From: Blautia pseudococcoides
GTDB lineage: Bacteria > Bacillota > Clostridia > Lachnospirales > Lachnospiraceae
Length of the DNA: 64,000 nt
NCBI RefSeq assembly: GCF_001689125.2
Contig: NZ_CP015405.2
Span: 463,001 to 527,000 of the forward strand
Reading direction: 5' to 3'
In this document: one piece after another, positions 1-64,000 of the stretch
How positions within the stretch are numbered: the first letter of the stretch is position 1
Layout: each line of letters begins with the position of its first letter
Notes under the pieces: generated by a model
Told to the model about the DNA's origin: nothing
What the model saw: the letters and a program-made list of their open reading frames with translations, nothing else
The model's database searches: none
Made by a program: the position numbers and the translations under genes

Positions 1-742
1 TCTTTTCCTGCATGACAGGGTGGTCGGTGAGGCGCGATACCATTTCAAGACTCTGGTCTGTATCCAGGCCGCTGCTAAGGGCCAGGGACATGCCGCTTGC
101 AAAACGCGCAGCCGCTATGTTTTCCGAAAGGCCTTTGGTCAGGAAAAATCGTCCGGCAAAGTTTTTAAGAGACTGCCGCCCTTTGCCGGTGCAGGAAAAA
201 TAGAAAAACAGTACGATCACTACAGCGGCAAGCAATAGGAACACCAGGGCATACCGGTTCATAACCTGTCCCAATCCCATAACGCTTCTGGAGATGCCGG
301 TAAGGCCCGTACCAAGCTGTTCAAATACCTGCTCAAAGATAGGCATGACCTTTGTGACCAGTACCAGTACAACGGCCAGCATCATGAGGATCATAACCAG
401 AGGGTAGGTGACAGCGCTTTTAATATTTTTGGAAATGGCATCCTCCCGCTCATAATGTTCGGAAAGGGCTGACATGACATCATCCAGACGGCCTGCCTGC
501 TCTCCGATCTCTACCATATTACACAGATATTTGGGGAAGACTTGCGCTTCCTCCAGGGAGGACCAGAGACAGCCTGTCTGTTCTATCTGCTCCAGGACTG
601 TTTTGAGGATCTGCTGCCCTTCCTCCTGGGGTGCATCCTCCAGCATAATGGTAAGCCCCTCAGTGGAGGAGATGCCGGAGCGGAGAATGAGAGCCATCTG
701 GCTGCAGAAGGTTGAGAGTTCATTGTTGGATAAAACTTTCAT
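1..742 (-). CDS. Type II secretion system F family protein (GspF/PilC-like), 3' end outside window
   Basis: Partial gene; the first 247 residues are present and the reading frame is open to the window edge. The start ATG (740-742) is preceded by an AAAGGAG ribosome binding site. The N-terminal part carries the helical GspF/PilC cytoplasmic domain (about residues 5-110, with the family-typical stretch ending in GEQAGRLDDVMSAL), followed by a hydrophobic segment at about 111-133 and another at about 164-183, then the start of a second F domain. GspF/PilC proteins are the inner-membrane platform of type II secretion and type IV pilus machines, which in Gram-positives include competence and other pilus systems. 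It lies 11 bases downstream of the transglutaminase-like lipoprotein gene and is probably co-transcribed with it. Other pilus genes would be expected beyond the left edge. Confidence 0.85.
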   Translation of the reverse strand, partial: MKVLSNNELSTFCSQMALILRSGISSTEGLTIMLEDAPQEEGQQILKTVLEQIEQTGCLWSSLEEAQVFPKYLCNMVEIGEQAGRLDDVMSALSEHYEREDAISKNIKSAVTYPLVMILMMLAVVLVLVTKVMPIFEQVFEQLGTGLTGISRSVMGLGQVMNRYALVFLLLAAVVIVLFFYFSCTGKGRQSLKNFAGRFFLTKGLSENIAAARFASGMSLALSSGLDTDQSLEMVSRLTDHPVMQEK

Positions 743-753
743 GCTGCTCCTTT

Positions 754-1719
754 CTAACGGGTATACCGTACGGTATAATTACTTCCGTCACCAATGTATT
801 TTAATATCTTTTTGCTGTTTTTATTACTGGAGGCAAAGGTGGGATCCATGCGCTTCCAGCTCTTTCCATCGAATTCAATAATATTGTCGATCCATCCCAC
901 ATCCTTGATGTATACACTGATCCACGCGTGATATACCTTGCCGGAATAGCCGATTTCCAGCTTTGTGGGAATATCCTGGGAGCGCAGCATTGCGGTCATC
1001 AGGGAGGCATAGTCAAAGCAGATGCCTTTGCAGGAGGAAAGGGTCTCGTCCAAATCCGGCAGATATCCGTTTGGGACGGTCTTGGCTTTCTCCTCGTCAT
1101 AGGATATGGTCTCTATGACATAATTGTAGATATCCGCCACAGCATCCAGATCGGAGGAGGCTGTCTTAACCTGTTCCTGAGCAGTTTTCACAGCCTGGCT
1201 TTCCGGGGTGAAATCCACATACTGGTTAGGATACAGGTAGGGAATAAATCCGCTCTCCAGCTTTACATCAATGGTTTCGCTGTAGAGTGCTGCATATTTG
1301 TCACCTGTAATATTTTCATATGTGCTTATGGTGTATGAACCGTCCCCGGAAGTGAGGGGCATGGTCACATAGGGACCAGAGGTTATGAAATATTTGTAAT
1401 TAATGCCGTCAGGGCCGTCTATCTGGATATTGGCCTTGGCTGCATCCCCTGTATACCGGGCCATAATGTAGCCCTGGTCTGTGTGGGAAACGTCGATGAT
1501 CAGGGGTTCTGCCCCCAGTACGGCGGTTCCTGACGCCTGGGGTACATGGACATTCGGCGTATTGGGGCGTACCGTTTCTTTTTTCTCTGCTTGGGAAGTG
1601 CTGGGTTTTTTTGTGGAGCCGGACGATGCGCTGGCGGCGGAACAGGAGGCCAGGATCAGTGCGGGACACAGAACAGCTAAAATGCCGCATAGCAGATGGA
1701 ATATACGGTTGTGAGTCAT
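754..1719 (-). CDS. Transglutaminase-like domain lipoprotein
   Basis: The 321-residue protein begins with a lipoprotein signal peptide ending in LILASC (Cys26 as the lipid-modified residue), then a Ser/Thr/Lys-rich linker, a beta-rich middle region, and a C-terminal transglutaminase-like domain (about residues 180-310). The likely catalytic triad is visible: Cys234 in KGICFDYA, His264 in YHAW and Asp292 in MDPTF. This papain-like superfamily usually acts as a cysteine protease or peptide-modifying enzyme rather than a true transglutaminase. The start is supported by GAGGAGGG just upstream. It is the first gene of a leftward operon that continues into the GspF-like gene, so a role at the envelope in connection with pilus or secretion genes is possible but not shown. 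Confidence 0.85.
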   Translation of the reverse strand: MTHNRIFHLLCGILAVLCPALILASCSAASASSGSTKKPSTSQAEKKETVRPNTPNVHVPQASGTAVLGAEPLIIDVSHTDQGYIMARYTGDAAKANIQIDGPDGINYKYFITSGPYVTMPLTSGDGSYTISTYENITGDKYAALYSETIDVKLESGFIPYLYPNQYVDFTPESQAVKTAQEQVKTASSDLDAVADIYNYVIETISYDEEKAKTVPNGYLPDLDETLSSCKGICFDYASLMTAMLRSQDIPTKLEIGYSGKVYHAWISVYIKDVGWIDNIIEFDGKSWKRMDPTFASSNKNSKKILKYIGDGSNYTVRYTR

Positions 1720-1770
1720 ACGGGACCCTCCTCGTGTCTGCTGCTTCTTTCGTTCTGAACAATTGTTTTA

Positions 1771-1799
1771 ATCATATCATTTTTTCCTTCATAAAGCAA
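1771..1799 (-). promoter_or_regulatory. Sigma-A-type promoter of the transglutaminase/GspF operon
   Basis: On the minus strand: -35 TTGCTT (1794-1799), 17-base spacer, -10 TATGAT (1771-1776). It lies about 50 bases upstream of the lipoprotein start and is back to back with the comEA promoter. Confidence 0.55.
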
Positions 1800-1827
1800 T
1801 ATGAGGGAAAAGTTATGGAATTTGATA

Positions 1828-1856
1828 TTGTAATATGGGACTAAATTCGATAGAAT
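1828..1856 (+). promoter_or_regulatory. Sigma-A-type promoter upstream of comEA
   Basis: TTGTAA (1828-1833), 17-base spacer, TAGAAT (1851-1856). It could drive comEA and, by read-through, the two-component genes behind it. Confidence 0.5.
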
Positions 1857-1915
1857 AGAAATAGTTATGCATACTGGGAACCTTTTAGCCTACTGCTGAG
1901 AGGAGATATGCTGTA

Positions 1916-2602
1916 ATGAAAAAGAAGATTTGTTTCGGACTGCTTGTGCTGTCCGCGTTGTTTATGTCATCCTGTCAAAAACAGGAGGAAACACTTCTGC
2001 TGTCCGGGGAACGGCCGGAGCAGGAGGAAAGTGTACCGAAGGAGTCTGCAGAGTCAAAAGGAAAGGAAGATTCCGAAAAAGAACCGGATGTTCCCAAAGA
2101 GGAGGCGGCCCCACAGCAAATCTGTGTATTCCTGTGCGGCGCAGTAAACCAGCCGGGTGTGTATTACCTGAAAGAAGGAGCGCGGCTCTATGAAGGGATC
2201 GCTGCTGCCGGAGGTTTTGCTGAGGCGGCAGATGAGGACTGGTGGAACCAGGCGGCTGTCCTGTCGGATGGCAGCCGGATTCAGATCTATACCAGGGAAG
2301 AGACCGAGGCATTTCGGCAGGCCGGACAAGACCCGGAAAGAGACGGGGGAGAAATGGATTTGCCGGGAAACGGTGCAGCGTCTGATGCGGCAAATTTAGC
2401 AGAAGCCCAAGGCACCGTAAATATCAACACAGCAACCCAGGAGGAACTGCAGACAGTTCCCGGCATCGGGGAGGTAAAGGCAAAAGCAATTCTCGCCTAC
2501 CGGGAAGAATACGGGGAGTTTTCATCTGCGGAGGATATCCAGCAGGTGCCCGGCATCAAAGGCAAGACCTACGAAAAAATAAAAAACTATATTTCTTACT
2601 GA
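1916..2602 (+). CDS. comEA: ComEA-like competence DNA-binding protein (SLBB + helix-hairpin-helix)
   Basis: A 228-residue exported protein. Residues 1-20 form a signal sequence ending in MSSC, which looks like a lipobox rather than the plain transmembrane anchor of Bacillus ComEA. A Glu/Lys-rich linker follows. Residues about 67-125 form an SLBB-type domain (CVFLCGAVNQPGVY), and residues about 163-228 are a tandem helix-hairpin-helix module with the classic VNINTATQEEL...PGIGEVKAKAI and a second VPGIKG hairpin. ComEA binds double-stranded DNA outside the membrane and hands it to the ComEC channel. comEC follows about 3.1 kb downstream on the same strand, separated by a two-component system and a GerMN lipoprotein. 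The start is followed directly by a lysine-rich n-region. Confidence 0.88.
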   Translation: MKKKICFGLLVLSALFMSSCQKQEETLLLSGERPEQEESVPKESAESKGKEDSEKEPDVPKEEAAPQQICVFLCGAVNQPGVYYLKEGARLYEGIAAAGGFAEAADEDWWNQAAVLSDGSRIQIYTREETEAFRQAGQDPERDGGEMDLPGNGAASDAANLAEAQGTVNINTATQEELQTVPGIGEVKAKAILAYREEYGEFSSAEDIQQVPGIKGKTYEKIKNYISY

Positions 2603-2650
2603 GATATAGTCCGGTATAACGGGCAAACTTAAGGATGAGGAGATAATTAA

Positions 2651-3340
2651 ATGAGTAAAAGAGTTTTAGTTGTGGATGATGAGAAATTGATCGTAAAGGG
2701 AATCCGTTTCAGCCTGGAGCAGGATAATATGGAAGTGGACTGCGCGTACGATGGGGAGGAAGCGCTGGAGAAAGCCAGGGAGAACAATTATGATATGATC
2801 CTTCTGGATATTATGCTTCCCAAGATGACAGGCCTGGAGGTCTGCCAGCAGATCCGTGAATTTTCCCAGGTACCCATCATTATGCTGACTGCCAAGGGCG
2901 AGGACATGGATAAGATACTGGGGCTTGAATATGGTGCGGATGACTATATTACCAAGCCGTTTAATATTCTGGAGGTGAAGGCCCGTATCAAGGCCATTAT
3001 GCGCCGGACCAAAAAAGACGAGAAGCAGGCAGAGCGTACCGGTTCCCTCACAGTGGGAGACCTGCGTCTGGACTGCGAGAGCCGCAGGGTTTTCATTAGC
3101 GATAAGGAAGTCAATCTGACCGCAAAGGAGTTTGACGTTCTGGAACTTCTTGTAAAGAATCCGAACAAGGTTTACAGCAGGGAGAATCTGCTGAATCTGG
3201 TGTGGGGTTATGAATATCCGGGGGATGTGCGCACGGTTGACGTCCATATCCGTCGTCTGAGAGAGAAGATCGAGGAGACTCCCAGTGAGCCAAAGTATGT
3301 ACATACCAAGTGGGGTGTGGGATATTATTTTCAGGTATAA
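2651..3340 (+). CDS. OmpR/PhoB-family response regulator
   Basis: A 229-residue two-domain regulator. The receiver domain (1-120) shows the acidic pair Asp9/Asp10, phosphoacceptor Asp53 in LLDIMLP, Thr80 and Lys102. The winged-helix DNA-binding domain (about 130-228) shows LTAKEFDVLELL and the recognition region RTVDVHIRRLREKIE. It sits 15 bases upstream of a HAMP-type histidine kinase, its probable partner. Placement between comEA and comEC suggests, without proof, control of envelope or competence functions. The start has GGATGAGGAG upstream. The specific regulon cannot be deduced, so no gene symbol is given. Confidence 0.92.
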   Translation: MSKRVLVVDDEKLIVKGIRFSLEQDNMEVDCAYDGEEALEKARENNYDMILLDIMLPKMTGLEVCQQIREFSQVPIIMLTAKGEDMDKILGLEYGADDYITKPFNILEVKARIKAIMRRTKKDEKQAERTGSLTVGDLRLDCESRRVFISDKEVNLTAKEFDVLELLVKNPNKVYSRENLLNLVWGYEYPGDVRTVDVHIRRLREKIEETPSEPKYVHTKWGVGYYFQV

Positions 3341-3355
3341 GGAAAAAGGGAGTCT

Positions 3356-4795
3356 GTGAAGTTGTTTGGAAAAAAAATAAAACATACATTTTTTAAGAGT
3401 CTGCGGTTTCGGATCCTGCTGATCCTCATTGTCATCGGAATTGTTCCCAGCATTATTGTGGAAAATGTCATTGTGAACAGTTATGAGAACCGGGCTGTGG
3501 ATATCAGGATTGTCAATGTAAAGAACCAGTGCGACATTCTGGGCAACCAGCTCATGAGAGAGGATTATCTGAATCATCCGGAGTCTGAGGTGATCAATAA
3601 TGAGCTTTCCATGCTCTCTGCCATCTATAATGGCAGGATACTCATTATCAATGAGGATTTCAAAGTCATTAAAGATACATTTGATATCGACGTGGGAAGA
3701 TATGTGCTCTCTGAGGAGGTTATCCGGTCCTTTGAGGGGGAAAAGAATACACCTCATTATGATGAGAAGAACTCTTATATTGAGCTTACAAGCCCGCTGA
3801 CCGTTCCGGGAAAGAAAAAGGTCAAGGGTGTAATGCTCATGAGTATTTCCACCAGCGAGATCGCAGACAGCGTTGATATGCTGGAGCAGAGGGGGAATCT
3901 CCTTCTCATTGCCATCTGTCTCCTTGTGGTGGTGTTCGGATACTTTCTTGCCGGTGTTTTAGTGAAGCCATTTTCCAGGGTCACCAAGTCCATTGAGGAT
4001 TTGACGGACGGATATCTGGATGAGGAGATCTCTGTTCCCGACTATACAGAGACAGAGCTGATAACCAATGCTTTCAACAAGATGTTGAGCCGCATGAAAG
4101 TCCTGGATGAATCCAGGCAGGAGTTTGTATCCAATGTGTCCCATGAGCTGAAGACGCCTATGACCTCCATGAAGGTTCTGGCGGATTCCCTGGTGGGCCA
4201 GGAGAATGTGCCTGTGGAGCTGTACCAGGAGTTTATGCAGGATATCGCTGTGGAGATAGACAGGGAGAACAAGATCATTACAGACCTTCTTTCCCTGGTG
4301 AAGATGGACAAAAAGGCATCTGACTTAAATATTGCTGAGGTTAATATCAACCAGCTTCTGGAAAATATCCTGAAGCGGTTAAAGCCTATTGCTGAGGCAA
4401 AGCAGGTGGAACTGATCCTGGAGAGCTACCGGCCTGTAGTGGCGGAGGTGGATGAGGTGAAGCTGAGCCTGGCTTTGTCTAATCTGGTGGAGAATGGGAT
4501 CAAATACAATACAGAGGATGGCTGGGTGCGTGTGACACTGAATGCTGACCATAAATATTTTTATGTGTCTGTTGCGGACTCCGGCATTGGAATCCCGGAG
4601 GAGAGCATTGACAGGATATTTGAGAGATTTTACCGGGTGGACAAATCCCATTCCAGAGAGATCGGCGGCACGGGCCTTGGCCTTGCCATCACCAGAAATG
4701 CCATTGTTATGCACAGGGGCGCTGTAAAAGTAAAAAGTGAAGAGCATAAAGGAACCACCTTCTCTGTGAGAATTCCTTTGACCTATATTGCTTAA
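3356..4795 (+). CDS. Membrane sensor histidine kinase (HAMP, HisKA, HATPase)
   Basis: 479 residues from a GTG start, just behind a purine-rich GGAAAAAGGGAG. A first transmembrane helix (about 18-38) and a second (about 181-203) flank an extracytoplasmic sensor region of about 140 residues with a Cache/PAS-like look (YNGRILIINEDFKVIKDTF). A HAMP linker (about 203-255) leads to the HisKA helix with phospho-accepting His263 in SNVSHELKTPM. The ATPase domain shows the N box (NLVENGIKYN), the G1 box (DSGIGIPEE), the F box (IFERFYRVD) and the G2 box (GGTGLGLAI). It should phosphorylate the response regulator encoded immediately upstream. The signal it senses is unknown. Confidence 0.92.
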   Translation: MKLFGKKIKHTFFKSLRFRILLILIVIGIVPSIIVENVIVNSYENRAVDIRIVNVKNQCDILGNQLMREDYLNHPESEVINNELSMLSAIYNGRILIINEDFKVIKDTFDIDVGRYVLSEEVIRSFEGEKNTPHYDEKNSYIELTSPLTVPGKKKVKGVMLMSISTSEIADSVDMLEQRGNLLLIAICLLVVVFGYFLAGVLVKPFSRVTKSIEDLTDGYLDEEISVPDYTETELITNAFNKMLSRMKVLDESRQEFVSNVSHELKTPMTSMKVLADSLVGQENVPVELYQEFMQDIAVEIDRENKIITDLLSLVKMDKKASDLNIAEVNINQLLENILKRLKPIAEAKQVELILESYRPVVAEVDEVKLSLALSNLVENGIKYNTEDGWVRVTLNADHKYFYVSVADSGIGIPEESIDRIFERFYRVDKSHSREIGGTGLGLAITRNAIVMHRGAVKVKSEEHKGTTFSVRIPLTYIA

Positions 4796-4810
4796 AAGGA
4801 GGTGGCAGCA

Positions 4811-5752
4811 TTGAAGAAAATAAGACTTATGGGTCTTCTACTTTTAGCCGTATGCGTTCTGGCAGGCTGCGGGAAGCTGAAGGAGCAGAATGATACAGAG
4901 AAAGCAGAATACCGCATGTATTACCTGTCCCCCACGGAGGAAGCCCTGGTGGAGGATGACTATGTACCAGAAGAACGGGTGACTGCCAGCATGGTAAGTG
5001 AGATGGCAAAAAAGCTGACAGAGCCTGTGGACAGTGACGATTATGTAAAACTGCTTCCGGACGATGTGAAGATCCGGGAATATGAATTTGACGGGCGGGG
5101 CGTCGTGCTGAATTTTAATGACGCCTACTCTAAAATGAAGAATACCAGGGAGATCCTTGTGCGGGCAGGAATCGTAAAATCCTTCACCCAGATTCCGGGA
5201 GTCATCAATGTGACTTTCCTGGTGGGCGGTGAGCCGGTGACAGATTCTAACGGCAATGCCTATGGTGCCATGGACAAGGACACTTTTGTGGAAAATGAAG
5301 GGGAGAACCCCAATTCGTATGTCTATGCAGATGTAAATCTGTACTTTGCAAACGAGGCCGGCGACAAGCTGGTGAAGGTGACAAACGGCGGCGGGTATTA
5401 CAGCATAAATGTGCCGCTGGAGAAAAAAATCGTGGAGTTACTGATAAAAGGTCCGCCCAGCGATTCGGATGCCCAGCCCACCATTGCAAAGGATACCAAG
5501 ATTTTAGGGGTATCTATTGTGGAGGGTGTGTGCTATGTGAATCTGGACAAGACCTTTATGAACCAGAGTATGAATGTACAGCAGGAGCTGCCGGTTTATT
5601 CCATTGTCAACTCCCTGATGGATGCGTGCAAGATACATGGCGTGCAGATTTCCGTGGAAGGAGAGACAAAGGTCACGTTCCGGGAGAGTATGAGCCTGGA
5701 TAAACTTTATAAGGCAGATTACAGTTTAGTGGAGGATACATCAGATGAGTAA
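4811..5752 (+). CDS. GerMN-domain lipoprotein
   Basis: The start chosen is TTG at 4811: an AGGAGG (4797-4802) sits 8 bases before it, whereas the in-frame GTG at 4802 overlaps that ribosome binding site. The resulting 313-residue protein opens MKKIRLMGLLLLAVCVLAGC, a clear lipoprotein signal with Cys20. Two GerMN repeats follow (about 60-170 and 185-300), recognisable from VVLNFNDAYSKM and VCYVNLDKTFMNQ. GerM-type proteins act in sporulation and germination in Bacillus, but this domain also occurs in other wall-associated lipoproteins. It lies 15 bases behind the histidine kinase and overlaps comEC by 8 bases, so it could be an accessory partner of the kinase. Confidence 0.85.
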   Translation: MKKIRLMGLLLLAVCVLAGCGKLKEQNDTEKAEYRMYYLSPTEEALVEDDYVPEERVTASMVSEMAKKLTEPVDSDDYVKLLPDDVKIREYEFDGRGVVLNFNDAYSKMKNTREILVRAGIVKSFTQIPGVINVTFLVGGEPVTDSNGNAYGAMDKDTFVENEGENPNSYVYADVNLYFANEAGDKLVKVTNGGGYYSINVPLEKKIVELLIKGPPSDSDAQPTIAKDTKILGVSIVEGVCYVNLDKTFMNQSMNVQQELPVYSIVNSLMDACKIHGVQISVEGETKVTFRESMSLDKLYKADYSLVEDTSDE

Positions 5753-7958
5753 ACGGCCTCTGTGTGCCTTTGCCCTGCTTTTCATGGCAGTCATCTGGTG
5801 TCTGAACCTGGCGGGAGTTCCCTTTTTCGGGAATGCTCCCCCGGTTCTGCCAAACGGCTGCAGCCCGGACCATGCGGTGCTTGAGGGCAGGGTTTATGAG
5901 ACAAAAAGCAATTCTTTTTATACCACTCTATATATCAGACAAGTAAAAATTCTAAATGATCCTGACAAATATTCCATAGAACAGGTAAAAGTGAATATCA
6001 AAAATGATCTGGCGGACAATACCGTCAGGCCGGGCAGGAAAGTGCGCCTTACCGGTGATCTGCGGCAGATTCCCCTTCCTTCCAATCCGGGGCAGTTCAA
6101 TGAAAGGAGCTATTATTATGCCAGGAAGATCAAATGGTATCTGGAGGGCAGCAGCATGAAAGCGTTTCCGCCGGATGCCTGGTCTTTTGCTGCGCTGCGC
6201 TGCCAGGCAAAGAGTTTCCTGAGAGACAAGATACTGGAACTGGCACCTTTTGACACCGGAGGGATTTTCTGCGCCATGCTGCTGGGGGAAAAGCAGGAGA
6301 TTGGTAAGGAGGATCAGTTGTTGCTGAAGCTGGACGGAGTTCTTCATATTGCTGCCATCAGTGGCACCCATCTTTCTTTTCTGGGATGGGGGGTGTTCCG
6401 GCTGCTGCGGAAACTGCGTGTGCCGGTGGCAGCTGCAGGGGGGATTTCTGTAATGCTGATGGTACAGTACGGGATATTTACGGGGAGCAGTGCCTCTGCG
6501 ATGCGCGCTGTGATCATGTTTTCTCTTGCAGTGGGGGCCATGGCGGCAGGCAGGACATACGATCTGCTCTCCGCTCTGTCGCTGTCGGCAGTGCTGCTGC
6601 TTCTGGAAAGTCCGGGATATCTGTATGACAGCGGATTCCTATTGTCTTTTGGAGCTATTCTGGGGCTGGCTGTGGTCTGTCCCGCATTTTCGGAAAGGAA
6701 AGAAAAAAGAAAGGCGGCAATGGCACTGAAATCCGGTCTGGCTGTGCAGCTTGCCACGGTTCCTATACAGATGTATTTCTTCTATGAACTGCCTGTATTT
6801 GGGATTCTGGTGAACCTGCTGGTGCTGCCTACGGTGGGGATCGTGCTGGCTTCCGGGGTATTCGGGTGTCTGGCAGGCCTGGCAGTTCCGTTTTTGGGCG
6901 GGCTTTTCATGCTACCCGGAGCCTTTTTTCTAAAGATGTATCTTTTTATCGGACAAATTTTGAGACAGATCCCTTTTGCTTCTGTGATAACAGGCAGGCC
7001 CTTCATGTGGAAAATTCTGCTGTATTATATTTTACTGGCAGTGTGGGTGGGGCGGGGCGGAAAGGGGGAGAAAAAGCGGCATATTCTGCTGCGGTATCTT
7101 CCCCTGGTTCTGGGCATGTTTCTGCTCTTCGTAAAGATACCGGACAGAAAACTGAGGATCACCTTTTTGGATGTGGGCCAGGGGGATTGTTCTGTGGTTA
7201 TGCATGAGGGAAAAACTTATGTCGTCGACGGCGGGAGCAGCAGTGTGTCCGGTGTGGGAAATTACAGGATACTGCCTTTTTTAAAATGTATGGGAATCCG
7301 GAAGATTGACGGTATTTTTCTTTCCCATATGGATGATGACCATATAAATGGAATCGGAGAGCTGCTGGAGGCCATCAGAAACAGGGAGACAACTCTGCGG
7401 ATAGAAAAAATTTTTTTATCTGAGTGCGGAGACAAACAGGAGAAGCTAAAAGCAATAGAGAAGACAGGGCGTGAGGCAGGATGCCGGATTTTATATCTCT
7501 ATGGAGGGGACAGGATCAAAAGCAGAGAGATGGAACTGCGCTGTCTTTATCCCTTTGAGAATACAGAGGGAGACAACAACGAAGCCTCCCAGGTTCTTCT
7601 GCTGTCTCTGGGGGATTTTAGGGCGCTTTTTACCGGAGATATGGAGGGCGCAGGAGAAACAGCAGTCACGGAGGCCCTGGAGCAGAAACAGATAGAGGCG
7701 CAGGTACTGAAAGTGGCGCATCACGGCTCAAAGAATTCCACATCCGTCCGTTTTTTGGAAGCGCTGAAGCCTGCTGCCGGCATCATATCCTGCGGGGTGG
7801 ATAACCGCTACGGACATCCCCACAGAGCGCTGACCGAAAGGCTTTTACAGGAAACGGTGAAAGTATTTCAGACAAAAGAACTGGGAGCCGTATTTCTGGT
7901 CACGGATGGAAAAAGAACAGAAGTATCTTTTCAGTATAAAAAATCCATGGTAAACTAG
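5745..7958 (+). CDS. comEC: ComEC/Rec2 DNA uptake channel with metallo-beta-lactamase domain
   Basis: A 737-residue membrane protein. It has an N-terminal soluble OB-like segment (about 30-130), the Competence domain with many transmembrane helices (about 170-460, including the conserved HIAAISGTHLSFL), and a C-terminal metallo-beta-lactamase domain (about 475-735) with FLDVGQGDCSVV, HMDDDHINGI, TGDM and VAHHGSKNST. ComEC forms the membrane channel through which a single DNA strand enters during transformation; the C-terminal domain probably degrades the other strand. The start overlaps the end of the GerMN gene by 8 bases, indicating translational coupling. Together with comEA and comF in this window it gives part of a DNA uptake set. 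Confidence 0.93.
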   Translation: MSKRPLCAFALLFMAVIWCLNLAGVPFFGNAPPVLPNGCSPDHAVLEGRVYETKSNSFYTTLYIRQVKILNDPDKYSIEQVKVNIKNDLADNTVRPGRKVRLTGDLRQIPLPSNPGQFNERSYYYARKIKWYLEGSSMKAFPPDAWSFAALRCQAKSFLRDKILELAPFDTGGIFCAMLLGEKQEIGKEDQLLLKLDGVLHIAAISGTHLSFLGWGVFRLLRKLRVPVAAAGGISVMLMVQYGIFTGSSASAMRAVIMFSLAVGAMAAGRTYDLLSALSLSAVLLLLESPGYLYDSGFLLSFGAILGLAVVCPAFSERKEKRKAAMALKSGLAVQLATVPIQMYFFYELPVFGILVNLLVLPTVGIVLASGVFGCLAGLAVPFLGGLFMLPGAFFLKMYLFIGQILRQIPFASVITGRPFMWKILLYYILLAVWVGRGGKGEKKRHILLRYLPLVLGMFLLFVKIPDRKLRITFLDVGQGDCSVVMHEGKTYVVDGGSSSVSGVGNYRILPFLKCMGIRKIDGIFLSHMDDDHINGIGELLEAIRNRETTLRIEKIFLSECGDKQEKLKAIEKTGREAGCRILYLYGGDRIKSREMELRCLYPFENTEGDNNEASQVLLLSLGDFRALFTGDMEGAGETAVTEALEQKQIEAQVLKVAHHGSKNSTSVRFLEALKPAAGIISCGVDNRYGHPHRALTERLLQETVKVFQTKELGAVFLVTDGKRTEVSFQYKKSMVN

Positions 7959-8011
7959 AGAGTATCTGATCTGCACAGGAGTTTGGATGCGCAGCAAAAG
8001 GAGTAACTATA

Positions 8012-8989
8012 ATGAAAAGTTTACAGGAAGACATAAAAAACCAGGATTTCAAAAAGGCCTATCTTTTCTGCGGGGAGGAGGCCTATCTGAAACAGCAGTA
8101 TAAACATAGAATGAAGGCAGCCCTGCTGCCGGAAGATGACAGCATGAATTTTTCCCTGTTTGAGGGAAAAAAGACAGAGCCTAAAAGCGTGATTGACCTG
8201 GCGGAGACCATGCCTTTTTTTGCTGACCGCAGAGTGATCATGCTGGAAGACACGGGATTTTTCAAAAGCCAGTGTACGGATCTGCCGGAGTATATGGCGG
8301 AACTGCCGGATTACCTCTGCATGATTTTTGTGGAGGATGAAGTGGATAAGCGCAGCCGGATGTACAAAGCAGTAAAGAAGTACGGAAGAGTCGTGGAATT
8401 TGCAAAACAGGATTCCCAAACCTTGATCCGGTGGGTATTAAATATGATGAAGCGAGAAGGAAAGAAGATAACCCAGGGGGATATGGAACTTTTTCTGACA
8501 AAGACAGGGACAGATATGGGAAACATAGAAAAGGAGCTGGAAAAGCTTCTCTGTTATACCATGGGCCGGGATGTCATCACTGCCGGGGACATAGAAGCTG
8601 TGTGCACCACACAGATCACCAATCATATTTTTGACATGATCAAAGCCGTGACGGAGAAAAGGCAGAAGAGAGCACTGGATCTGTATTATGACCTGCTGTC
8701 CTTAAAAGAGCCGCCCATGAGAATTCTTTTTCTGCTTGCCCGCCAGTTTAATCTGATCATGCAGGTGAAAGAGCTTTCCAAGGAAGGATATGACCAGTCA
8801 GCCATTGCCAAGAGAACAGGACTCCAGCCCTTTGTAGTGAGAAATTATGCCGGTTATGCAAACAGGTACAGTACAGAGGATCTGCGGGCCACGGTGGAGG
8901 AATGTGTACAGACAGAGGCGAAAGTAAAGACAGGCTATATGAATGACGTGATGAGCGTGGAACTTCTGCTGGTGAAATTCAGCAGCTAG
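8012..8989 (+). CDS. holA: DNA polymerase III delta subunit
   Basis: A 325-residue HolA-type protein with the expected N-terminal AAA+-like fold beginning AYLFCGEEAYLKQQY, the middle motif in which a loop reads TKTGTDMGNIEKELEKL, and the C-terminal helical collar domain. HolA opens the beta clamp within the clamp loader of the replicative polymerase. It follows comEC by 53 bases, the order common in Firmicutes (comEC-holA-rpsT). The ribosome binding site AAAGGAG lies just before the ATG. The stop codon lies next to and partly inside a 13-bp hairpin. Confidence 0.92.
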   Translation: MKSLQEDIKNQDFKKAYLFCGEEAYLKQQYKHRMKAALLPEDDSMNFSLFEGKKTEPKSVIDLAETMPFFADRRVIMLEDTGFFKSQCTDLPEYMAELPDYLCMIFVEDEVDKRSRMYKAVKKYGRVVEFAKQDSQTLIRWVLNMMKREGKKITQGDMELFLTKTGTDMGNIEKELEKLLCYTMGRDVITAGDIEAVCTTQITNHIFDMIKAVTEKRQKRALDLYYDLLSLKEPPMRILFLLARQFNLIMQVKELSKEGYDQSAIAKRTGLQPFVVRNYAGYANRYSTEDLRATVEECVQTEAKVKTGYMNDVMSVELLLVKFSS

Positions 8990-9024
8990 TACAGCGTTGC
9001 ATAAGTCTTGCGCAACACTGTACT
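8988..9024 (+). repeat. Intergenic hairpin over the holA stop codon
   Basis: Stem 8988-9000 pairs with 9012-9024 (AGTACAG, one mismatch, GTTGC), loop of 11 bases. It begins inside the holA stop codon and is not followed by a T-run, so it is not a typical terminator; it may protect the 3' end of the transcript or be part of a dispersed repeat. Confidence 0.5.
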
Positions 9025-9105
9025 GGTGCTCCATCCTGCCGGAATCACACTGCAGGGGGCGTGTATCTGAAAATAGCGTTCGGTATTTGGGGACCGGAAA
9101 GGGGT

Positions 9106-9143
9106 ATAAAAAAATCCCGGCTGATGACGGGCAGCCGGGATTT
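9106..9143 (-). terminator. Rho-independent terminator of rpsT
   Basis: The perfect 11-bp stem AAATCCCGGCT (9112-9122) / AGCCGGGATTT (9133-9143) with a 10-base loop is followed, in the minus direction, by a run of T. It lies between convergent holA and rpsT and fits as the rpsT terminator. Confidence 0.85.
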
Positions 9144-9162
9144 GTAAATTCAGTCTATAGGA

Positions 9163-9423
9163 TTAGAGTGCGTTTACAGCTTTGGATAATCTGGAAACTT
9201 TTCTTGCTGCATTGTTTTTGTGGTAAACACCTTTGGATGCAGCTTTGTCGATTGTAGAGATAGCATTCAGCAGTGCTGCTGCAGCTGCCTCTTTATCTTT
9301 TGCTGTAACTGCTGCTTCTACCTTTTTGATAGAAGTTTTCACTGCTGATCTGATAGATTTATTTCTATCAGCCTTTGTTTTGTTCACTAAAATTCTTTTT
9401 TTTGCGGATTTAATATTTGCCAA
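9163..9423 (-). CDS. rpsT: 30S ribosomal protein S20
   Basis: An 87-residue lysine- and alanine-rich helical protein. The sequence after the initiator (ANIKSAKKRILVNKTKADRN) is the typical S20 beginning. The start is set at TTG (9421-9423) because GGAGGT lies 7 bases upstream and S20 proteins normally begin M-A-N-I-K; an ATG 30 bases further upstream would add residues unlike the family. S20 binds 16S rRNA early in 30S assembly. Transcription probably starts at the strong promoter at 9561-9589, leaving a leader of about 115 bases that contains a hairpin. The gene is a single-gene unit, convergent with holA. Confidence 0.93.
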   Translation of the reverse strand: MANIKSAKKRILVNKTKADRNKSIRSAVKTSIKKVEAAVTAKDKEAAAAALLNAISTIDKAASKGVYHKNNAARKVSRLSKAVNAL

Positions 9424-9518
9424 ACCGTACACCTCCAAAATTAATTTCTTCAATATTATTTTTATTCGTTACAATAAAAAGCCTGCGAACCCTGCTTTCT
9501 ACCGTTTGTTATGGTTTT

Positions 9519-9547
9519 GTACCGGTTAGACACGGACACGCCGGTAC
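9519..9547 (-). promoter_or_regulatory. Hairpin in the rpsT 5' leader
   Basis: GTACCGG (9519-9525) pairs with CCGGTAC (9541-9547) in the transcribed leader of rpsT. Ribosomal protein leaders are often autoregulatory; here only the structure is seen and the function is inferred. Confidence 0.4.
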
Positions 9548-9560
9548 CACATGCTTTTTT

Positions 9561-9589
9561 ATTCTAGTTGATTTAAATGTAAATGTCAA
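9561..9589 (-). promoter_or_regulatory. Strong sigma-A promoter of rpsT
   Basis: Consensus -35 TTGACA (9584-9589 on the minus strand), 17-base spacer, -10 TAGAAT (9561-9566). One of the best promoters in the window, as expected for a ribosomal protein gene. Confidence 0.8.
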
Positions 9590-9628
9590 TACATAAAATC
9601 CCCCAAAATGCAAAAAATAGGCATAAAT

Positions 9629-9796
9629 GTTACTGTTCACAGCTCTGTCAGGACAGAACTGCGAACAGCAGCAGGCTTCGCGGTGCACAGTTCTGCCCTT
9701 AAGGGTGCAAAATGCAATAACCTGCATTTGGGCGCTGGCTAACTCGGGATTTTGCTATGCAAAACGCTTCCCGGGATAGTACCTGTGAATAGAAGC
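9629..9796. repeat. Small intergenic element with terminal inverted repeats (copy A)
   Basis: Left end GTTACTGTTCACAG (9629-9642) and right end CTGTGAATAGAAGC (9783-9796) match as inverted repeats at 11 of 14 positions. The interior is rich in short palindromes and has no reading frame. Related ends occur at copies near 12297, 20219 and 27619. It fills most of the roughly 400-base gap between the rpsT promoter and gpr; nothing else is seen there. Confidence 0.5.
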
Positions 9797-9825
9797 ATAT
9801 AAATATCTGGAAAGGAAAGATTGAT

Positions 9826-10731
9826 ATGGCTTTAGGAAGAATACGCACGGACCTGGCACTGGAGACGAAAGAGAAATTCGAGGAGGACAATGTGGAAATC
9901 CGAGGTGTGATCATCGAGGAGGACTACAATGAGGAGAAAGATATCCGCACCACTACGGTGAAGATAGAGACAGAAAACGGAGCGAAAGCTATGGGACGTC
10001 CCCAGGGGGTTTATATTACACTGGAGGCACCCAACATGTCTGTGCCGGATGAGGATTATCACAGGGAAATTTCAAAGGAACTGGCAAAACACATTAAAAA
10101 GCTGGTACCTGTGGAAAAAGAACTGACTGCACTGGTGGTCGGGCTTGGCAACCGGGATGTGACGCCGGATGCTCTGGGTCCTGATGTGGTCTCCAATCTG
10201 CACATCACCAGACATGTCATCCAGGAATACGGTGTGCAGAGCATGGGGAAAGAGTATGCCAACAGTATCAGCGGTCTGGTTCCCGGCGTTATGGCCCAGA
10301 CCGGTATGGAAACTCTGGAAATTATCCGCGGGGTGGTGGATGAGACAAAACCGGACGTGGTGTTTGCTGTGGATGCCCTGGCCGCGCGCAGCACAAAGCG
10401 TCTGAACCGGACCATCCAGATCACAGACACGGGCATCAATCCCGGCTCCGGTGTGGGAAATCACAGAAACGGGCTGAGCGAGGAAACCCTGGGGGTGAAA
10501 GTGATCGGCATCGGTGTGCCCACCGTAGTGGATGCCGCCACGATCGTGCAGGACTCTATGGCTCATCTGCTGGATACACTGGAAGAATCAGAGAAAAAAG
10601 AATTTCTTGAAGAAATGATCTCCCCTTCCCTGCACAGTATGTTTGTGACCCCAAAGGATGTGGATGAGACCATAAAACGCCTGTCATACACTATTTCCGA
10701 GGGGCTGAACATGGCATTCGAGCAGGCGTGA
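9826..10731 (+). CDS. gpr: Germination protease (GPR)
   Basis: A 301-residue aspartic-type endopeptidase of the Gpr family. The N-terminal RTDLALE motif resembles the site where the zymogen is cleaved and the cleavage sites in small acid-soluble spore proteins. Conserved blocks LVVGLGNRDVTPDALGP, PGVMAQTGMET, DALAARS and TDTGINPGSGVGN are present. GPR degrades the DNA-protecting SASPs during spore germination. It is followed by spoIIP, the usual Firmicutes pair. GGAAAGGAAAG precedes the ATG. Expression would be expected in the forespore; no convincing sigma-F/G promoter was read in the repeat element upstream. Confidence 0.95.
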   Translation: MALGRIRTDLALETKEKFEEDNVEIRGVIIEEDYNEEKDIRTTTVKIETENGAKAMGRPQGVYITLEAPNMSVPDEDYHREISKELAKHIKKLVPVEKELTALVVGLGNRDVTPDALGPDVVSNLHITRHVIQEYGVQSMGKEYANSISGLVPGVMAQTGMETLEIIRGVVDETKPDVVFAVDALAARSTKRLNRTIQITDTGINPGSGVGNHRNGLSEETLGVKVIGIGVPTVVDAATIVQDSMAHLLDTLEESEKKEFLEEMISPSLHSMFVTPKDVDETIKRLSYTISEGLNMAFEQA

Positions 10732-10757
10732 CAACATCCGGCACTAGTCCGTCCGAT

Positions 10758-10785
10758 GATCCCACTGACACACAAAAGTGGGATC
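10758..10785 (+). repeat. Hairpin between gpr and spoIIP
   Basis: GATCCCACT (10758-10766) pairs with AGTGGGATC (10777-10785), loop 10 bases. A T-rich run occurs only about 35 bases later, so termination of gpr here is possible but weakly supported. Confidence 0.45.
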
Positions 10786-10833
10786 GTGAGGGGACAGCAG
10801 CCGGAAACACGTCCTTGTTTTTTTCTTCCGGAC

Positions 10834-10863
10834 GCATAATTCATGTAAGTTGTCTCATATATA
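10834..10863 (+). promoter_or_regulatory. Possible sigma-E-type promoter of spoIIP
   Basis: GCATAATT (10834-10841), 14-base spacer, CATATATA (10856-10863) resembles the sigma-E pattern, and spoIIP belongs to the sigma-E regulon in Bacillus subtilis. The predicted transcript start would fall almost on the ribosome binding site, which weakens the call. Confidence 0.3.
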
Positions 10864-10879
10864 GATATGAGGTGATAGG

Positions 10880-12202
10880 GTGAAGAAGATGGATGATGGA
10901 AAGCTTCTGCGGATTGTGTTGTGGCTGCTCTTATGTGCTGTTGGAGCATATATTCTCATAAAAGGAATGTCATTAGATAAAAAAACGCTGGTGAACATGT
11001 GCAGGGACGCCCAGGAGAAAGCCATCGAAGCGTATCTGCCGGGAATCCTGGAGACGGATGGGGTGAAGTCTCAGACGCCTGTAGAGTGGCTCTGCAGCAA
11101 GGTGGAGAAACAGCTTCCGTTTCTGGGGACCATCCAGGCAAAAGAAATGGAAGAGACAGAGAAAGACCGGGAGACAGACAAGAAAATCATGGAGGAGAAT
11201 TCCGATTTTCTGGAAGCAAAGCTGCTGGAGGAAAACCAGGAGGCAGGACCGGTCGGTTCCGGTGAGGAAAATACAGGAGGCGTGGATGCCCAGAGTGAAA
11301 ACCAGGAAAGCGCCGGGAACACAGAGAGCGGGAGCCAGCAGGAGGCCGGGACAGGCAAAGACAATACACAGACAGCAGACGCGGGAGACGCAGGGCAGCA
11401 GGAGGCCTCTGCCGCCAATGCTATAGTGAATCCTATTTCACTTGATATGTTCCAGGATTTTGACTATGTTATAAGCAACTTTTATACGATCGACAAGACC
11501 ACCAGCATTAACAGTGACCAGCTCAATGCCCCGGCACTTGTGTCGGAGGATTTAAAAATGACAACAGGCAGCGACCAGCCTCAGATCCTGGTGTACCACA
11601 GCCACTCCCAGGAGGAATTTATTGATTCCAATCCCGGTGATCCCAGTACCAGCATTGTGGGAGTCGGGGAGTATCTGGTTACGCTGCTGCGGGATACATA
11701 CGGCTACAATGTGCTTCATGTGACGGATACCTTTGACATTGTGGACGGAAAACTGGACAGAAACAAAGCATATAATTATGCACAGGACAAAATCAGCCAG
11801 GTGCTGGAGGAGAACCCCAGCGTGGAGGTGGTTATTGATTTACATAGAGACGGAGTGCCGGACGACAAACACCTGGTCACGGATGTGAACGGCAAGCCAA
11901 CTGCGAAGATCATGTTTTTCAACGGATTGAGCCGTACCAACCAAAACGGGGATATTGAATATCTGCCAAACCCTTACATTCAGGATAACCTGGCATTTTC
12001 CCTGCAGCTCGCGCTCCAGGCAAAGCAGTATTACCCGGAATGGCTGCGCACCATATATCTGAGAGGATACCGCTATAATCTGCATCTGCGGCCAAAAGCC
12101 CTCCTGGTGGAGTGCGGTGCCCAGACCAATACCGTGGAGGAGGAAATGAATGCCATGGAACCCTTGGCGGATGTGTTAAATAAAGTTTTGAAAGGGGAGT
12201 GA
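10880..12202 (+). CDS. spoIIP: Stage II sporulation protein P
   Basis: 440 residues from a GTG start with GAGGTGAT 8 bases upstream. An N-terminal membrane anchor (about 10-30) is followed by a long Glu/Gln/Gly-rich linker (about 95-180) of low complexity and a C-terminal SpoIIP enzymatic domain (about 200-438). Probable metal-binding and catalytic positions are in VYHSHSQEEF, VIDLHRDGVPDD and LLVECGAQTNT. SpoIIP is the peptidoglycan amidase/endopeptidase of the engulfment machinery, working with SpoIID and SpoIIM in the mother cell. The linker is longer than usual. It pairs with gpr upstream, and a hairpin follows the stop. Confidence 0.93.
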   Translation: MKKMDDGKLLRIVLWLLLCAVGAYILIKGMSLDKKTLVNMCRDAQEKAIEAYLPGILETDGVKSQTPVEWLCSKVEKQLPFLGTIQAKEMEETEKDRETDKKIMEENSDFLEAKLLEENQEAGPVGSGEENTGGVDAQSENQESAGNTESGSQQEAGTGKDNTQTADAGDAGQQEASAANAIVNPISLDMFQDFDYVISNFYTIDKTTSINSDQLNAPALVSEDLKMTTGSDQPQILVYHSHSQEEFIDSNPGDPSTSIVGVGEYLVTLLRDTYGYNVLHVTDTFDIVDGKLDRNKAYNYAQDKISQVLEENPSVEVVIDLHRDGVPDDKHLVTDVNGKPTAKIMFFNGLSRTNQNGDIEYLPNPYIQDNLAFSLQLALQAKQYYPEWLRTIYLRGYRYNLHLRPKALLVECGAQTNTVEEEMNAMEPLADVLNKVLKGE

Positions 12203-12218
12203 TCATCATAAGAAATGC

Positions 12219-12248
12219 TTGATTCCCCCCAAACCTTCGTGCTATACT
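12219..12248 (+). promoter_or_regulatory. Sigma-A-type promoter upstream of lepA
   Basis: TTGATT (12219-12224), 18-base spacer, TATACT (12243-12248). The hairpin at 12252-12282 would be at the very 5' end of this transcript. Confidence 0.5.
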
Positions 12249-12251
12249 AAC

Positions 12252-12282
12252 ATGGGCTTGCTGTAAAATGCAGGAAGCCCAT
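12252..12282 (+). terminator. Hairpin after spoIIP, in the lepA leader
   Basis: ATGGGCTT (12252-12259) pairs with AAGCCCAT (12275-12282), followed by TTAAAATG. It may end spoIIP transcription or act as a leader structure of lepA; the T-run is poor. Confidence 0.4.
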
Positions 12283-12296
12283 TTAAAATGTAAAAA

Positions 12297-12309
12297 GGTA
12301 ACTGTTCAG
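12297..12309. repeat. Single end of a dispersed element (copy C)
   Basis: GGTAACTGTTCAG matches the GTTACTGTTCA ends of copies A and B at nearly all positions, but no matching opposite end was found nearby. Possibly a remnant. Confidence 0.3.
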
Positions 12310-12382
12310 TATCTTTATAGTTGCGTAAAAAGAACTGATGATTTGAGAAAAGATAGAGATAAACAACAGGAGGAATCAAGCA

Positions 12383-14197
12383 GTGGCAGGAGTTGACCAG
12401 AGCAAAATCCGTAATTTTTGTATCATCGCACATATAGACCATGGAAAATCTACCCTGGCGGACCGTATCATTGAAAAGACCGGTCTTTTGACTGAGAGGG
12501 AAATGCAGTCACAGGTCTTAGACAACATGGATCTGGAGAGGGAGAGAGGCATCACCATCAAGTCCCAGGCTGTCCGTATTGTCTACCAGGCAAAGGACGG
12601 GGAGGAGTATATTTTTAATTTGATCGACACGCCGGGCCACGTGGACTTTAATTATGAGGTGTCCAGAAGCCTTGCCGCCTGTGACGGCGCCATTTTGGTG
12701 GTGGATGCTGCCCAGGGGATCGAGGCCCAGACCCTTGCAAATGTCTATCTGGCGTTGGACCATGACTTGGATGTATTTCCGGTCATCAATAAAATCGACC
12801 TTCCCAGCGCGGAACCGGACAGGGTGAAGAACGAGATTGAGGACGTTATAGGCATAGAAGCCCAGGATGCACCGCTGATCTCTGCCAAAATGGGACTGAA
12901 TATTGAGGAGGTTCTGGAGAAGATCGTGAAGAAGATACCTGCTCCAAAAGGAGATGCCCAGGCGCCTCTGCAGGCTCTTATTTTTGACTCTGTCTATGAT
13001 TCCTATAAAGGGGTTATTGTATTTTGCAGGATCAAAGAGGGTACCGTGAAAAAGGGAACAAAAATCCGCATGATGGCAACAGGCGCTGTGGAGGAAGCGG
13101 TGGAAGTGGGATATTTCGGGGCAGGACAGTTTCTGCCCTGTGATGAGTTGTCTGCCGGCATGGTAGGCTACATCACTGCAAGTATTAAAAACGTGAAGGA
13201 CACCCGGGTGGGTGATACCATAACCGACGACGAGAATCCCTGTGCAGATCCCCTTCCGGGCTATAAGAAGGTAAATCCCATGGTATACTGCGGCGTATAC
13301 CCTGCGGATGGTTCAAAATATCAGGATTTGAGAGATGCCCTGGACAAGCTTCAGTTAAATGATGCCTCCCTGCAGTTTGAGCCGGAGACCTCAGTGGCAC
13401 TGGGATTTGGATACCGCTGCGGCTTTCTGGGACTGCTTCATCTGGAAATTATTCAGGAACGTCTGGAACGGGAGTACAATCTGGATCTGATCACAACTGC
13501 ACCGGGCGTTGTCTACAAGGTGCACAAAACAAACGGTGAGATGACAGAGCTGACAAATCCCTCCAATCTTCCGGACCCCTCTGAGATTGAGTACATGGAA
13601 GAACCAATGGTGAAAGCGGAGATCATGGTGACCACAGAGTTCATCGGTCCGATCATGGATCTGTGCCAGGAGCGCCGCGGGCAGTATCAGGGAATGGAAT
13701 ATATGGAGACCACCCGTGCGCTGCTGAAATACCACCTGCCGCTGAATGAGATAATTTATGATTTCTTTGATGCCCTGAAATCCCGTTCCAGAGGGTATGC
13801 GTCCTTTGATTATGAGATGCTGGGGTATGAGCGCAGTGACCTTGTGAAACTGGATATCCTGGTGAATAAAGAGGAAGTGGATGCATTGTCGTTTATTGTG
13901 TTTGCAGGTTCCGCCTATGAGCGCGGCAGGAAGATGTGTGAGAAGCTGAAAGAAGAGATTCCGCGCCAGCTCTTTGAAATTCCCATCCAGGCAGCCATCG
14001 GCAGCAAAATTATTGCACGTGAGACCGTGAAGGCCATGAGAAAAGATGTACTTGCCAAATGTTACGGCGGCGATATTTCCCGTAAGAGAAAACTTCTTGA
14101 GAAACAGAAGGAAGGAAAGAAACGTATGCGCCAGGTCGGAAATGTAGAGATTCCGCAGAAGGCCTTCATGAGTGTCCTGAAGCTGGACGATAAATAG
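12383..14197 (+). CDS. lepA: Elongation factor 4 (LepA)
   Basis: 604 residues from a GTG start preceded by AACAGGAGGAAT. The GTPase domain shows G1 [13 protein letters not shown], switch region [11 protein letters not shown]3 DTPGHVDF and G4 NKIDLPSA. Domains II, III and V follow, with the C-terminal LepA-specific domain ending in [13 protein letters not shown]. LepA is a ribosomal GTPase that back-translocates or remodels stalled ribosomes and aids 30S assembly. Length is typical of the family. hemW follows after 28 bases, the conserved lepA-hemW order of Firmicutes. Confidence 0.96.
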
Positions 14198-14225
14198 GAT
14201 TTGGGAAATTACAGGAGAAGATTAG

Positions 14226-15368
14226 ATGAAAAAAGATTTGGGGCTGTATCTCCATATTCCCTTCTGCATGCAAAAATGCGGATACTGTGACTTTTTATCC
14301 GCAGCAGGCAGCGGGGAGGAGAAAGAGAATTATGTGCAGGCTTTGGAAAAAGAAATCCGAAGCTACGGTGATTTTGCGAAAGGATACAGGGTTTCCACTG
14401 TTTTTGTGGGAGGGGGAACCCCTTCCTGTCTGGAAGCAGATCAGACAGAGCGGATATTTGGAGCGATCAGGGATACCTTTGCTATAGAAAAAATGCCGGA
14501 GATTTCCATGGAGATGAATCCCGGCACCGTAACTGCCGGGAAACTGCAGGCATACAAAAGCTGCGGCATCAACCGTCTGAGTATGGGACTGCAGTCGGTC
14601 AGAAACAGCAATTTAAAGCTGCTTGGAAGGATCCATACGTTTGAAGAGTTCCTGGAAAGCTTCCGTCTGGCAAGAGAGTCCGGTTTTCAAAACATCAACC
14701 TGGATTTGATTTCCTCCCTGCCGGGGCAGACAAAAGAGTCCTGGGCAGAAGAGCTGGAAACAGCAGCAAAACTCTCCCCGGAACATATCTCCGTATACCA
14801 GCTGATCCTGGAGGAGGGCACCCCGTTTTATGAAGCGTACGCAGGACATCCCGGACTGCTTCCGGACGAGGAGATGAGCAGAGCCATCTATGAGACAACA
14901 GAAGAGGTGCTGGGAGAGTATGGATTTCACCAGTATGAGATCTCAAACTATGCGAAGGAAGGCAGAGAATGCCGGCATAATCTGAAATACTGGGAAAGGG
15001 GCGACTATCTGGGGCTTGGCCTCGGCGCTGCATCCATGGTGAGGAACATGCGTATGAGCAATACCAGGGATATGAATACTTATCTGGAAAAATGCAAAGA
15101 GCCGAAAACCATGCGCACGGATGTGCAGTTTTTGGAGGAACCGCAGCAGATAGAAGAATTTATGTTCTTAGGGCTTCGCAAAACAAGGGGAATATCCAAA
15201 AAAGAATTCCGCCGTATTTTTGGCAGAGATATAGAACTGGTCTATGAAAAAGCCCTGGAAAAACTTTTGTCGAATGGAATGCTCCTGGAGAAAAAGGACA
15301 GGCTGTATCTGTCAAAAGAAGGGGTGCTTCTCAGCAATACAGTCCTCTCCGAATTCCTATTCGACTGA
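14226..15368 (+). CDS. hemW: Radical SAM heme chaperone HemW
   Basis: A 380-residue HemW (formerly called HemN-like) protein. The radical SAM cluster motif is HIPFCMQKCGYCDF, with the CxxxCxxC spacing and the extra cysteine-containing context of HemW. A TIM-barrel core contains VFVGGGTPS and the SAM-binding region SMEMNPGT, followed by the C-terminal HemN_C domain. HemW binds heme and delivers it to respiratory proteins; it is not the coproporphyrinogen oxidase it was once named after. It is co-oriented with lepA with a short gap and an AGGAGA ribosome binding site. Confidence 0.93.
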   Translation: MKKDLGLYLHIPFCMQKCGYCDFLSAAGSGEEKENYVQALEKEIRSYGDFAKGYRVSTVFVGGGTPSCLEADQTERIFGAIRDTFAIEKMPEISMEMNPGTVTAGKLQAYKSCGINRLSMGLQSVRNSNLKLLGRIHTFEEFLESFRLARESGFQNINLDLISSLPGQTKESWAEELETAAKLSPEHISVYQLILEEGTPFYEAYAGHPGLLPDEEMSRAIYETTEEVLGEYGFHQYEISNYAKEGRECRHNLKYWERGDYLGLGLGAASMVRNMRMSNTRDMNTYLEKCKEPKTMRTDVQFLEEPQQIEEFMFLGLRKTRGISKKEFRRIFGRDIELVYEKALEKLLSNGMLLEKKDRLYLSKEGVLLSNTVLSEFLFD

Positions 15369-15431
15369 CCTGTGCTGATTTCTGCAGGCAGGGACACTTT
15401 ATGAACACAGGTTATAGAAATTTAATAAAGT

Positions 15432-15460
15432 TTTACAGATTATCTCTGGAAAATTAATAT
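15432..15460 (+). promoter_or_regulatory. Possible promoter upstream of the CBS-domain gene
   Basis: TTTACA (15432-15437), 17-base spacer, TAATAT (15455-15460). It lies in a 177-base gap after hemW. Confidence 0.35.
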
Positions 15461-15545
15461 AGAATGTGTCAGAATAAAGGAAGGCAATATATGATGAAAC
15501 GGCGGGGATGTCTGACCGTTTTGCATGACATTTTGGGAGGGTATA

Positions 15546-15995
15546 ATGAATATTTTATTTTTTCTCACTCCGAAGAGTGATGTGGCCTATATTTATGACA
15601 CCTACAGTTTAAGGCAGGTCTTGGAAAAGATGGAATATCACCGGTATTCGTGCATTCCGATTATCGGGGAGAATGGTAAATATGTGGGGACAATTACAGA
15701 AGGGGATTTACTCTGGGGACTGAAGAACCGCGGCGACCTGAATCTGAAAGCTGCGGAGGAGATTCCCATCACAGCGTTCAAGCGCCGGGCCAACTATACA
15801 CCGGTTCGTGTGGATTCCGATATGGAAGACTTGCTGGACAAGGCCATGCGGCAGAATTTCGTACCGGTTATTGATGACCAGAAGAATTTTATAGGCATTG
15901 TCACAAGAAGAGACATCATGCAGTATATCTGTTCTGAGCATCAGAATAAAAATAAAAAAGAATGCAGAACCTATGTACAGCATGCATCTGTATGA
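15546..15995 (+). CDS. Tandem CBS-domain protein
   Basis: 149 residues from the ATG at 15546, chosen because TTGGGAGGG lies directly before it; the upstream in-frame ATG at 15525 has no such site. Two CBS motifs (about 18-65 and 80-135) are visible from YSCIPIIGENGKYVGTITEGD and FVPVIDDQKNFIGIVTRRD. CBS pairs bind adenine nucleotides such as AMP, ATP or cyclic di-AMP and usually regulate a partner. No partner domain is fused, so the target is unknown. It is a single-gene unit ended by a good terminator. Confidence 0.88.
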   Translation: MNILFFLTPKSDVAYIYDTYSLRQVLEKMEYHRYSCIPIIGENGKYVGTITEGDLLWGLKNRGDLNLKAAEEIPITAFKRRANYTPVRVDSDMEDLLDKAMRQNFVPVIDDQKNFIGIVTRRDIMQYICSEHQNKNKKECRTYVQHASV

Positions 15996-16003
15996 TAAAA
16001 AGT

Positions 16004-16036
16004 AAAAAGGCTTGCCGCGTTTGCGGGGGCCTTTTT
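16004..16036 (+). terminator. Rho-independent terminator after the CBS-domain gene
   Basis: AAAAAGGC (16004-16011), inner CCGC/GCGG stem with a GTTT loop, then GCCTTTTT (16029-16036). A typical intrinsic terminator. Confidence 0.8.
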
Positions 16037-16109
16037 TATACGCTATTGGTTTAGACAGGAGGTCCGCAGACTCCCCCAACATTCCCTAAAAATCTCTCTG
16101 AACATATGT

Positions 16110-16138
16110 TTGCAAATACACTTAGCCTGTGATATAAT
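16110..16138 (+). promoter_or_regulatory. Sigma-A promoter of uvrA
   Basis: TTGCAA (16110-16115), 17-base spacer, perfect -10 TATAAT (16133-16138). The leader of about 130 bases contains no recognised riboswitch; no clear LexA box was read. Confidence 0.65.
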
Positions 16139-16272
16139 GGCAGATAGCATAAAAACAAACATACATTCCCCGAAAACCGCATCCCCAATCTGCCGGGGGC
16201 AGAAGCTATGGTGCAATTGGGAATGAGAATCTTATAGAAACTGTTGCGCTGATCAAAAATAAGGAGATAAAA

Positions 16273-19113
16273 ATGGCAGTAAGAACACATGACAACCAAT
16301 TTATCAAAATACGCGGAGCAAACGAGAACAATCTGAAAAATCTGGATGTGGACATCCCCCGCAATGAGCTGGTGGTTTTAACCGGGCTGAGCGGTTCAGG
16401 AAAAAGTTCCCTTGCATTCGACACCATATATGCGGAAGGACAGAGAAGATATATGGAATCCCTGTCATCCTACGCAAGGCAGTTCCTGGGACAGATGGAG
16501 AAACCGGACGTGGAAAGTATTGAAGGCCTTTCCCCGGCTATCTCCATTGACCAGAAATCCACCAACCGGAACCCACGTTCCACAGTTGGCACCGTTACTG
16601 AGATATACGATTATTTCCGTCTTCTCTATGCAAGGATCGGTATCCCCCACTGTCCGAAATGCGGAAAAGAGATTAAAAAGCAGACCGTTGACCAGATGGT
16701 TGACCAGATCATGAGCCTGCCTGAGCGGACAAAGCTCCAGCTTCTGGCGCCTGTGGTCAGGGGACGGAAGGGCACCCATGCAAAGCTTTTAGAGCAGGCC
16801 AAGCGCAGCGGTTATGTGCGGGTGCAGATTGACGGCAATCTCTATGAACTCAGTGAAGAGATAAAACTGGACAAGAATATTAAGCATAATATTGAAATTG
16901 TGGTGGACCGTCTTGTGGTAAAAGAGGGAATTGAAAAACGTCTCACAGATTCCATCGAAAATGTTTTGAATCTGGCTGACGGCCTTCTCATTGTGGATAC
17001 CATGGATGGAAACCAGATGAACTTCAGTCAGAGTTTTTCATGCCCGGACTGCGGTATCAGTATTGATGAGATTGAGCCGAGGATCTTTTCTTTTAACAAT
17101 CCTTTCGGCGCTTGCCCTGCCTGTTTTGGGCTGGGGTATAAGATGGAGTTTGATGTGGATCTGATGATACCGGACCAGAGCCTCAGTATTGCTCAGGGGG
17201 CTATTGTGGTCCTCGGCTGGCAGTCCTGTACAGATAAAGGCAGCTTTACAAGAGCGATCCTGGATGCTCTGGCAGAGGCGTATCATTTTGAACTGGATAC
17301 ACCGTTCCAGGATTATCCTGACAAGATCAAGGACGTGATCATCAACGGAACACACGGCAAAGAGATCAAGGTCCACTACAAAGGCCAGCGCGGTGAAGGC
17401 ATTTACGACGTGGCATTTGAAGGGCTTGTAAAAAATGTGGAGCGCCGCTACAGGGAGACCGGTTCAGAGTCCAGCAAACAGGAATATGAGTCCTTTATGC
17501 GTATTACTCCCTGCCCCACCTGTAAGGGACAGCGTCTGAAAAAAGAAGCTCTGGCAGTCACTGTGGGAGATAAAAACATACATGAGGTTACCTCCATGTC
17601 TATCCGTAAGCTGCAGGTATTTTTGCATGAACTGCAGCTCACTCCCACCCAGCAGATGATCGGTGAACAGGTATTAAAAGAAATCCGTGCCAGGGTGGGA
17701 TTCCTGATGAATGTGGGACTGGAATATCTGACACTATCCCGTGCAACAGGTACCCTGTCCGGCGGGGAGGCACAGAGGATCCGTCTGGCAACCCAGATCG
17801 GCTCAGGTCTTGTGGGGGTTGCCTACATTCTGGATGAGCCGAGTATCGGCCTGCACCAGCGGGACAACGATAAACTGCTTGCCACATTAAAACACCTTAG
17901 AGATCTAGGCAACACCCTGATCGTCGTGGAGCACGACGAGGACACCATGCGGGAAGCAGATTGTATTGTGGATATCGGTCCCGGTGCAGGGGAGCACGGC
18001 GGCCGGTTAGTGGCAATCGGTACTGCGGAAGATTTGATGAAAAATAAAGATTCCATTACCGGACAGTATTTAAGCGGCGCCATGAAAATCCCTGTACCAA
18101 AGGAGAGAAGAAAACCCACAGGTTTTCTCACCATCCGGGGAGCTTCGGAAAACAATCTGAAAAACATTGATGTGAAAATACCACTGGGAATTATGACCTG
18201 TATTACCGGTGTTTCCGGTTCAGGCAAGAGTTCCCTGATCAATGAGATCCTATACAAAAGCCTGGCAAGAAAGCTGAACCGGGCCAGAGTGATTCCCGGA
18301 AAACATAAAGGGATCGACGGTGTGGAGCAGCTTGACAAAGTCATTGACATTGACCAGTCTCCCATTGGAAGGACACCCCGCTCCAATCCGGCCACCTACA
18401 CGGGAGTCTTTGACCAGATCCGTGACCTCTTTGCAACCACTGCGGACGCAAAGGCCAGGGGGTACAAAAAAGGAAGATTCAGCTTCAATGTAAAAGGCGG
18501 AAGATGTGAGGCTTGCAGCGGTGACGGTATTTTGAAGATAGAGATGCACTTTCTTCCCGATGTGTACGTTCCCTGTGAGGTCTGCCAGGGAAAACGATAT
18601 AACAGAGAGACTCTGGAAGTGAAATATAAAGGAAAGAGTATATACGATGTGCTGAATATGACTGTGGAGGAGGCACTGGCCTTTTTTGAACACCTTCCTT
18701 CCATCAAGAGAAAGATCCAGACCCTTTACGATGTGGGCCTTTCCTATATCCGTCTGGGTCAGCCGTCTACGGAATTGTCAGGCGGTGAGGCACAGAGGAT
18801 CAAGCTGGCAACAGAACTGAGTAAGAGAAGTACGGGAAAGACCATCTATATTCTGGATGAGCCTACCACAGGCCTGCATTTTGCGGATGTGCATAAGCTC
18901 ATTGAGATTCTCCGCCGTCTGGCAGAGGGAGGAAACACAGTGGTTGTCATTGAACATAACCTGGATGTGATAAAAACTGCGGATCATATCATAGATATCG
19001 GCCCGGAAGGCGGCGATAAAGGGGGAACCGTGATAGCTACCGGTACACCGGAGGATGTGGCGGCGAATCCTGTCTCCTACACAGGTCGTTACGTGTCAAA
19101 ATATTTGAATTGA
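16273..19113 (+). CDS. uvrA: Excinuclease ABC subunit A
   Basis: A 946-residue UvrA of normal length. Two ABC ATPase halves are visible: Walker [15 protein letters not shown] and [14 protein letters not shown], signature motifs [14 protein letters not shown] and [14 protein letters not shown], and Walker [11 protein letters not shown] and [10 protein letters not shown]. Zinc-binding cysteine pairs occur in [13 protein letters not shown]...CPACFG and CEACSGDG...CEVCQGK. UvrA scans DNA for bulky damage as a dimer and loads UvrB for nucleotide excision repair. AAGGAG precedes the ATG. uvrB is not adjacent, which differs from the uvrB-uvrA order in many Firmicutes. Confidence 0.97.
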
Positions 19114-19120
19114 TTGCCCC

Positions 19121-19149
19121 TTTTCATTTCGGGACAAGTTGGGTATAAT
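19121..19149 (+). promoter_or_regulatory. Promoter of the mreB-family gene
   Basis: TTTTCA (19121-19126), 17-base spacer, perfect TATAAT (19144-19149). The transcript would begin at or next to the strong hairpin at 19154-19200. Confidence 0.55.
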
Positions 19150-19153
19150 GAAG

Positions 19154-19200
19154 GATATCAGTGGGCCCGGGACTATAGTACCGGGCAGAAGACTGATATC
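19154..19200 (+). promoter_or_regulatory. 5'-terminal hairpin of the mreB mRNA
   Basis: GATATCAGT (19154-19162) pairs with ACTGATATC (19192-19200), with an inner CCCGG/CCGGG stem. It lies immediately after the -10 box and 22 bases before the start codon. No T-run follows, so it is not a terminator; it could stabilise the mRNA or control translation. Confidence 0.5.
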
Positions 19201-19222
19201 CAAAAATAGAAAGGGGTATTCT

Positions 19223-20215
19223 ATGGCAGCGACAGATATTGGAATCGACTTGGGAACGGCCAGTATACTGGTTTACGCAAAAGGAAAAGGCATTGTACTG
19301 AAAGAACCATCCGTAGTTGCATACGATAAAGATAATAATAAAATAAGAGCGGTAGGAGAAGAGGCAAGACAGATGATTGGCAGGACCCCCGGCAACATTG
19401 TGGCAGTCCGCCCCCTGCGCCAGGGTGTCATCTCAGATTATGAGGTGACAGAGAAAATGTTGAAATACTTCATCTCAAAAGCTATGGGAAAGAAAGCTTT
19501 CCGAAAACCCCGCATCAGCATCTGCGTACCCAGCGGTGTGACAGAGGTAGAAAAGAAAGCAGTGGAGGAAGCCACTTACCAGGCAGGAGCCAGAGAGGTA
19601 AATATCATCGAGGAACCCATAGCGGCAGCTATTGGGGCGGGTATTGATATCACAAGACCTTTTGGCAACATGATCGTGGATATCGGCGGAGGCACCACAG
19701 ATGTGGCAGTGATTTCTCTTGGAGGAACCGTTGTCTCCACTTCCATCAAAGTGGCAGGTGACAATTTTGACGAGGCGATCATGCGTTATGTGAGAAAAAA
19801 ACATAATCTGATGATCGGTGAACGTTCTGCGGAGGATGCAAAGATCCAGATAGGAACCGTCTATCCTCATCCCCAGCCAAAAACCATGGATGTGAAAGGG
19901 CGGGATACGATCACAGGGCTTCCCAAAAGCGTTACTCTGACCTCAGAGGAAATCAGGGAAGCCTTAAAAGATGCGACTGTACAGATTATGGAGACCATAC
20001 ACGGAATTCTGGAGAAAACGCCTCCGGAACTGGCGGCTGATGTTGCTAACAGAGGCATTGTTCTCACTGGCGGCGGTGCGCTTTTAGGCGGCCTGGAGAC
20101 ACTCATCGAGGAGGAGACAGGTATCAACACCGTGGTTGCTGAGGAGCCGGCCATGGCTGTGGCCATCGGCACAGGCCAGTACATGGAGCTTATGAGCAGA
20201 ATAAACGGTAAATAA
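19223..20215 (+). CDS. mreB: Rod-shape determining protein MreB/Mbl family
   Basis: A 331-residue actin-like protein. The start at 19223 is chosen because AAAGGGG precedes it and the protein then begins like family members (TDIGIDLGTASILVYAKGKG); an upstream in-frame ATG lies within the leader hairpin. Nucleotide-binding motifs IVDIGGGTTDVAVIS and IVLTGGGALLGGLE are present. MreB-type filaments run under the membrane and guide the Rod complex that builds the lateral wall. mreC and mreD are absent next to it, so this may be a stand-alone Mbl/MreBH-type paralogue; sequence alone does not separate these. Confidence 0.9.
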   Translation: MAATDIGIDLGTASILVYAKGKGIVLKEPSVVAYDKDNNKIRAVGEEARQMIGRTPGNIVAVRPLRQGVISDYEVTEKMLKYFISKAMGKKAFRKPRISICVPSGVTEVEKKAVEEATYQAGAREVNIIEEPIAAAIGAGIDITRPFGNMIVDIGGGTTDVAVISLGGTVVSTSIKVAGDNFDEAIMRYVRKKHNLMIGERSAEDAKIQIGTVYPHPQPKTMDVKGRDTITGLPKSVTLTSEEIREALKDATVQIMETIHGILEKTPPELAADVANRGIVLTGGGALLGGLETLIEEETGINTVVAEEPAMAVAIGTGQYMELMSRINGK

Positions 20216-20218
20216 AAC

Positions 20219-20353
20219 GGGAACTATTCAGCAGGTCTGCGCATACATTGTGCTGACTGTAAGAAAGCATTCCACAGCCAAGCAAAAATGCTGTCGCCAT
20301 AGGTGATCCTGCATGGATTTTTGCCTGTAACTGTGTGGGCACTGAACAGTGAC
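20219..20353. repeat. Small intergenic element with terminal inverted repeats (copy B)
   Basis: The left end GGGAACTATTCAGCA and the right end TGAACAGTGAC (20343-20353) are imperfect inverted repeats (8 of 11), and the right end read in reverse, GTCACTGTTCA, matches copy A. It fills the gap between mreB and recD2. Confidence 0.45.
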
Positions 20354-20375
20354 AATAAAACAAAAGAGGTAAGAT

Positions 20376-22610
20376 ATGGAAGAAACCATAGAAGGATATG
20401 TGGACCATATTATCTTCCGGAATGAGGACAATGGGTACACGGTTATGGTTGTGATCGCTGAGGAGGAAGAGCTGACCTGTGTGGGCAGTTTCCAGTATCT
20501 GAGTGAAGGGGAAACCATCAAAGCCTATGGACATTATACAGAGCATCCGTCCTATGGCAGACAGTTCTCCGTCACCTCCTATGAGACCGTAGTGCCCCAG
20601 GACTCCATGGCTATGGAACGTTACCTGGGTTCCGGTGCCATCAAGGGAATTGGTGCAGCTCTGGCAGCCAGGATCGTCAGACGCTTCAAGGATGACACAC
20701 TGCGTATTGTGGAGGAGGAACCTGAGCGGCTGGCAGAAATAAAAGGGATCAGTGAAAAAAAAGCAAGGGAGATCGCAGCACAGGTATCTGAGAAAGCAGA
20801 CATGCGCAAGGCCATGATGTTTCTCCAGCAATACGGCATATCCCTGTCACTGGGAGCTAAGATATTCAATCAATACGGACAAGAGATGTACGGCATATTA
20901 AGGGAGAATCCCTATAAGATGGCTGAGGATATAGACGGAGTGGGATTTAAGATGGCAGATGAGATCGCTGCCAGGATCGGAATTCACACAGATTCCGACT
21001 ACCGTATCCGAAGCGGTCTTCTATACATATTACTGCAGGCAACTGCAGAAGGGCATGTGTTCCTTCCACAGCGTATTCTGCTGGAACGGGCATCTGCCCT
21101 TTTGGGCGTTGCAGCCCCCTATATGGAAAAACATATTATGGATCTGGCTATAGACAGAAAGATTGTAATGAAAGAAACTCCACTCAGCGAGGGTGTACAG
21201 CCCGAGCCTGTTATCTACGCCAGCCAGTATTATCAGCTTGAGCTGCATGTGGCTCAGATGCTGAAAGAACTGGCATTGGAGGACACTGTGGATGAGGCCA
21301 GGATGGAAACACAGCTTGCCAGGCTTGAAAAGAACGGAAACGTCCAGCTGGATGAAAAACAGCGCCAGGCAGTCGTAGAGGCTGTGAAAAACGGCCTCCT
21401 GGTCATCACCGGGGGTCCCGGTACCGGAAAGACGACCACGATCAATGCGATCATCCGTTACTATGAGCTGGAAGGTCTGGATATCTGCCTGGCGGCCCCT
21501 ACGGGAAGGGCGGCAAAGCGTATGACAGAGACCACAGGTTATGAGGCCAGAACCATACACAGGCTGCTGGAACTGAGCGGGATGCCGGATGATTCCTCAG
21601 CCAGTATCCATTTTGAAAGAAACGCACAGAATCCGCTGGAGGCGGATGTAGTTATCATTGACGAAATGTCCATGGTGGACATTTTTCTTATGCACGCACT
21701 GCTCCTGGCCATTACGCCGGGTACCCGCCTGATCCTGGTGGGAGATGTGAACCAGCTTCCAAGCGTAGGACCGGGAAGTGTACTCAAAGACATTATCCGT
21801 TCCGGAAAATTTCCGGTTGTAGAGCTGGTCAAGATTTTCCGTCAGGCTTCCCAGAGTGATATTGTAGTGAACGCACACAAGATCAACCGGGGTGTCCCTG
21901 TTGTCCTGGATAACAAGAGTATGGATTTCTTCTTTCTGAAACGGTATGATGCCAATGTGATCATCAGCGTTGTCATTACCCTGATACAGAAGAAGCTGCC
22001 CAAATTTGTGGATGCCACTCCCTATGACATTCAGGTCCTGACTCCTATGCGGAAAGGCCTTCTGGGTGTTGAGCGGCTCAATGGTATCCTGCAGCAGTAT
22101 CTGAATCCCCCATCCCCTGAAAAAAAAGAAAAAGAACACGGCAATGGCCTGTTCCGTGAGGGAGATAAGGTCATGCAGATTAAGAACAATTACCAGACCG
22201 AGTGGGAGGTCCGGGGCAAATACGGCATTCCCGTGGAAAAAGGCGTGGGTGTCTTTAACGGGGATACGGGAATCCTGCGGGAGATCAATACCTTTGCAGA
22301 AACTCTGACCGTGGAGTTTGATGAGGGGCGTTTTGTGGAGTATGCCTTTAAACAGTTAGATGAGCTGGAACTGGCGTATGCTATTACTATCCACAAATCA
22401 CAGGGAAGCGAATATCCTGCAGTGGTCATACCGCTGCTTGGAGGCCCCAGGATGCTGATGAACAGGAATCTTCTCTACACGGCAGTGACCAGGGCCAGAA
22501 AGTGCGTAACACTGGTAGGAGATGAAAATACTTTTTGGGAAATGGAAAAAAACCAGATGGAACAAAGCCGTTATACCACTCTGGATCTGCGGATAAAGGA
22601 AAGCTTCTAG
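20376..22610 (+). CDS. recD2: RecD2-type ATP-dependent DNA helicase
   Basis: A 744-residue superfamily 1B helicase. The N-terminal extension (OB-like, then helix-hairpin-helix repeats around GAIKGIGAALAARIV) marks RecD2 rather than the RecBCD subunit. Motor motifs: Walker A GGPGTGKTTTI, motif Ia APTGRAAKRM, Walker B VIIDEMSMVD, motif III LVGDVNQLPSVGPG and C-terminal AITIHKSQGSEYPAV with TAVTRARK. RecD2 acts 5' to 3' in DNA repair and replication fork tolerance in bacteria lacking RecBCD. Only the repeat element and a GAGGTAAG site separate it from mreB. It overlaps the probable comF start. Confidence 0.95.
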   Translation: MEETIEGYVDHIIFRNEDNGYTVMVVIAEEEELTCVGSFQYLSEGETIKAYGHYTEHPSYGRQFSVTSYETVVPQDSMAMERYLGSGAIKGIGAALAARIVRRFKDDTLRIVEEEPERLAEIKGISEKKAREIAAQVSEKADMRKAMMFLQQYGISLSLGAKIFNQYGQEMYGILRENPYKMAEDIDGVGFKMADEIAARIGIHTDSDYRIRSGLLYILLQATAEGHVFLPQRILLERASALLGVAAPYMEKHIMDLAIDRKIVMKETPLSEGVQPEPVIYASQYYQLELHVAQMLKELALEDTVDEARMETQLARLEKNGNVQLDEKQRQAVVEAVKNGLLVITGGPGTGKTTTINAIIRYYELEGLDICLAAPTGRAAKRMTETTGYEARTIHRLLELSGMPDDSSASIHFERNAQNPLEADVVIIDEMSMVDIFLMHALLLAITPGTRLILVGDVNQLPSVGPGSVLKDIIRSGKFPVVELVKIFRQASQSDIVVNAHKINRGVPVVLDNKSMDFFFLKRYDANVIISVVITLIQKKLPKFVDATPYDIQVLTPMRKGLLGVERLNGILQQYLNPPSPEKKEKEHGNGLFREGDKVMQIKNNYQTEWEVRGKYGIPVEKGVGVFNGDTGILREINTFAETLTVEFDEGRFVEYAFKQLDELELAYAITIHKSQGSEYPAVVIPLLGGPRMLMNRNLLYTAVTRARKCVTLVGDENTFWEMEKNQMEQSRYTTLDLRIKESF

Positions 22611-23317
22611 TTTCCTTTGCCCTTGATCTGGTCTATCCCAGGCGCTGCCCTGTCTGCCATGACATTGCAGTCCCCAGGGGAAGGGCCATATGCCGGGAAT
22701 GCCTGGATAAACTTGTGCCCATACATGGGCCGCGCTGTTTCAAGTGCTCTAAGCCGCTTTCCGACCGTGAGGCGGAGTTCTGCTATGACTGTGCATCAAA
22801 AAAACATTCTTATGACCTAGGAATCAGTATTTTTCCTTACGGCTCCGTTCTTTCACAATCCCTGTATCAGTTAAAATATCACCAAAGGCAGGAATACGGA
22901 CGTTTTTACGGACGCTATGCCGCGGCCTTTGCAGGGGAACAGATCCGCCTGTGGGGCCCAGAGGTGCTGATCCCTGTTCCGCTCCATCCCAAAAGGATGG
23001 AAAAGAGAGGATATAACCAGGCAGAAATAATCGCAGGGGAGATTGGCAGGATACTGCAGATTCCTTTAGACACAAAAACGGTTCTCAGGAAAGTCAACAC
23101 AAAACCGCAGAAAGAACTGAATGACAAGGAGAGGAGAAGTAATCTGCGCAGTGCTTTCGCTGTGACGCAGCCAAAGCTTCCATGGAAAAAAATACTAATT
23201 GTTGATGACATCTACACCACAGGAAGTACTGTGGACGGTGTAAGCCTTGCACTGAAAGCTGCCGGTGCAGAGCAGGTATACTTTTTAACCATAGCCATAG
23301 GCACAGGTTTCTGTTGA
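22535..23317 (+). CDS. comF: ComF family amidophosphoribosyltransferase-like protein
   Basis: Up to 260 residues. The N-terminal zinc finger shows RRCPVC, CRECL, CFKCSKPL and CYDC; the C-terminal phosphoribosyltransferase domain has the PRPP motif ILIVDDIYTTGST and the VPLHPKRMEKRGYNQAE block. ComF is a cytoplasmic competence protein that helps process incoming single-stranded DNA together with ComFA and PriA. The start is uncertain: the TTG at 22535, with TAGGAG 12 bases before it, is the only ATG/GTG/TTG in frame before the zinc finger and makes a 76-base overlap with recD2; a non-standard later start would give a more usual length. Confidence 0.85.
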   Translation: MGNGKKPDGTKPLYHSGSADKGKLLVSFALDLVYPRRCPVCHDIAVPRGRAICRECLDKLVPIHGPRCFKCSKPLSDREAEFCYDCASKKHSYDLGISIFPYGSVLSQSLYQLKYHQRQEYGRFYGRYAAAFAGEQIRLWGPEVLIPVPLHPKRMEKRGYNQAEIIAGEIGRILQIPLDTKTVLRKVNTKPQKELNDKERRSNLRSAFAVTQPKLPWKKILIVDDIYTTGSTVDGVSLALKAAGAEQVYFLTIAIGTGFC

Positions 23318-23323
23318 TAAGGC

Positions 23324-23353
23324 TTGATTCGCCTGCTTTATTTATGCTATAAT
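23324..23353 (+). promoter_or_regulatory. Sigma-A promoter of the membrane-protein/cdaA region
   Basis: TTGATT (23324-23329), 18-base spacer, TATAAT (23348-23353). The leader of about 155 bases ends with CTGTGAATACATATAAAT, which resembles the right flank of repeat copy A. Confidence 0.6.
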
Positions 23354-23513
23354 GCAAGTTGTATACATTGGATGCCATTTAAGAGATGCAGTAAGTGGCA
23401 CATTTGTTGTGTCAAAAATGCAGGAGACTTTTGGGGCATAACGATAGGAAACGCTGCATAATTACACTGTGAATACATATAAATCTTTGTTTCACAGGAA
23501 GTAGAGGAAGCTT

Positions 23514-23945
23514 ATGTTAAATGAACAGAAAATCAAGAAAATGAGAAAATTAGCTGCTTACGAATCCGGTAAGGGCAGAGAAGATCTGTCGATCAGCAAT
23601 TACTACAGAAGTGACTACATAGGCCTTGCGCTGATCAAAAATTTTTTTATCACTACCATTGCCTATGCCTTGCTGCTGGCTGTGTACTTTGGATATAAGA
23701 GCGAATATATGATGGATAATCTTCATAAGATGGATTTGTTTTCATTGGGGTTTAAGATTATCATTATATATATCGTACTGCTTGTGGCCTACAGCATATT
23801 GACGTATATTTACTGCTCTGTCAAATACAGAAGTGCCCAGAAAGGTGTGGAAGAGTATTACAGAGAGCTGGGACAGCTGAAAAAAATATATGACAGAGAA
23901 GAAAAGAGAGCCGGGAGACTGACCGGAAGGAGGAAAGGCGCATGA
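23514..23945 (+). CDS. Unrecognised small membrane protein (two transmembrane helices)
   Basis: A 143-residue protein that I do not recognise. A basic N-terminal region (1-40) is followed by two hydrophobic helices (about 43-62 and 77-101), then a charged C-terminal helix (about 105-143) rich in Lys, Arg and Glu, suggesting a coiled or amphipathic tail in the cytoplasm. AGGAAGTAGAGGAAG precedes the ATG. It overlaps the following membrane-protein gene by 4 bases and the two are probably translated together, upstream of cdaA. A partnership with the next protein is likely; the function is not known. Confidence 0.8.
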   Translation: MLNEQKIKKMRKLAAYESGKGREDLSISNYYRSDYIGLALIKNFFITTIAYALLLAVYFGYKSEYMMDNLHKMDLFSLGFKIIIIYIVLLVAYSILTYIYCSVKYRSAQKGVEEYYRELGQLKKIYDREEKRAGRLTGRRKGA

Positions 23946-25000
23946 CAGCGTTACTGATACTGAAACAGAAAATCAAAGAATTTTACGGGGAGCATGACAC
24001 CTGGATTCTTCCGATCCTGAAGTTTATTTTAGCATTCGGCCTTTTCAAGGGTATTAACACCACACTGGGATTTATGGGAAAACTGGATAACATTTTTGTT
24101 GTCCTGATCCTTGCTCTTTTGTGTTCTGTTATGCCTATCAATGCCATAACGATACTGGGCTGTATCCTGATCATCGGCCACTGCTATGCCGTGGGAATTG
24201 AGGTCGCAGGTTTTGCACTGCTATTAATGATCCTGCTGATGATATTATTTTTGCGGTTTACATCTAAGGATAATGTGGCGCTGGTGCTTACACCGGTTTC
24301 CTTTGCCTTTCATATACCGGCAGCGGTACCCATTGGCTGCGGCCTTTTGAGAGGACCTGCAAGCGCGGTGCCTGCAGGCTGCGGCGTGGTTCTGTATTAC
24401 TTTATGCGCCTGGTAAAAGATAAGGCGGGGGTACTTCAGGGAAAAGAGACAGAAGCTGTCCAGAAACTCCAGATCTTACTGGACGGCCTGGTGAAAAACC
24501 AGGAAATGTGGCTGGCAATCATAGCTTTTGCAACAGTGACCCTTCTGGTATACCTTATCCGCCGCTCCTCCTTTGACTACTCCTGGAGGATTGCAGTGGT
24601 CACGGGCTCTGTGGTATATATCGTCCTGATGTTGTTCGGAAGTATGTTCATGAGTATCAGCATGGAGATGGGCAGCGTTATCATTGCCGGTGTGGTTTCC
24701 GCAGTGATTGGCCTTATTATTGAATTTTTTGTACTGGGAGTGGACTACTCCAGAAGTGAAGTGACGCAGTTTGAGGATGACGAATATGTATATTATGTAA
24801 AAGCAGTTCCGAAATCACTGGTGTCACAGACTAAGAAGAGTGTGAAAAAGTTTTCATCTAATAAGAAATCTGATGACAGAGATTTGGATGAAGAAGATAT
24901 AGAAGAAGACCTGGTGCAGGATGCAGCGCCTGTGGAGCATGTTTCTGAAGAGGATTTTGATTTTGAGAAACAGCTGGAAGAATCGCTGAAAGACTTATAA
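23942..25000 (+). CDS. Unrecognised polytopic membrane protein
   Basis: A 352-residue protein with about eight to ten hydrophobic segments between residues 15 and 270, including a Gly/Pro-rich loop (VPIGCGLLRGPASAVPAGCG) that resembles a re-entrant or substrate loop. The last 70 residues are cytoplasmic and very acidic. It begins inside the stop of the upstream small membrane protein (4-base overlap) and ends 45 bases before cdaA. I cannot assign a family. Position in a likely operon with the cyclic di-AMP synthase suggests an envelope role, but this is inference from context only. Confidence 0.78.
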   Translation: MTALLILKQKIKEFYGEHDTWILPILKFILAFGLFKGINTTLGFMGKLDNIFVVLILALLCSVMPINAITILGCILIIGHCYAVGIEVAGFALLLMILLMILFLRFTSKDNVALVLTPVSFAFHIPAAVPIGCGLLRGPASAVPAGCGVVLYYFMRLVKDKAGVLQGKETEAVQKLQILLDGLVKNQEMWLAIIAFATVTLLVYLIRRSSFDYSWRIAVVTGSVVYIVLMLFGSMFMSISMEMGSVIIAGVVSAVIGLIIEFFVLGVDYSRSEVTQFEDDEYVYYVKAVPKSLVSQTKKSVKKFSSNKKSDDRDLDEEDIEEDLVQDAAPVEHVSEEDFDFEKQLEESLKDL

Positions 25001-25045
25001 AGACAATCCCATAGGGGAATTATACATAATTAAGGGGGTGGAGAT

Positions 25046-25930
25046 ATGGGGAATTTTACAACAATTTTAAAAGAGTATCTGGGTAAGATGACACTTCCCC
25101 GTATAGCCTGGATTGATATTATTGAGATTCTGCTGATAGCTGTTTTTGTTTATCAGTTCATGCTGTGGGTGAGAAATACCCGGGCGTATTCTTTGCTGAA
25201 AGGAATCCTGATTGTCCTGGCGTTTATCTTCATCGCGTTCCTTTTAAAGATGAATACCATTCTCTGGCTGGTCTATAATGCAGGTGGTTATGCGATCACA
25301 GCCATACTGGTTATTTTTCAGCCGGAACTCCGTAAGGCTTTGGAGGAGTTAGGACATAAAAAGATCGTGAGCAACATTCTTCCGTTTGACAACGGGAAAA
25401 AAGAGGACAGCGGAAGATTCAGTGACCGTACATTAAATGAAATTGTGCGTGCCAGCTTTGAAATGGGAGAGGTCAAGACAGGGGCCTTGATCGTGATCGA
25501 GGAGGAGACAGGATTAAACGAGTTTGCCAGAACGGGTATTTACCTGGATTCTCTGGTGACAAGTCAGCTTATGATCAATATCTTTGAGCATAATACGCCT
25601 CTTCATGATGGTGCTGTTATAATCAGAGGAGACCGTATAGTTGCAGCGACCTGTTATCTGCCGCTTTCAGATAATATGGAACTGAATAAAAATCTTGGGA
25701 CCAGACATCGCGCAGGTGTGGGGATCAGTGAGGTCAGTGACTCTATTACGATTATTGTCTCAGAAGAAACCGGCCGGGTATCCGTAGCCCACCATGGCAG
25801 GCTTATTGTAGGGGTAAACAGGGATGAACTCAAAGCAATCTTGTTAAAGGAGCAGAATGCCAACGCAGAGAAACAGAAACGCAAAATATGGAAGGGATGG
25901 GTGAAGAATGAAGAAAAGTCTGATGAATAA
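25046..25930 (+). CDS. cdaA: Diadenylate cyclase CdaA
   Basis: A 294-residue membrane-bound cyclic di-AMP synthase. Three N-terminal hydrophobic segments (about 22-42, 51-68 and 72-92) precede the DAC domain with the catalytic DGA motif (Asp188-Ala190) and the RHR motif (220-222), both intact. CdaA makes c-di-AMP from two ATP; the nucleotide controls potassium and osmolyte transport and wall homeostasis in Firmicutes. The start has AAGGGGGTGGAG upstream. It overlaps cdaR by 23 bases, the standard cdaA-cdaR arrangement. Confidence 0.95.
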   Translation: MGNFTTILKEYLGKMTLPRIAWIDIIEILLIAVFVYQFMLWVRNTRAYSLLKGILIVLAFIFIAFLLKMNTILWLVYNAGGYAITAILVIFQPELRKALEELGHKKIVSNILPFDNGKKEDSGRFSDRTLNEIVRASFEMGEVKTGALIVIEEETGLNEFARTGIYLDSLVTSQLMINIFEHNTPLHDGAVIIRGDRIVAATCYLPLSDNMELNKNLGTRHRAGVGISEVSDSITIIVSEETGRVSVAHHGRLIVGVNRDELKAILLKEQNANAEKQKRKIWKGWVKNEEKSDE

Positions 25931-27218
25931 ATTTACCTTGAAAATCCTTTCTCTGCTGATAGCCATATTGATCTGGCTGCTGGTCATGAATATAGAGAAC
26001 CCTTCCATCACCCAGACATACATGGATATACCGGTTACATTTGTCAATGAGTCTTATATAGAAAGTATGAATAACATTGCACTTATGGTGGATGGAAAAG
26101 ACTCTGTAAATGTCCGTATCCGGGCTGCAAATGAAACCATCAAGAAACTGAGCAAAGAGAATATTACGGCCGTGGCTGATCTGACACAGATCATTGACAT
26201 GGATTCTGATCCTATTATGGTACCGGTTACGGTAACGTGTGCGGGAGTCGAGGATGAGGATATAGAAGTGACTCCTAAGAACATTCCCATCAAAATAGAT
26301 CAACGAAAAAGTCTTGACCGTATTATCAGTACGGAACTCATAGGGGAATCAAAGCCCGACAATAATTACGAGGTTGGAAAGATAACTGCCAATCCGGAAA
26401 AGATCAATATTGTAGGGCCAAAATCTATTATTGAAAAAATAGACAGTGTGACAGCTCAGGTAAATGTGGACGGGATGGCTACAAGCGGTGAGCGGGAGGC
26501 TACCTTAAAGATATATGATAAAAACCACGATGAATTGAGCGAAAAGCAGATGTCTTATCTTAAATTCGATGTGCCCAGCACTACAGTTCAGGTCTATGTT
26601 GAATTATGGAGAATGTTGAAAGATGTTACAATTGATGTCTCCAATGCATACGTGGGAATCCCGCAGAATGGTTACCAGGTAGATTCGGTGTCATCAACAC
26701 CGAGTGAGATCAGTATAGTGGGTTCAGAAGAGGCGCTGCAGAAATTCACTGTAAACGGAAACAAACTGACAATTCCTCAATCGGATGAGAGAGATATTTC
26801 GGGTAAGTCCTCTGATTGCGAATTCTCAGTTGATTTGGCAGAACTTTTACCAAAGGATATAAAACTTGCTACAGGCGTAAATGAAACAGCTCTTTTAACA
26901 GTAAAGATACTTCCGCTGAATAGTAAAGAATATAACATTTCCACAAATGAAATGAAAGTTGAAAATAGTCCGGCCAATATGAATGTGGTTATGGACAAAG
27001 TGGAAGTGCTGGTTCGGGTTGAGGGAAAAGAGGAAGATTTGGATAAACTGGATAAGAGTCAAATACATCTCAGTATTGATCTGAAATCTTATACAGCAGC
27101 CGGCGAATACGAGGTACCAGTTAAAATTGAAGTGCCGGATGGATATCAGGTGGTTGATGAAATCAATGTGAAGGTCACTTTGACAGATGCCAACACAAAT
27201 GTTGTAACTCAGAAATAG
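25908..27218 (+). CDS. cdaR: CdaR, YbbR-domain regulator of CdaA
   Basis: A 436-residue membrane-anchored protein: one N-terminal transmembrane helix (about 8-27), then four YbbR-like beta domains outside the membrane (about 35-120, 125-210, 215-315 and 320-430). Repeated VTVTCAG/ITANPEKINIVGP-type blocks are visible. CdaR binds and modulates CdaA. The ATG lies inside the end of cdaA, indicating coupled translation. In many Firmicutes glmM follows; here an HPr gene does instead. Confidence 0.92.
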   Translation: MKKSLMNKFTLKILSLLIAILIWLLVMNIENPSITQTYMDIPVTFVNESYIESMNNIALMVDGKDSVNVRIRAANETIKKLSKENITAVADLTQIIDMDSDPIMVPVTVTCAGVEDEDIEVTPKNIPIKIDQRKSLDRIISTELIGESKPDNNYEVGKITANPEKINIVGPKSIIEKIDSVTAQVNVDGMATSGEREATLKIYDKNHDELSEKQMSYLKFDVPSTTVQVYVELWRMLKDVTIDVSNAYVGIPQNGYQVDSVSSTPSEISIVGSEEALQKFTVNGNKLTIPQSDERDISGKSSDCEFSVDLAELLPKDIKLATGVNETALLTVKILPLNSKEYNISTNEMKVENSPANMNVVMDKVEVLVRVEGKEEDLDKLDKSQIHLSIDLKSYTAAGEYEVPVKIEVPDGYQVVDEINVKVTLTDANTNVVTQK

Positions 27219-27252
27219 GAACCATAAAATAGAAGCAGGGGAGTGATGAATA

Positions 27253-27516
27253 ATGGTAAGTCAGAAAGTAAAAGTAAATAATTTGATCGGACTGCATTTA
27301 AGACCGGCAGGCCGTCTCTGCAGTGAAGCCATGCAGTTCAAATCACTGATTACCTTCAGTTATAATAATGTAACCGCAAATGCAAAAAGTGTCCTCAGTG
27401 TTCTTGGCGCATGTGTGAAAGGGGGAGATGAAATTGAACTGGTATGCGAAGGGGAAGATGAGGAAGAGGCATTAAAACATCTGGTATATATTCTGGAGGA
27501 AGGTTTACAGGAATAA
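27253..27516 (+). CDS. HPr family phosphocarrier protein
   Basis: An 87-residue HPr with all regulatory residues in standard positions: His15 and Arg17 in GLHLRPAG (phosphoryl transfer from enzyme I) and Ser46 in NAKSVLSVLG (HPr kinase site). This argues for a functional PTS carrier or co-regulator rather than a His-less Crh. In the phosphotransferase system HPr passes phosphate to sugar-specific enzymes II; Ser46-phosphate signals carbon status to CcpA. It follows cdaR by 34 bases and is ended by its own terminator. Whether it is the only HPr of the cell cannot be told. Confidence 0.92.
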   Translation: MVSQKVKVNNLIGLHLRPAGRLCSEAMQFKSLITFSYNNVTANAKSVLSVLGACVKGGDEIELVCEGEDEEEALKHLVYILEEGLQE

Positions 27517-27550
27517 TTGTTTTATTATGATCCTGAGCAGAAAAATTCCG

Positions 27551-27586
27551 GGGATGGGACAGTCAAGGCTGTCTCATCCCTCGATT
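27551..27586 (+). terminator. Rho-independent terminator after the HPr gene
   Basis: GGGATGGGACAG (27551-27562) pairs with CTGTCTCATCCC (27569-27580), a six-base loop, followed by TCGATTTTT. It closes the cdaA-cdaR-HPr unit. Confidence 0.85.
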
Positions 27587-27618
27587 TTTGCCTGCCGGGA
27601 ATCTCAACGACCAGGAAC

Positions 27619-27688
27619 AATACCATTCACAGCCCTGCATAAAACAGTCCTGATCTCCCGGGACAGAGGTTGTGAATCTTTATGCAAG
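27619..27688. repeat. Short intergenic element with related inverted ends (copy D)
   Basis: ATACCATTCACAGCC at the left and TGTGAATCTTTATGCAAG at the right share the TTCACA core of copies A and B in inverted orientation. It is shorter than the others and may be a deleted version. Confidence 0.35.
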
Positions 27689-27719
27689 AATACTAATATT
27701 ACTTAAGGAGAAAGCAATC

Positions 27720-28424
27720 ATGCATAATAACATGAAAGAAGGCCTGAAAGATGGTATCCCTATCGCACTGGGGTATTTTTCTGTCAGTTTCACATTTGGC
27801 ATGCTGGCAGTGAACAGCGGTATGGCACCTCTTCACGCGGTGCTGATTTCCCTTTTTAATCTCACATCCGCAGGGCAGTTTGCCGGTTTGAATGTGATCC
27901 TTTCGGGGGCATCGCTGCTGGAAATGGCATTGACGCAGTTTGTTATCAACATGAGGTATGCGCTTATGTCCCTTTCTTTATCCCAAAAGTTTGACAAGTG
28001 TGTCAAGACGCGCCACAGGCTTCTTATCGCATATGGAAATACGGATGAGATATTCGCAGTGGCAAGTTCAAAGAGGGGAAGTGTGGGGCAGTATTATATG
28101 TATGGTCTGATCTGCCTGCCGGTATTGGGATGGGTAGGAGGAACGCTTACAGGAGCCATAGCAAGTACGGTTATGCCCGCATTTGTGCGCAGCGCTTTGG
28201 GGGTGGCACTCTACGGAATGTTTATCGCCATTGTGGTGCCTCCGGCAAAAAAGGAATCCACAGTGAGGACTGTAGTGTTTATTGCCCTGGCACTGAGTAG
28301 TATGTTTTACTATCTTCCGGTATTAAAACAAATCTCCAGCGGATTCATGATCATTATCTGCACGCTGCTTGCAGCAGGCATCGGCGCTGTTTTATTTCCC
28401 ATCAAGGAGGATTTGGAGGCATGA
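27720..28424 (+). CDS. azlC: AzlC family branched-chain amino acid exporter, large subunit
   Basis: 234 residues from the ATG at 27720, selected because TTAAGGAG stands before it; an upstream GTG lies within the repeat element. Six to seven transmembrane helices and the AzlC hallmark GIPIALGYFSVSFTFGMLA with a later QFVINMRYALMSLSLSQ are visible. AzlC and AzlD together export branched-chain amino acids and analogues. azlD overlaps by 4 bases. The pair forms its own short unit. Confidence 0.92.
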   Translation: MHNNMKEGLKDGIPIALGYFSVSFTFGMLAVNSGMAPLHAVLISLFNLTSAGQFAGLNVILSGASLLEMALTQFVINMRYALMSLSLSQKFDKCVKTRHRLLIAYGNTDEIFAVASSKRGSVGQYYMYGLICLPVLGWVGGTLTGAIASTVMPAFVRSALGVALYGMFIAIVVPPAKKESTVRTVVFIALALSSMFYYLPVLKQISSGFMIIICTLLAAGIGAVLFPIKEDLEA

Positions 28425-28732
28425 TCTATGCGTATATTTTTGTTATGGCAGGTGTGACCTATTTGATCCGTATGCTGCCGCTTACATTGATCCAGAAGAA
28501 AATTTCTAATGTTTACATACGTTCTTTTTTATACTATGTCCCTTATGCATGCCTGACGGCCATGACATTTCCGGCAATTTTATATGCAACCGAGTCCCCG
28601 GTATCTGCCTTTGCAGGTCTGGCCGTGGCAGTATTTTTCGCTATGAAGGAGAAAAGCCTTGTGATGGTTGCATGTTTTTCCTGTATCGGCGTGTTTATCA
28701 CAGAGCGGGTTTTGGAATTATTGTGTGTATAG
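28421..28732 (+). CDS. azlD: AzlD family branched-chain amino acid exporter, small subunit
   Basis: A 103-residue protein with about four transmembrane helices, matching the AzlD family in length and in the opening VTYLIRMLPLTLI and the YVPYACLTAMTFPAIL block. It works with AzlC as a two-component exporter. The ATG overlaps the azlC stop (ATGA), indicating translational coupling. Confidence 0.9.
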   Translation: MIYAYIFVMAGVTYLIRMLPLTLIQKKISNVYIRSFLYYVPYACLTAMTFPAILYATESPVSAFAGLAVAVFFAMKEKSLVMVACFSCIGVFITERVLELLCV

Positions 28733-28779
28733 TTCATGAGACTGTAAAACAAATTTAATATTACATTTCCCCAGTTTGG

Positions 28780-28808
28780 TTGTAATAACCTGTAAAAAAT
28801 GGTAAAAT
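28780..28808 (+). promoter_or_regulatory. Sigma-A promoter of the L,D-transpeptidase gene
   Basis: TTGTAA (28780-28785), 17-base spacer, TAAAAT (28803-28808). A GATAC-GAAA-GTATC hairpin (28842-28855) lies in the leader. Confidence 0.55.
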
Positions 28809-28900
28809 GGTGATATCTCTAGAGGGAGAGTATACCTGATTGATACGAAAGTATCCGGGAGATAAATAAGAGCGTAAAGCTGGAAAGTAGAGGGAATAGT

Positions 28901-31663
28901 ATGAAGAAGCGTAGAATGAAGCTGTTGGCGCTGATGCTTACGGCAGCGGTCACGATCACTTCTGTCCTTCCGGTAGGAGCAGCAGCTACGGATGGCAGTG
29001 AAGTACCGCAGCAGGTTACAGGCCTTACGGATCCGCTGGATGAAGGGAGCGGAGCAACGGATAACGGTCTGGGGGATGCAGCCGGAGATGGGCAGATGGG
29101 CGACAGCCAAACGGATGACGGCCAAACAGATGGTGAGACAAACGAAGTAAGTCATGAGGCGGAAGCTGCCCAGGATGACCATTGGACGCTGGAACGAGCT
29201 GAGAATGTAATGATATTCAGATATTATGATTCCGTAGATGGATTTACGGGATATCAGAGGAAATGGGTGCTGGATAAGCAGAGCGGTATCTGGACGTATT
29301 ATGAAGTTCAGGAGGATGGGACGGAGATGTCTGTGGATCCTCATCCGGATGCAACAGTTACAGTAGGCGGAAAGACCATTGGATTTTATGGAACCGCTGT
29401 TTACAATGATGCAGATTATGGACTGATGAACCTTACATACGCCTTTGAAAAAGTGGAGGGCGGTTTAAAAGGTGTCGGAGATTGGTGGCATCAGGAAGCA
29501 GATGGCTCTTTTCAGTATTATCTAGGTGAGGCAGACCCGGCAGAAGATCCGGATGCGGCACTTGCAGCAGGATACAGGGTTCCCAAAAGTGAGATGGAAG
29601 GTCCATTCATTATTCCTGGGGATGACGGCGTGGAGTATTGCTACTGGCTGGATGCCAATGGAATGCCTTTAAAGAATATCTGGAAATTCGTTACAGATGA
29701 GGATGGAAGTAAGTTGGCCGGCTATTTTGGCCCGGATGGGAAAATGCTGACCGAAGGCATGCCAACAGGACTTCAGAATATTGAAGGCGCCAATTACTGG
29801 ATCGGGGAAGACGGACAGCCTGAGACTAATGTTTGGAAAGAATTAGACGGCAAATATTATTATTTTGACGGCAATGGTGTGCAGGCACAGGGAAAAACCG
29901 GTCTTCAGAAAATTGACGGCAGTAATTACTGGATGAATGAAGACGGAAGCTATGCCAAATCCAAATGGATAGTAGATGGCAAAAAGTTTTACTATTTTGG
30001 TGCGGATGGAAAGCAGGCAACGAAAACTGGACTGCAGACGGTCAATGGTAAGAAGTATTATGTGAACAAGGACGGCACGGTTAAGAAAAACACATCTGTG
30101 ATCGTGAAGGGTGTGCGTTATTTCTTTGACAAGGATGGGAAATGTACCAAATCCTATAAGGTTTTTTCTGAGGGATGGCAGCAGAATACAACAGGTTGGT
30201 GGTACCAGAAAGAGGACGGAAGCTGGCCGGCAAACTGTTGGTATAAGGTAAAAGGTCAGAAATACTATTTTGACGGCAATGGCTATATGAAAACTGGCTG
30301 GCTTGCTCTGGGAAATAATTGGTATTATCTGACTGCAAGCGGTGCTATGGCTCAAGGCTGGGCAATGATAAACGGGACCTGGTACTATCTGACACCGGGA
30401 AGCGGCGTCATGAAGACCGGCTGGTATAAAGATGGGAATACCTGGTATTATAGTAACGGAAGCGGAGCGATGCAGACAGGTTGGTTAAAACTGGGTAATA
30501 CCTGGTATTATCTGAACGGAAATGGATCCATGGCCCAAGGCTGGATATTAGTAAATGGGACCTGGTATTATATGGCGCCGGGAAGCGGGGCTATGCAAGT
30601 AGGCTGGCTGAATCTGAAGGGTACCTGGTATTATCTAGCTGGAAGCGGAGCGATGCAGACAGGTTGGCTGATGACTGGCGGAACCTGGTATTATCTGAAT
30701 GGAAACGGCTCCATGGCTCAGGGCTGGCTGAGTCTGGGCGGAACCTGGTATTATTTGACACCCGGTAACGGAGGAATGAAGACCGGCTGGTATATGGCAG
30801 GCAAAGAGTGGTATTACTCTTATGGTAATGGAGCTATGGCACGGAATGCATGGATTGACACTTATTACTATGTAGGCAGCAGTGGGGCCATGTTGAAAGA
30901 TACTACAATTGGCGGCTATTATGTGGATAAAAATGGACGTTGGATACCAGGTTATGGAACAGTAAATGTAAATACCATTGGAAACTGGGAAAAGAGTGGC
31001 TCCACGTATTACTTTAAGAAGAGCAATGGCACCTATGCTAAAAATGAATATGTGGCCTGGAATGGAAACTGGTATTATCTTGATGGAAATGGGGTCATGT
31101 TAACCGGATGGCATTACATCAGGGGATATAAAATGTACTTTACAGGCAGTGGTGCCCTGCAGCAGGATGTAAGTGGAATGGTAGGTGGACCATACAGACT
31201 CCGTGTAAACCGTACAAAATGTCAGATCACGGTACTGGCTAAGGATGGAAGCAATGGCTGGACGATTCCGGTTAAATCAATCACTTGTTCGGTAGGTAAT
31301 CCGATTACCCTGACACCGGCAGGTACGTTCTACATTGGCGATCAGGACAGATGGCATATTTTGATGGGGCCGTCTTGGGGACAGTGGACATCACATGTAG
31401 TGAACGGTATTTTCATTCACTCTGTAGCGGGATCATCCCAGAGTCAGTATAATCTTGCGGCAGCAGATTATAATATGCTGGGACAGCCTGCATCTCATGG
31501 CTGCATACGAGTATGTGTCAGAGATGCAAAATGGATTTATGATAACACAGGCAGAGGAACTATGGTTACTATTGGAGATGGTTATTATGAGCCATTTGAT
31601 AAACCAGCTACAATCAAACTGCCATACGGAGTAAATCTAAAAGACCCAACAGATATTTGGTAA
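28901..31663 (+). CDS. Secreted L,D-transpeptidase with choline-binding-type repeats
   Basis: A 920-residue secreted protein. It has a signal peptide (1-30, ending PVGAAA), an acidic Asp/Gly/Gln linker (about 35-85), a region of unknown fold (about 85-230), then aromatic cell-wall-binding repeats (about 240-770) with the WYYL-x-GSGAMQTGW pattern, and a C-terminal YkuD domain. The catalytic motif SHGCIRVC has Cys868 and His866. L,D-transpeptidases form 3-3 cross-links in peptidoglycan or attach proteins to it. The repeats resemble those of pneumococcal choline-binding proteins and should hold the enzyme on the wall, perhaps through phosphocholine. Repeats before the catalytic domain is an unusual order for a YkuD enzyme. 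AGAGGGAATAGT precedes the ATG. Confidence 0.9.
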   Translation: MKKRRMKLLALMLTAAVTITSVLPVGAAATDGSEVPQQVTGLTDPLDEGSGATDNGLGDAAGDGQMGDSQTDDGQTDGETNEVSHEAEAAQDDHWTLERAENVMIFRYYDSVDGFTGYQRKWVLDKQSGIWTYYEVQEDGTEMSVDPHPDATVTVGGKTIGFYGTAVYNDADYGLMNLTYAFEKVEGGLKGVGDWWHQEADGSFQYYLGEADPAEDPDAALAAGYRVPKSEMEGPFIIPGDDGVEYCYWLDANGMPLKNIWKFVTDEDGSKLAGYFGPDGKMLTEGMPTGLQNIEGANYWIGEDGQPETNVWKELDGKYYYFDGNGVQAQGKTGLQKIDGSNYWMNEDGSYAKSKWIVDGKKFYYFGADGKQATKTGLQTVNGKKYYVNKDGTVKKNTSVIVKGVRYFFDKDGKCTKSYKVFSEGWQQNTTGWWYQKEDGSWPANCWYKVKGQKYYFDGNGYMKTGWLALGNNWYYLTASGAMAQGWAMINGTWYYLTPGSGVMKTGWYKDGNTWYYSNGSGAMQTGWLKLGNTWYYLNGNGSMAQGWILVNGTWYYMAPGSGAMQVGWLNLKGTWYYLAGSGAMQTGWLMTGGTWYYLNGNGSMAQGWLSLGGTWYYLTPGNGGMKTGWYMAGKEWYYSYGNGAMARNAWIDTYYYVGSSGAMLKDTTIGGYYVDKNGRWIPGYGTVNVNTIGNWEKSGSTYYFKKSNGTYAKNEYVAWNGNWYYLDGNGVMLTGWHYIRGYKMYFTGSGALQQDVSGMVGGPYRLRVNRTKCQITVLAKDGSNGWTIPVKSITCSVGNPITLTPAGTFYIGDQDRWHILMGPSWGQWTSHVVNGIFIHSVAGSSQSQYNLAAADYNMLGQPASHGCIRVCVRDAKWIYDNTGRGTMVTIGDGYYEPFDKPATIKLPYGVNLKDPTDIW
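29640..31170 (+). repeat. Choline-binding-type repeat array in the L,D-transpeptidase
   Basis: About twenty units of roughly 20 residues with the core TGW-x-GxWYYL-x-GSGAM, coded by imperfect 60-base repeats. The repeats share codons with those in the two other giant proteins, which favours recombination among them. Confidence 0.8.
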
Positions 31664-31678
31664 ATAAATTAGAATAGT

Positions 31679-31727
31679 AAAAAACTGTGTGGCTGTACTC
31701 ACTAGTAGTACAGCCACACAGTTTTTT
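31679..31727. terminator. Bidirectional terminator between convergent genes
   Basis: A perfect 21-bp stem (31679-31699 with 31707-31727) around the loop CACTAGT, with A-run and T-run ends usable in both directions. It separates the L,D-transpeptidase gene from the leftward ATP-grasp operon. Confidence 0.92.
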
Positions 31728-31775
31728 ACACGTTAAGAAAAATTTCGGGACAATACGTGCAAGCTTATTTCAATA

Positions 31776-33035
31776 CTATTCCGGATATTCTGGCATGTGA
31801 TTTTGATATAATACTTCCTCACCTTCAGGGGAGGTGATTGACATATGTTCAAAAATATAATTAGTCATCCAATCTGCTTCTGCTCTGGATTTAGCAGTAA
31901 TATAATAACGGATTGCGTATGGATTTACTCCATGGGGAATAATCCGCTCCCCTTTCTTATAAAACAACCAGGAATCCATAATACCTTTCATTGAAGATAA
32001 TTTTAAAGCTGCCTCCTGATTTTCTACCATCAGACCATTTTTTCCATGAAAATATAACACAGCACTGGTTTTGTCAAAAAAAGGTGAATGGTGCTTTAAC
32101 GTGTTGCGCAGGGATGTCTCATCATAGAGATAATCCAGAAGGAGATTTTCCACTTTTAATCCGCAGCAATAATCTACAAGTTCATGTTCATAACCAAAGA
32201 ATCTTCCGGCAATCTCACAGACGGATATGGTTTCTCCGGGAGACCAGAAAAACTGCATGGATAAAACACCACTTGTCTGTCCTGTAAAATTGGCAATTCG
32301 CTGCAGAATATCCCTTGCCTCTTCATAGACATTACAGATAAGCCTGGAAGGATATACATTTCGGGTACTGATAGGAATATCATTGGTGCATACAGGGGTC
32401 TTTTCTCTGTCTGCAATACTGATGACATGTACAGTTCCGTCCAAGACCCAGCTCATCATATTAAATTCATAACCTTCGTTATATTCTTCCACAAGGATTT
32501 CCTTTACCTCAGAAGTGGCACAGATAAAATCAAAGTGTTTTTTAATTTCTTCAACAGAATATAAGACAAGCACACCGCGTGAACCATATTTATCTAAAGG
32601 CTTTACTACAACAGGAAATTCAAAATCATCCAAATCTGAATTTGAAAATCCGGAGCTCAGCCGTCTATATTTTGCTGTGGGAATATGAAGCTTTTCAAAC
32701 ATTTGCTTCATAATATCTTTATTTCTGTAATAGTCTAGTTTTTCAGGGGAAAAATAGCATTTCAGGCCTGCTTTGTTTGCTATTTTTACCATGCATTCAA
32801 AGAGATAATCAGAGAAAGAAGTGATGATGCCATCCACTCTCTCTAGCTGACAGATAGAAACAATACGGTCGGTATCTCCAACGTCAATATCGTAGGACTT
32901 GTCGGCGATTTTTTTTCCGACACTGTCCGAGTATCCGTCACAGACGATGGTATAAATACCTCTTGATCTCGCCGTTTGTATTAATTGTACGAACTCTCTT
33001 AATGAGCCTAGTATTAACAATCTCTGTTTCATCAT
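31776..33035 (-). CDS. ATP-grasp domain protein
   Basis: A 419-residue ATP-grasp enzyme related to carboxylate-amine ligases of the carbamoyl-phosphate synthase/PurK type. The N-terminal Rossmann-like part begins QRLLILGSLREFVQLIQTA; the ATP-binding part shows FPVVVKPLDKYGSRGV, EEYNEGYEFNMMSW and the metal-binding region QFFWSPGETISVCEIAGR. Such enzymes join a carboxylate to an amine, thiol or hydroxyl through an acyl phosphate. It begins within the stop of the PLP-type gene upstream (4-base overlap) and is the last gene of a three-gene leftward operon. A role in adding an amino acid or peptide-like group to an envelope sugar is an inference. Substrates are unknown. Confidence 0.85.
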   Translation of the reverse strand: MMKQRLLILGSLREFVQLIQTARSRGIYTIVCDGYSDSVGKKIADKSYDIDVGDTDRIVSICQLERVDGIITSFSDYLFECMVKIANKAGLKCYFSPEKLDYYRNKDIMKQMFEKLHIPTAKYRRLSSGFSNSDLDDFEFPVVVKPLDKYGSRGVLVLYSVEEIKKHFDFICATSEVKEILVEEYNEGYEFNMMSWVLDGTVHVISIADREKTPVCTNDIPISTRNVYPSRLICNVYEEARDILQRIANFTGQTSGVLSMQFFWSPGETISVCEIAGRFFGYEHELVDYCCGLKVENLLLDYLYDETSLRNTLKHHSPFFDKTSAVLYFHGKNGLMVENQEAALKLSSMKGIMDSWLFYKKGERIIPHGVNPYAIRYYITAKSRAEADWMTNYIFEHMSITSPEGEEVLYQNHMPEYPE

Positions 33036-34012
33036 ACGTTATTCGGGCCTTTCATTATTTGTCTCAGAACCTGCAGGATATACTCCATATGTTCCTTGCT
33101 GTATCTCTGGTCACAGGGAAGAGGAAGAATATTAGCAGCATAGTCATACTCAAGAGTTTCTTTAGGCATCTGATCTATGACGTTACTCCAGTAAGTTGGT
33201 ATAAATATTTTCTCGGCTGCTAATTTCTTACGGATATTTATACCATCGGTACAGTAAAAAGGATAGACAAAGGGACCATCCAAATGCAGCAAAGAGAGGG
33301 GATTATATTGATTTAAGGCAGAAGCAAGCACTTCATAATTTTCAGTGCGCTTTTTACGCACGGCAGAGTAATCAATTCCTTTCAGTAGGTTTTCCGTCAG
33401 ATGAGACATTCTTTTTATTGGCTCCTCATAATAATGGCGGGCAGTCTCTAGCATATTTGCATAATATTCTGACGCAGAATGCTCATAGCGTCCTAAAATA
33501 TGGGACATCCTGAAGGAGGAAATATCCACTGGATATGTGGATAAAATATCTTCTGTTACATCATCCAGATAGAGATATGCTCCATCTGGCAGTCCGAAAA
33601 ATTTTCTACAGGAATAAAGTACTGGGATACCCGGCTGAGGCCTTTGGAAAAAGGCATGTGTATTATCCAGAAAAATATTCTTATAGCGACGTTGATAACT
33701 TAAAAGTTTCTGATCAGAAATTTGTCCATAATAGTTGACAAGGTAAACATATTCTCCATCTTTCACTTCTTCTTCGGGGAGAATAGGTTCAAACTCTGCA
33801 TTAATGTGATACCATTCTAAGGACACAGGAGCATCTGCACAGATAGAAGTTATAGAATCACATAGAAAATAGGGAAGCCACAGCTTTTTGATTTTCAGAT
33901 AATCCAGAGCAAATAAGAGCGCTGTTCTTCCTAAATTTAGTTTTAACAGTTCAGGATAATACTCTTCACCTGAAAAATTTTCCAATTCCAAATAACCGCC
34001 GATTTCATTCAT
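33032..34012 (-). CDS. DegT/fold-type I PLP-dependent aminotransferase-like protein
   Basis: A 326-residue protein that looks like a divergent DegT/DnrJ-like PLP enzyme. NLGRTALLFALDYLKIKKL resembles the N-terminal cofactor-binding region, FLDNTHAFF carries the aspartate that should contact the pyridine ring, and SCRKFFGLPDGAYLY would supply the lysine for the PLP link. It is shorter than the typical 370-400 residues and the family assignment rests on these motifs only. It lies between the GtrB-like glycosyltransferase (24-base gap) and the ATP-grasp gene (4-base overlap), so the three probably act on the same molecule. Confidence 0.7.
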   Translation of the reverse strand: MNEIGGYLELENFSGEEYYPELLKLNLGRTALLFALDYLKIKKLWLPYFLCDSITSICADAPVSLEWYHINAEFEPILPEEEVKDGEYVYLVNYYGQISDQKLLSYQRRYKNIFLDNTHAFFQRPQPGIPVLYSCRKFFGLPDGAYLYLDDVTEDILSTYPVDISSFRMSHILGRYEHSASEYYANMLETARHYYEEPIKRMSHLTENLLKGIDYSAVRKKRTENYEVLASALNQYNPLSLLHLDGPFVYPFYCTDGINIRKKLAAEKIFIPTYWSNVIDQMPKETLEYDYAANILPLPCDQRYSKEHMEYILQVLRQIMKGPNNV

Positions 34013-34036
34013 AAATAAATATCCTTTGTGTTATTT

Positions 34037-34966
34037 TTATAGCTCCTTTTTTCTGATCACATAATTTGGCATTTTTTTAGCTTCATTCAGTATATTCATT
34101 AGATATTGTCCGATAATACCAATGGCTAATAGAATGATCCCATTATAAGCCAGGGTAAGTAGCACCAGGGTTGTCCAGCCTTCCACCGATACATCATAGA
34201 TGAAATAGCGAATCAGATAGAAAAGGCCAAGAATAATACTGATTATAAAACTGAATATACCTAAATCCCTGACCAGGAGGAGGGGGATTGCAGAGTTGGA
34301 AGTTATATCGTAAATCAAATCCTTTGCCAGCCTGCGAAAGGTATAATTGCTTTTTCCTACTTTGCGTGCATCATGGTGTACTGGAACATTGATGATGCGG
34401 TTACTGCTCTGGACCAGAAGGTTTCCGATTTGCGGAAGGTGAGTATTGGTATTCAGAATTGCTTCTACAATGAACCTGCGCATCAGCCGAAAACTGGTGA
34501 TCTCCAGATTGGGATCTTTATTTAACATTTTTGATGTGGCGTATACAGAAATTCGGGTTCCCAGTCTCCTTATAAAATTATGCTTACGGTTCTCATATTT
34601 TGCAATAATCACGTCCACATCATCTTGTTCATTAATAGCAGCAGCCATTTTAGGTATTTCTTCCGGGCGATGCTGAAGATCATCATCCATGGTAATAATA
34701 AAATCGCCTCTGGCAAAAGAAAAACCGCATAATAGTGCTGGATGCTGTCCGAAGTTCTTTGCCATCTGTATGATTTTCACCCGGCTATCCTGTCTGCGAA
34801 GTTTTTTCATTACAGCATAGGAGTTGTCCCGGGAACTATCATCAACCAATATTAATTCAAATTCTTCCTGCAGGGTATTATCAAAAACATTTTTCAATCT
34901 GGTGTAAAGTTCTTCCAGAGTATGTTCTGAATTATAAACAGGAACTACGATCGAATATAAACTCAT
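34037..34966 (-). CDS. GT2 polyprenyl-phosphate glycosyltransferase (GtrB/DPM1-like)
   Basis: 309 residues from the ATG at 34964-34966, chosen because GGAGG (34975-34979) stands 8 bases before it. The GT2 domain (1-220) has SIVVPVYNSEHTLEEL, the LVDDSSRDNS block, DDDLQHRPEEIP and an arginine-rich GKSNYTFRRL block. Two C-terminal transmembrane helices (about 228-250 and 262-285) are typical of GtrB-like enzymes, which make undecaprenyl-phosphate-linked sugars at the inner face of the membrane. It leads the leftward operon with the PLP-type and ATP-grasp genes, and faces a pair of small EamA-type transporters that could flip its product. Confidence 0.9.
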   Translation of the reverse strand: MSLYSIVVPVYNSEHTLEELYTRLKNVFDNTLQEEFELILVDDSSRDNSYAVMKKLRRQDSRVKIIQMAKNFGQHPALLCGFSFARGDFIITMDDDLQHRPEEIPKMAAAINEQDDVDVIIAKYENRKHNFIRRLGTRISVYATSKMLNKDPNLEITSFRLMRRFIVEAILNTNTHLPQIGNLLVQSSNRIINVPVHHDARKVGKSNYTFRRLAKDLIYDITSNSAIPLLLVRDLGIFSFIISIILGLFYLIRYFIYDVSVEGWTTLVLLTLAYNGIILLAIGIIGQYLMNILNEAKKMPNYVIRKKEL

Positions 34967-35004
34967 GTTTTTACCTCCGGGGTTGTTTTTCAACCGCCGC
35001 GATT

Positions 35005-35033
35005 ATTATAACATTTTACAACAAGGGTTTCAA
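35005..35033 (-). promoter_or_regulatory. Sigma-A promoter of the GtrB-PLP-ATP-grasp operon
   Basis: On the minus strand TTGAAA (35028-35033), 17-base spacer, TATAAT (35005-35010). It lies only five bases from the divergent promoter at 35039, so the two units may be co-regulated. Confidence 0.65.
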
Positions 35034-35038
35034 TAGAC

Positions 35039-35067
35039 TTGTTTCCTGGCAGGAAGGATGTTATACT
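35039..35067 (+). promoter_or_regulatory. Sigma-A promoter of the EamA pair
   Basis: TTGTTT (35039-35044), 17-base spacer, TATACT (35062-35067), divergent from the GtrB promoter. Confidence 0.5.
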
Positions 35068-35130
35068 GTAAAAAACTGTGCAAGGACAGAAAATGTACAG
35101 TTGGATAAACAACAGAAAGAAGGGAAGTAG

Positions 35131-35496
35131 ATGACTGTGTCTAAAAAGAGCAGGGTACAAGACTATATTTTTTTACATATCAGTATCATAATATTTTCTT
35201 TTACCCCGGTTTTTACCAAGATGGCTTCCATGGAATTTAATAAGAATGGAATATGGGGAATCAGATTATACTTTTTCTTTTTCCTTATGCTTTTGGATTG
35301 TTTTATCTATGCTTTAGCATGGCAGAAAATTATTCAAAAATTCGAGCTCAGTGTGGCCTATGCAAATAAAAGTGTGTATCTCATATGGTCACAAATATGG
35401 GCAGTAATTATTTTTCACGAGGTATTGACAATAAAAAATGTACTTGGACTTTTTATTGTATTATTAGGAGTATTGGTGGTGCAAAAATATGAATAA
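35131..35496 (+). CDS. Small EamA/SMR-type membrane transporter, subunit 1
   Basis: A 121-residue protein with four predicted transmembrane helices (about 12-30, 42-63, 73-94 and 99-119). The C-terminal pattern SVAYANKSVYLIWSQIWAVIIFHE...GLFIVLLGV is the half-EamA (DMT superfamily) signature, as in ArnE/ArnF and small multidrug-resistance proteins. Such half-size units work as dimers. GAAAGAAGGGAAG precedes the ATG. Its gene overlaps the second half-size transporter by 8 bases. Divergence from a GtrB-like operon suggests flipping of a polyprenyl-phosphate sugar; drug efflux is an alternative. Confidence 0.8.
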   Translation: MTVSKKSRVQDYIFLHISIIIFSFTPVFTKMASMEFNKNGIWGIRLYFFFFLMLLDCFIYALAWQKIIQKFELSVAYANKSVYLIWSQIWAVIIFHEVLTIKNVLGLFIVLLGVLVVQKYE

Positions 35497-35827
35497 ATAT
35501 ATGCTTATCCTATTTATCGGAACCTTTTTTACAGCGTTTTCACAACTTCTTTTGAAGCAGAGTGCAAATAAGGAATATAGTCATCCCATATTTGAATATC
35601 TGAACTGGCATGTAATTACGGCTTATGGAATATTTGGAGGAGTATTACTGCTGAATACTTATGCATTTACCCATGTAGATATGAAGTATGGGTCTGTGAT
35701 TGATACCTTTAGCTATGTGTTTGTTATGCTGCTGTCTTATTTCATTTTAAAAGAGAAATTTACGTGGGGGAAGATAATAGGAAACCTAATTATTATTACG
35801 GGTATTTTTGTGTATACTCTCGGCTAG
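35489..35827 (+). CDS. Small EamA/SMR-type membrane transporter, subunit 2
   Basis: A 112-residue protein with four predicted transmembrane helices, the half-EamA partner of the gene before it (8-base overlap, so coupled translation). The C-terminal SVIDTFSYVFVMLLSYFILKEKFTWGKIIGNLIIITGIFV block is characteristic of the DMT superfamily. Two overlapping half-size genes resemble ArnE-ArnF, the undecaprenyl-phosphate-aminoarabinose flippase of enterobacteria. The resemblance is in architecture; sequence similarity would need a search. A strong bidirectional terminator follows. Confidence 0.8.
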   Translation: MNKYMLILFIGTFFTAFSQLLLKQSANKEYSHPIFEYLNWHVITAYGIFGGVLLLNTYAFTHVDMKYGSVIDTFSYVFVMLLSYFILKEKFTWGKIIGNLIIITGIFVYTLG

Positions 35828-35840
35828 AGGATATATCGTG

Positions 35841-35882
35841 AAAAGGGAATTACAGAATCATAAGACTCTGTAATTCCCTTTT
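35841..35882. terminator. Bidirectional terminator between EamA pair and the aminotransferase gene
   Basis: AAAAGGGAATTACAGA (35841-35856) pairs over 16 bases with TCTGTAATTCCCTTTT (35867-35882), loop of 10. It serves both convergent genes. Confidence 0.9.
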
Positions 35883-35894
35883 TATAACAGGCGG

Positions 35895-37022
35895 TCAGGT
35901 GAAATAGTTGTAAATAGTCTTCACAATATATTCTTTATCTTTCTGGCTCAAATTATAATACATAGGAAGTCTTACCAGACGCTCGCTTTCTCTGGTAGTG
36001 TATTTATCCATGCCAGAGAAGCGGCCATATTTTTTGCCGGCAGGGGCAGTATGCAGAGGAATATAATGAAATACACTCAAAATCCCATTTTGTTTCAGAA
36101 AGGAAATGAATTTTGATCTTTCTTCCAAATCCTGTAATTTTATGTAGTACATGTGTGCATTATGCCGGCATTCCCCCGGAACATAAGGCTGTTCCAAACA
36201 GCCTTTATCTGCCAATGGCTTAAGCGCAGTATCATAAAAAGCATAGCTTGCCATACGGTCATCCTGTATCTGTGAAGCCATTTCCAGCTGTGCCCAGAGA
36301 TAGGCAGCATTCATGTCGCTGGGAAGATAAGAGGAGCCATAATCCTGCCATGTGTATTTATCAATTTGTCCCCGAAAAAATTTACTTCGGTCTGTTCCTT
36401 TTTCTCTTAAGATCTCAGCCTTTTCCTGATAAGAGATATCCTGAAAGAGAAGGGCACCTCCTTCTCCCATACTGAGATTCTTAGTTTCATGGAAGCTTAA
36501 GCATCCAAAGTCACCAATGGTACCAAGGCTTTTTCCTTTATAATAAGAAGCGAATCCCTGAGCGGCATCTTCAACGACTTTTAAATTATGACGCTTTGCA
36601 ATATCCATGATAGTATCCATCTCACAGGATACGCCAGCGTAATGAACAGGAACAATTACCCTGGTGCGTGGTGTGATGGCATACTCAATAAGTGTTTCAT
36701 CTATATTCATGGTATCAGGTCTGATATCTACAAATACCAGGGAAGCGCCTCTTTGAACAAAGGCATCTGCTGTAGATACGAAAGTGTAGGAGGGAAGAAT
36801 GACCTCATCCCCTGGTTTGATGTCAGTCAATACAGCGGCCATTTCCAGGGCATGTGTACAGGAAGTGGTCAGAAAAACCTGATTTACGTCAAAGTGTTCC
36901 TTCATCCAGTTACTGCACTTTTGCGTAAATACACCGTCACCACATATCTTGCGGTTGGTCACAGCTTCTTTTATATAATCCATTTCTTTGCCTACATAAG
37001 GCGGAATATTAAAATCAATCAT
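35895..37022 (-). CDS. rffA: WecE/RffA-type dTDP-4-keto-6-deoxyhexose transaminase
   Basis: A 375-residue DegT/DnrJ/EryC1 family aminotransferase that reads as WecE/RffA: INFNIPPYVGKE-type beginning (here IDFNIPPYVGKEMDYI), TTSCTHALEMAA, DEVILPSYTFVSTADAF, VVEDAAQGFASYYKGK and the PLP lysine in SFHETKNLSMGEGG. The enzyme makes dTDP-4-amino-4,6-dideoxygalactose from dTDP-4-keto-6-deoxyglucose with glutamate. This amino sugar occurs in enterobacterial common antigen and other envelope glycans. AAAGGAG precedes the start. It is transcribed towards the EamA pair and away from the amidase gene. The exact sugar nucleotide is inferred from the family. Confidence 0.9.
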   Translation of the reverse strand: MIDFNIPPYVGKEMDYIKEAVTNRKICGDGVFTQKCSNWMKEHFDVNQVFLTTSCTHALEMAAVLTDIKPGDEVILPSYTFVSTADAFVQRGASLVFVDIRPDTMNIDETLIEYAITPRTRVIVPVHYAGVSCEMDTIMDIAKRHNLKVVEDAAQGFASYYKGKSLGTIGDFGCLSFHETKNLSMGEGGALLFQDISYQEKAEILREKGTDRSKFFRGQIDKYTWQDYGSSYLPSDMNAAYLWAQLEMASQIQDDRMASYAFYDTALKPLADKGCLEQPYVPGECRHNAHMYYIKLQDLEERSKFISFLKQNGILSVFHYIPLHTAPAGKKYGRFSGMDKYTTRESERLVRLPMYYNLSQKDKEYIVKTIYNYFT

Positions 37023-37119
37023 TGAGAACTCCTTTTTAAAACATACTCCGGGTTATTATAAAAAACATTATTATTGTACCATAAGATAAAAAAAAAGGAA
37101 ATAATAAACTGGGAATCCA

Positions 37120-37148
37120 TTGATTTCTTAAGAGTATTCATGTATAAT
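37120..37148 (+). promoter_or_regulatory. Sigma-A promoter of the amidase gene
   Basis: TTGATT (37120-37125), 17-base spacer, TATAAT (37143-37148). Confidence 0.65.
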
Positions 37149-37212
37149 ATTTAATACTTAGTTAATAAATGTAATAACTTTGCAAGAAATACAAAAAGAA
37201 GAGGAGTACACA

Positions 37213-40200
37213 ATGAAGAGATTAGGGAAAAGACTTCTATCCTACGCACTTGTACTGGCTATGCTTATGAGTTTGTATACGCCGGCATATGGTGCTCAGA
37301 TGAGTGAGGAGGATCCATCGGCATACGATACGCAGATGGGTGAAGAGACAGATACACCCACATCTGATCCCCGGATAAGTGGGGAGGCAGATACGCCGGC
37401 ACAAGATGCTCAGATGAGTGGTGATGCAGACACACCGGAGCAAGATGCTCAGATGAGTGGCGAGACAGATATACCGGCGGTAGAAGATGAGGCACCAAGT
37501 TCCGATGGGGAGATGTCGGGACAGGAAGATAGCCGGAAAGCGGAATTGCCGCTGAATTACATTCTGACACAGGAAGATGGCGTACATCAGTCTGTTATTG
37601 TTGAATTGGGAGATGTAGAGTCTACAGCTCTGGAAAGTGCTGTACTGACATATCATGATGGCGAAGGAGAAATACATACAGCCCAGGCTGAAGAAGTTGT
37701 GGAAAATGTAGCTGCATTTCTTCTTGATCTGCCTGCAGCCCAGCAGGAAAGGACTTTTATTTCAGTAAATGCCTCTGTTGCAGGTCAGGAGTATGAGACT
37801 CTTCTGAATCAACAGGAGGAGATGGAGCAGATTGAGATGAGCAGCGAAGAAGCTGCCCAGGTTGTTACGGATACTAAAAATGAAGAGGCAGGTCTTGATT
37901 CCCAGACAGTTGAGCAGGTGGAAAAAGCAGTGCTGTCTGCGGATGACAATGGAATATCTGCAGAAGCCATAAAGGAATCTCTTACTGAAAATAACCAATT
38001 GGCAGAAAACGCTGGTAATGGTATCCAGACATTTGCTCTGGGGGAAGATGGGGATGTCCCTACGGCCATGGCTGTAGAACCAAAACAGAAAGAACACTAT
38101 ATAGTTGTACTTGACCCGGGGCATGGAACCATAGATACCGATGGGTATGACAGCGGAGCTGAACACAAATTCAGTGACGGTACAAAATTCGTGGAAGCAG
38201 ACCTTACCATGAAAATTGCCAATTATTTAAAAGAGGAACTTGCGAAATATCCACAGCTTACAGTATATATGACCCATGATACAGTAGGCGCAAACAAGGC
38301 GATCAACATGACCTTGAACGAAAGAGTTGCATATGCCGCTAATAAACATGCTGATCTGCTGGTTAGCCTTCATTTGAATTCTTTTGATAAAGAGACTGCT
38401 CATGGTGCAGAGGTATTGGTTCCGAAAACAGGGAGATACAATACCGAGGTGGCAGAGAATGCGCAGAAGGCTGCTAATAATATTTTGAAAAGACTTACCT
38501 CTCTGGGACTTTATGACAGGGGACTTTTAGAAAAGGATTCCAGTGATTATCATTATCCTGACGGAAGCACTGCGGATTATTATGCAATTGTAAGAGAAGG
38601 ACTGAAAGCATCTATTCCTTCCATTATCGTGGAGCATGCATTTTTAAGTGGAAAAGATGATAAAAAGTTTTTGAATAATGAAGCTTCTATTAAAAATCTG
38701 GCTAAAGCAGATGCATATGGCATCGCGCAGTATTTTGGTATAGAGACTGGGGGAGAGACATATGAGCCGGTACCTGAACCAAAAGGAAAATGGAAAAAAA
38801 CAGGAGGTTCCTGGTATTATTATATCGGATCTGTAAAGCAGACCGGCTGGCAGAAGATAGATAACGCCTGGTATTATTTTAATGGCAGCGGTGTTATGCA
38901 GACCGGCTGGCAGATGATAGGAAATTACTGGTATTATATGAATTCTTCCGGTGTTATGCAGACCGGCTGGCAAAAAATAGACGGAAGCTGGTACTATCTT
39001 AATACCTCCGGAAGTATGCAGACCGGATGGAAGAAAATCTCCGGCAAATCATACTATCTGCAGGGAAACGGTGTTATGCTGGAAAGTGGCTGGCATATGC
39101 TGGGTAACTACTGGTATTATATGTCGGGAAGCGGAGCCGCATTGACCGGCTGGCAGAAGATAGGGGGCCAGTGGTATTATCTGGATAAAAATGGCCGAAT
39201 GAAGACCGGTTGGTATCAGGTCGATAAAAAATGGTATTATAGTGATGGAAGCGGAGTTATGCAGACCGGCTGGCTGTATACTTATAATACATGGTATTAT
39301 CTGAATGGAAGCGGAGTTATGGCAGAAGGCTGGACGCTGGTGGGAAGCACCTGGTATTATATGCAGCCCGGCAACGGCGCTATGAAGACCGGTTGGCAGA
39401 AAATAGACAGTAAGTGGTATTTTCTTGACGGAAGTGGCGCCATGCGTACCGGCGGATGGTTGAGTCAGGGAAATGTCTGGTATTATCTGAATGCAAACGG
39501 CTCCATGGCAGAGGGATGGATCCGTCTGGGAAATACCTGGTACTATATGCAGCCAAATAGTGGACATATGCGCACAGGGTGGTATCAGGTTGGAAAGAAA
39601 TGGTATTACAGTGATGGAAGCGGAGCCATGCAGACAGGCTGGCTGAAATTAGGTGATATCTGGTATTATTTGTCCGGAAGCGGGGCTATGGCGGAAGGAT
39701 GGAATTTTATCAACGGCAGCTGGTATTATATGACTCCAGGAAGCGGAGCTATGAGAACCGGATGGTTTACAGTAAATAATGTCTGGTATTACTGTAACGG
39801 GAGCGGAGCTATGCAGACCGGTTGGCTGCAGCTGGGAAATGTCTGGTATTATTTGAACAACAGTGGAGCGATGCTGACAGGCTGGCACACATTGGGCGGA
39901 AAGGATTATTATTTCAATAATTCCGGTGCATGGATACCGGATAAAAAAAAAGATAATCCAAAGAACTTATATGCCATAGAGGGAAGCAGCTCTGCAACTG
40001 TAGATCAAATGGTAAAGTATTATAAGAAATCGGGATGTACATATCCGTCTGCTGCACTGAAAAAGGGTGGTGCGGCAGATATTAAAACATTTGCTAAAAT
40101 TGTTTTAGAGGAAGCAAATGAAGAGGGAATAAAGGCAGAAGTCGTGTTCACCCAGGCTATGAAAGAAACCGGATGGCTCCAGTATGGAGGGGATGTGAAG

Positions 40201-40497
40201 GTAGAGCAGTTTAATTTTGCAGGCCTGGGAGCAATCGGTAATGGAGCAGCTGGAAATTCTTTTAAAAATGTCCGTACCGGCATACGCGCTCAGGTTCAGC
40301 ACTTAAAAGCGTACGCTTCCGACAAGGACTTAAAGAATGCATGTGTTGATGAAAGATTTCAGTATGTAACAAGAAAATCAGCAATGTACGTGGAATGGCT
40401 GGGGATTCCGGATAATCCAACCGGAGCCGGTTGGGCGGCAAGTAAAAATTATGGAAAAGATTTAGTTGAAATGATAACAAATTTGAAAAATTTGTAA
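37213..40497 (+). CDS. Bifunctional N-acetylmuramoyl-L-alanine amidase / glucosaminidase with central choline-binding-type repeats
   Basis: 1094 residues from the ATG at 37213 (GAGGAG upstream). Order: signal peptide (1-27, ending PAYGA); tandem 13-residue repeats of the DAQMSGDADTPEQ type (about 28-90); a linker domain to about 290; an Amidase_3 domain (about 300-515) with VVLDPGHG, VEADLTMKIA, SLHLNSF and the catalytic glutamate in VEHAFLSG; aromatic wall-binding repeats (about 525-910); and a C-terminal glucosaminidase-type domain (about 925-1094) with FTQAMKETGW containing the likely catalytic Glu, and the NFAGLGAIG block. Such enzymes cut both the peptide stem and the glycan of peptidoglycan, often for daughter cell separation. 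Repeats in the middle with catalytic domains at both sides is uncommon. Confidence 0.9.
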   Translation: MKRLGKRLLSYALVLAMLMSLYTPAYGAQMSEEDPSAYDTQMGEETDTPTSDPRISGEADTPAQDAQMSGDADTPEQDAQMSGETDIPAVEDEAPSSDGEMSGQEDSRKAELPLNYILTQEDGVHQSVIVELGDVESTALESAVLTYHDGEGEIHTAQAEEVVENVAAFLLDLPAAQQERTFISVNASVAGQEYETLLNQQEEMEQIEMSSEEAAQVVTDTKNEEAGLDSQTVEQVEKAVLSADDNGISAEAIKESLTENNQLAENAGNGIQTFALGEDGDVPTAMAVEPKQKEHYIVVLDPGHGTIDTDGYDSGAEHKFSDGTKFVEADLTMKIANYLKEELAKYPQLTVYMTHDTVGANKAINMTLNERVAYAANKHADLLVSLHLNSFDKETAHGAEVLVPKTGRYNTEVAENAQKAANNILKRLTSLGLYDRGLLEKDSSDYHYPDGSTADYYAIVREGLKASIPSIIVEHAFLSGKDDKKFLNNEASIKNLAKADAYGIAQYFGIETGGETYEPVPEPKGKWKKTGGSWYYYIGSVKQTGWQKIDNAWYYFNGSGVMQTGWQMIGNYWYYMNSSGVMQTGWQKIDGSWYYLNTSGSMQTGWKKISGKSYYLQGNGVMLESGWHMLGNYWYYMSGSGAALTGWQKIGGQWYYLDKNGRMKTGWYQVDKKWYYSDGSGVMQTGWLYTYNTWYYLNGSGVMAEGWTLVGSTWYYMQPGNGAMKTGWQKIDSKWYFLDGSGAMRTGGWLSQGNVWYYLNANGSMAEGWIRLGNTWYYMQPNSGHMRTGWYQVGKKWYYSDGSGAMQTGWLKLGDIWYYLSGSGAMAEGWNFINGSWYYMTPGSGAMRTGWFTVNNVWYYCNGSGAMQTGWLQLGNVWYYLNNSGAMLTGWHTLGGKDYYFNNSGAWIPDKKKDNPKNLYAIEGSSSATVDQMVKYYKKSGCTYPSAALKKGGAADIKTFAKIVLEEANEEGIKAEVVFTQAMKETGWLQYGGDVKVEQFNFAGLGAIGNGAAGNSFKNVRTGIRAQVQHLKAYASDKDLKNACVDERFQYVTRKSAMYVEWLGIPDNPTGAGWAASKNYGKDLVEMITNLKNL
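37291..37480 (+). repeat. Tandem 39-base repeats near the amidase N-terminus
   Basis: Four to five degenerate copies of a 39-base unit coding for DAQMSGDADTPEQ-like peptides. Copy number may vary between strains by slippage or recombination. Confidence 0.75.
38790..39945 (+). repeat. Choline-binding-type repeat array in the amidase
   Basis: About eighteen units of about 20 residues with the WYY...GSGVMQTGW pattern, coded by imperfect repeats of about 60 bases, placed between the two enzymatic domains. Confidence 0.85.
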
Positions 40498-40530
40498 TGA
40501 TAATATACATATCAGAACGTGGAAATAGTT

Positions 40531-40582
40531 AGAAAGGGTGTGTATCACAGGTTCTTATTGAACTGTGATACACACCCTTTCT
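40531..40582. terminator. Bidirectional terminator between amidase and esterase-like gene
   Basis: The 20-bp stem AGAAAGGGTGTGTATCACAG (40531-40550) pairs with 40563-40582, loop of 12 bases, flanked by A/T-rich ends. It lies between convergent genes. Confidence 0.9.
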
Positions 40583-40610
40583 GTTTCTTTATATTTTTTA
40601 GTGGAGCATT

Positions 40611-43600
40611 TCAGCGCCGCTGGCCTGTCCAGGCACCGCTGCCATTTACATAATATCCATCAGGAGTCCATGCGTTTGCATACATAACTCCATTGGAAGG
40701 ATTTAAATAATACCATGTATCATTTACATTCTGCCATCCTGTGGTCATAGCACCTAAACTGTTCATGTAAAACCACTTATTACCATCCAAAAGCCATCCT
40801 GTGGCCATAGATCCATCTCCGTATAGATAATACCTGGTACTGCCTTGTTTGAGCCATCCGGTCTGCATTACCCCTGATGAATTAGAATAATACCAGGTAT
40901 TGTTTATTTTAAACCATCCTCTGACAACCGCTCCACTATCTGTGAAATAGTACCATTTATTTCCCAGAGCAGCCCAACCTGTGGCCATAGAGCCATTTCC
41001 GTAAAAATAATATTTGGTATTGCCCTGCTCAAGCCAACCAGTCTGCATTATACCTGATGAATTAGAATAATACCAGATATTGTTTACTTTGAACCATCCT
41101 CTGGCAACAGCCCCGCTGTCTGTAAAATAATACCATTTGCTCCCCAATGCTACCCATCCGGTAGCCATGGCACCGCTGCCATACATATAATACTTAGTAT
41201 TGCCCTGCTTGAGCCATCCGGTCTGCATGACTCCGGCAGAATTGGAATAATACCAGATATTATTTATTTTATACCACCCGACTGCCGCTGCACCGTTGCT
41301 GTTGAAGTAATACCATTTATTTCCGGTATATACCCAACCGGTTGCCATGGCACCGTTTCCTGCCAGATAGTATTTGCTTTGGCCTATAGTGTGAAGACCG
41401 GTCAGCATTTCACCTGATCCATTGGAATAATACCAGATACCGTTTATCTCGTACCAGCCAGTGAGCATAGCACCCGAATTATCAAGATAATACCATTTTT
41501 TATCAACAAAAATCCATCCGGTCATCATGGCGCCGCTGCCGGAGGTATAATAGTATCTGCCGTTTGACTTAATCCACCCTGTCTGCATTTTTCCGTCAGA
41601 ACTAGAATAATACCATATATTACCCACCGTATACCATCCGGTTTTTGCGCCATATTCAGTGAAATAGTACCAGCTCTTATTGAGGTATACCCAACCGGTG
41701 GCCATAGCACCGCTGCTATTAAAATAATACTTTTTGCCATCAATTGTCTGCAGACCTGTAAGCATCTTTCCGGAAGCATCAGAATAGTACCAGATTCCAT
41801 TTACCCGGTACCACCCTGTGCACATAACGCCATCACCGTTAAAATAATACCATGTATTTCCTTGCTTCATCCACCCGGTCACAATATAACCGGATGCGTT
41901 GAAATAATACCATTCTCCATGAATTTGCAGCCAACAACTTGAAGGATAAGTACCATTGCCAAATTGATACCAATAACCCGTTGCATTATGCTGCCAGTTT
42001 CCATCTTTAAAATTGGGGATCCATTTTCCTGAAGAATCATAATAATAGCCGTTTACATATTGGTCCTGAGCCATGGCCCCAGTTGATGTATCAAAATAAT
42101 AATAATATTTCCCTATATTTTTTCGTCCGGTCTGCATCTGGCCATTGGAATCCATGTAATACCATTTTCCACTGACTTTTTGCCAGCCGGTAGTCATATA
42201 ACCTTTAGAATCCGTATAGTACCATTTACCATTTACAAGTACCCATCCTACGGCCATAGATCCATCCTCTTTTAGATAGGACCATTGACCTGAAGCGTTT
42301 TGCAGCCATTTGTTGGTGGAGGCATTGTATGAGTTTTCAAAATAATACCAGTTATCCTTGGAATCTTTTTTCCATCCATTCGTTTTCTTAGGAAAGCCAT
42401 CATAATAGTATATGTGTCGATAGGGGGATGAGCCTTCAGCAGATGCAACGAATTCCTTGCCCTTTGGTATATTATTACTTAGTCCTTTGTCAAGATTGAT
42501 TACAATTGCTTTTATATATGGTGCGTACCATGCGGTTGGATAAAGGGCGGTTCCGGATTGTCCTAATTTTAGAAGCGAATCCAGGGTGCCTATATTATTA
42601 TCGACACTGGAGTTGGATACATAATTATACTTACCTGTCATAATCGCAATGTCCGGACTCAGTGCCTTCAGATAATTATAGGTGTTGGAACCATAAAAGC
42701 CATGATGCCCAAGTTTCAACACATCCACATGCCCAAGCCGTTTGGCAAGAGCAGTCTCCGCTCCGATGTAATTGTTAATATCACCAGCCAAAAAGGCAGT
42801 CTTTTTAGTTGTCATAGAAGTGACTTTAACTCCAAGGCTGTAATAGTTGGCATCTGGCTGAGGCCGTTTAACACCATAATTCATTATTTCAAGCTTCATG
42901 CCATTTTTACCACCCAGCATAAAGACTGGTGTAGAGACAGAACCCACGGTTTTACCTTCAAATATACCACTCTGCGCAGGTGCCGCATAAGTATCGCCAT
43001 ATGCATTATTTGGGTCATCCGGATGATCAGGGTCTACCTGGTCACTGGGAGGAATATCTTCAACGGTCAGATCATCAGAAGAACCATCATCAGAAGAATC
43101 AAGGGGTTCGTCTGTTGTTCCGCTTTCTTCCTGGTAAACGCTGAAGAACTGTAAAGTATCCTCAGGAATTATGTTTGCTGATTCAGGAGTGGAAGGATTT
43201 TCTGTACTGCAGATAAAATCAAATATATTTTCTTCCTCTAAAGGAGCAAAGGTATATCCCTTGGATTTTGGACTGATCTTGTAAGAGAACGGTGTTTTGG
43301 TATCATCATATTTTCTGATGCCTGTAAAGTTATACGTCCAGATACCGTCTCTCCCGGGAACTTCCTGAGCCTCTACGGTGACATCAGCAGGCAGTTTCGT
43401 TTCCGGATCTGCAGTTATATAGGATAAAGTCACTTCTATACGTGAGGGTAAAATCGTTGTGCCATCTGTATTGCTGCCTTGTGCTGCAGAGTCTGTATCC
43501 TGTGAATCTGTGTCGGTGTCTTGTGGTGCAGCATTTGTGTCCTGTGACTCATTGTCCGTGTCTTCCTGCGATTCCTGAGGAATGTCTTTGGGAACAGAAT

Positions 43601-44516
43601 CCGTGTCTGGTCTTTCTTTTCCCATATTTTGAGAATCGGAATCTGTGTCCTGCATTTCTTTGCCGGCATCTTGAGGAACAGAATCTGGATTCTGTGATTT
43701 TGTGTCAGTGTCTTGATTGGAAGCGTCTATATCCTGTGGAGCAGCGCCTATGTTCTGTGCCTCCTTGTCGATGCCTTGAGGGGCATTGTCTGTCTCCTGA
43801 GACTCTGTATCTGGATTTTGTGCCGGTGGCAATGTTTCATCTGTATCTTCCGGTCCGGCGGGATTGCTGTCATCTGGGTTTGTAGTATCTTCAGATTCCG
43901 GTGGAACCTCTGTGTCTTTATTCATTATAATACTGCCGCTTACAGTCACAGTCTCCGGATAAAGGGGCGCGCTTGTATTGAAAGACTGGATTAATGTGGC
44001 GCCTGTGTCCTGCGCTGCCTTCACCATGTGGTCGTAAACATACAAATTATCCCATAAACGGGTACTATCCGTAACATCATTATCAGAATAGGCTTCTATA
44101 TAAACACGTTTAGGATGAAATGCATATATGATGTCATCGGCTGACCCGATATGATCACTATGAGGATGCGTACCAATGTAGAATTCAAAATTATCCTTTG
44201 TGACACCTGCTGCCTGAAGATAGGCAATTACATCCTGTTCAAATCCGTTTCCCTTTACAATACCCGGCCGGCTTGGATAATCTGGTTTGCTTCCGCTTGG
44301 ATAATCATTGTCTTCTCCAGAATCCACCATGCCGAATTTTCCATTACATTCCAAAAGAATTGCATCTGTATTGTCTGCTAAGGTTAAAAAGTGTATTTTG
44401 CTGGTATTATTTGCTGCCCATACAGTCTCCGATTGCGCCGGAGGAACCAGGTCGAGCGTCAGCAATACCATAAAAATCAACAAGAAACATACAGCTTTTT
44501 TGAGTTTCCCCTTCAT
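40611..44516 (-). CDS. Pce/CbpE-like phosphorylcholine esterase: MBL domain split by a Cna-B-containing insertion, plus choline-binding-type repeats
   Basis: A 1301-residue secreted protein. After a signal peptide (1-34) the N-terminal half of a metallo-beta-lactamase domain runs to about residue 185, with the metal motif HPHSDH (His117, His119, Asp121, His122). The blocks KIHFLTLADNTDAILLE, MVDSGED and STRLWDNLYVYD closely resemble pneumococcal Pce (CbpE), an enzyme that removes phosphocholine from teichoic acid. The domain resumes at about 520-685 with LEIMNYG, LAGDINNYIGAE (Asp579) and GHHGF (His604/605). Between lies about 335 residues: an Asp/Thr/Gln-rich repeat stretch (about 200-352), a Cna-B-like domain (about 357-437) and an acidic linker. 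About 28 aromatic wall-binding repeats (710-1295) follow. AAAGGG precedes the ATG. Esterase activity is inferred from similarity to Pce. Confidence 0.85.
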   Translation of the reverse strand: MKGKLKKAVCFLLIFMVLLTLDLVPPAQSETVWAANNTSKIHFLTLADNTDAILLECNGKFGMVDSGEDNDYPSGSKPDYPSRPGIVKGNGFEQDVIAYLQAAGVTKDNFEFYIGTHPHSDHIGSADDIIYAFHPKRVYIEAYSDNDVTDSTRLWDNLYVYDHMVKAAQDTGATLIQSFNTSAPLYPETVTVSGSIIMNKDTEVPPESEDTTNPDDSNPAGPEDTDETLPPAQNPDTESQETDNAPQGIDKEAQNIGAAPQDIDASNQDTDTKSQNPDSVPQDAGKEMQDTDSDSQNMGKERPDTDSVPKDIPQESQEDTDNESQDTNAAPQDTDTDSQDTDSAAQGSNTDGTTILPSRIEVTLSYITADPETKLPADVTVEAQEVPGRDGIWTYNFTGIRKYDDTKTPFSYKISPKSKGYTFAPLEEENIFDFICSTENPSTPESANIIPEDTLQFFSVYQEESGTTDEPLDSSDDGSSDDLTVEDIPPSDQVDPDHPDDPNNAYGDTYAAPAQSGIFEGKTVGSVSTPVFMLGGKNGMKLEIMNYGVKRPQPDANYYSLGVKVTSMTTKKTAFLAGDINNYIGAETALAKRLGHVDVLKLGHHGFYGSNTYNYLKALSPDIAIMTGKYNYVSNSSVDNNIGTLDSLLKLGQSGTALYPTAWYAPYIKAIVINLDKGLSNNIPKGKEFVASAEGSSPYRHIYYYDGFPKKTNGWKKDSKDNWYYFENSYNASTNKWLQNASGQWSYLKEDGSMAVGWVLVNGKWYYTDSKGYMTTGWQKVSGKWYYMDSNGQMQTGRKNIGKYYYYFDTSTGAMAQDQYVNGYYYDSSGKWIPNFKDGNWQHNATGYWYQFGNGTYPSSCWLQIHGEWYYFNASGYIVTGWMKQGNTWYYFNGDGVMCTGWYRVNGIWYYSDASGKMLTGLQTIDGKKYYFNSSGAMATGWVYLNKSWYYFTEYGAKTGWYTVGNIWYYSSSDGKMQTGWIKSNGRYYYTSGSGAMMTGWIFVDKKWYYLDNSGAMLTGWYEINGIWYYSNGSGEMLTGLHTIGQSKYYLAGNGAMATGWVYTGNKWYYFNSNGAAAVGWYKINNIWYYSNSAGVMQTGWLKQGNTKYYMYGSGAMATGWVALGSKWYYFTDSGAVARGWFKVNNIWYYSNSSGIMQTGWLEQGNTKYYFYGNGSMATGWAALGNKWYYFTDSGAVVRGWFKINNTWYYSNSSGVMQTGWLKQGSTRYYLYGDGSMATGWLLDGNKWFYMNSLGAMTTGWQNVNDTWYYLNPSNGVMYANAWTPDGYYVNGSGAWTGQRR
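40640..42400 (-). repeat. Choline-binding-type repeat array in the Pce-like protein
   Basis: The longest of the three arrays, about 28 units with the GW-x-NxWYYF-x-GAMATGW pattern. Two adjacent blocks of about 200 bases near 40800-41250 are nearly identical, a sign of recent internal duplication. Confidence 0.85.
43430..43860 (-). repeat. Asp/Gln/Thr-rich degenerate tandem repeats inside the split MBL domain
   Basis: Degenerate units of the SQDTDS-AAPQDTDT type, coded by imperfect repeats of about 12-30 bases. They form the first part of the insertion between the two halves of the catalytic domain. Confidence 0.8.
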
Positions 44517-44615
44517 AATTATTACCCTTTCCTTTTCTGCCCTAACTGAATATGTGAATAAGAGGGCCTTTTATATGATTTCAAGCCGTCACTGAAACGG
44601 CTGGTTTGCACTAAG

Positions 44616-45605
44616 CTATTTACCGTTCCGTAATTTGTTTGCCCTATATTTCATAAAAAAAGGGATTAACATATTGATCATATAATAACGTACTTTTGGA
44701 ACAGGTTTCATAATAAAATTAAAGAATCTCCAGCATACAAAGTATACTTTCCAGCCGTCCTCATAGGGAGTATCTTTCCAATCTGTCATTCCGAGATACT
44801 TTTCATAGTATTTTTTATATTTATGTGTATTTCCTGCCCTCCACGGGCGTTCTTCTCCTAGATAATGTATGATGACTGGGTTCTTGATACAGCTGTCAAA
44901 TTCCTCTTTGGAGAAATATTTTAGCGGACTTACCAGATTGGAGAGAAATTTATATGGATATTGATAGAAAATATTACAGAAATTGTATTTAGGCATTATA
45001 GATAATATTTCATCTTTTAAGGCTCCATTTATAGCGTCCTGATCATTTGCAAAGAGATTACCATTATGATCTCTGTAATATTGTATTATTTTTTTGTCAG
45101 ACTCTTTTTTCCGCCACTTTTCCAAATCTACCAGTAATACTCCGGCATTATGATAAAAATATCCCTTTAGTCCAAGAGCTTCTTTTCGTTTTTTATCTAC
45201 AGTAGGTTCAATACTCATTCCCAGTGTCTTATCTTTTAGATCCATATGCCACAATTCTTCCAAACTGGAAATGACGATCGTATCACCATCTAAATATAAA
45301 ATTCTTTTGAGATTTTCCGGCAATATCCGGCCCATGATCAGCCTGGCTAAAACAATTGGATTCCAGCCGGATGTATCAATGTCAAAATCAAAATACTGTT
45401 TTATATCTGCTATTTCAATAAAAGTAATATTACGGTTATATTTTTCTGCTAAACGTTTTAGGTTATCTTTGTTTTTTAAAGAAATACCAAAAGACATAAT
45501 ATAAAAAGTGATTTGAGGTTCTTTTGAGTTATTTTCGCAAATTGATGCGATCCCTGCCCCTAATTGTGGTACAAAATTATTATTAACAGTATATAAAAAA
45601 TTCAC
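44616..45605 (-). CDS. Glycosyltransferase family 8
   Basis: 329 residues from a GTG at 45603-45605, selected because AAAGGAG lies 6 bases upstream; an upstream extension lacks a ribosome binding site. The GT8 retaining transferase fold is visible from VNFLYTVNNNFVPQLGAGIASI, the DxD metal motif in RILYLDGDTIVISSL, and C-terminal HYLGEERPW. GT8 enzymes transfer glucose or galactose from UDP-sugars. The C-terminal 40 residues carry amphipathic, basic helices that may contact the membrane. It is transcribed towards the Pce-like gene and away from glf. Confidence 0.92.
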   Translation of the reverse strand: MNFLYTVNNNFVPQLGAGIASICENNSKEPQITFYIMSFGISLKNKDNLKRLAEKYNRNITFIEIADIKQYFDFDIDTSGWNPIVLARLIMGRILPENLKRILYLDGDTIVISSLEELWHMDLKDKTLGMSIEPTVDKKRKEALGLKGYFYHNAGVLLVDLEKWRKKESDKKIIQYYRDHNGNLFANDQDAINGALKDEILSIMPKYNFCNIFYQYPYKFLSNLVSPLKYFSKEEFDSCIKNPVIIHYLGEERPWRAGNTHKYKKYYEKYLGMTDWKDTPYEDGWKVYFVCWRFFNFIMKPVPKVRYYMINMLIPFFMKYRANKLRNGK

Positions 45606-45659
45606 TGCTGTCTCCTTTCGTCCGAACACGCATACAGCGGTGCTTTATGTCGCAAACCA

Positions 45660-45668
45660 ATTATAGCA
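45660..45668 (-). promoter_or_regulatory. Extended -10 promoter of the GT8 gene
   Basis: On the minus strand TGCTATAAT, an extended -10 box with no good -35, about 55 bases before the GT8 start. Confidence 0.4.
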
Positions 45669-45716
45669 TATTTATGAGTGATATGGGATAGTAAAATTTT
45701 CTTTATAAATTAAGAA

Positions 45717-45745
45717 TTGATTCTTATGAATAAACAGGGTATAAT
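45717..45745 (+). promoter_or_regulatory. Sigma-A promoter of the glf operon
   Basis: TTGATT (45717-45722), 17-base spacer, TATAAT (45740-45745), about 36 bases before the glf start. Confidence 0.65.
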
Positions 45746-45781
45746 AATTTTATTTGAGATTGGATGATATGGGAGACAAAT

Positions 45782-46891
45782 ATGAAGAAATATGATTATG
45801 TCATTGTAGGCAGCGGCCTTTTTGCAGGTGTATTTGCAAAAAGTGCAGTAGAACACAACAAAAGGTGTCTTGTTATAGAAAAAAGACATACAGTTGGTGG
45901 TAATCTGTACTGTGAAGAGGTGGAAGGCATTCAAGTACATAAGTATGGAGCCCATATTTTTCATACAAGCAGCCGTAAAGTATGGGATTTTGTAAACAAT
46001 CTTGTGGAGTTTAACCGGTTTACCAATTCACCGGTTGCTAATTATCGTGGGGAAATCTATAACTTACCTTTTAATATGAATACTTTTAATAAAATGTGGG
46101 GGGTTACTACACCGGCAGAGGCACATAAGATAATTGAAACACAGAAGACAGCAGTAACGGGGACACCAAGAAATCTTGAGGAGCAGGCCATAAGTCTGGT
46201 AGGTTATGATATATATGAAAAGTTAATAAAAGGGTATACAGAAAAACAGTGGGGTAGGAAATGCTGTGAACTGCCTTCTTTTATTATTAAAAGGATACCT
46301 GTAAGATATACTTATGACAATAATTATTTCAATGATTTGTATCAGGGTATTCCTATCGGAGGATATAATATACTGGTTAAAAAGCTATTTTCAGGGTGTG
46401 ACATAGAAACCGGTGTTGATTTTAATAAAAACAGAGAAAAATACCGGGAACAGGGAGATAAGCTGTTATATACAGGCACCCTTGATTCTTACTATGATTT
46501 CATATACGGAGATTTGGAATATAGAAGTCTGCGGTTTGAAACAGATGTTTTGGAACTGGAGAATTATCAGGGGGTTGCCGTTGTTAACTATACTGATAGT
46601 GAGGTCCCGTTTACAAGAATCATAGAGCATAAACATTTTGAAAACAGCAGATCAGAAAAAACGGTTATTACCAGAGAATATCCGGCCGTCTGGGAAAAGG
46701 GCAAAGAGCCTTACTATCCGGTTAATGACAGCAGAAACCAAGAATTGTATAAAAAGTATGCTAAACTTGCGGAAATAGAAAATAATACACTGTTTGGAGG
46801 CAGATTGGCAGAGTATAAATATTACGATATGGATAAAGTAATAGAAGCAGCACTCCGTCTTGCCGGGAAAGAATTTTCCGCTGATAAATAA
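45782..46891 (+). CDS. glf: UDP-galactopyranose mutase
   Basis: 369 residues from the ATG at 45782 (GGGAGACAAAT upstream; the earlier in-frame ATG lacks a site). FAD-binding motif DYVIVGSGLFAGVFA, the GGNLYCEE block, YGAHIFHTS, and the conserved IKGYTEKQWGRKC and IPIGGYN blocks mark Glf. The enzyme converts UDP-galactopyranose to UDP-galactofuranose, the donor for Galf in surface polysaccharides. It is the first gene of a rightward glycan operon with licD-like, flippase and GT genes, so the polymer made here probably contains Galf. Confidence 0.95.
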   Translation: MKKYDYVIVGSGLFAGVFAKSAVEHNKRCLVIEKRHTVGGNLYCEEVEGIQVHKYGAHIFHTSSRKVWDFVNNLVEFNRFTNSPVANYRGEIYNLPFNMNTFNKMWGVTTPAEAHKIIETQKTAVTGTPRNLEEQAISLVGYDIYEKLIKGYTEKQWGRKCCELPSFIIKRIPVRYTYDNNYFNDLYQGIPIGGYNILVKKLFSGCDIETGVDFNKNREKYREQGDKLLYTGTLDSYYDFIYGDLEYRSLRFETDVLELENYQGVAVVNYTDSEVPFTRIIEHKHFENSRSEKTVITREYPAVWEKGKEPYYPVNDSRNQELYKKYAKLAEIENNTLFGGRLAEYKYYDMDKVIEAALRLAGKEFSADK

Positions 46892-46951
46892 ATATATTGT
46901 TTGTTTATAGAAAGGATGGCGTGGTGAAGGACACCATATTTCAGAGCAATT

Positions 46952-47818
46952 ATGGAGAATAAGACATATAATGAGAAAGACCTTAGGAAACTGCAGTTGG
47001 TGGAATTGGAAATTTTGAAAGATTTTATAGCCATCTGTGAAAAGCATAAATTGCCTTATTTTGCAACAGGGGGAACAGCTATTGGGGCCCTCCGCCATCA
47101 GGGATTTATTCCATGGGATGATGATATTGACGTATGTATGCTGAGAGAAGACTATAATAAATTTATGGAAATAGCGCCTGAAGAAATGGGAGAAAAGTAT
47201 ATCTTCATGTCAACGGATACGGAAAAAAGATATCCTCTCATGTTTGGAAAAATGATCAAAAAAGGGACAAGGTTTATTGAAGATGCATATCAGCAGGGAA
47301 ATTACCCCTTGGGAATATTTATTGATATTTTTCCTTATGACAGGACATCTGAAAATGAAAAGTTAAGAAAAAAACACCAAAAAAAGACCTGGTTTTGGGC
47401 AAGGCTTCAGGTGCTGACTCTGATTCCCAATCCCAATCTTCCTCCTGAGGTTAAGGGGTGGAAGAAAATAGCGGCACAATGGGGTTGTAAGATCCTGCAT
47501 AATTTGTTTAAGCTGATCCATATAACGCCGCAGATGTGCACGGATAAATATTTGAAATGGGCTGCAAATTGTGAGGACGATTCAGATTTATATATTGATT
47601 ATTCCTACATATCCGGCGAAAATTTAATGATCCGTACAAAGGATTCTTTCCCTGTAGTGAAATGCAAATTTGAGGACACGGAAGTGGCATTGGTCAAAGA
47701 CTTTGATGCGTTTCTCCGGCCTGAATATGGGGAGTACATGCAAATGCCGCCGGAAGATGAAAGACACAATCATTATGCCTCATTTATAGATTTTGGAGAT
47801 GGAGAAACCGGCAATTGA
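46952..47818 (+). CDS. licD: LicD family protein (phosphocholine transferase-like)
   Basis: A 288-residue LicD/fukutin-type nucleotidyltransferase-fold protein: LQLVELEILKDFIAICEKH, then GTAIGALRHQGFIPWDDDIDV with the catalytic Asp residues, and GIFIDIFPYD. In pneumococcus and Haemophilus LicD enzymes move phosphocholine from CDP-choline to teichoic acid or LPS sugars; other LicD family members transfer other phospho-groups. The presence of three choline-binding-type proteins and a Pce-like esterase in the neighbourhood supports the choline interpretation. licA, licB and licC are not in the window. The ribosome binding site is weak. The next gene overlaps by 4 bases if its TTG start is used. 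Confidence 0.87.
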   Translation: MENKTYNEKDLRKLQLVELEILKDFIAICEKHKLPYFATGGTAIGALRHQGFIPWDDDIDVCMLREDYNKFMEIAPEEMGEKYIFMSTDTEKRYPLMFGKMIKKGTRFIEDAYQQGNYPLGIFIDIFPYDRTSENEKLRKKHQKKTWFWARLQVLTLIPNPNLPPEVKGWKKIAAQWGCKILHNLFKLIHITPQMCTDKYLKWAANCEDDSDLYIDYSYISGENLMIRTKDSFPVVKCKFEDTEVALVKDFDAFLRPEYGEYMQMPPEDERHNHYASFIDFGDGETGN

Positions 47819-49140
47819 AAAAAAACATGAAAAATGATTACAAAGGCGGAAAAAAATTATCCATGAAACAGAGCATACTTTGGAATTCCTGGGGAAGCAT
47901 GTTCTATTTGGGATGCCAGTGGCTTTTGACTATTCTGGTGGTGAGAATTTCGGGAGTAGAGGATGCCGGACTTCTCTCCTTAGCTATGTCAGTAAGTAAT
48001 ATATGGTATAGTTTAGCTGTATATGGCATGAGAAATTTTCAGGTCTCTGATACAAATGAGAAGTATTCAAACGGTTTGTATATTTCCAGCAGGATTTTTA
48101 CTGGAAGTGCAGCTTTGTTTGGGTGTATGGCCTATACGGTGGTATTGTCTTACAGCTTGGAACAAAAAATATGTATCATTATTTATTTTGTCTATAAACT
48201 GTCAGAGGCTCTCTTTGATGTTTTTGCCGGAATATATCAAAAATTGTGGCGCCTTGATTATGTAGGAAAGTCCCTTACTATAAGAGGTATTTTGACTTTG
48301 GGTACGTTTTCTGCAGCTTTATTCTTATCCGGAAATCTTGCTTTGACGCTCTTTGGAATGACGGTATGCTGTATGTTGTCTGTGTGTTTGTATGATATTC
48401 ATTTTGCCGGAAAGATAACAAATATACGTGTTAGCTGGGATAAAAAGAAATTAAAAGAATTATTGATTGAATGCTTCCCTCTGGTCGTATATACTATGTT
48501 GTCTACAGCGATCGGTACGATTCCCAGATTATTCATAGAGCGATATCTGGGGAATTATAAGCTTGGGATCTATGGTTCTGTAGCTACGCCGACTTTAATT
48601 ATACAAATGGGCGCCACCTATATCTTTAATCCTTTTGTCACACTTTTTGCTGAGAGGTATCACCAGAAGAATAAAAAAGGTTTTTTGAACGCCTTGGCTT
48701 TATGTTCCGCTGCCGTGGCAGGATTGGCCGTAGCAGGAGTGATAGGCGGAAAATTCCTGGGTAAATGGGGACTGCATCTGCTTTTGGGAGAGGAAGTGGC
48801 TGCCCATTCAGATTTGTTGATTCCTTTGATCATATGTACAGTGCTGACGGCATTCGCCTGGCTTCTCTGCGGTGTCCTGACCGCGATCAGAGATTTTAAG
48901 GGGCTTGTAGCCGCTAATGCTGCAGCAGTTGCAGTCAGCTACATTTCTTCTGCGATTTTAGTCAGAAGATATGATATGCAGGGCGGAAGTGCAGCGCTGG
49001 CCCTCGCAACAATTGTGGAAATTATCTTTTTAGCACTGTGTCTGACGAAAAGTGTCCATGATAATTTTACGGTGAATGGGCAGACAGAAAACTCGAAATT
49101 AAAGAGAAACGGAGCGGTTAGAAAAGATGAAAGGATATAG
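47815..49140 (+). CDS. Polysaccharide flippase, Wzx/MATE-like
   Basis: A 441-residue membrane protein with about twelve to fourteen transmembrane helices and the Wzx opening NSWGSMFYLGCQWLLTILVVRISGVEDAGLL. It would flip a lipid-linked oligosaccharide to the outside of the membrane for polymerisation or transfer. The start is uncertain: TTG at 47815 overlaps licD by 4 bases; ATGs at 47827 and 47863 are alternatives, and the family N-terminus fits any of them. It overlaps the following GT2 gene by 14 bases. Being in the same operon as glf and licD suggests its substrate carries Galf and the LicD-added group. Confidence 0.88.
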   Translation: MKKNMKNDYKGGKKLSMKQSILWNSWGSMFYLGCQWLLTILVVRISGVEDAGLLSLAMSVSNIWYSLAVYGMRNFQVSDTNEKYSNGLYISSRIFTGSAALFGCMAYTVVLSYSLEQKICIIIYFVYKLSEALFDVFAGIYQKLWRLDYVGKSLTIRGILTLGTFSAALFLSGNLALTLFGMTVCCMLSVCLYDIHFAGKITNIRVSWDKKKLKELLIECFPLVVYTMLSTAIGTIPRLFIERYLGNYKLGIYGSVATPTLIIQMGATYIFNPFVTLFAERYHQKNKKGFLNALALCSAAVAGLAVAGVIGGKFLGKWGLHLLLGEEVAAHSDLLIPLIICTVLTAFAWLLCGVLTAIRDFKGLVAANAAAVAVSYISSAILVRRYDMQGGSAALALATIVEIIFLALCLTKSVHDNFTVNGQTENSKLKRNGAVRKDERI

Positions 49141-49927
49141 AAGAAAAGAACATACTTTTGCTATATGTGCCTATAAAGAAAGTCCATATCTGGAAGAATG
49201 TATTCTGTCATTAAAAAAGCAGACCAGAAAAAGCCATATTATAATAGTTACATCAACACCGAATGAATACATAGAGGAACTGAGCCTAAAATACGGCATA
49301 CCTCTTTTTGTAAACCATGGGGAACACGGAATTACACAGGATTGGAATTTTGCCTATCAATGTGCAGATTCCAGGTATGTTACCATAGCGCATCAGGATG
49401 ATATTTATCTTGCCGAGTATTGGCAGAGGATTTATGAATATCTCAGACGCTCAAAAAGACCGCTGATTGTTTTTGGAGATTATGGGGAACTGCGGAACGG
49501 AAGGCCTGTACTCAATAACCGGCTGTTGAGGATCAAACGGTTTATGCTGATGCCGTTGAGATTCAAGGTGTTCTGGAGATCTAAGTTTGTAAGACGGAGA
49601 ATTTTGTCCCTGGGGTGTCCTATTTGTTGTCCTTCTGTGACCTTTGTAAAAGAGAACTTGCATGAGCCTGTCTTTAAAGCAGGGTTCCGCAGTGCGGAAG
49701 ACTGGGAGGCGTGGGAAAAACTTTCCAAAGAGAAAGGCAGTTTTGTGTATGTAAATAAAATTTTGATGTACCATAGAATCCATGAGGATTCAGAAACCAG
49801 TATTATTCTTGGTGATGATGCGAGAAAAAGAGAAGATTTCATTATGTTTAGGAAATTTTGGCCCGAACCAATTGCCAGAATACTTGTAAAGCTGTATAGT
49901 TCAAGTGAAAAATCCAATAATCTATAA
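49127..49927 (+). CDS. Glycosyltransferase family 2
   Basis: A 266-residue inverting GT-A glycosyltransferase. It has the N-terminal nucleotide-binding strand TFAICAYKESPYLEECI, the metal region read as AHQDDIYL (HQDD instead of the usual DxD spacing), and the acceptor-side block GFRSAEDWEAWEKL. No transmembrane anchor is visible. It overlaps the flippase gene by 14 bases, so translation is coupled. The sugar transferred is unknown. Confidence 0.87.
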   Translation: MKGYRRKEHTFAICAYKESPYLEECILSLKKQTRKSHIIIVTSTPNEYIEELSLKYGIPLFVNHGEHGITQDWNFAYQCADSRYVTIAHQDDIYLAEYWQRIYEYLRRSKRPLIVFGDYGELRNGRPVLNNRLLRIKRFMLMPLRFKVFWRSKFVRRRILSLGCPICCPSVTFVKENLHEPVFKAGFRSAEDWEAWEKLSKEKGSFVYVNKILMYHRIHEDSETSIILGDDARKREDFIMFRKFWPEPIARILVKLYSSSEKSNNL

Positions 49928-49959
49928 ATAATGAATCAGACAAGATAAAAGGAAAACGT

Positions 49960-50646
49960 ATGAAGAAATTAATCATTATACCTGCTTACAATGAAGAGGC
50001 ATGCATAGAGAAGACAGTTGAGAATATTAAGAAAGCTGCACCATCATTTGACTATATTATTATAAATGACTGTTCCAAAGACAATACGAAAGAGATATGT
50101 GAAAAAAATCAATTTCATTATATTAATCTCTCTGTTAATCTGGGAATAGGAGGGGCGGTGCAAACTGGTTATATCTATGCCCTTGAGAACCATTATGATG
50201 TGGCTGTACAGGTAGACGGCGACGGACAGCATGATGCGGCTTTTTTAAATGAAATGGCAGCGTTTATGGAAAAACATCAGGCGAATATGGTGATTGGATC
50301 CAGATTTATTGAGAAAAAAGGATTTCAGTCATCTGGTCTCAGAAGAATGGGGATTAAGTTTTTTACGTGGCTTATCAAGATTCTTACGGGAAGGGGCATC
50401 ACAGACCCTACATCAGGCCTTCGCATGGTAGACAGGGAGATCATTCAGATATTTGCTGAAAACTACCCCAAGGATTATCCGGAGCCGGAGACAGTGGTGG
50501 CTGTCATCAGAAAAAACATGAAGGTAAAAGAAATTCCTGTTGTCATGAAGGAGAGGCAGGGAGGTGTTTCCTCAATTTCTCCTAAAAAATCGGTATACTA
50601 CATGATTAAGGTAAGCCTTGCAATAATTATAGAATGTCTTCGATAG
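49960..50646 (+). CDS. GT2 glycosyltransferase, dolichyl-phosphate mannose synthase-like
   Basis: A 228-residue GT2 with KLIIIPAYNEEACIEKTVENI, the INDCSKDNT block, NLGIGGAVQTGY, VQVDGDGQHDAAFL and DPTSGLRMV. This pattern marks DPM1-like enzymes that load a sugar onto a polyprenyl phosphate carrier. There is no C-terminal transmembrane region, unlike the GtrB-like gene at 34037. DUF2304 and DUF2142 genes follow at once, an association that recurs in bacterial glycan loci: polyprenyl-linked sugar synthesis, small membrane partner, and large membrane protein. Confidence 0.9.
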   Translation: MKKLIIIPAYNEEACIEKTVENIKKAAPSFDYIIINDCSKDNTKEICEKNQFHYINLSVNLGIGGAVQTGYIYALENHYDVAVQVDGDGQHDAAFLNEMAAFMEKHQANMVIGSRFIEKKGFQSSGLRRMGIKFFTWLIKILTGRGITDPTSGLRMVDREIIQIFAENYPKDYPEPETVVAVIRKNMKVKEIPVVMKERQGGVSSISPKKSVYYMIKVSLAIIIECLR

Positions 50647-50655
50647 AGGTGAAGT

Positions 50656-51072
50656 ATGAATATAAGAACACAAATTATAGTTGCCGTTATTGTGTTGGCT
50701 GCGTTTGCTTATCTGATCGGCAAGATAAGAAAGAATAAATTGGAATTAAAATATGCGTTATCCTGGATCGTAATGGGAGCTTTAATTTTACTGCTGGATT
50801 TTTTTCCGGGAATTATTGCAAAATTAGCCGATATCTGCGGGATTGGAATGCCTATAAATATGATTTTCTTTTTGGGTTTCTGCTTTCTGCTGGCATTGAC
50901 ATTCACTTTGAGCGTACTGGTATCCGGTTTGTCTCAAAAGACTAAGGTGTTGACACAGAGAATCGCTATTCTGGAAGAAGTTATATCCAGAGAACGTCAT
51001 GGGCAAACAGTTGTAAAGGAGATTGAATTGCACAAAGAAAAGGATGTATCAGACAATGACAGAGAGAGTTAG
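50656..51072 (+). CDS. DUF2304 domain membrane protein
   Basis: A 138-residue protein with three transmembrane helices (about 5-22, 32-52 and 68-92) and a charged C-terminal tail, matching the DUF2304 family. Family members are found next to DPM1-like GT2 enzymes and may anchor them in the membrane, which fits here because the GT2 lacks its own anchor. The end overlaps the DUF2142 gene start by 17 bases. The biochemical role is unproven. Confidence 0.82.
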   Translation: MNIRTQIIVAVIVLAAFAYLIGKIRKNKLELKYALSWIVMGALILLLDFFPGIIAKLADICGIGMPINMIFFLGFCFLLALTFTLSVLVSGLSQKTKVLTQRIAILEEVISRERHGQTVVKEIELHKEKDVSDNDRES

Positions 51073-52948
51073 GGCGAAAATTTGTTGGTGGAAAAAACTG
51101 CTGATCGTTTTGATCAGTGCAATACTGGCTGGCTTTATTGTGGAGGGGATATTGCAGTTTTGCGAGGCGGGAAAAAGCCATGTGTCCCAAGTGGTCAGTC
51201 TTCAGGATATACAGGTTAAGAATGGGGATAAGATGGAAAATCTCTATGTTATGAAGGAGCATGGAGAGATAAAAATTGATGTTTCCGGAATGTATATTAA
51301 TAAATTTCAGTATTATTATACAGCAGAAAAGAATTTTCAGGCTGAAATTATTGTAGAAACCCCTAATTTGTATGGGAATTGGGAGAAACAGAAAATTCAA
51401 GATCCCTGCCGCAGCAATTTAAATAATTCCTTTGTCAACATTAAAAATAATGTCAAGTCCATTACGATACGGCTGCCAGAGGGGGTAACAGTTGGGGATT
51501 TTACAGTTAACAATGCAAAGGATTCCAATGGATACAGAATTTTGTATATTTGTGTTTTTGTTGGAGTGTTCCTATCTTTTCTTTTATTTAAAAAAGAGAT
51601 AGGCAAACGTGTGGAGCTGGGTTTTCTCCTGTTCTCCATGACAATAGGGATGCTTTTTATAGCTCTCCAGCCGCCTCAGTTTACAAGCTGGGATGAACAT
51701 ATACACTTTTATCATGTATTTGACTTCTTTGAAGGAAAACATGTGGAGTGGAACCAGGCAGAATATTATGCGTACATTAATCCGGAATCCAAGAAAAAAG
51801 TGGCTTTTACTTCCAAGGAGGAAAAAGCTCTGCAGATTCAGTATTTTAATGAACATACCCAGGACAGCGGATATTCTTATGAAAAAAGTAGTTTTACTGT
51901 CAGCCAATTAGGATATCTTCATATGGCTATTGTAGTGGCAGCCGGGAATCTTATAGGACTTCCTTTTTATGTGGTATATTTGTTGGGGAAAGCTGCTAAC
52001 TTATTGCTGTATTGTATCCTTATGTTTTTTGCTATAAAAAGCATCCCTATAGCTAAGCATTTATTAGCAGCTCTGGCTTTGATGCCTGCACCTATGGTTC
52101 TAGCAACAGCGTATTCTTATGATGTGGTTTTAATTGGTTTCTTAACTTTGGGCATGGCGCTGTTAGTCAGAGAATTTTATTATCCGGATAAAAAAATCAG
52201 CAGAGGAATGCTGGTTTGTATTCCATTCTTCTTTTTATATGGGAGCTGTCCAAAGGCTATTTATATACCGCTGGTGCTTAGCGCGGTGTTTTTGCCACAG
52301 AAAAAGTTTAAGAATAAAAGACAGTGCTGGATATGGAAATCTGCGATTATTTTAACCTGTATTTTGCTAATGCTGACTTTCCTGGTACCTACAGCAGGCA
52401 ATACCATGGCTTCTGATGTCAGAGGGGGAGATACGGATGTAGGACGCCAGATTCAAGTGATACTTGGACATCCCTGGGCATATATACAGATTTTATTTGA
52501 AAATATCAAGAATACATTTAACAGTTATATGATGGGGATAGAAAGTATCTCTACTATGGCGTATGAAGGCATTTTTGAGTTTTATATGGTGGTGACTGCT
52601 CTTGTGCTTGGAGTAGCCTGTACAGAACCCAGAAAAGTCATGAACGGAACGACTAAGAGGTCAATGAATATATTTAAAATAAGCATACTGCCTCTTGCTG
52701 CCGGTGTACTGGTTCTCATATGGACTGCTATGTATCTGGCATTTACAGAAGTTGGTGAGGTAGTCATTAAAGGCGTACAGGGTAGATATTATATTCCACT
52801 GTTACTTCCATTACTTATGGTTTTTTATACTGACAAGATTCATACAAAATGGAAAGAAGAGAATTATAATCTTGTTATGTTTATGATAGTTCTTCTTATC
52901 TGGCATTTGGCCCTGTATTCAAGATTTTTGATTCCATATTGCAGTTAG
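51056..52948 (+). CDS. DUF2142 family large membrane protein, putative GT-C-type
   Basis: 630 residues from the ATG at 51056 (AAAAGGATG upstream). A transmembrane helix near the N-terminus is followed by a periplasmic-type beta domain (about 40-165) and about ten further transmembrane helices. The block QPPQFTSWDEHIHFYHVF after the second helix resembles the acidic first loop of GT-C glycosyltransferases (Asp-Glu pair). DUF2142 proteins are thought to be membrane glycosyltransferases using polyprenyl-linked sugars; this is family-level inference. It is the last gene of the glf operon and would use the sugar lipid made by the GT2 two genes earlier. Confidence 0.82.
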   Translation: MTERVRAKICWWKKLLIVLISAILAGFIVEGILQFCEAGKSHVSQVVSLQDIQVKNGDKMENLYVMKEHGEIKIDVSGMYINKFQYYYTAEKNFQAEIIVETPNLYGNWEKQKIQDPCRSNLNNSFVNIKNNVKSITIRLPEGVTVGDFTVNNAKDSNGYRILYICVFVGVFLSFLLFKKEIGKRVELGFLLFSMTIGMLFIALQPPQFTSWDEHIHFYHVFDFFEGKHVEWNQAEYYAYINPESKKKVAFTSKEEKALQIQYFNEHTQDSGYSYEKSSFTVSQLGYLHMAIVVAAGNLIGLPFYVVYLLGKAANLLLYCILMFFAIKSIPIAKHLLAALALMPAPMVLATAYSYDVVLIGFLTLGMALLVREFYYPDKKISRGMLVCIPFFFLYGSCPKAIYIPLVLSAVFLPQKKFKNKRQCWIWKSAIILTCILLMLTFLVPTAGNTMASDVRGGDTDVGRQIQVILGHPWAYIQILFENIKNTFNSYMMGIESISTMAYEGIFEFYMVVTALVLGVACTEPRKVMNGTTKRSMNIFKISILPLAAGVLVLIWTAMYLAFTEVGEVVIKGVQGRYYIPLLLPLLMVFYTDKIHTKWKEENYNLVMFMIVLLIWHLALYSRFLIPYCS

Positions 52949-52994
52949 CTCTGGTTCCATGCAGCTGGTTGAAGAGCAGATTTCTCTTATAATA

Positions 52995-53023
52995 TTGAAA
53001 TTCTGCTTATATGATGGTATAGT
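52995..53023 (+). promoter_or_regulatory. Sigma-A promoter of the carboxypeptidase gene
   Basis: TTGAAA (52995-53000), 17-base spacer, TATAGT (53018-53023). The leader contains the hairpin at 53112-53136. Confidence 0.6.
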
Positions 53024-53111
53024 ATACAGGGTCAGGAGGAAGCCTTCGTGGAAAAGATAAGGTGTTTACTTATAATATTACCGGGCATGTATGCAGAAAA
53101 ATAAAATCATA

Positions 53112-53136
53112 CAGCAGTATCCAAAGGATACTGCTG
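53112..53136 (+). promoter_or_regulatory. Perfect hairpin in the carboxypeptidase leader
   Basis: CAGCAGTATCC (53112-53122) and GGATACTGCTG (53126-53136) with an AAA loop, followed by GTTTGCG. It lies downstream of the promoter and 29 bases before the start codon; it could be an attenuator or mRNA stabiliser, or a weak terminator of the upstream operon. Confidence 0.5.
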
Positions 53137-53164
53137 GTTTGCGTATAAGGAGATTTTTATAAAA

Positions 53165-54463
53165 ATGATAATGTTAAAAAAAAGTTGTCCCTTTTTGTTT
53201 CTTTTGGTATCGTTAGTATTAAGTATGAGCATGATGACAGTAAATGCAGCCGCAGCAGTAAGCAATGGTACGGTTTATCCGGTTGAATCCAACAACATAC
53301 AGGGATGGCCTGCAGGACCGGAAGTGGCATGTGAAACGGCAGTATTGATGGAGGCAGATAATGGAAATATCCTCTACAGCAAAGGAGGAGATGAACTTCG
53401 TTATCCTGCCAGTATCACGAAAATAATGACAGCATTACTGGCAATTGAAAATCTGCAGCTTGACACACAGGTGACATTTTCAGAAAACAGTGTGGCATCC
53501 GAACAGGTAGCCGGCAGCAGTACGCTTCATATGCAGGTCGGAGAAGTGATAACTGTAGAAGATTGTCTGTATGGACTGATCATTCAGTCAGCCAATGAGA
53601 TCGCGATCCAGCTGGCAGAGCAGGTATCGGGATCAGAAGCAGCTTTTGCAGAGCTTATGAATCAAAGAGCAGCAGAGATAGGCTGCAAAAGCACAAATTT
53701 TGTCAATGCCAGCGGGCTGCCGGATGAAAACCATTATACAACAGCTTATGATATGGCGTTGATCTGCAGAGAGGCCTTAAAAAATCAAACGTTTCGCACA
53801 GTGATCCAGACAGAAAACTACGTGATTCCGCCTACAAATTTGTCTGCAGGTGCCAGGGAACTGCATACGCACCACCCGCTATTGGCATCAGAATCTGCAG
53901 AATACTATGAAGGATGCCTGGGAGGAAAATCCGGCAGTACAGAAGCAGCAGGAAAGACGTTGGTAACGGCGGCAGAAAGGAAAGGGATTACCCTTATTGC
54001 TGTGGTAATGAAGGGAGCAGATATGGGTCCTAACTGCCAGGATACCACGAATCTTCTGAACTATGGGTTTGATAATTTTAAAAAGATTGATTTGAATCAG
54101 GGGTTTGTATTAGTTCCGTCAAATGTGAGAATGGAAGAGCTTCAGTGTGAAGAAAACGTGCAGCAGGATGGAAGCGTTTTGTTAAACTACAGTTATTCTG
54201 GACAGCCTGTGGGAAGTGCATATAAGGAAGAAGAAAAACCACAGGAAGAAATGAAAGAAAAACCAACTGCTGAAAAAGGTGTATCTGAGTCAAATGATGA
54301 AAACACACAGCAGCAGGATAAGAACAATAGAAGTCAATCTCATTCTTTAATGGATGCACTTTTAATATTGCTGGCAGTTCTGATCGCAGTGCTTGTAATC
54401 CTCATTGTCCTGCTTACAAAAAAAGATAGAAGAAAAAATAAGAGAAGAAAGAAAAAAAGATAA
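53165..54463 (+). CDS. D-alanyl-D-alanine carboxypeptidase (DacA/DacF-type), membrane-anchored
   Basis: A 432-residue penicillin-binding protein of the S11 family. A signal peptide (1-29, ending NAAAA) is followed by the catalytic domain (about 45-280) with SITK (SxxK), SAN (SxN) and KSG, the three active-site motifs. A Lys/Glu/Gln-rich linker and a C-terminal transmembrane helix (about 397-420) with a very basic tail end the protein; most DacA-type enzymes end in an amphipathic helix instead. It trims the terminal D-Ala of the stem peptide, which would also limit substrates for D,D-cross-linking. It lies between the two glycan operons. Confidence 0.93.
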   Translation: MIMLKKSCPFLFLLVSLVLSMSMMTVNAAAAVSNGTVYPVESNNIQGWPAGPEVACETAVLMEADNGNILYSKGGDELRYPASITKIMTALLAIENLQLDTQVTFSENSVASEQVAGSSTLHMQVGEVITVEDCLYGLIIQSANEIAIQLAEQVSGSEAAFAELMNQRAAEIGCKSTNFVNASGLPDENHYTTAYDMALICREALKNQTFRTVIQTENYVIPPTNLSAGARELHTHHPLLASESAEYYEGCLGGKSGSTEAAGKTLVTAAERKGITLIAVVMKGADMGPNCQDTTNLLNYGFDNFKKIDLNQGFVLVPSNVRMEELQCEENVQQDGSVLLNYSYSGQPVGSAYKEEEKPQEEMKEKPTAEKGVSESNDENTQQQDKNNRSQSHSLMDALLILLAVLIAVLVILIVLLTKKDRRKNKRRKKKR

Positions 54464-54509
54464 CAGGTTAATAATGAAAATTAAAATAAATAAAAGTGAG
54501 GAAAAAGTT

Positions 54510-55076
54510 ATGGGAAAAATAACAGTAGAAACATGTGAGATTGATGGTTTAAAAGTAATTACGCCGGCTGTGTTTGGCGATGAGCGCGGTTATTTTATGG
54601 AAACATATAATTACAATGATTACAAAGCTGCAGGCATTGATATGGAATTTGTACAGGACAACCAATCCAGCTCAAAAAAAGGCGTATTAAGAGGTCTTCA
54701 TTTCCAGATTCATTATCCGCAGGACAAGTTAGTACGTGTTGTAAGCGGGGAAGTATTTGATGTGGCTGTTGATTTGCGTCCGGGATCCAAGACATTTGGA
54801 AAATGGTATGGTGTGGTTTTGTCAGCAGAAAATAAAAAACAGTTTTTTATACCTAAAAATTTTGCACATGGTTTTGTGGTTCTTTCCGAACATGCGGAAT
54901 TTGCATATAAATGTACGGATTTCTACCATCCTAATGATGAGGGCGGATTAAAATGGAATGACCCGGATATTGGAGTTGAATGGCCGATACCTCAGGGAAT
55001 GACGGAAAAAGATTTGACCATTTCTGAAAAAGATCATAATTGGAGCGGAATTAAAGAGTATATGGAAAGCAAATAA
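54510..55076 (+). CDS. rfbC: dTDP-4-dehydrorhamnose 3,5-epimerase
   Basis: 188 residues from the ATG at 54510, chosen by the GTGAGG site upstream and by family length; upstream in-frame starts would run into the carboxypeptidase gene. Cupin-fold motifs VFGDERGYFMETYN, DNQSSSKKGVLRGLHFQ and FIPKNFAHGFVVLSE are present, including the catalytic His in LRGLHFQ. RfbC makes dTDP-4-keto-L-rhamnose, one step before dTDP-L-rhamnose. rfbA, rfbB and rfbD are not in the window. It heads an operon of export and transferase genes, so a rhamnose-containing polymer is likely. Confidence 0.95.
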   Translation: MGKITVETCEIDGLKVITPAVFGDERGYFMETYNYNDYKAAGIDMEFVQDNQSSSKKGVLRGLHFQIHYPQDKLVRVVSGEVFDVAVDLRPGSKTFGKWYGVVLSAENKKQFFIPKNFAHGFVVLSEHAEFAYKCTDFYHPNDEGGLKWNDPDIGVEWPIPQGMTEKDLTISEKDHNWSGIKEYMESK

Positions 55077-55089
55077 ACAGGAGCAGAAT

Positions 55090-55899
55090 ATGAAAGAAAA
55101 AATATTAGGGTTACCGCTGGAGCTATATCATAATAAAGGACTTATATTGTCATTGTCTAAAAATGATTTTAAGACAAAATATGCAGGTTCTTATCTGGGC
55201 ATTGTATGGGCATTCATTCAGCCGATTGTTACGATCATGGTATACTGGTTTGTATTTACCGTTGGACTGAAGGCCGGTGATATGGCGGAATATCCATTTG
55301 TTCTTTATCTGATTTCGGGAATTGTTCCCTGGTTCTTTTTCCAGGATGCGCTGAATGGTGGAACTAATGCATTGATGGAGTATAATTATCTGGTTAAGAA
55401 AGTGGTTTTCAAAATCAGTATTCTTCCTATTGTGAAGGTGTTTTCAGCTTTATTTGTGCATGTGTTTTTTGTGGCATTTGCGCTTGTTATTTGTTCAGTA
55501 AATGGGTTTACACCTAATCTATATACACTGCAGATTATTTATTATACGGGCTGCACATTTGTGTTCGCATTGGCTCTTGTCTATGCTACCAGTGCCATTG
55601 TGGTATTTTTCCGGGATTTGACACAGATAATTAATATTATTCTTCAGGTAGGTGTGTGGATGACACCTATTATGTGGGATTTAAATATGCTGAGTGGGCA
55701 TCCCATGCTGATGAAAGCATTTAAGCTGAACCCCATGTATTATATTGTATCCGGATATAGAGACTCCATATTAGGACAGACCGGACTTGCTGCTCATTGG
55801 AAATGGGGAATCTATTTCTGGGTTGTGACGATTATAATATTTGCCTTTGGTTCTGTAATATTCAAACGTCTGAAACCACATTTTGCAGATGTATTGTAA
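55090..55899 (+). CDS. wzm: ABC-2 type polysaccharide export permease (Wzm/TagG-like)
   Basis: A 269-residue ABC-2 membrane protein with six transmembrane helices. The block SKNDFKTKYAGSYLGIVWAFIQPIVTIMVYW is the standard N-terminal region of O-antigen and teichoic acid permeases. It exports a completed lipid-linked glycan with the ATPase encoded next (12-base gap). The ribosome binding site ACAGGAG stands before the ATG. It could equally be called TagG; the context of glycosyltransferases and rfbC points to a rhamnose-type glycan. Confidence 0.93.
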   Translation: MKEKILGLPLELYHNKGLILSLSKNDFKTKYAGSYLGIVWAFIQPIVTIMVYWFVFTVGLKAGDMAEYPFVLYLISGIVPWFFFQDALNGGTNALMEYNYLVKKVVFKISILPIVKVFSALFVHVFFVAFALVICSVNGFTPNLYTLQIIYYTGCTFVFALALVYATSAIVVFFRDLTQIINIILQVGVWMTPIMWDLNMLSGHPMLMKAFKLNPMYYIVSGYRDSILGQTGLAAHWKWGIYFWVVTIIIFAFGSVIFKRLKPHFADVL

Positions 55900-55911
55900 G
55901 GAGAAAATTGC

Positions 55912-57222
55912 ATGTCAGATAATATCATAGCAGTGGAGCATCTTAGTAAGATGTATAAATTATACGACAAACCTATGGACCGGTTGAAAGAGTCACTGGG
56001 GTTGTCAAGAAAAAAGAAATATAAAGAGCACTATGCTTTACAGGATGTATCCTTCCAGGTTAGCAAGGGGGAAACGGTTGGAATTATCGGTACAAATGGT
56101 TCCGGAAAATCCACTATATTAAAAATTATTACTGGAGTTTTAAATCCTACAAACGGTAGTGTAAGGGTGAATGGCAGGATTTCTGCCCTATTGGAGTTAG
56201 GCGCGGGATTCAACATGGAATATTCCGGACTTGAGAATGTTTATTTGAATGGCACGATGATTGGCTTTTCCAGAGAAGAAATTGATGCTAAACTAGAGGA
56301 TATCCTCAATTTTGCTGATATTGGTGAATTTATTCATCAGCCTGTGAAGACTTATTCCAGCGGTATGTTTGTGAGGCTTGCGTTTGCGGTTGCCATTAAT
56401 ATTGAACCTGAAATCCTCATAGTAGATGAGGCATTATCGGTAGGGGATGTTTTTTTTCAGGCGAAATGCTATAGGAAGTTTGAAGAATTCAAGAAGATGG
56501 GACGTACCATCCTGTTTGTAAGCCATGATTTGGGAAGTATCAGCAAATATTGTGACAGAGTGGTTCTTCTTAACAAAGGGAATAAAGTGGCAGAAGGAAG
56601 ACCGAAAGAGATGGTTGACCTGTATAAAAAGATTCTGGTAGGTCAGGATGTATCTGTCATAGAAGAGATAGAGGAAGAATCTGATAAGATACTGCAGGAA
56701 AAGGAAATGGACTATGAGCATGATATTGAAGTATGGAAAAAGTATATGCTTATTAATCCGGATCTGCAGAGCTATGGAGACGGCAGAGCAGAGATTATTG
56801 ACTTCGGTATCTTTGACGAGGAAGGTAAAATCACCAATACAGTATATAAAATGCAGTATTTTACTCTGCGAATGAAGATAAAATTTAACAGTAAGATTAT
56901 AAATCCTATTTTTGCTTTCAGCCTCAAGGACTTAAAAGGAACAGAACTGACAGGAACGAATACGGTTATTGAAAAGGCAGAAACCGGGATCGTTCTGGAG
57001 GGAGAGGTGGCTGAGATTTCCTTTACCCAGAAAATGAGATTACAGGGTGGGCAATATCTGCTGCAGTTGGGATGTACAGGCTTTGAGGGGAATGATGATT
57101 TTGTTGTATACCATCGTTTATATGACATTTGCTGTATTCAGGTGATTGCTGATAAGACAACAGTAGGTTATTTTGATATGGATACCCGGGTAAATTATGC
57201 AAAAGGAGCAGTTCATGAATAG
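55912..57222 (+). CDS. wzt: ABC polysaccharide exporter ATPase with C-terminal glycan-binding domain (Wzt-like)
   Basis: A 436-residue protein. The ATPase (about 1-245) has Walker A GTNGSGKST, signature YSSGM (in VKTYSSGMFVRL) and Walker B ILIVDEALSVGD. A linker (about 245-280) leads to a C-terminal beta domain (about 285-425) of the Wzt type, recognisable from VYKMQYFTLRMKIKFN and the LQGGQYLLQLGC block. In E. coli O8/O9a this domain recognises the terminal modification of the finished chain and so couples export to chain capping. Its presence here supports capping of the glycan, in agreement with the methyltransferase and kinase-like genes downstream. The next gene overlaps by 8 bases. Confidence 0.93.
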   Translation: MSDNIIAVEHLSKMYKLYDKPMDRLKESLGLSRKKKYKEHYALQDVSFQVSKGETVGIIGTNGSGKSTILKIITGVLNPTNGSVRVNGRISALLELGAGFNMEYSGLENVYLNGTMIGFSREEIDAKLEDILNFADIGEFIHQPVKTYSSGMFVRLAFAVAINIEPEILIVDEALSVGDVFFQAKCYRKFEEFKKMGRTILFVSHDLGSISKYCDRVVLLNKGNKVAEGRPKEMVDLYKKILVGQDVSVIEEIEEESDKILQEKEMDYEHDIEVWKKYMLINPDLQSYGDGRAEIIDFGIFDEEGKITNTVYKMQYFTLRMKIKFNSKIINPIFAFSLKDLKGTELTGTNTVIEKAETGIVLEGEVAEISFTQKMRLQGGQYLLQLGCTGFEGNDDFVVYHRLYDICCIQVIADKTTVGYFDMDTRVNYAKGAVHE

Positions 57223-60064
57223 TAGTGGAGAAAACATTAAATTTTCTGTTTTAATTCCGGTATATAACGTGGAAATACACTGGCTTCAGAGAGCGATCGA
57301 ATCTGTTGCAAACCAGGTGTATGGAAACTGGGAATTGTGTCTTGTGGATGATTGTTCTACGGATCACAGGGTGAGAGAGTATTTGTCTGGTATTCGTGAT
57401 AAGAGAATAAAGGTAAAGCTTCTTGAAAAAAACAGCGGCATTTCAGCAGCAACTAATGAGGCGGCAGTCCTTGCAGATGGTGATTATCTGGTCTTAATGG
57501 ATAATGACGATGAGATTGCTGAAAATGCACTTCTGGAATTTTCGGATGTTATTAAAAATACTGGAGCGGATATTTTATACAGTGATCAGGACATCGTTGA
57601 CGCAGAAGGAAACCATAGGGATCCTTTCTGTAAGCCGGATTGGTCACCGGAATTGCTGTTAAGTCAGATGTATATAGGCCATTTACTTGGTTTTAAACGG
57701 AGTCTTTTTGAAAAAGCAGGGGGATTTCGTTCAGAATTTAATGGAAGCCAGGATTATGATCTGATGCTCCGTATGTCTGAAATCACAGATAATATTGTTC
57801 ATATACCGAAAATATTGTATTCCTGGCGGGCAATCCCTTCTTCAACTGCCAATAATCCAGAGTCTAAGCCATATGCGCAGGTTGTGGGATTGAAAGCTGT
57901 ACAGGAGCATTTAGACCGTGTTTATGGGAAGGAAGCTGCCAAAGCATATGAGACAGAGAATTATTTTGTATATGATGTGAGGTATTGTCTGAAAGAACAT
58001 CCACTGGTATCTGTAATTATTCCTACGAAAGATCATGCCCTGCTTTTGGAAAAGGCAGTGCAGAGTATCCTGCGGTTTACCAGGTATGACAGATATGAGA
58101 TAATTATATTGGATAATAATTCAGAAGAGGCAGAGACCTTTGCATATTTTAAAGATGTTGCTGAGAAAAACCAAAATGTTCATGTTGTGACGGCTGCATT
58201 TGAGTTTAATTGGTCAAAACTGAATAATTTTGGAATGAAGCATGCAGATGGAGACATCTATATATTCCTGAATAATGATGTGGAAATCAGCAGCAGTGAA
58301 TGGATGTACCGGCTAGTGGAGAAAGTGGTACAGCCGGATATAGGTGTAGCAGGGGCTCTTTTGTTATATGAAGATAATACGATTCAGCATGCCGGGGTAA
58401 TTGCGGGCATGGGTGGTTGGGGAGATCATGTTTATAAGGGAATGTCCCCGGTTCATTATGGTTCTCCTTTTGTATCGCCCATGGTAACCAGAAATGTTAC
58501 TGCGGTTACGGGTGCGTGTATGGCAGTGTCTAAGAAAACCATTGAAAAGATTGGTCCATTTGATGAACGCTTTTTGATATGCGGAAGTGATGTAGAACTG
58601 TGTATAAGAGCATTGCAAAAAGGATACCGGAATGTATATGATCCCTATGTAAGACTTTACCATTTTGAGTCAAAAACCAGGGATTCCTATATTCCTGAGG
58701 TGGATTTTGAGATGTCACGGAACATGTATGCCCCATATCTGGCAGAAGGAGATCCTTATTATAACATTCAATTAGATACGTTTAGTTGTATACCTAAATT
58801 GAAAGCTGAGGCAAAAGAAAAAAGTGTGGAGGAGACAATAGTGGATGAATATCTCCACGGGGATTATGAGGAAGGTATTTTTAACAGTCAGGAAATTGAT
58901 ACTCATATAGCGGAGATAAATCCTTATATATTCCGGCAGTCTGCGCACAAAAATAAAAGAATCAATATTCTTTTGCCTTCTATAAATCCGGAGCATGTTT
59001 TCGGTGGTATTTCTACTGCCCTTAAATTTTTTGAAAAGCTGGCTGAAAGTACGGGATTCGACAAAAGGATAGTCCTGGTAGATGCAGTTCCCTCTGTGGC
59101 AGCCATTCAGGCATATGAAAAAAACTATACGTTTGTAAAATGGGAAGAAGACAGCCAGGCGAAAGCCCAGATTATTCCGTACAGTGAACGGAACGGATGG
59201 ACGCTTCCGGTATCAGAGAATGATTATTTTATGTTCACAGGCTGGTGGACAGCGCATTGTGCACAGGAAGCCTATGAAGAGTTCGAGAGGAAGACTGGAA
59301 TAAAACCCAGACCGTTTATTAATTTTATTCAGGATTATGAGCCGGGATTTTATGCCTGGTCCACAAGATATCTTTTGGCAGACGCAACCTATAAGCACCC
59401 CTATCCTCAGATCGCAGTCTTTAATACAAAATTGCTGCAGGACTATTTTCATTGGCAGGGATACAAATTTTATAAGGAGTTTGCTTTTGATCCGGTGCTA
59501 AATACAGTGCTGAAGGAAAAACTGTATGCTATGAACAGCAACATGAAAAAGAAGAAACAGATTTTGATATACGGTCGTCCGGGAACAGAAAGAAATGCTT
59601 TTAAACTGATAGTTGCCGCACTGCGTAAATGGATTGGAATACAGGAAGATGCAGTAGAATGGAATATTATATCAGCAGGAGAGATGCACCCCAAAGTATA
59701 TCTGGGAAAAGGGAAATATTTGAATTCTGCAGGGAAATTAACTTTGGATGAATATGCACAAGTGCTTCAGGAGTCTTATGCAGGTATATCTCTTATGGCA
59801 TCTCCTCACCCCAGTTATCCACCTCTGGAGATGTCGGTTTTTGGAATTAAAGTTATTACAAATACATTTGCCAATAAAGATTTGAAAACTTTTAATGACT
59901 TTATTGTATCTTTAAATAACATCAGTCCAAACCATATTGCTAAAAAATTAAATGAAATTTGCAACGATTACCGTATTATAGTAGAGAACAGGATCGTGAA
60001 TAAAGATTACTGCGAAAATGACAGTGTGTTCAGCTTTATAAATGAGATAAAGGAAATGCTGTAA
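57215..60064 (+). CDS. Multidomain glycosyltransferase: GT2 + GT2 + WsaF-like
   Basis: 949 residues from the ATG at 57215 (AAAAGGAG upstream), overlapping wzt by 8 bases. The first GT2 domain (about 8-260) has FSVLIPVYNVEIHWLQRAI and LMDNDDEIAENA. The second (about 268-510) has VSVIIPTKDHALLLEKAV, LNNDVEI and the ALLLYEDNTIQHAGVI block of rhamnosyltransferase-type GT2s. The C-terminal region (about 575-945) has INILLPSINPEHVFGGIS and EMSVFGIKVITN and resembles WsaF, a GT-B rhamnosyltransferase. Three catalytic units in one chain suggest it builds much of a repeat unit, probably with rhamnose. Linkages and donors cannot be deduced. Confidence 0.87.
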   Translation: MNSSGENIKFSVLIPVYNVEIHWLQRAIESVANQVYGNWELCLVDDCSTDHRVREYLSGIRDKRIKVKLLEKNSGISAATNEAAVLADGDYLVLMDNDDEIAENALLEFSDVIKNTGADILYSDQDIVDAEGNHRDPFCKPDWSPELLLSQMYIGHLLGFKRSLFEKAGGFRSEFNGSQDYDLMLRMSEITDNIVHIPKILYSWRAIPSSTANNPESKPYAQVVGLKAVQEHLDRVYGKEAAKAYETENYFVYDVRYCLKEHPLVSVIIPTKDHALLLEKAVQSILRFTRYDRYEIIILDNNSEEAETFAYFKDVAEKNQNVHVVTAAFEFNWSKLNNFGMKHADGDIYIFLNNDVEISSSEWMYRLVEKVVQPDIGVAGALLLYEDNTIQHAGVIAGMGGWGDHVYKGMSPVHYGSPFVSPMVTRNVTAVTGACMAVSKKTIEKIGPFDERFLICGSDVELCIRALQKGYRNVYDPYVRLYHFESKTRDSYIPEVDFEMSRNMYAPYLAEGDPYYNIQLDTFSCIPKLKAEAKEKSVEETIVDEYLHGDYEEGIFNSQEIDTHIAEINPYIFRQSAHKNKRINILLPSINPEHVFGGISTALKFFEKLAESTGFDKRIVLVDAVPSVAAIQAYEKNYTFVKWEEDSQAKAQIIPYSERNGWTLPVSENDYFMFTGWWTAHCAQEAYEEFERKTGIKPRPFINFIQDYEPGFYAWSTRYLLADATYKHPYPQIAVFNTKLLQDYFHWQGYKFYKEFAFDPVLNTVLKEKLYAMNSNMKKKKQILIYGRPGTERNAFKLIVAALRKWIGIQEDAVEWNIISAGEMHPKVYLGKGKYLNSAGKLTLDEYAQVLQESYAGISLMASPHPSYPPLEMSVFGIKVITNTFANKDLKTFNDFIVSLNNISPNHIAKKLNEICNDYRIIVENRIVNKDYCENDSVFSFINEIKEML

Positions 60065-60087
60065 TAATGCCGGAGGAGGGAGTTTCA

Positions 60088-60993
60088 ATGGTTGAGGAGA
60101 TTGGAAAAGTAAAATTAAATTATGAGTTTTACAGGGGAACAGATGCATATAGCGATGGTGAGATAGAGAATGATCTGCTGAGCCTTGTGAAAGAAGAGGA
60201 AAATGTGGACCGTATTCTTCAAAAGGATAACAGGTGGCCTGTCTTATATCATTTGTCTCCGGTGAGGCAAAATATATTAGAATGGTATCCTTTTACTAAA
60301 AAAGACAGTGTACTGGAAGTAGGAGCCGGATGCGGTGCAATTAGCGGAGTATTGTCACGTCTGGCAGGCAAAGTGACCTGTATCGAATTGTCAAAAAGAA
60401 GGTCATTGATCAATGCCTACAGAAACAAAAATTGTGAAAATATGGAGATAATGGTTGGGAATTTCAATGATATCAAATTAGAAGAGAAATTTGACTATAT
60501 TACCCTGATTGGCGTTTTTGAATATGCAGGATATTATACAGATGCAGAGGAACCGTTTCCTGCATTTCTACAGAATCTGAAGCAGATGCTGAAACCGGGT
60601 GGCCATATTTTAATTGCCATTGAAAACAAATTCGGTCTGAAGTACTGGGCAGGAGCCAGAGAGGATCATACGGGACAGCTTTTTGACGGTATAGAGGGGT
60701 ATCATAAGACAGATAGCTGTGTCAGAACATTTTCTAAAAAGGAGATAACATCTATTATATACCAGGCCGGGTTTGATAAAATGAATTTTTACTACCCATT
60801 TCCCGATTATAAATTTCCCGTTCAGATTTTCTCGGATGATTATCTTCCGAAAGCGGAAGAACTGGCCTGTGGTAAGGACAGCTTTGACAATACCAGATGG
60901 ATACTGTTTGATGAAACGGCAGTCAGCCAGCAATTGGCAAAGGACGGCAGTTTTGAATTTTTTGCCAATTCATTTATGATTGAAGCGGAATAG
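60088..60993 (+). CDS. Class I SAM-dependent methyltransferase, possible chain-capping enzyme
   Basis: 302 residues from the ATG at 60088, chosen because GGAGGAGGGAG stands before it; the ATG at 60067 has no site. The SAM-binding glycine motif is VLEVGAGCGAISGVLSRL, followed by the acidic VTCIELSKRR strand and FDYITLIGVFEYAG. The methyl acceptor cannot be read from sequence. The N-terminal 70 residues and C-terminal part are not typical of small-molecule methyltransferases and resemble methyltransferases in O-polysaccharide loci. It is followed after 13 bases by a kinase-like protein with coiled coil: together they have the domain order of WbdD, the methyl-phosphate chain terminator of E. coli O8/O9a. 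Confidence 0.85.
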   Translation: MVEEIGKVKLNYEFYRGTDAYSDGEIENDLLSLVKEEENVDRILQKDNRWPVLYHLSPVRQNILEWYPFTKKDSVLEVGAGCGAISGVLSRLAGKVTCIELSKRRSLINAYRNKNCENMEIMVGNFNDIKLEEKFDYITLIGVFEYAGYYTDAEEPFPAFLQNLKQMLKPGGHILIAIENKFGLKYWAGAREDHTGQLFDGIEGYHKTDSCVRTFSKKEITSIIYQAGFDKMNFYYPFPDYKFPVQIFSDDYLPKAEELACGKDSFDNTRWILFDETAVSQQLAKDGSFEFFANSFMIEAE

Positions 60994-61006
60994 AAGGAGT
61001 GCCAAA

Positions 61007-62389
61007 GTGAAAAAAATATATTCCAAATTTACAAAAGAGCGTGATAGAAGATTCCAGATAGAGACTGCAATATATGTGACAGAGAACGGCAAAAAAGCAA
61101 TTAGTAAAAGAGCTCTTCTTCCGGAAGGACAGAAACATATTGATAATATGTATCAGAATTATCAATACTTTAAGGAACAGGGAATAAGTCTTCTGACGCC
61201 CTGCAGGATGGAGCACAAGGCTGTCTTTTTTGATTTTGTTACGGGGGACAGTTATTATACACAAATTCTGCAGGCACTTGAGGATAAAGATCAGAATCGT
61301 CTGCAGTTTGTTCTGGAAAAATATAAAGATATTTTTGAAACAATGTATCCTGCACAGACCTCGTTTGAAAAAACAGAAAGTTTTGTTTCGGTTTTTGGTG
61401 ATATAGATATACCATCTGGGATGTCTGCAGTTAAAAAGTTGAATATTGATTTGACATTTGATAACTTAGTGGAAAACGGAGAAAATACTATTATACTGGA
61501 TTATGAATGGATTTTTGATTTTCTGGTACCGGTCAAATTTTCAATATACAGGGCCCTCTTTGCTATTGCTTTGAAGCACAAAGCAGTTCTTAACAAATTA
61601 ATGACAGAGGATGAGCTGTTTGAATATTTTAATATAAGCAAAGAAGAACGTAAAATATTTGCGCAAATGAATGATGGGTTTATGTTCTATGTGGAGGGAA
61701 AAGATTACTCTTATTCCAGAACCTTAAATCAGTATAAACAGGAAGTGTATTATTTTGATGAAGAGATGAAGACAGAATCTTCATATGCCCAGATATATCT
61801 CGACAGAGGAATGGGGTATTCAGAGGAAAACAGCAGGATGTTTCCTATCTTAAAAGGGCAAAGGGAAGTTGAGTTGGAGATGACTTTAAATCCGCTTCAC
61901 ATGCCCAGGGAAATCCGTATAGACCCACTAAATACATCTGTGATGATCCGATTGATTTATATGGAGGCGGATACAACAGAAGGTATAAGAAAAATAACAA
62001 TAGAACAGACAGAACAGAATGCAAATACATGTGCGGGGAATGATCTGGTATTTAAAAGTAGTGACCCCCAGATTCTCCTGCGTGTTTTAGAGGGAGAACA
62101 ATGGACAAGCATCAGAATCAAATATGAAATCTTATTCTCCGAACTGAAAAATGCAGAGCCTTACTTGCAGCTCTGTAAAAAAAGAGAAGAAGAATTAAAA
62201 GAAAAGATTGAAGAGCAGGGACAATTACTTCATGCGAGTGCAAAACGATTTGTAGAATTGGAGGAACTTTTGCAGCTCTATAAAGATAAATTGAATTATA
62301 TAGAAAATACCCGGGCATATCGCTCCCTGCTTAAGCAGAAAGTAGAACAGATTCATCTTTGGGATAAGCTAAAGGAACAGGACAACTAA
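61007..62389 (+). CDS. Kinase-like protein with C-terminal coiled coil
   Basis: 460 residues from a GTG at 61007 with GAAGGAG upstream. Not a standard annotated family; I read a protein-kinase/choline-kinase-like fold in about residues 10-200: candidate ATP lysine Lys34 in AISKRAL, catalytic loop IDLTFDN (Asp148, Asn153, the D-x4-N spacing) and metal-binding Asp165 in ILDYEW. A beta-rich middle region (about 270-385) follows. The last 75 residues form a heptad-like coiled coil with a RAYRSLLKQK ending. Position behind a methyltransferase and downstream of an ABC exporter with a Wzt-type C-terminal domain matches the methyltransferase-kinase-coiled-coil organisation of WbdD. The kinase activity is inferred. 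Confidence 0.65.
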   Translation: MKKIYSKFTKERDRRFQIETAIYVTENGKKAISKRALLPEGQKHIDNMYQNYQYFKEQGISLLTPCRMEHKAVFFDFVTGDSYYTQILQALEDKDQNRLQFVLEKYKDIFETMYPAQTSFEKTESFVSVFGDIDIPSGMSAVKKLNIDLTFDNLVENGENTIILDYEWIFDFLVPVKFSIYRALFAIALKHKAVLNKLMTEDELFEYFNISKEERKIFAQMNDGFMFYVEGKDYSYSRTLNQYKQEVYYFDEEMKTESSYAQIYLDRGMGYSEENSRMFPILKGQREVELEMTLNPLHMPREIRIDPLNTSVMIRLIYMEADTTEGIRKITIEQTEQNANTCAGNDLVFKSSDPQILLRVLEGEQWTSIRIKYEILFSELKNAEPYLQLCKKREEELKEKIEEQGQLLHASAKRFVELEELLQLYKDKLNYIENTRAYRSLLKQKVEQIHLWDKLKEQDN

Positions 62390-62399
62390 AGGAGTATTT

Positions 62400-64000
62400 A
62401 TGCAGCGAGAGATATATGAAGTCAAAAAAGAACGATTTAATATAGCAGACCGCCAAAAATATATTCTTCAGGGTGTCTGGCCAAAGGACTATAAAGCTGA
62501 AGTAAAACTGGAAAACACAGTATTGGAAGCAAAAATCAGCGGACAGGAGAGAGTCAGCGCCCTGGAAAGATTTCAGGATTTAGACTTTGAAAATGGTGAG
62601 CGTATTGAGATGGTGGTTCTGCTTCCGGAACAATTAAATAATTCTGGAAAACTGACCATCTATGCCATAAAGGGGGATATTAGGATTTTATGGTTTTCTG
62701 TTGATGCTGGAAAACTGGCAGAAAGGCAGGGAAAGCCTCAGTTTTATATTGAGGAAGTTACAACGGACAAAGAACTCCATAAATGCAAGATCAGAGGCTG
62801 GGCAGCAGGAATACAACAAGTTGATATTAAACTTGAAGATAAAGCAGGAAGAGAAATTTCATGCCATTTGGAAAGGCTGAATAGGGTAGATGTTCAGAAC
62901 CAGTTTTCAGAGATGGATATTGGCGAGAATTCGGGATTTTATTTGGAAGTAGATTATGACAAGCAGAGTTCTTACCGGATTATTTTTCAAACAGGGACGG
63001 AAAGGGCAGTATTTCCAGTGCCGCTGCAGCGTTCAGAGATTATGCAGGAGAAGTTTAAACTTTATTGTAAGAAGTCTGTTCGTTACCTGAAAATACATGG
63101 GATTTCAGGGTTTTCGGCAAAAGTATTTTCAAAAGCAAAAAACCATAAAAATCGTCCTGTTGAATACGCAAAATGGCTTCCAAAGCATCTGCCTTCCCAG
63201 TCGGAACTTACACAGCAGAGAGAAGAAAAATTTGCTTGGGAACCTAAGTTTAGCATTGTGGTACCGCTATTTAAGACTCCTGAAAAATATCTCGAAAGCC
63301 TTATCCGGTCCATACAGGCACAGACTTATGGCAGGTGGGAGCTGTGCTTATCTGATGGAAGTGGAAAAAATTCAGAATTAGAGGGTTTTATAAAAAAAAT
63401 TGCAGAGAATGATAAAAGGATTGTGTATATTTCTCATGAATCTTGTCTGCAGATCTCTGAAAATACGAATGCAGCTATAGAGGCAGCTTCCGGAGAATTT
63501 ATTGTATTTGCAGATCATGATGACGAATTGACACCAAATGCACTCTACGAGTGTGCACGTAGCTTAAATGAGAAAAGGGATACCTTAATTCTGTATTCGG
63601 ATGAAGACAAAATGACTATGGATGGAAATAAATTTTTTCAGCCCCATTTTAAGCCGGATTTCAATATTGATTTATTGTGCACCGTAAATTATATCTGTCA
63701 CCTGTTTGTAGTCAAAAGGGATATTATTAATATGGTGGGGATGTTGAGAAGGGAATTTGACGGAGCACAGGATTATGATTTTATTTTCCGATGTACAGAA
63801 CAGGCGGGAAGAGAGCATATTTGTCATATCCCAAAGATTTTATATCACTGGCGATGTCATGAGGATTCTACAGCAGAGAATCCGGAGAGTAAATTATATG
63901 CCTTTGAAGCCGGAAAAAGGGCAGTAGAGGCTCATTATGAACGGATTGGTGTAAAAGCACAGGTTCAGCAGGGAGAATTCTTGGGACTTTATAGATCTCG
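62400..64000 (+). CDS. Glycosyltransferase with N-terminal beta domain and GT2 domain, 3' end outside window
   Basis: Partial gene; 533 residues are seen and the frame is open to the window edge. The start ATG (62400) follows AAAGGAG. The first 270 residues are beta-rich and lack a recognised catalytic motif; such N-terminal domains accompany large GT2 rhamnosyltransferase-type proteins. A GT2 domain starts at about residue 287: FSIVVPLFKTPEKYLESLI, a SDGSGKN variant of the DDxS block, ADHDDELTPNA and FDGAQDYDFIFR. It continues the wzm-wzt operon with a 10-base gap and probably adds sugars to the same glycan. More GT domains may lie beyond the edge. Confidence 0.85.
   Translation, partial: MQREIYEVKKERFNIADRQKYILQGVWPKDYKAEVKLENTVLEAKISGQERVSALERFQDLDFENGERIEMVVLLPEQLNNSGKLTIYAIKGDIRILWFSVDAGKLAERQGKPQFYIEEVTTDKELHKCKIRGWAAGIQQVDIKLEDKAGREISCHLERLNRVDVQNQFSEMDIGENSGFYLEVDYDKQSSYRIIFQTGTERAVFPVPLQRSEIMQEKFKLYCKKSVRYLKIHGISGFSAKVFSKAKNHKNRPVEYAKWLPKHLPSQSELTQQREEKFAWEPKFSIVVPLFKTPEKYLESLIRSIQAQTYGRWELCLSDGSGKNSELEGFIKKIAENDKRIVYISHESCLQISENTNAAIEAASGEFIVFADHDDELTPNALYECARSLNEKRDTLILYSDEDKMTMDGNKFFQPHFKPDFNIDLLCTVNYICHLFVVKRDIINMVGMLRREFDGAQDYDFIFRCTEQAGREHICHIPKILYHWRCHEDSTAENPESKLYAFEAGKRAVEAHYERIGVKAQVQQGEFLGLYRS

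Follow-up and report, generated by a model that had tools for sequence, protein, structure and literature searches.

In pneumococcus, Pce/CbpE acts at the cell surface, where it resets how much choline the wall carries. A review describes the Pce module as two near-equivalent regions and gives the protein 10 repeats (PMC4929436). Among the matches listed, titles and abstract openings in the open-licence literature yielded no phosphocholine (PCho) esterase with a Cna-B or other domain insertion, and a search of the same kind of text returned nothing on a Pce-type esterase, or on phosphocholine together with licD, in Lachnospiraceae, nor on phosphorylcholine and choline-binding proteins in gut commensals; for Gemella, PCho esterases and Cna-B proteins appear as separate listings in passages of PMC7136413. 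The 64,000-nucleotide stretch of Blautia pseudococcoides DNA analysed here (the window) encodes a Pce-like protein (Table 1) that we consider probably to be a secreted, choline-anchored esterase of the Pce/CbpE type acting on the cell's own LicD-decorated wall, with a fold that would stay intact despite a surface-exposed accessory module of about 345 residues.

Table 1. Features of the Pce-like protein and its neighbours, in window coordinates.
Feature	Position	Strand	Basis
Choline-binding amidase and glucosaminidase, converging neighbour	37180..40497	+	PF01520, PF01832, choline-binding repeats
Pce-like choline-binding esterase, 1301 aa	40611..44516	-	ORF and translation; match to Pce 2bib_A
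Choline-binding repeats, residues 718-1301	40614..42365	-	Pfam Choline_bind_3, Choline_bind_1
MBL/Pce catalytic domain, C-terminal half, residues 529-700	42417..42932	-	Pce alignment, conservation, model
GHHGF, residues 603-607, with invariant His604-His605	42696..42710	-	aligned with 2bib; conservation
LAGDINNYIGAE, residues 576-587, with invariant Asp579	42756..42791	-	aligned with 2bib; conservation
Acidic linker returning into the enzyme, residues 439-528	42933..43202	-	net charge -21
Residues 484-504 with DQVDPDHPDDPNN motif	43005..43067	-	common to 10/13 long inserts; predicted ordered
Remainder of Cna-B-like domain, residues 352-438	43203..43463	-	Pfam Cna_B and family hmm
Asp/Gln/Thr/Pro-rich linker, residues 201-351	43464..43916	-	composition; predicted disordered
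'SAPLYPE' flank and first strand of split Cna-B-like domain, residues 180-200	43917..43979	-	
MBL/Pce catalytic domain, N-terminal half, residues 35-179	43980..44414	-	Pce alignment, conservation, model
HPHSDH metal motif, residues 117-122	44151..44168	-	invariant residues in 31/31 rows
Putative N-terminal signal peptide, residues 1-34	44415..44516	-	by eye: basic start, hydrophobic core, VWAA
Likely ribosome-binding site AAGGAAAGGG	44525..44534	-	read from sequence
LicD-family gene, putative phosphocholine transferase	46952..47818	+	PF04991 1e-42

The genome is a single contig of 5,128,746 bases. The open reading frame and the motifs HPHSDH, LAGDINNYIGAE and GHHGF lie where the first-pass annotation had put them, and the N-terminus looks, by eye, like a typical secretion signal. 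C-terminal choline-binding repeats, as in Pce/CbpE, are matched by the Pfam families Choline_bind_3 (4.8e-103 over 14 stretches) and Choline_bind_1 (3.6e-101 over 22 stretches). A promoter and terminator scan gave counts close to those of shuffled sequence.

Screening PDB sequences with phmmer aligned residues 38-180 with residues 5-148 of Pce 2bib (i-E 1.4e-31) and residues 563-628 with 188-253 (i-E 5.3e-5), which agrees with the earlier proposal that blocks on both sides of an insertion match Pce in order; the gap between the two pieces is 39 residues in 2bib versus 382 here. Within the 2bib chain sequence, Asp579 pairs with position 203 (by counting along the alignment) and His604-His605 with positions 228-229. 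HxHxDH and the downstream Asp and His of the metal motif are thus present, and His117, His119, Asp121, His122, Asp579, His604, and His605 are invariant in all 31 rows of an alignment of phylogenetically linked relatives; particular conserved His and Asp residues presumably bind zinc as in Pce. The structure prediction that the annotation had called for returned a Pce-type MBL fold; the Foldseek alignment of the model to 2bib passes through the insert and speaks less clearly for it (rmsd 10.3, query TM 0.38). Homology, motif conservation, and predicted fold were all obtained computationally, and the PDB sequence alignment and fold comparison rule out a chance resemblance to Pce. Clostridial toxins are also among the PDB matches; the best stretches listed for them fall within the repeats, from residue 746 onward, and are uninformative on the catalytic part.

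The insert sits in the connection of the two halves, after strand 'ATLIQ' and before strand 'PVFMLGG', and hence between two strands as first described. It measures 351 residues between fixed columns ('..ATLI' at 179; 'STPVFMLGG' from about 530), which, set against 6 residues in the shortest relatives, leaves an extra stretch of ~345 residues, a figure that varies with the choice of alignment column cut; the large insertion is therefore real and slightly bigger than the 335 or so residues originally given. Relatives with and without an insert were found, and the occupancy computed for this site is variable. The insert has 6-22 residues in 18 of the 31 rows, 67-126 residues without Cna-B in five (L005, L006, L008, L051, and L055), and 185-360 residues with Cna-B in eight (this protein, L046, L002, L003, L047, L050, L053, and L054), and relatives carry between zero and two Cna-B copies at the site. 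Short forms are common, and the protein is close to the long extreme (351 residues; 360 in L002, which is Blautia parvula NZ_CP084061.1). An assembly artefact or mis-joined genes were ruled out because this protein, L046, L002, and L003, from the genomes of four species, keep the nested architecture in one frame.

The annotation had listed Asp/Gln/Thr-rich repeats, a Cna-B-like domain, and an acidic linker as the parts of the insert. All three are present, but the first strand of the Cna-B (about 189-198) precedes the Asp/Gln/Thr-rich part and only the remainder (about 352-438) follows it. The domain scored 17.9 bits against Pfam Cna_B (profile positions 14-74), below the cut-off of 22.3, and is for this reason termed Cna-B-like; the whole-protein Pfam scan at E 0.1 gave no Cna-B match. 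Five of ten insert segments exceed the cut-off (L003, L047, L050, L053, and L054), L046 (22.2 bits) and L002 (20.1 bits) fall short like the present one, and a Cna_B match is absent in the segments of L051 and L008. Linker-free Cna-B occupies the site in L047 (8.6e-16), L050 (7.1e-9), L053 (8.1e-21), and L054 (1.1e-19; all Pfam), where it starts directly behind an 'APxYP' flank and comes as two stretches each in L053 and L054.

A family hmm built from the six linker-free copies of these four relatives aligns with the protein in two separate parts, its positions 1-21 on residues 183-203 (8.1 bits, weak alone and partly flank) and its positions 21-101 on residues 349-438 (36.1 bits; 4.2e-12 with 11 sequences searched). 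The two-piece match recurs in L003 and L046, and more weakly in L002. AlphaFold2 predicted a strand at model positions 155-164 (residues 189-198), ahead of the disordered stretch. The nesting computed in this way is most likely twofold: Cna-B fills the connection between the enzyme's lobes and, given the two-piece match and the predicted strand, the Asp/Gln/Thr/Pro-rich linker fills the first loop of Cna-B. The Lys (two before Trp) and Glu (four after Tyr) that we take to form and catalyse the Cna-B isopeptide bond are absent at the aligned positions in all six linker-free copies, judged by eye, three of which have a Glu one residue earlier; Ile196 and Pro stand at these positions in the protein. 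Missing isopeptide residues alone do not exclude a Cna-B fold. Searching the genome in six frames at E 1e-3 gave no PF05738 match as a donor, a limit under which the protein's own Cna-B also falls and which an equally degenerate donor could escape. On a poorly resolved tree of the N-terminal half only (31 rows, 142 columns; 22 of 28 inner branches open, bootstrap not settled), Cna-B requires four changes, and its insertion may have a single origin. Since linker-free relatives exist, Cna-B would have come first and the linker second.

The linker carries a net charge of -37, has pLDDT <50 across model positions 171-317 (residues 205-351), and contains 2.4 copies of a 42-base tandem repeat (43464-43564). 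Within the return linker, pLDDT rises to 84 and 83 in the model blocks 451-470 (residues 485-504), and the motif found there is thus predicted to be ordered. Loosely written as VDPxxPxDP, a pattern drawn post hoc from the alignment of related rows, it occurs in the return linker of 10 of 13 long inserts versus 0.155 expected in shuffles. Its presence in the Cna-B-less L051 and L055 suggests that the site, viewed as a socket, is older than part of its contents. Against L046, a relative from the same genus, dN/dS is 0.03 and 0.02 for the catalytic halves and 0.06 for the repeats; within the insert it is 0.10 (first-strand piece), 0.14 (linker), 0.11 (rest of Cna-B), and 0.17 (return linker). All are rough values, as dS is around 1 or higher (2.74 for the linker). 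Aligned residues are 92% and 95% identical in the two halves and 50% identical in the linker, which is the fastest-changing part (22 of 151 positions gapped). These comparisons indicate that the enzyme is kept, and that the insert drifts more yet is not free.

The genome carries genes for both choline phosphorylation and LicD transfer. The LicD-family gene of the window is embedded among polysaccharide genes, and a second lies at genome positions 4149494-4150150. A choline kinase-nucleotidyltransferase fusion, a further nucleotidyltransferase, and an EamA transporter are clustered (L069, 7167-10877), an arrangement that resembles the lic pathway. LicD-family enzymes have other substrates too. 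Among 20 genomes of the genus, choline-kinase matches <1e-15 occur in the six Pce-bearing genomes and in G406, with weak ones just over the cut-off in G401 and G409, which are without Pce. Two LicD matches occur in exactly the six Pce-bearing genomes (one in G400 is partial and weak) and single ones in five of the 14 Pce-lacking genomes. Neither gene is specific to Pce genomes, because both occur without Pce. Relative loci were screened with phmmer at E 1e-10 over stretches of varying length and with no background rate: a LicD-like ORF is near 14 of 29 and absent from the fetched stretch of the other 15, a further choline-binding ORF is near 14 of 29, and Pce itself has choline-binding repeats at 28 of 29. 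As the relatives share ancestry, a Fisher value across them exaggerates their independence. The Pce N-terminal half (E 1e-15, this genome included) was found in 6 of 20 genomes of the genus, 19 of 397 in the family sample, 4 of 392 in the order sample, and 1 of 398 in the phylum sample (this genome), counts that come from one query sequence and undercount distant forms. Relatives also exist in Actinomycetota (L004 and L010), and a phage collection gave a single weak match (28.7% identity).

Taken together, the protein would be secreted and then anchored by its repeats to phosphocholine residues. Its two-zinc site would cleave phosphocholine off the LicD-decorated glycans of the cell's own wall, resetting the placement of choline-binding proteins; we infer both this activity and this substrate. 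The catalytic domain would fold normally although the chain departs between its halves for about 345 residues into a surface-exposed module, presumably solvent-exposed and non-catalytic, that would comprise a Cna-B-like Ig-type domain, the first loop of which has grown into an acidic, disordered linker of 150 residues, followed by the acidic return linker and its single ordered motif. Spacing or surface contacts are our best guess at its purpose.

The annotation had suggested an adhesive or regulatory role for the insert; its interpretation was correct in outline and is partly supported as a whole. We think it unlikely that the insert serves as an arm for adhesion or binding to a host or neighbour ligand, with the enzyme mainly a scaffold held by the repeats. 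Membership of Cna-B in the collagen-adhesin B region family, the reach that long acidic disordered linkers would give, and the variable Cna-B copy number are consistent with such an arm, but Cna B regions are stalks rather than collagen binders and we know of no binding residues in the Cna-B-like insert. The catalytic halves are, moreover, far more constrained than the insert, which argues against a role for the enzyme as scaffold only. That the insert instead regulates catalysis from the lobe connection, gating substrate access or coupling binding to activity, seems quite unlikely: the recurrent VDPxxPxDP, ordered here as if docked, and the position between two halves (two near-equivalent regions in PMC4929436) would fit, but the 18 rows without a sizeable insert keep the catalytic motif residues, so that the insert is dispensable for a conserved active site.

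It is also rather unlikely that the insert is close to neutral, in which case a permissive surface loop would have gained Cna-B by recombination and then grown through slippage of repeats, without selection for a function. The rapid change and tandem repeat of the linker, and the strongly variable insert length among relatives, point in this direction; the dN/dS of the Cna-B remainder and return linker, and the retention of VDPxxPxDP across distant rows, argue against it. It is improbable that the lobe connection of clostridial Pce is an evolvable socket for interchangeable modules whose occupancy, by ligand or tension, alters phosphocholine trimming. Such a socket would be bracketed by the 'APxxP' flank and the VDPxxPxDP return motif, and would contain nothing, linkers, one or two Cna-B, or Cna-B with a nested linker. 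Least credible is another MBL hydrolase, such as a ComEC-like nuclease or a phosphodiesterase, merely anchored by the choline-binding repeats. In its favour, ComEC is the second-best fold family and there is a partial NCBIfam ComEC match (TIGR00361), which at 41.8 bits lies below its cut-off of 190.

The preferred reading, a Pce-type esterase with an accessory module, bears on both domain-insertion biology and wall choline in gut commensals. Gut Blautia and relatives have a diversified Pce family together with choline-phosphorylation genes, LicD, and choline-binding proteins, a gene set that suggests phosphocholine remodelling on the surface of common gut commensals; phosphocholine is an immune epitope. 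Because insert length varies naturally at one site, the tolerance and use of nested insertions by a catalytic MBL fold can be tested directly.

The insert-bearing protein is a variant of a known enzyme and not a new type of system. Beta-CASP MBL nucleases (RNase J and CPSF-73) have an inserted domain that differs from the Cna-B-like one and is positioned elsewhere in the MBL fold. The six linker-free Cna-B copies, as a profile, match the S. aureus collagen adhesin (1d2p, PF05738) at 1.1e-39; unlike in 1d2p, the domain here lies inside an enzyme, and the protein's own copy is split by a linker of ~150 residues. L046, L002, and L003 (Oliverpabstia intestinalis) share the nested architecture, with inserts of 329, 360, and 315 residues, but their linkers are not alike in sequence or length, and the Cna-B portion of L003, unlike that of the protein studied here, exceeds the Pfam cut-off (27.8 bits). 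The closest system is pneumococcal Pce/CbpE (PDB 2BIB, 1WRA, and 12QJ), with which the protein shares the catalytic fold, motif order, metal-motif residues, and C-terminal choline-binding repeats, along with a putative signal peptide (here by eye); it differs in having the insertion, which 2BIB and 1WRA lack, as the annotation had stated for known Pce, and in having 22 Choline_bind_1 stretches versus the 10 repeats given for Pce in PMC4929436.

Apart from the main insertion, which lies in the connection between the two halves of the metallo-beta-lactamase (MBL) domain, the alignment of Pce relatives revealed another one in L048, L049, L061, L063, and L064, located directly after the LTAD/LTSD motif and ahead of the HH motif; the stretch between these motifs is therefore a second tolerant site in the Pce family. 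A search of the phage collection with the N-terminal half of Pce returned a weak match (28.7% identity) in MT836647.1 (12133-12459), a phage record from human faeces.

Besides Pce, the window encodes two more choline-binding proteins, and the N-terminal repeat region of the amidase/glucosaminidase protein is rich in Asp, Thr, and Ala. The gene of this protein and that of Pce (40611-44516) converge on an inverted repeat (-38.3 kcal/mol, z -7.6), which is likely a bidirectional terminator common to both.

The wall polysaccharide genes encode GT8, UDP-galactopyranose mutase, LicD, Polysacc_synt, DUF2142, an ABC-2/Wzt transporter, and a WsaF glycosyltransferase. A separate stretch of the genome (L069) is probably a lic-type cluster: it comprises genes for an EamA transporter, a nucleotidyltransferase, a 604-residue protein in which winged-helix, nucleotidyltransferase, and choline-kinase parts are fused, and a HAD hydrolase.

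Coordinates of features in the window and in L069
Feature	Window	L069	Genome
Choline-binding protein with L,D-transpeptidase (YkuD) domain	28901-31663		
Choline-binding protein with amidase and glucosaminidase domains	37180-40497		
Strong inverted repeat, >20 pairs	40530-40583		
Wall polysaccharide gene set	44616-62389		
Putative lic-type cluster		7167-11848	4122166-4126847
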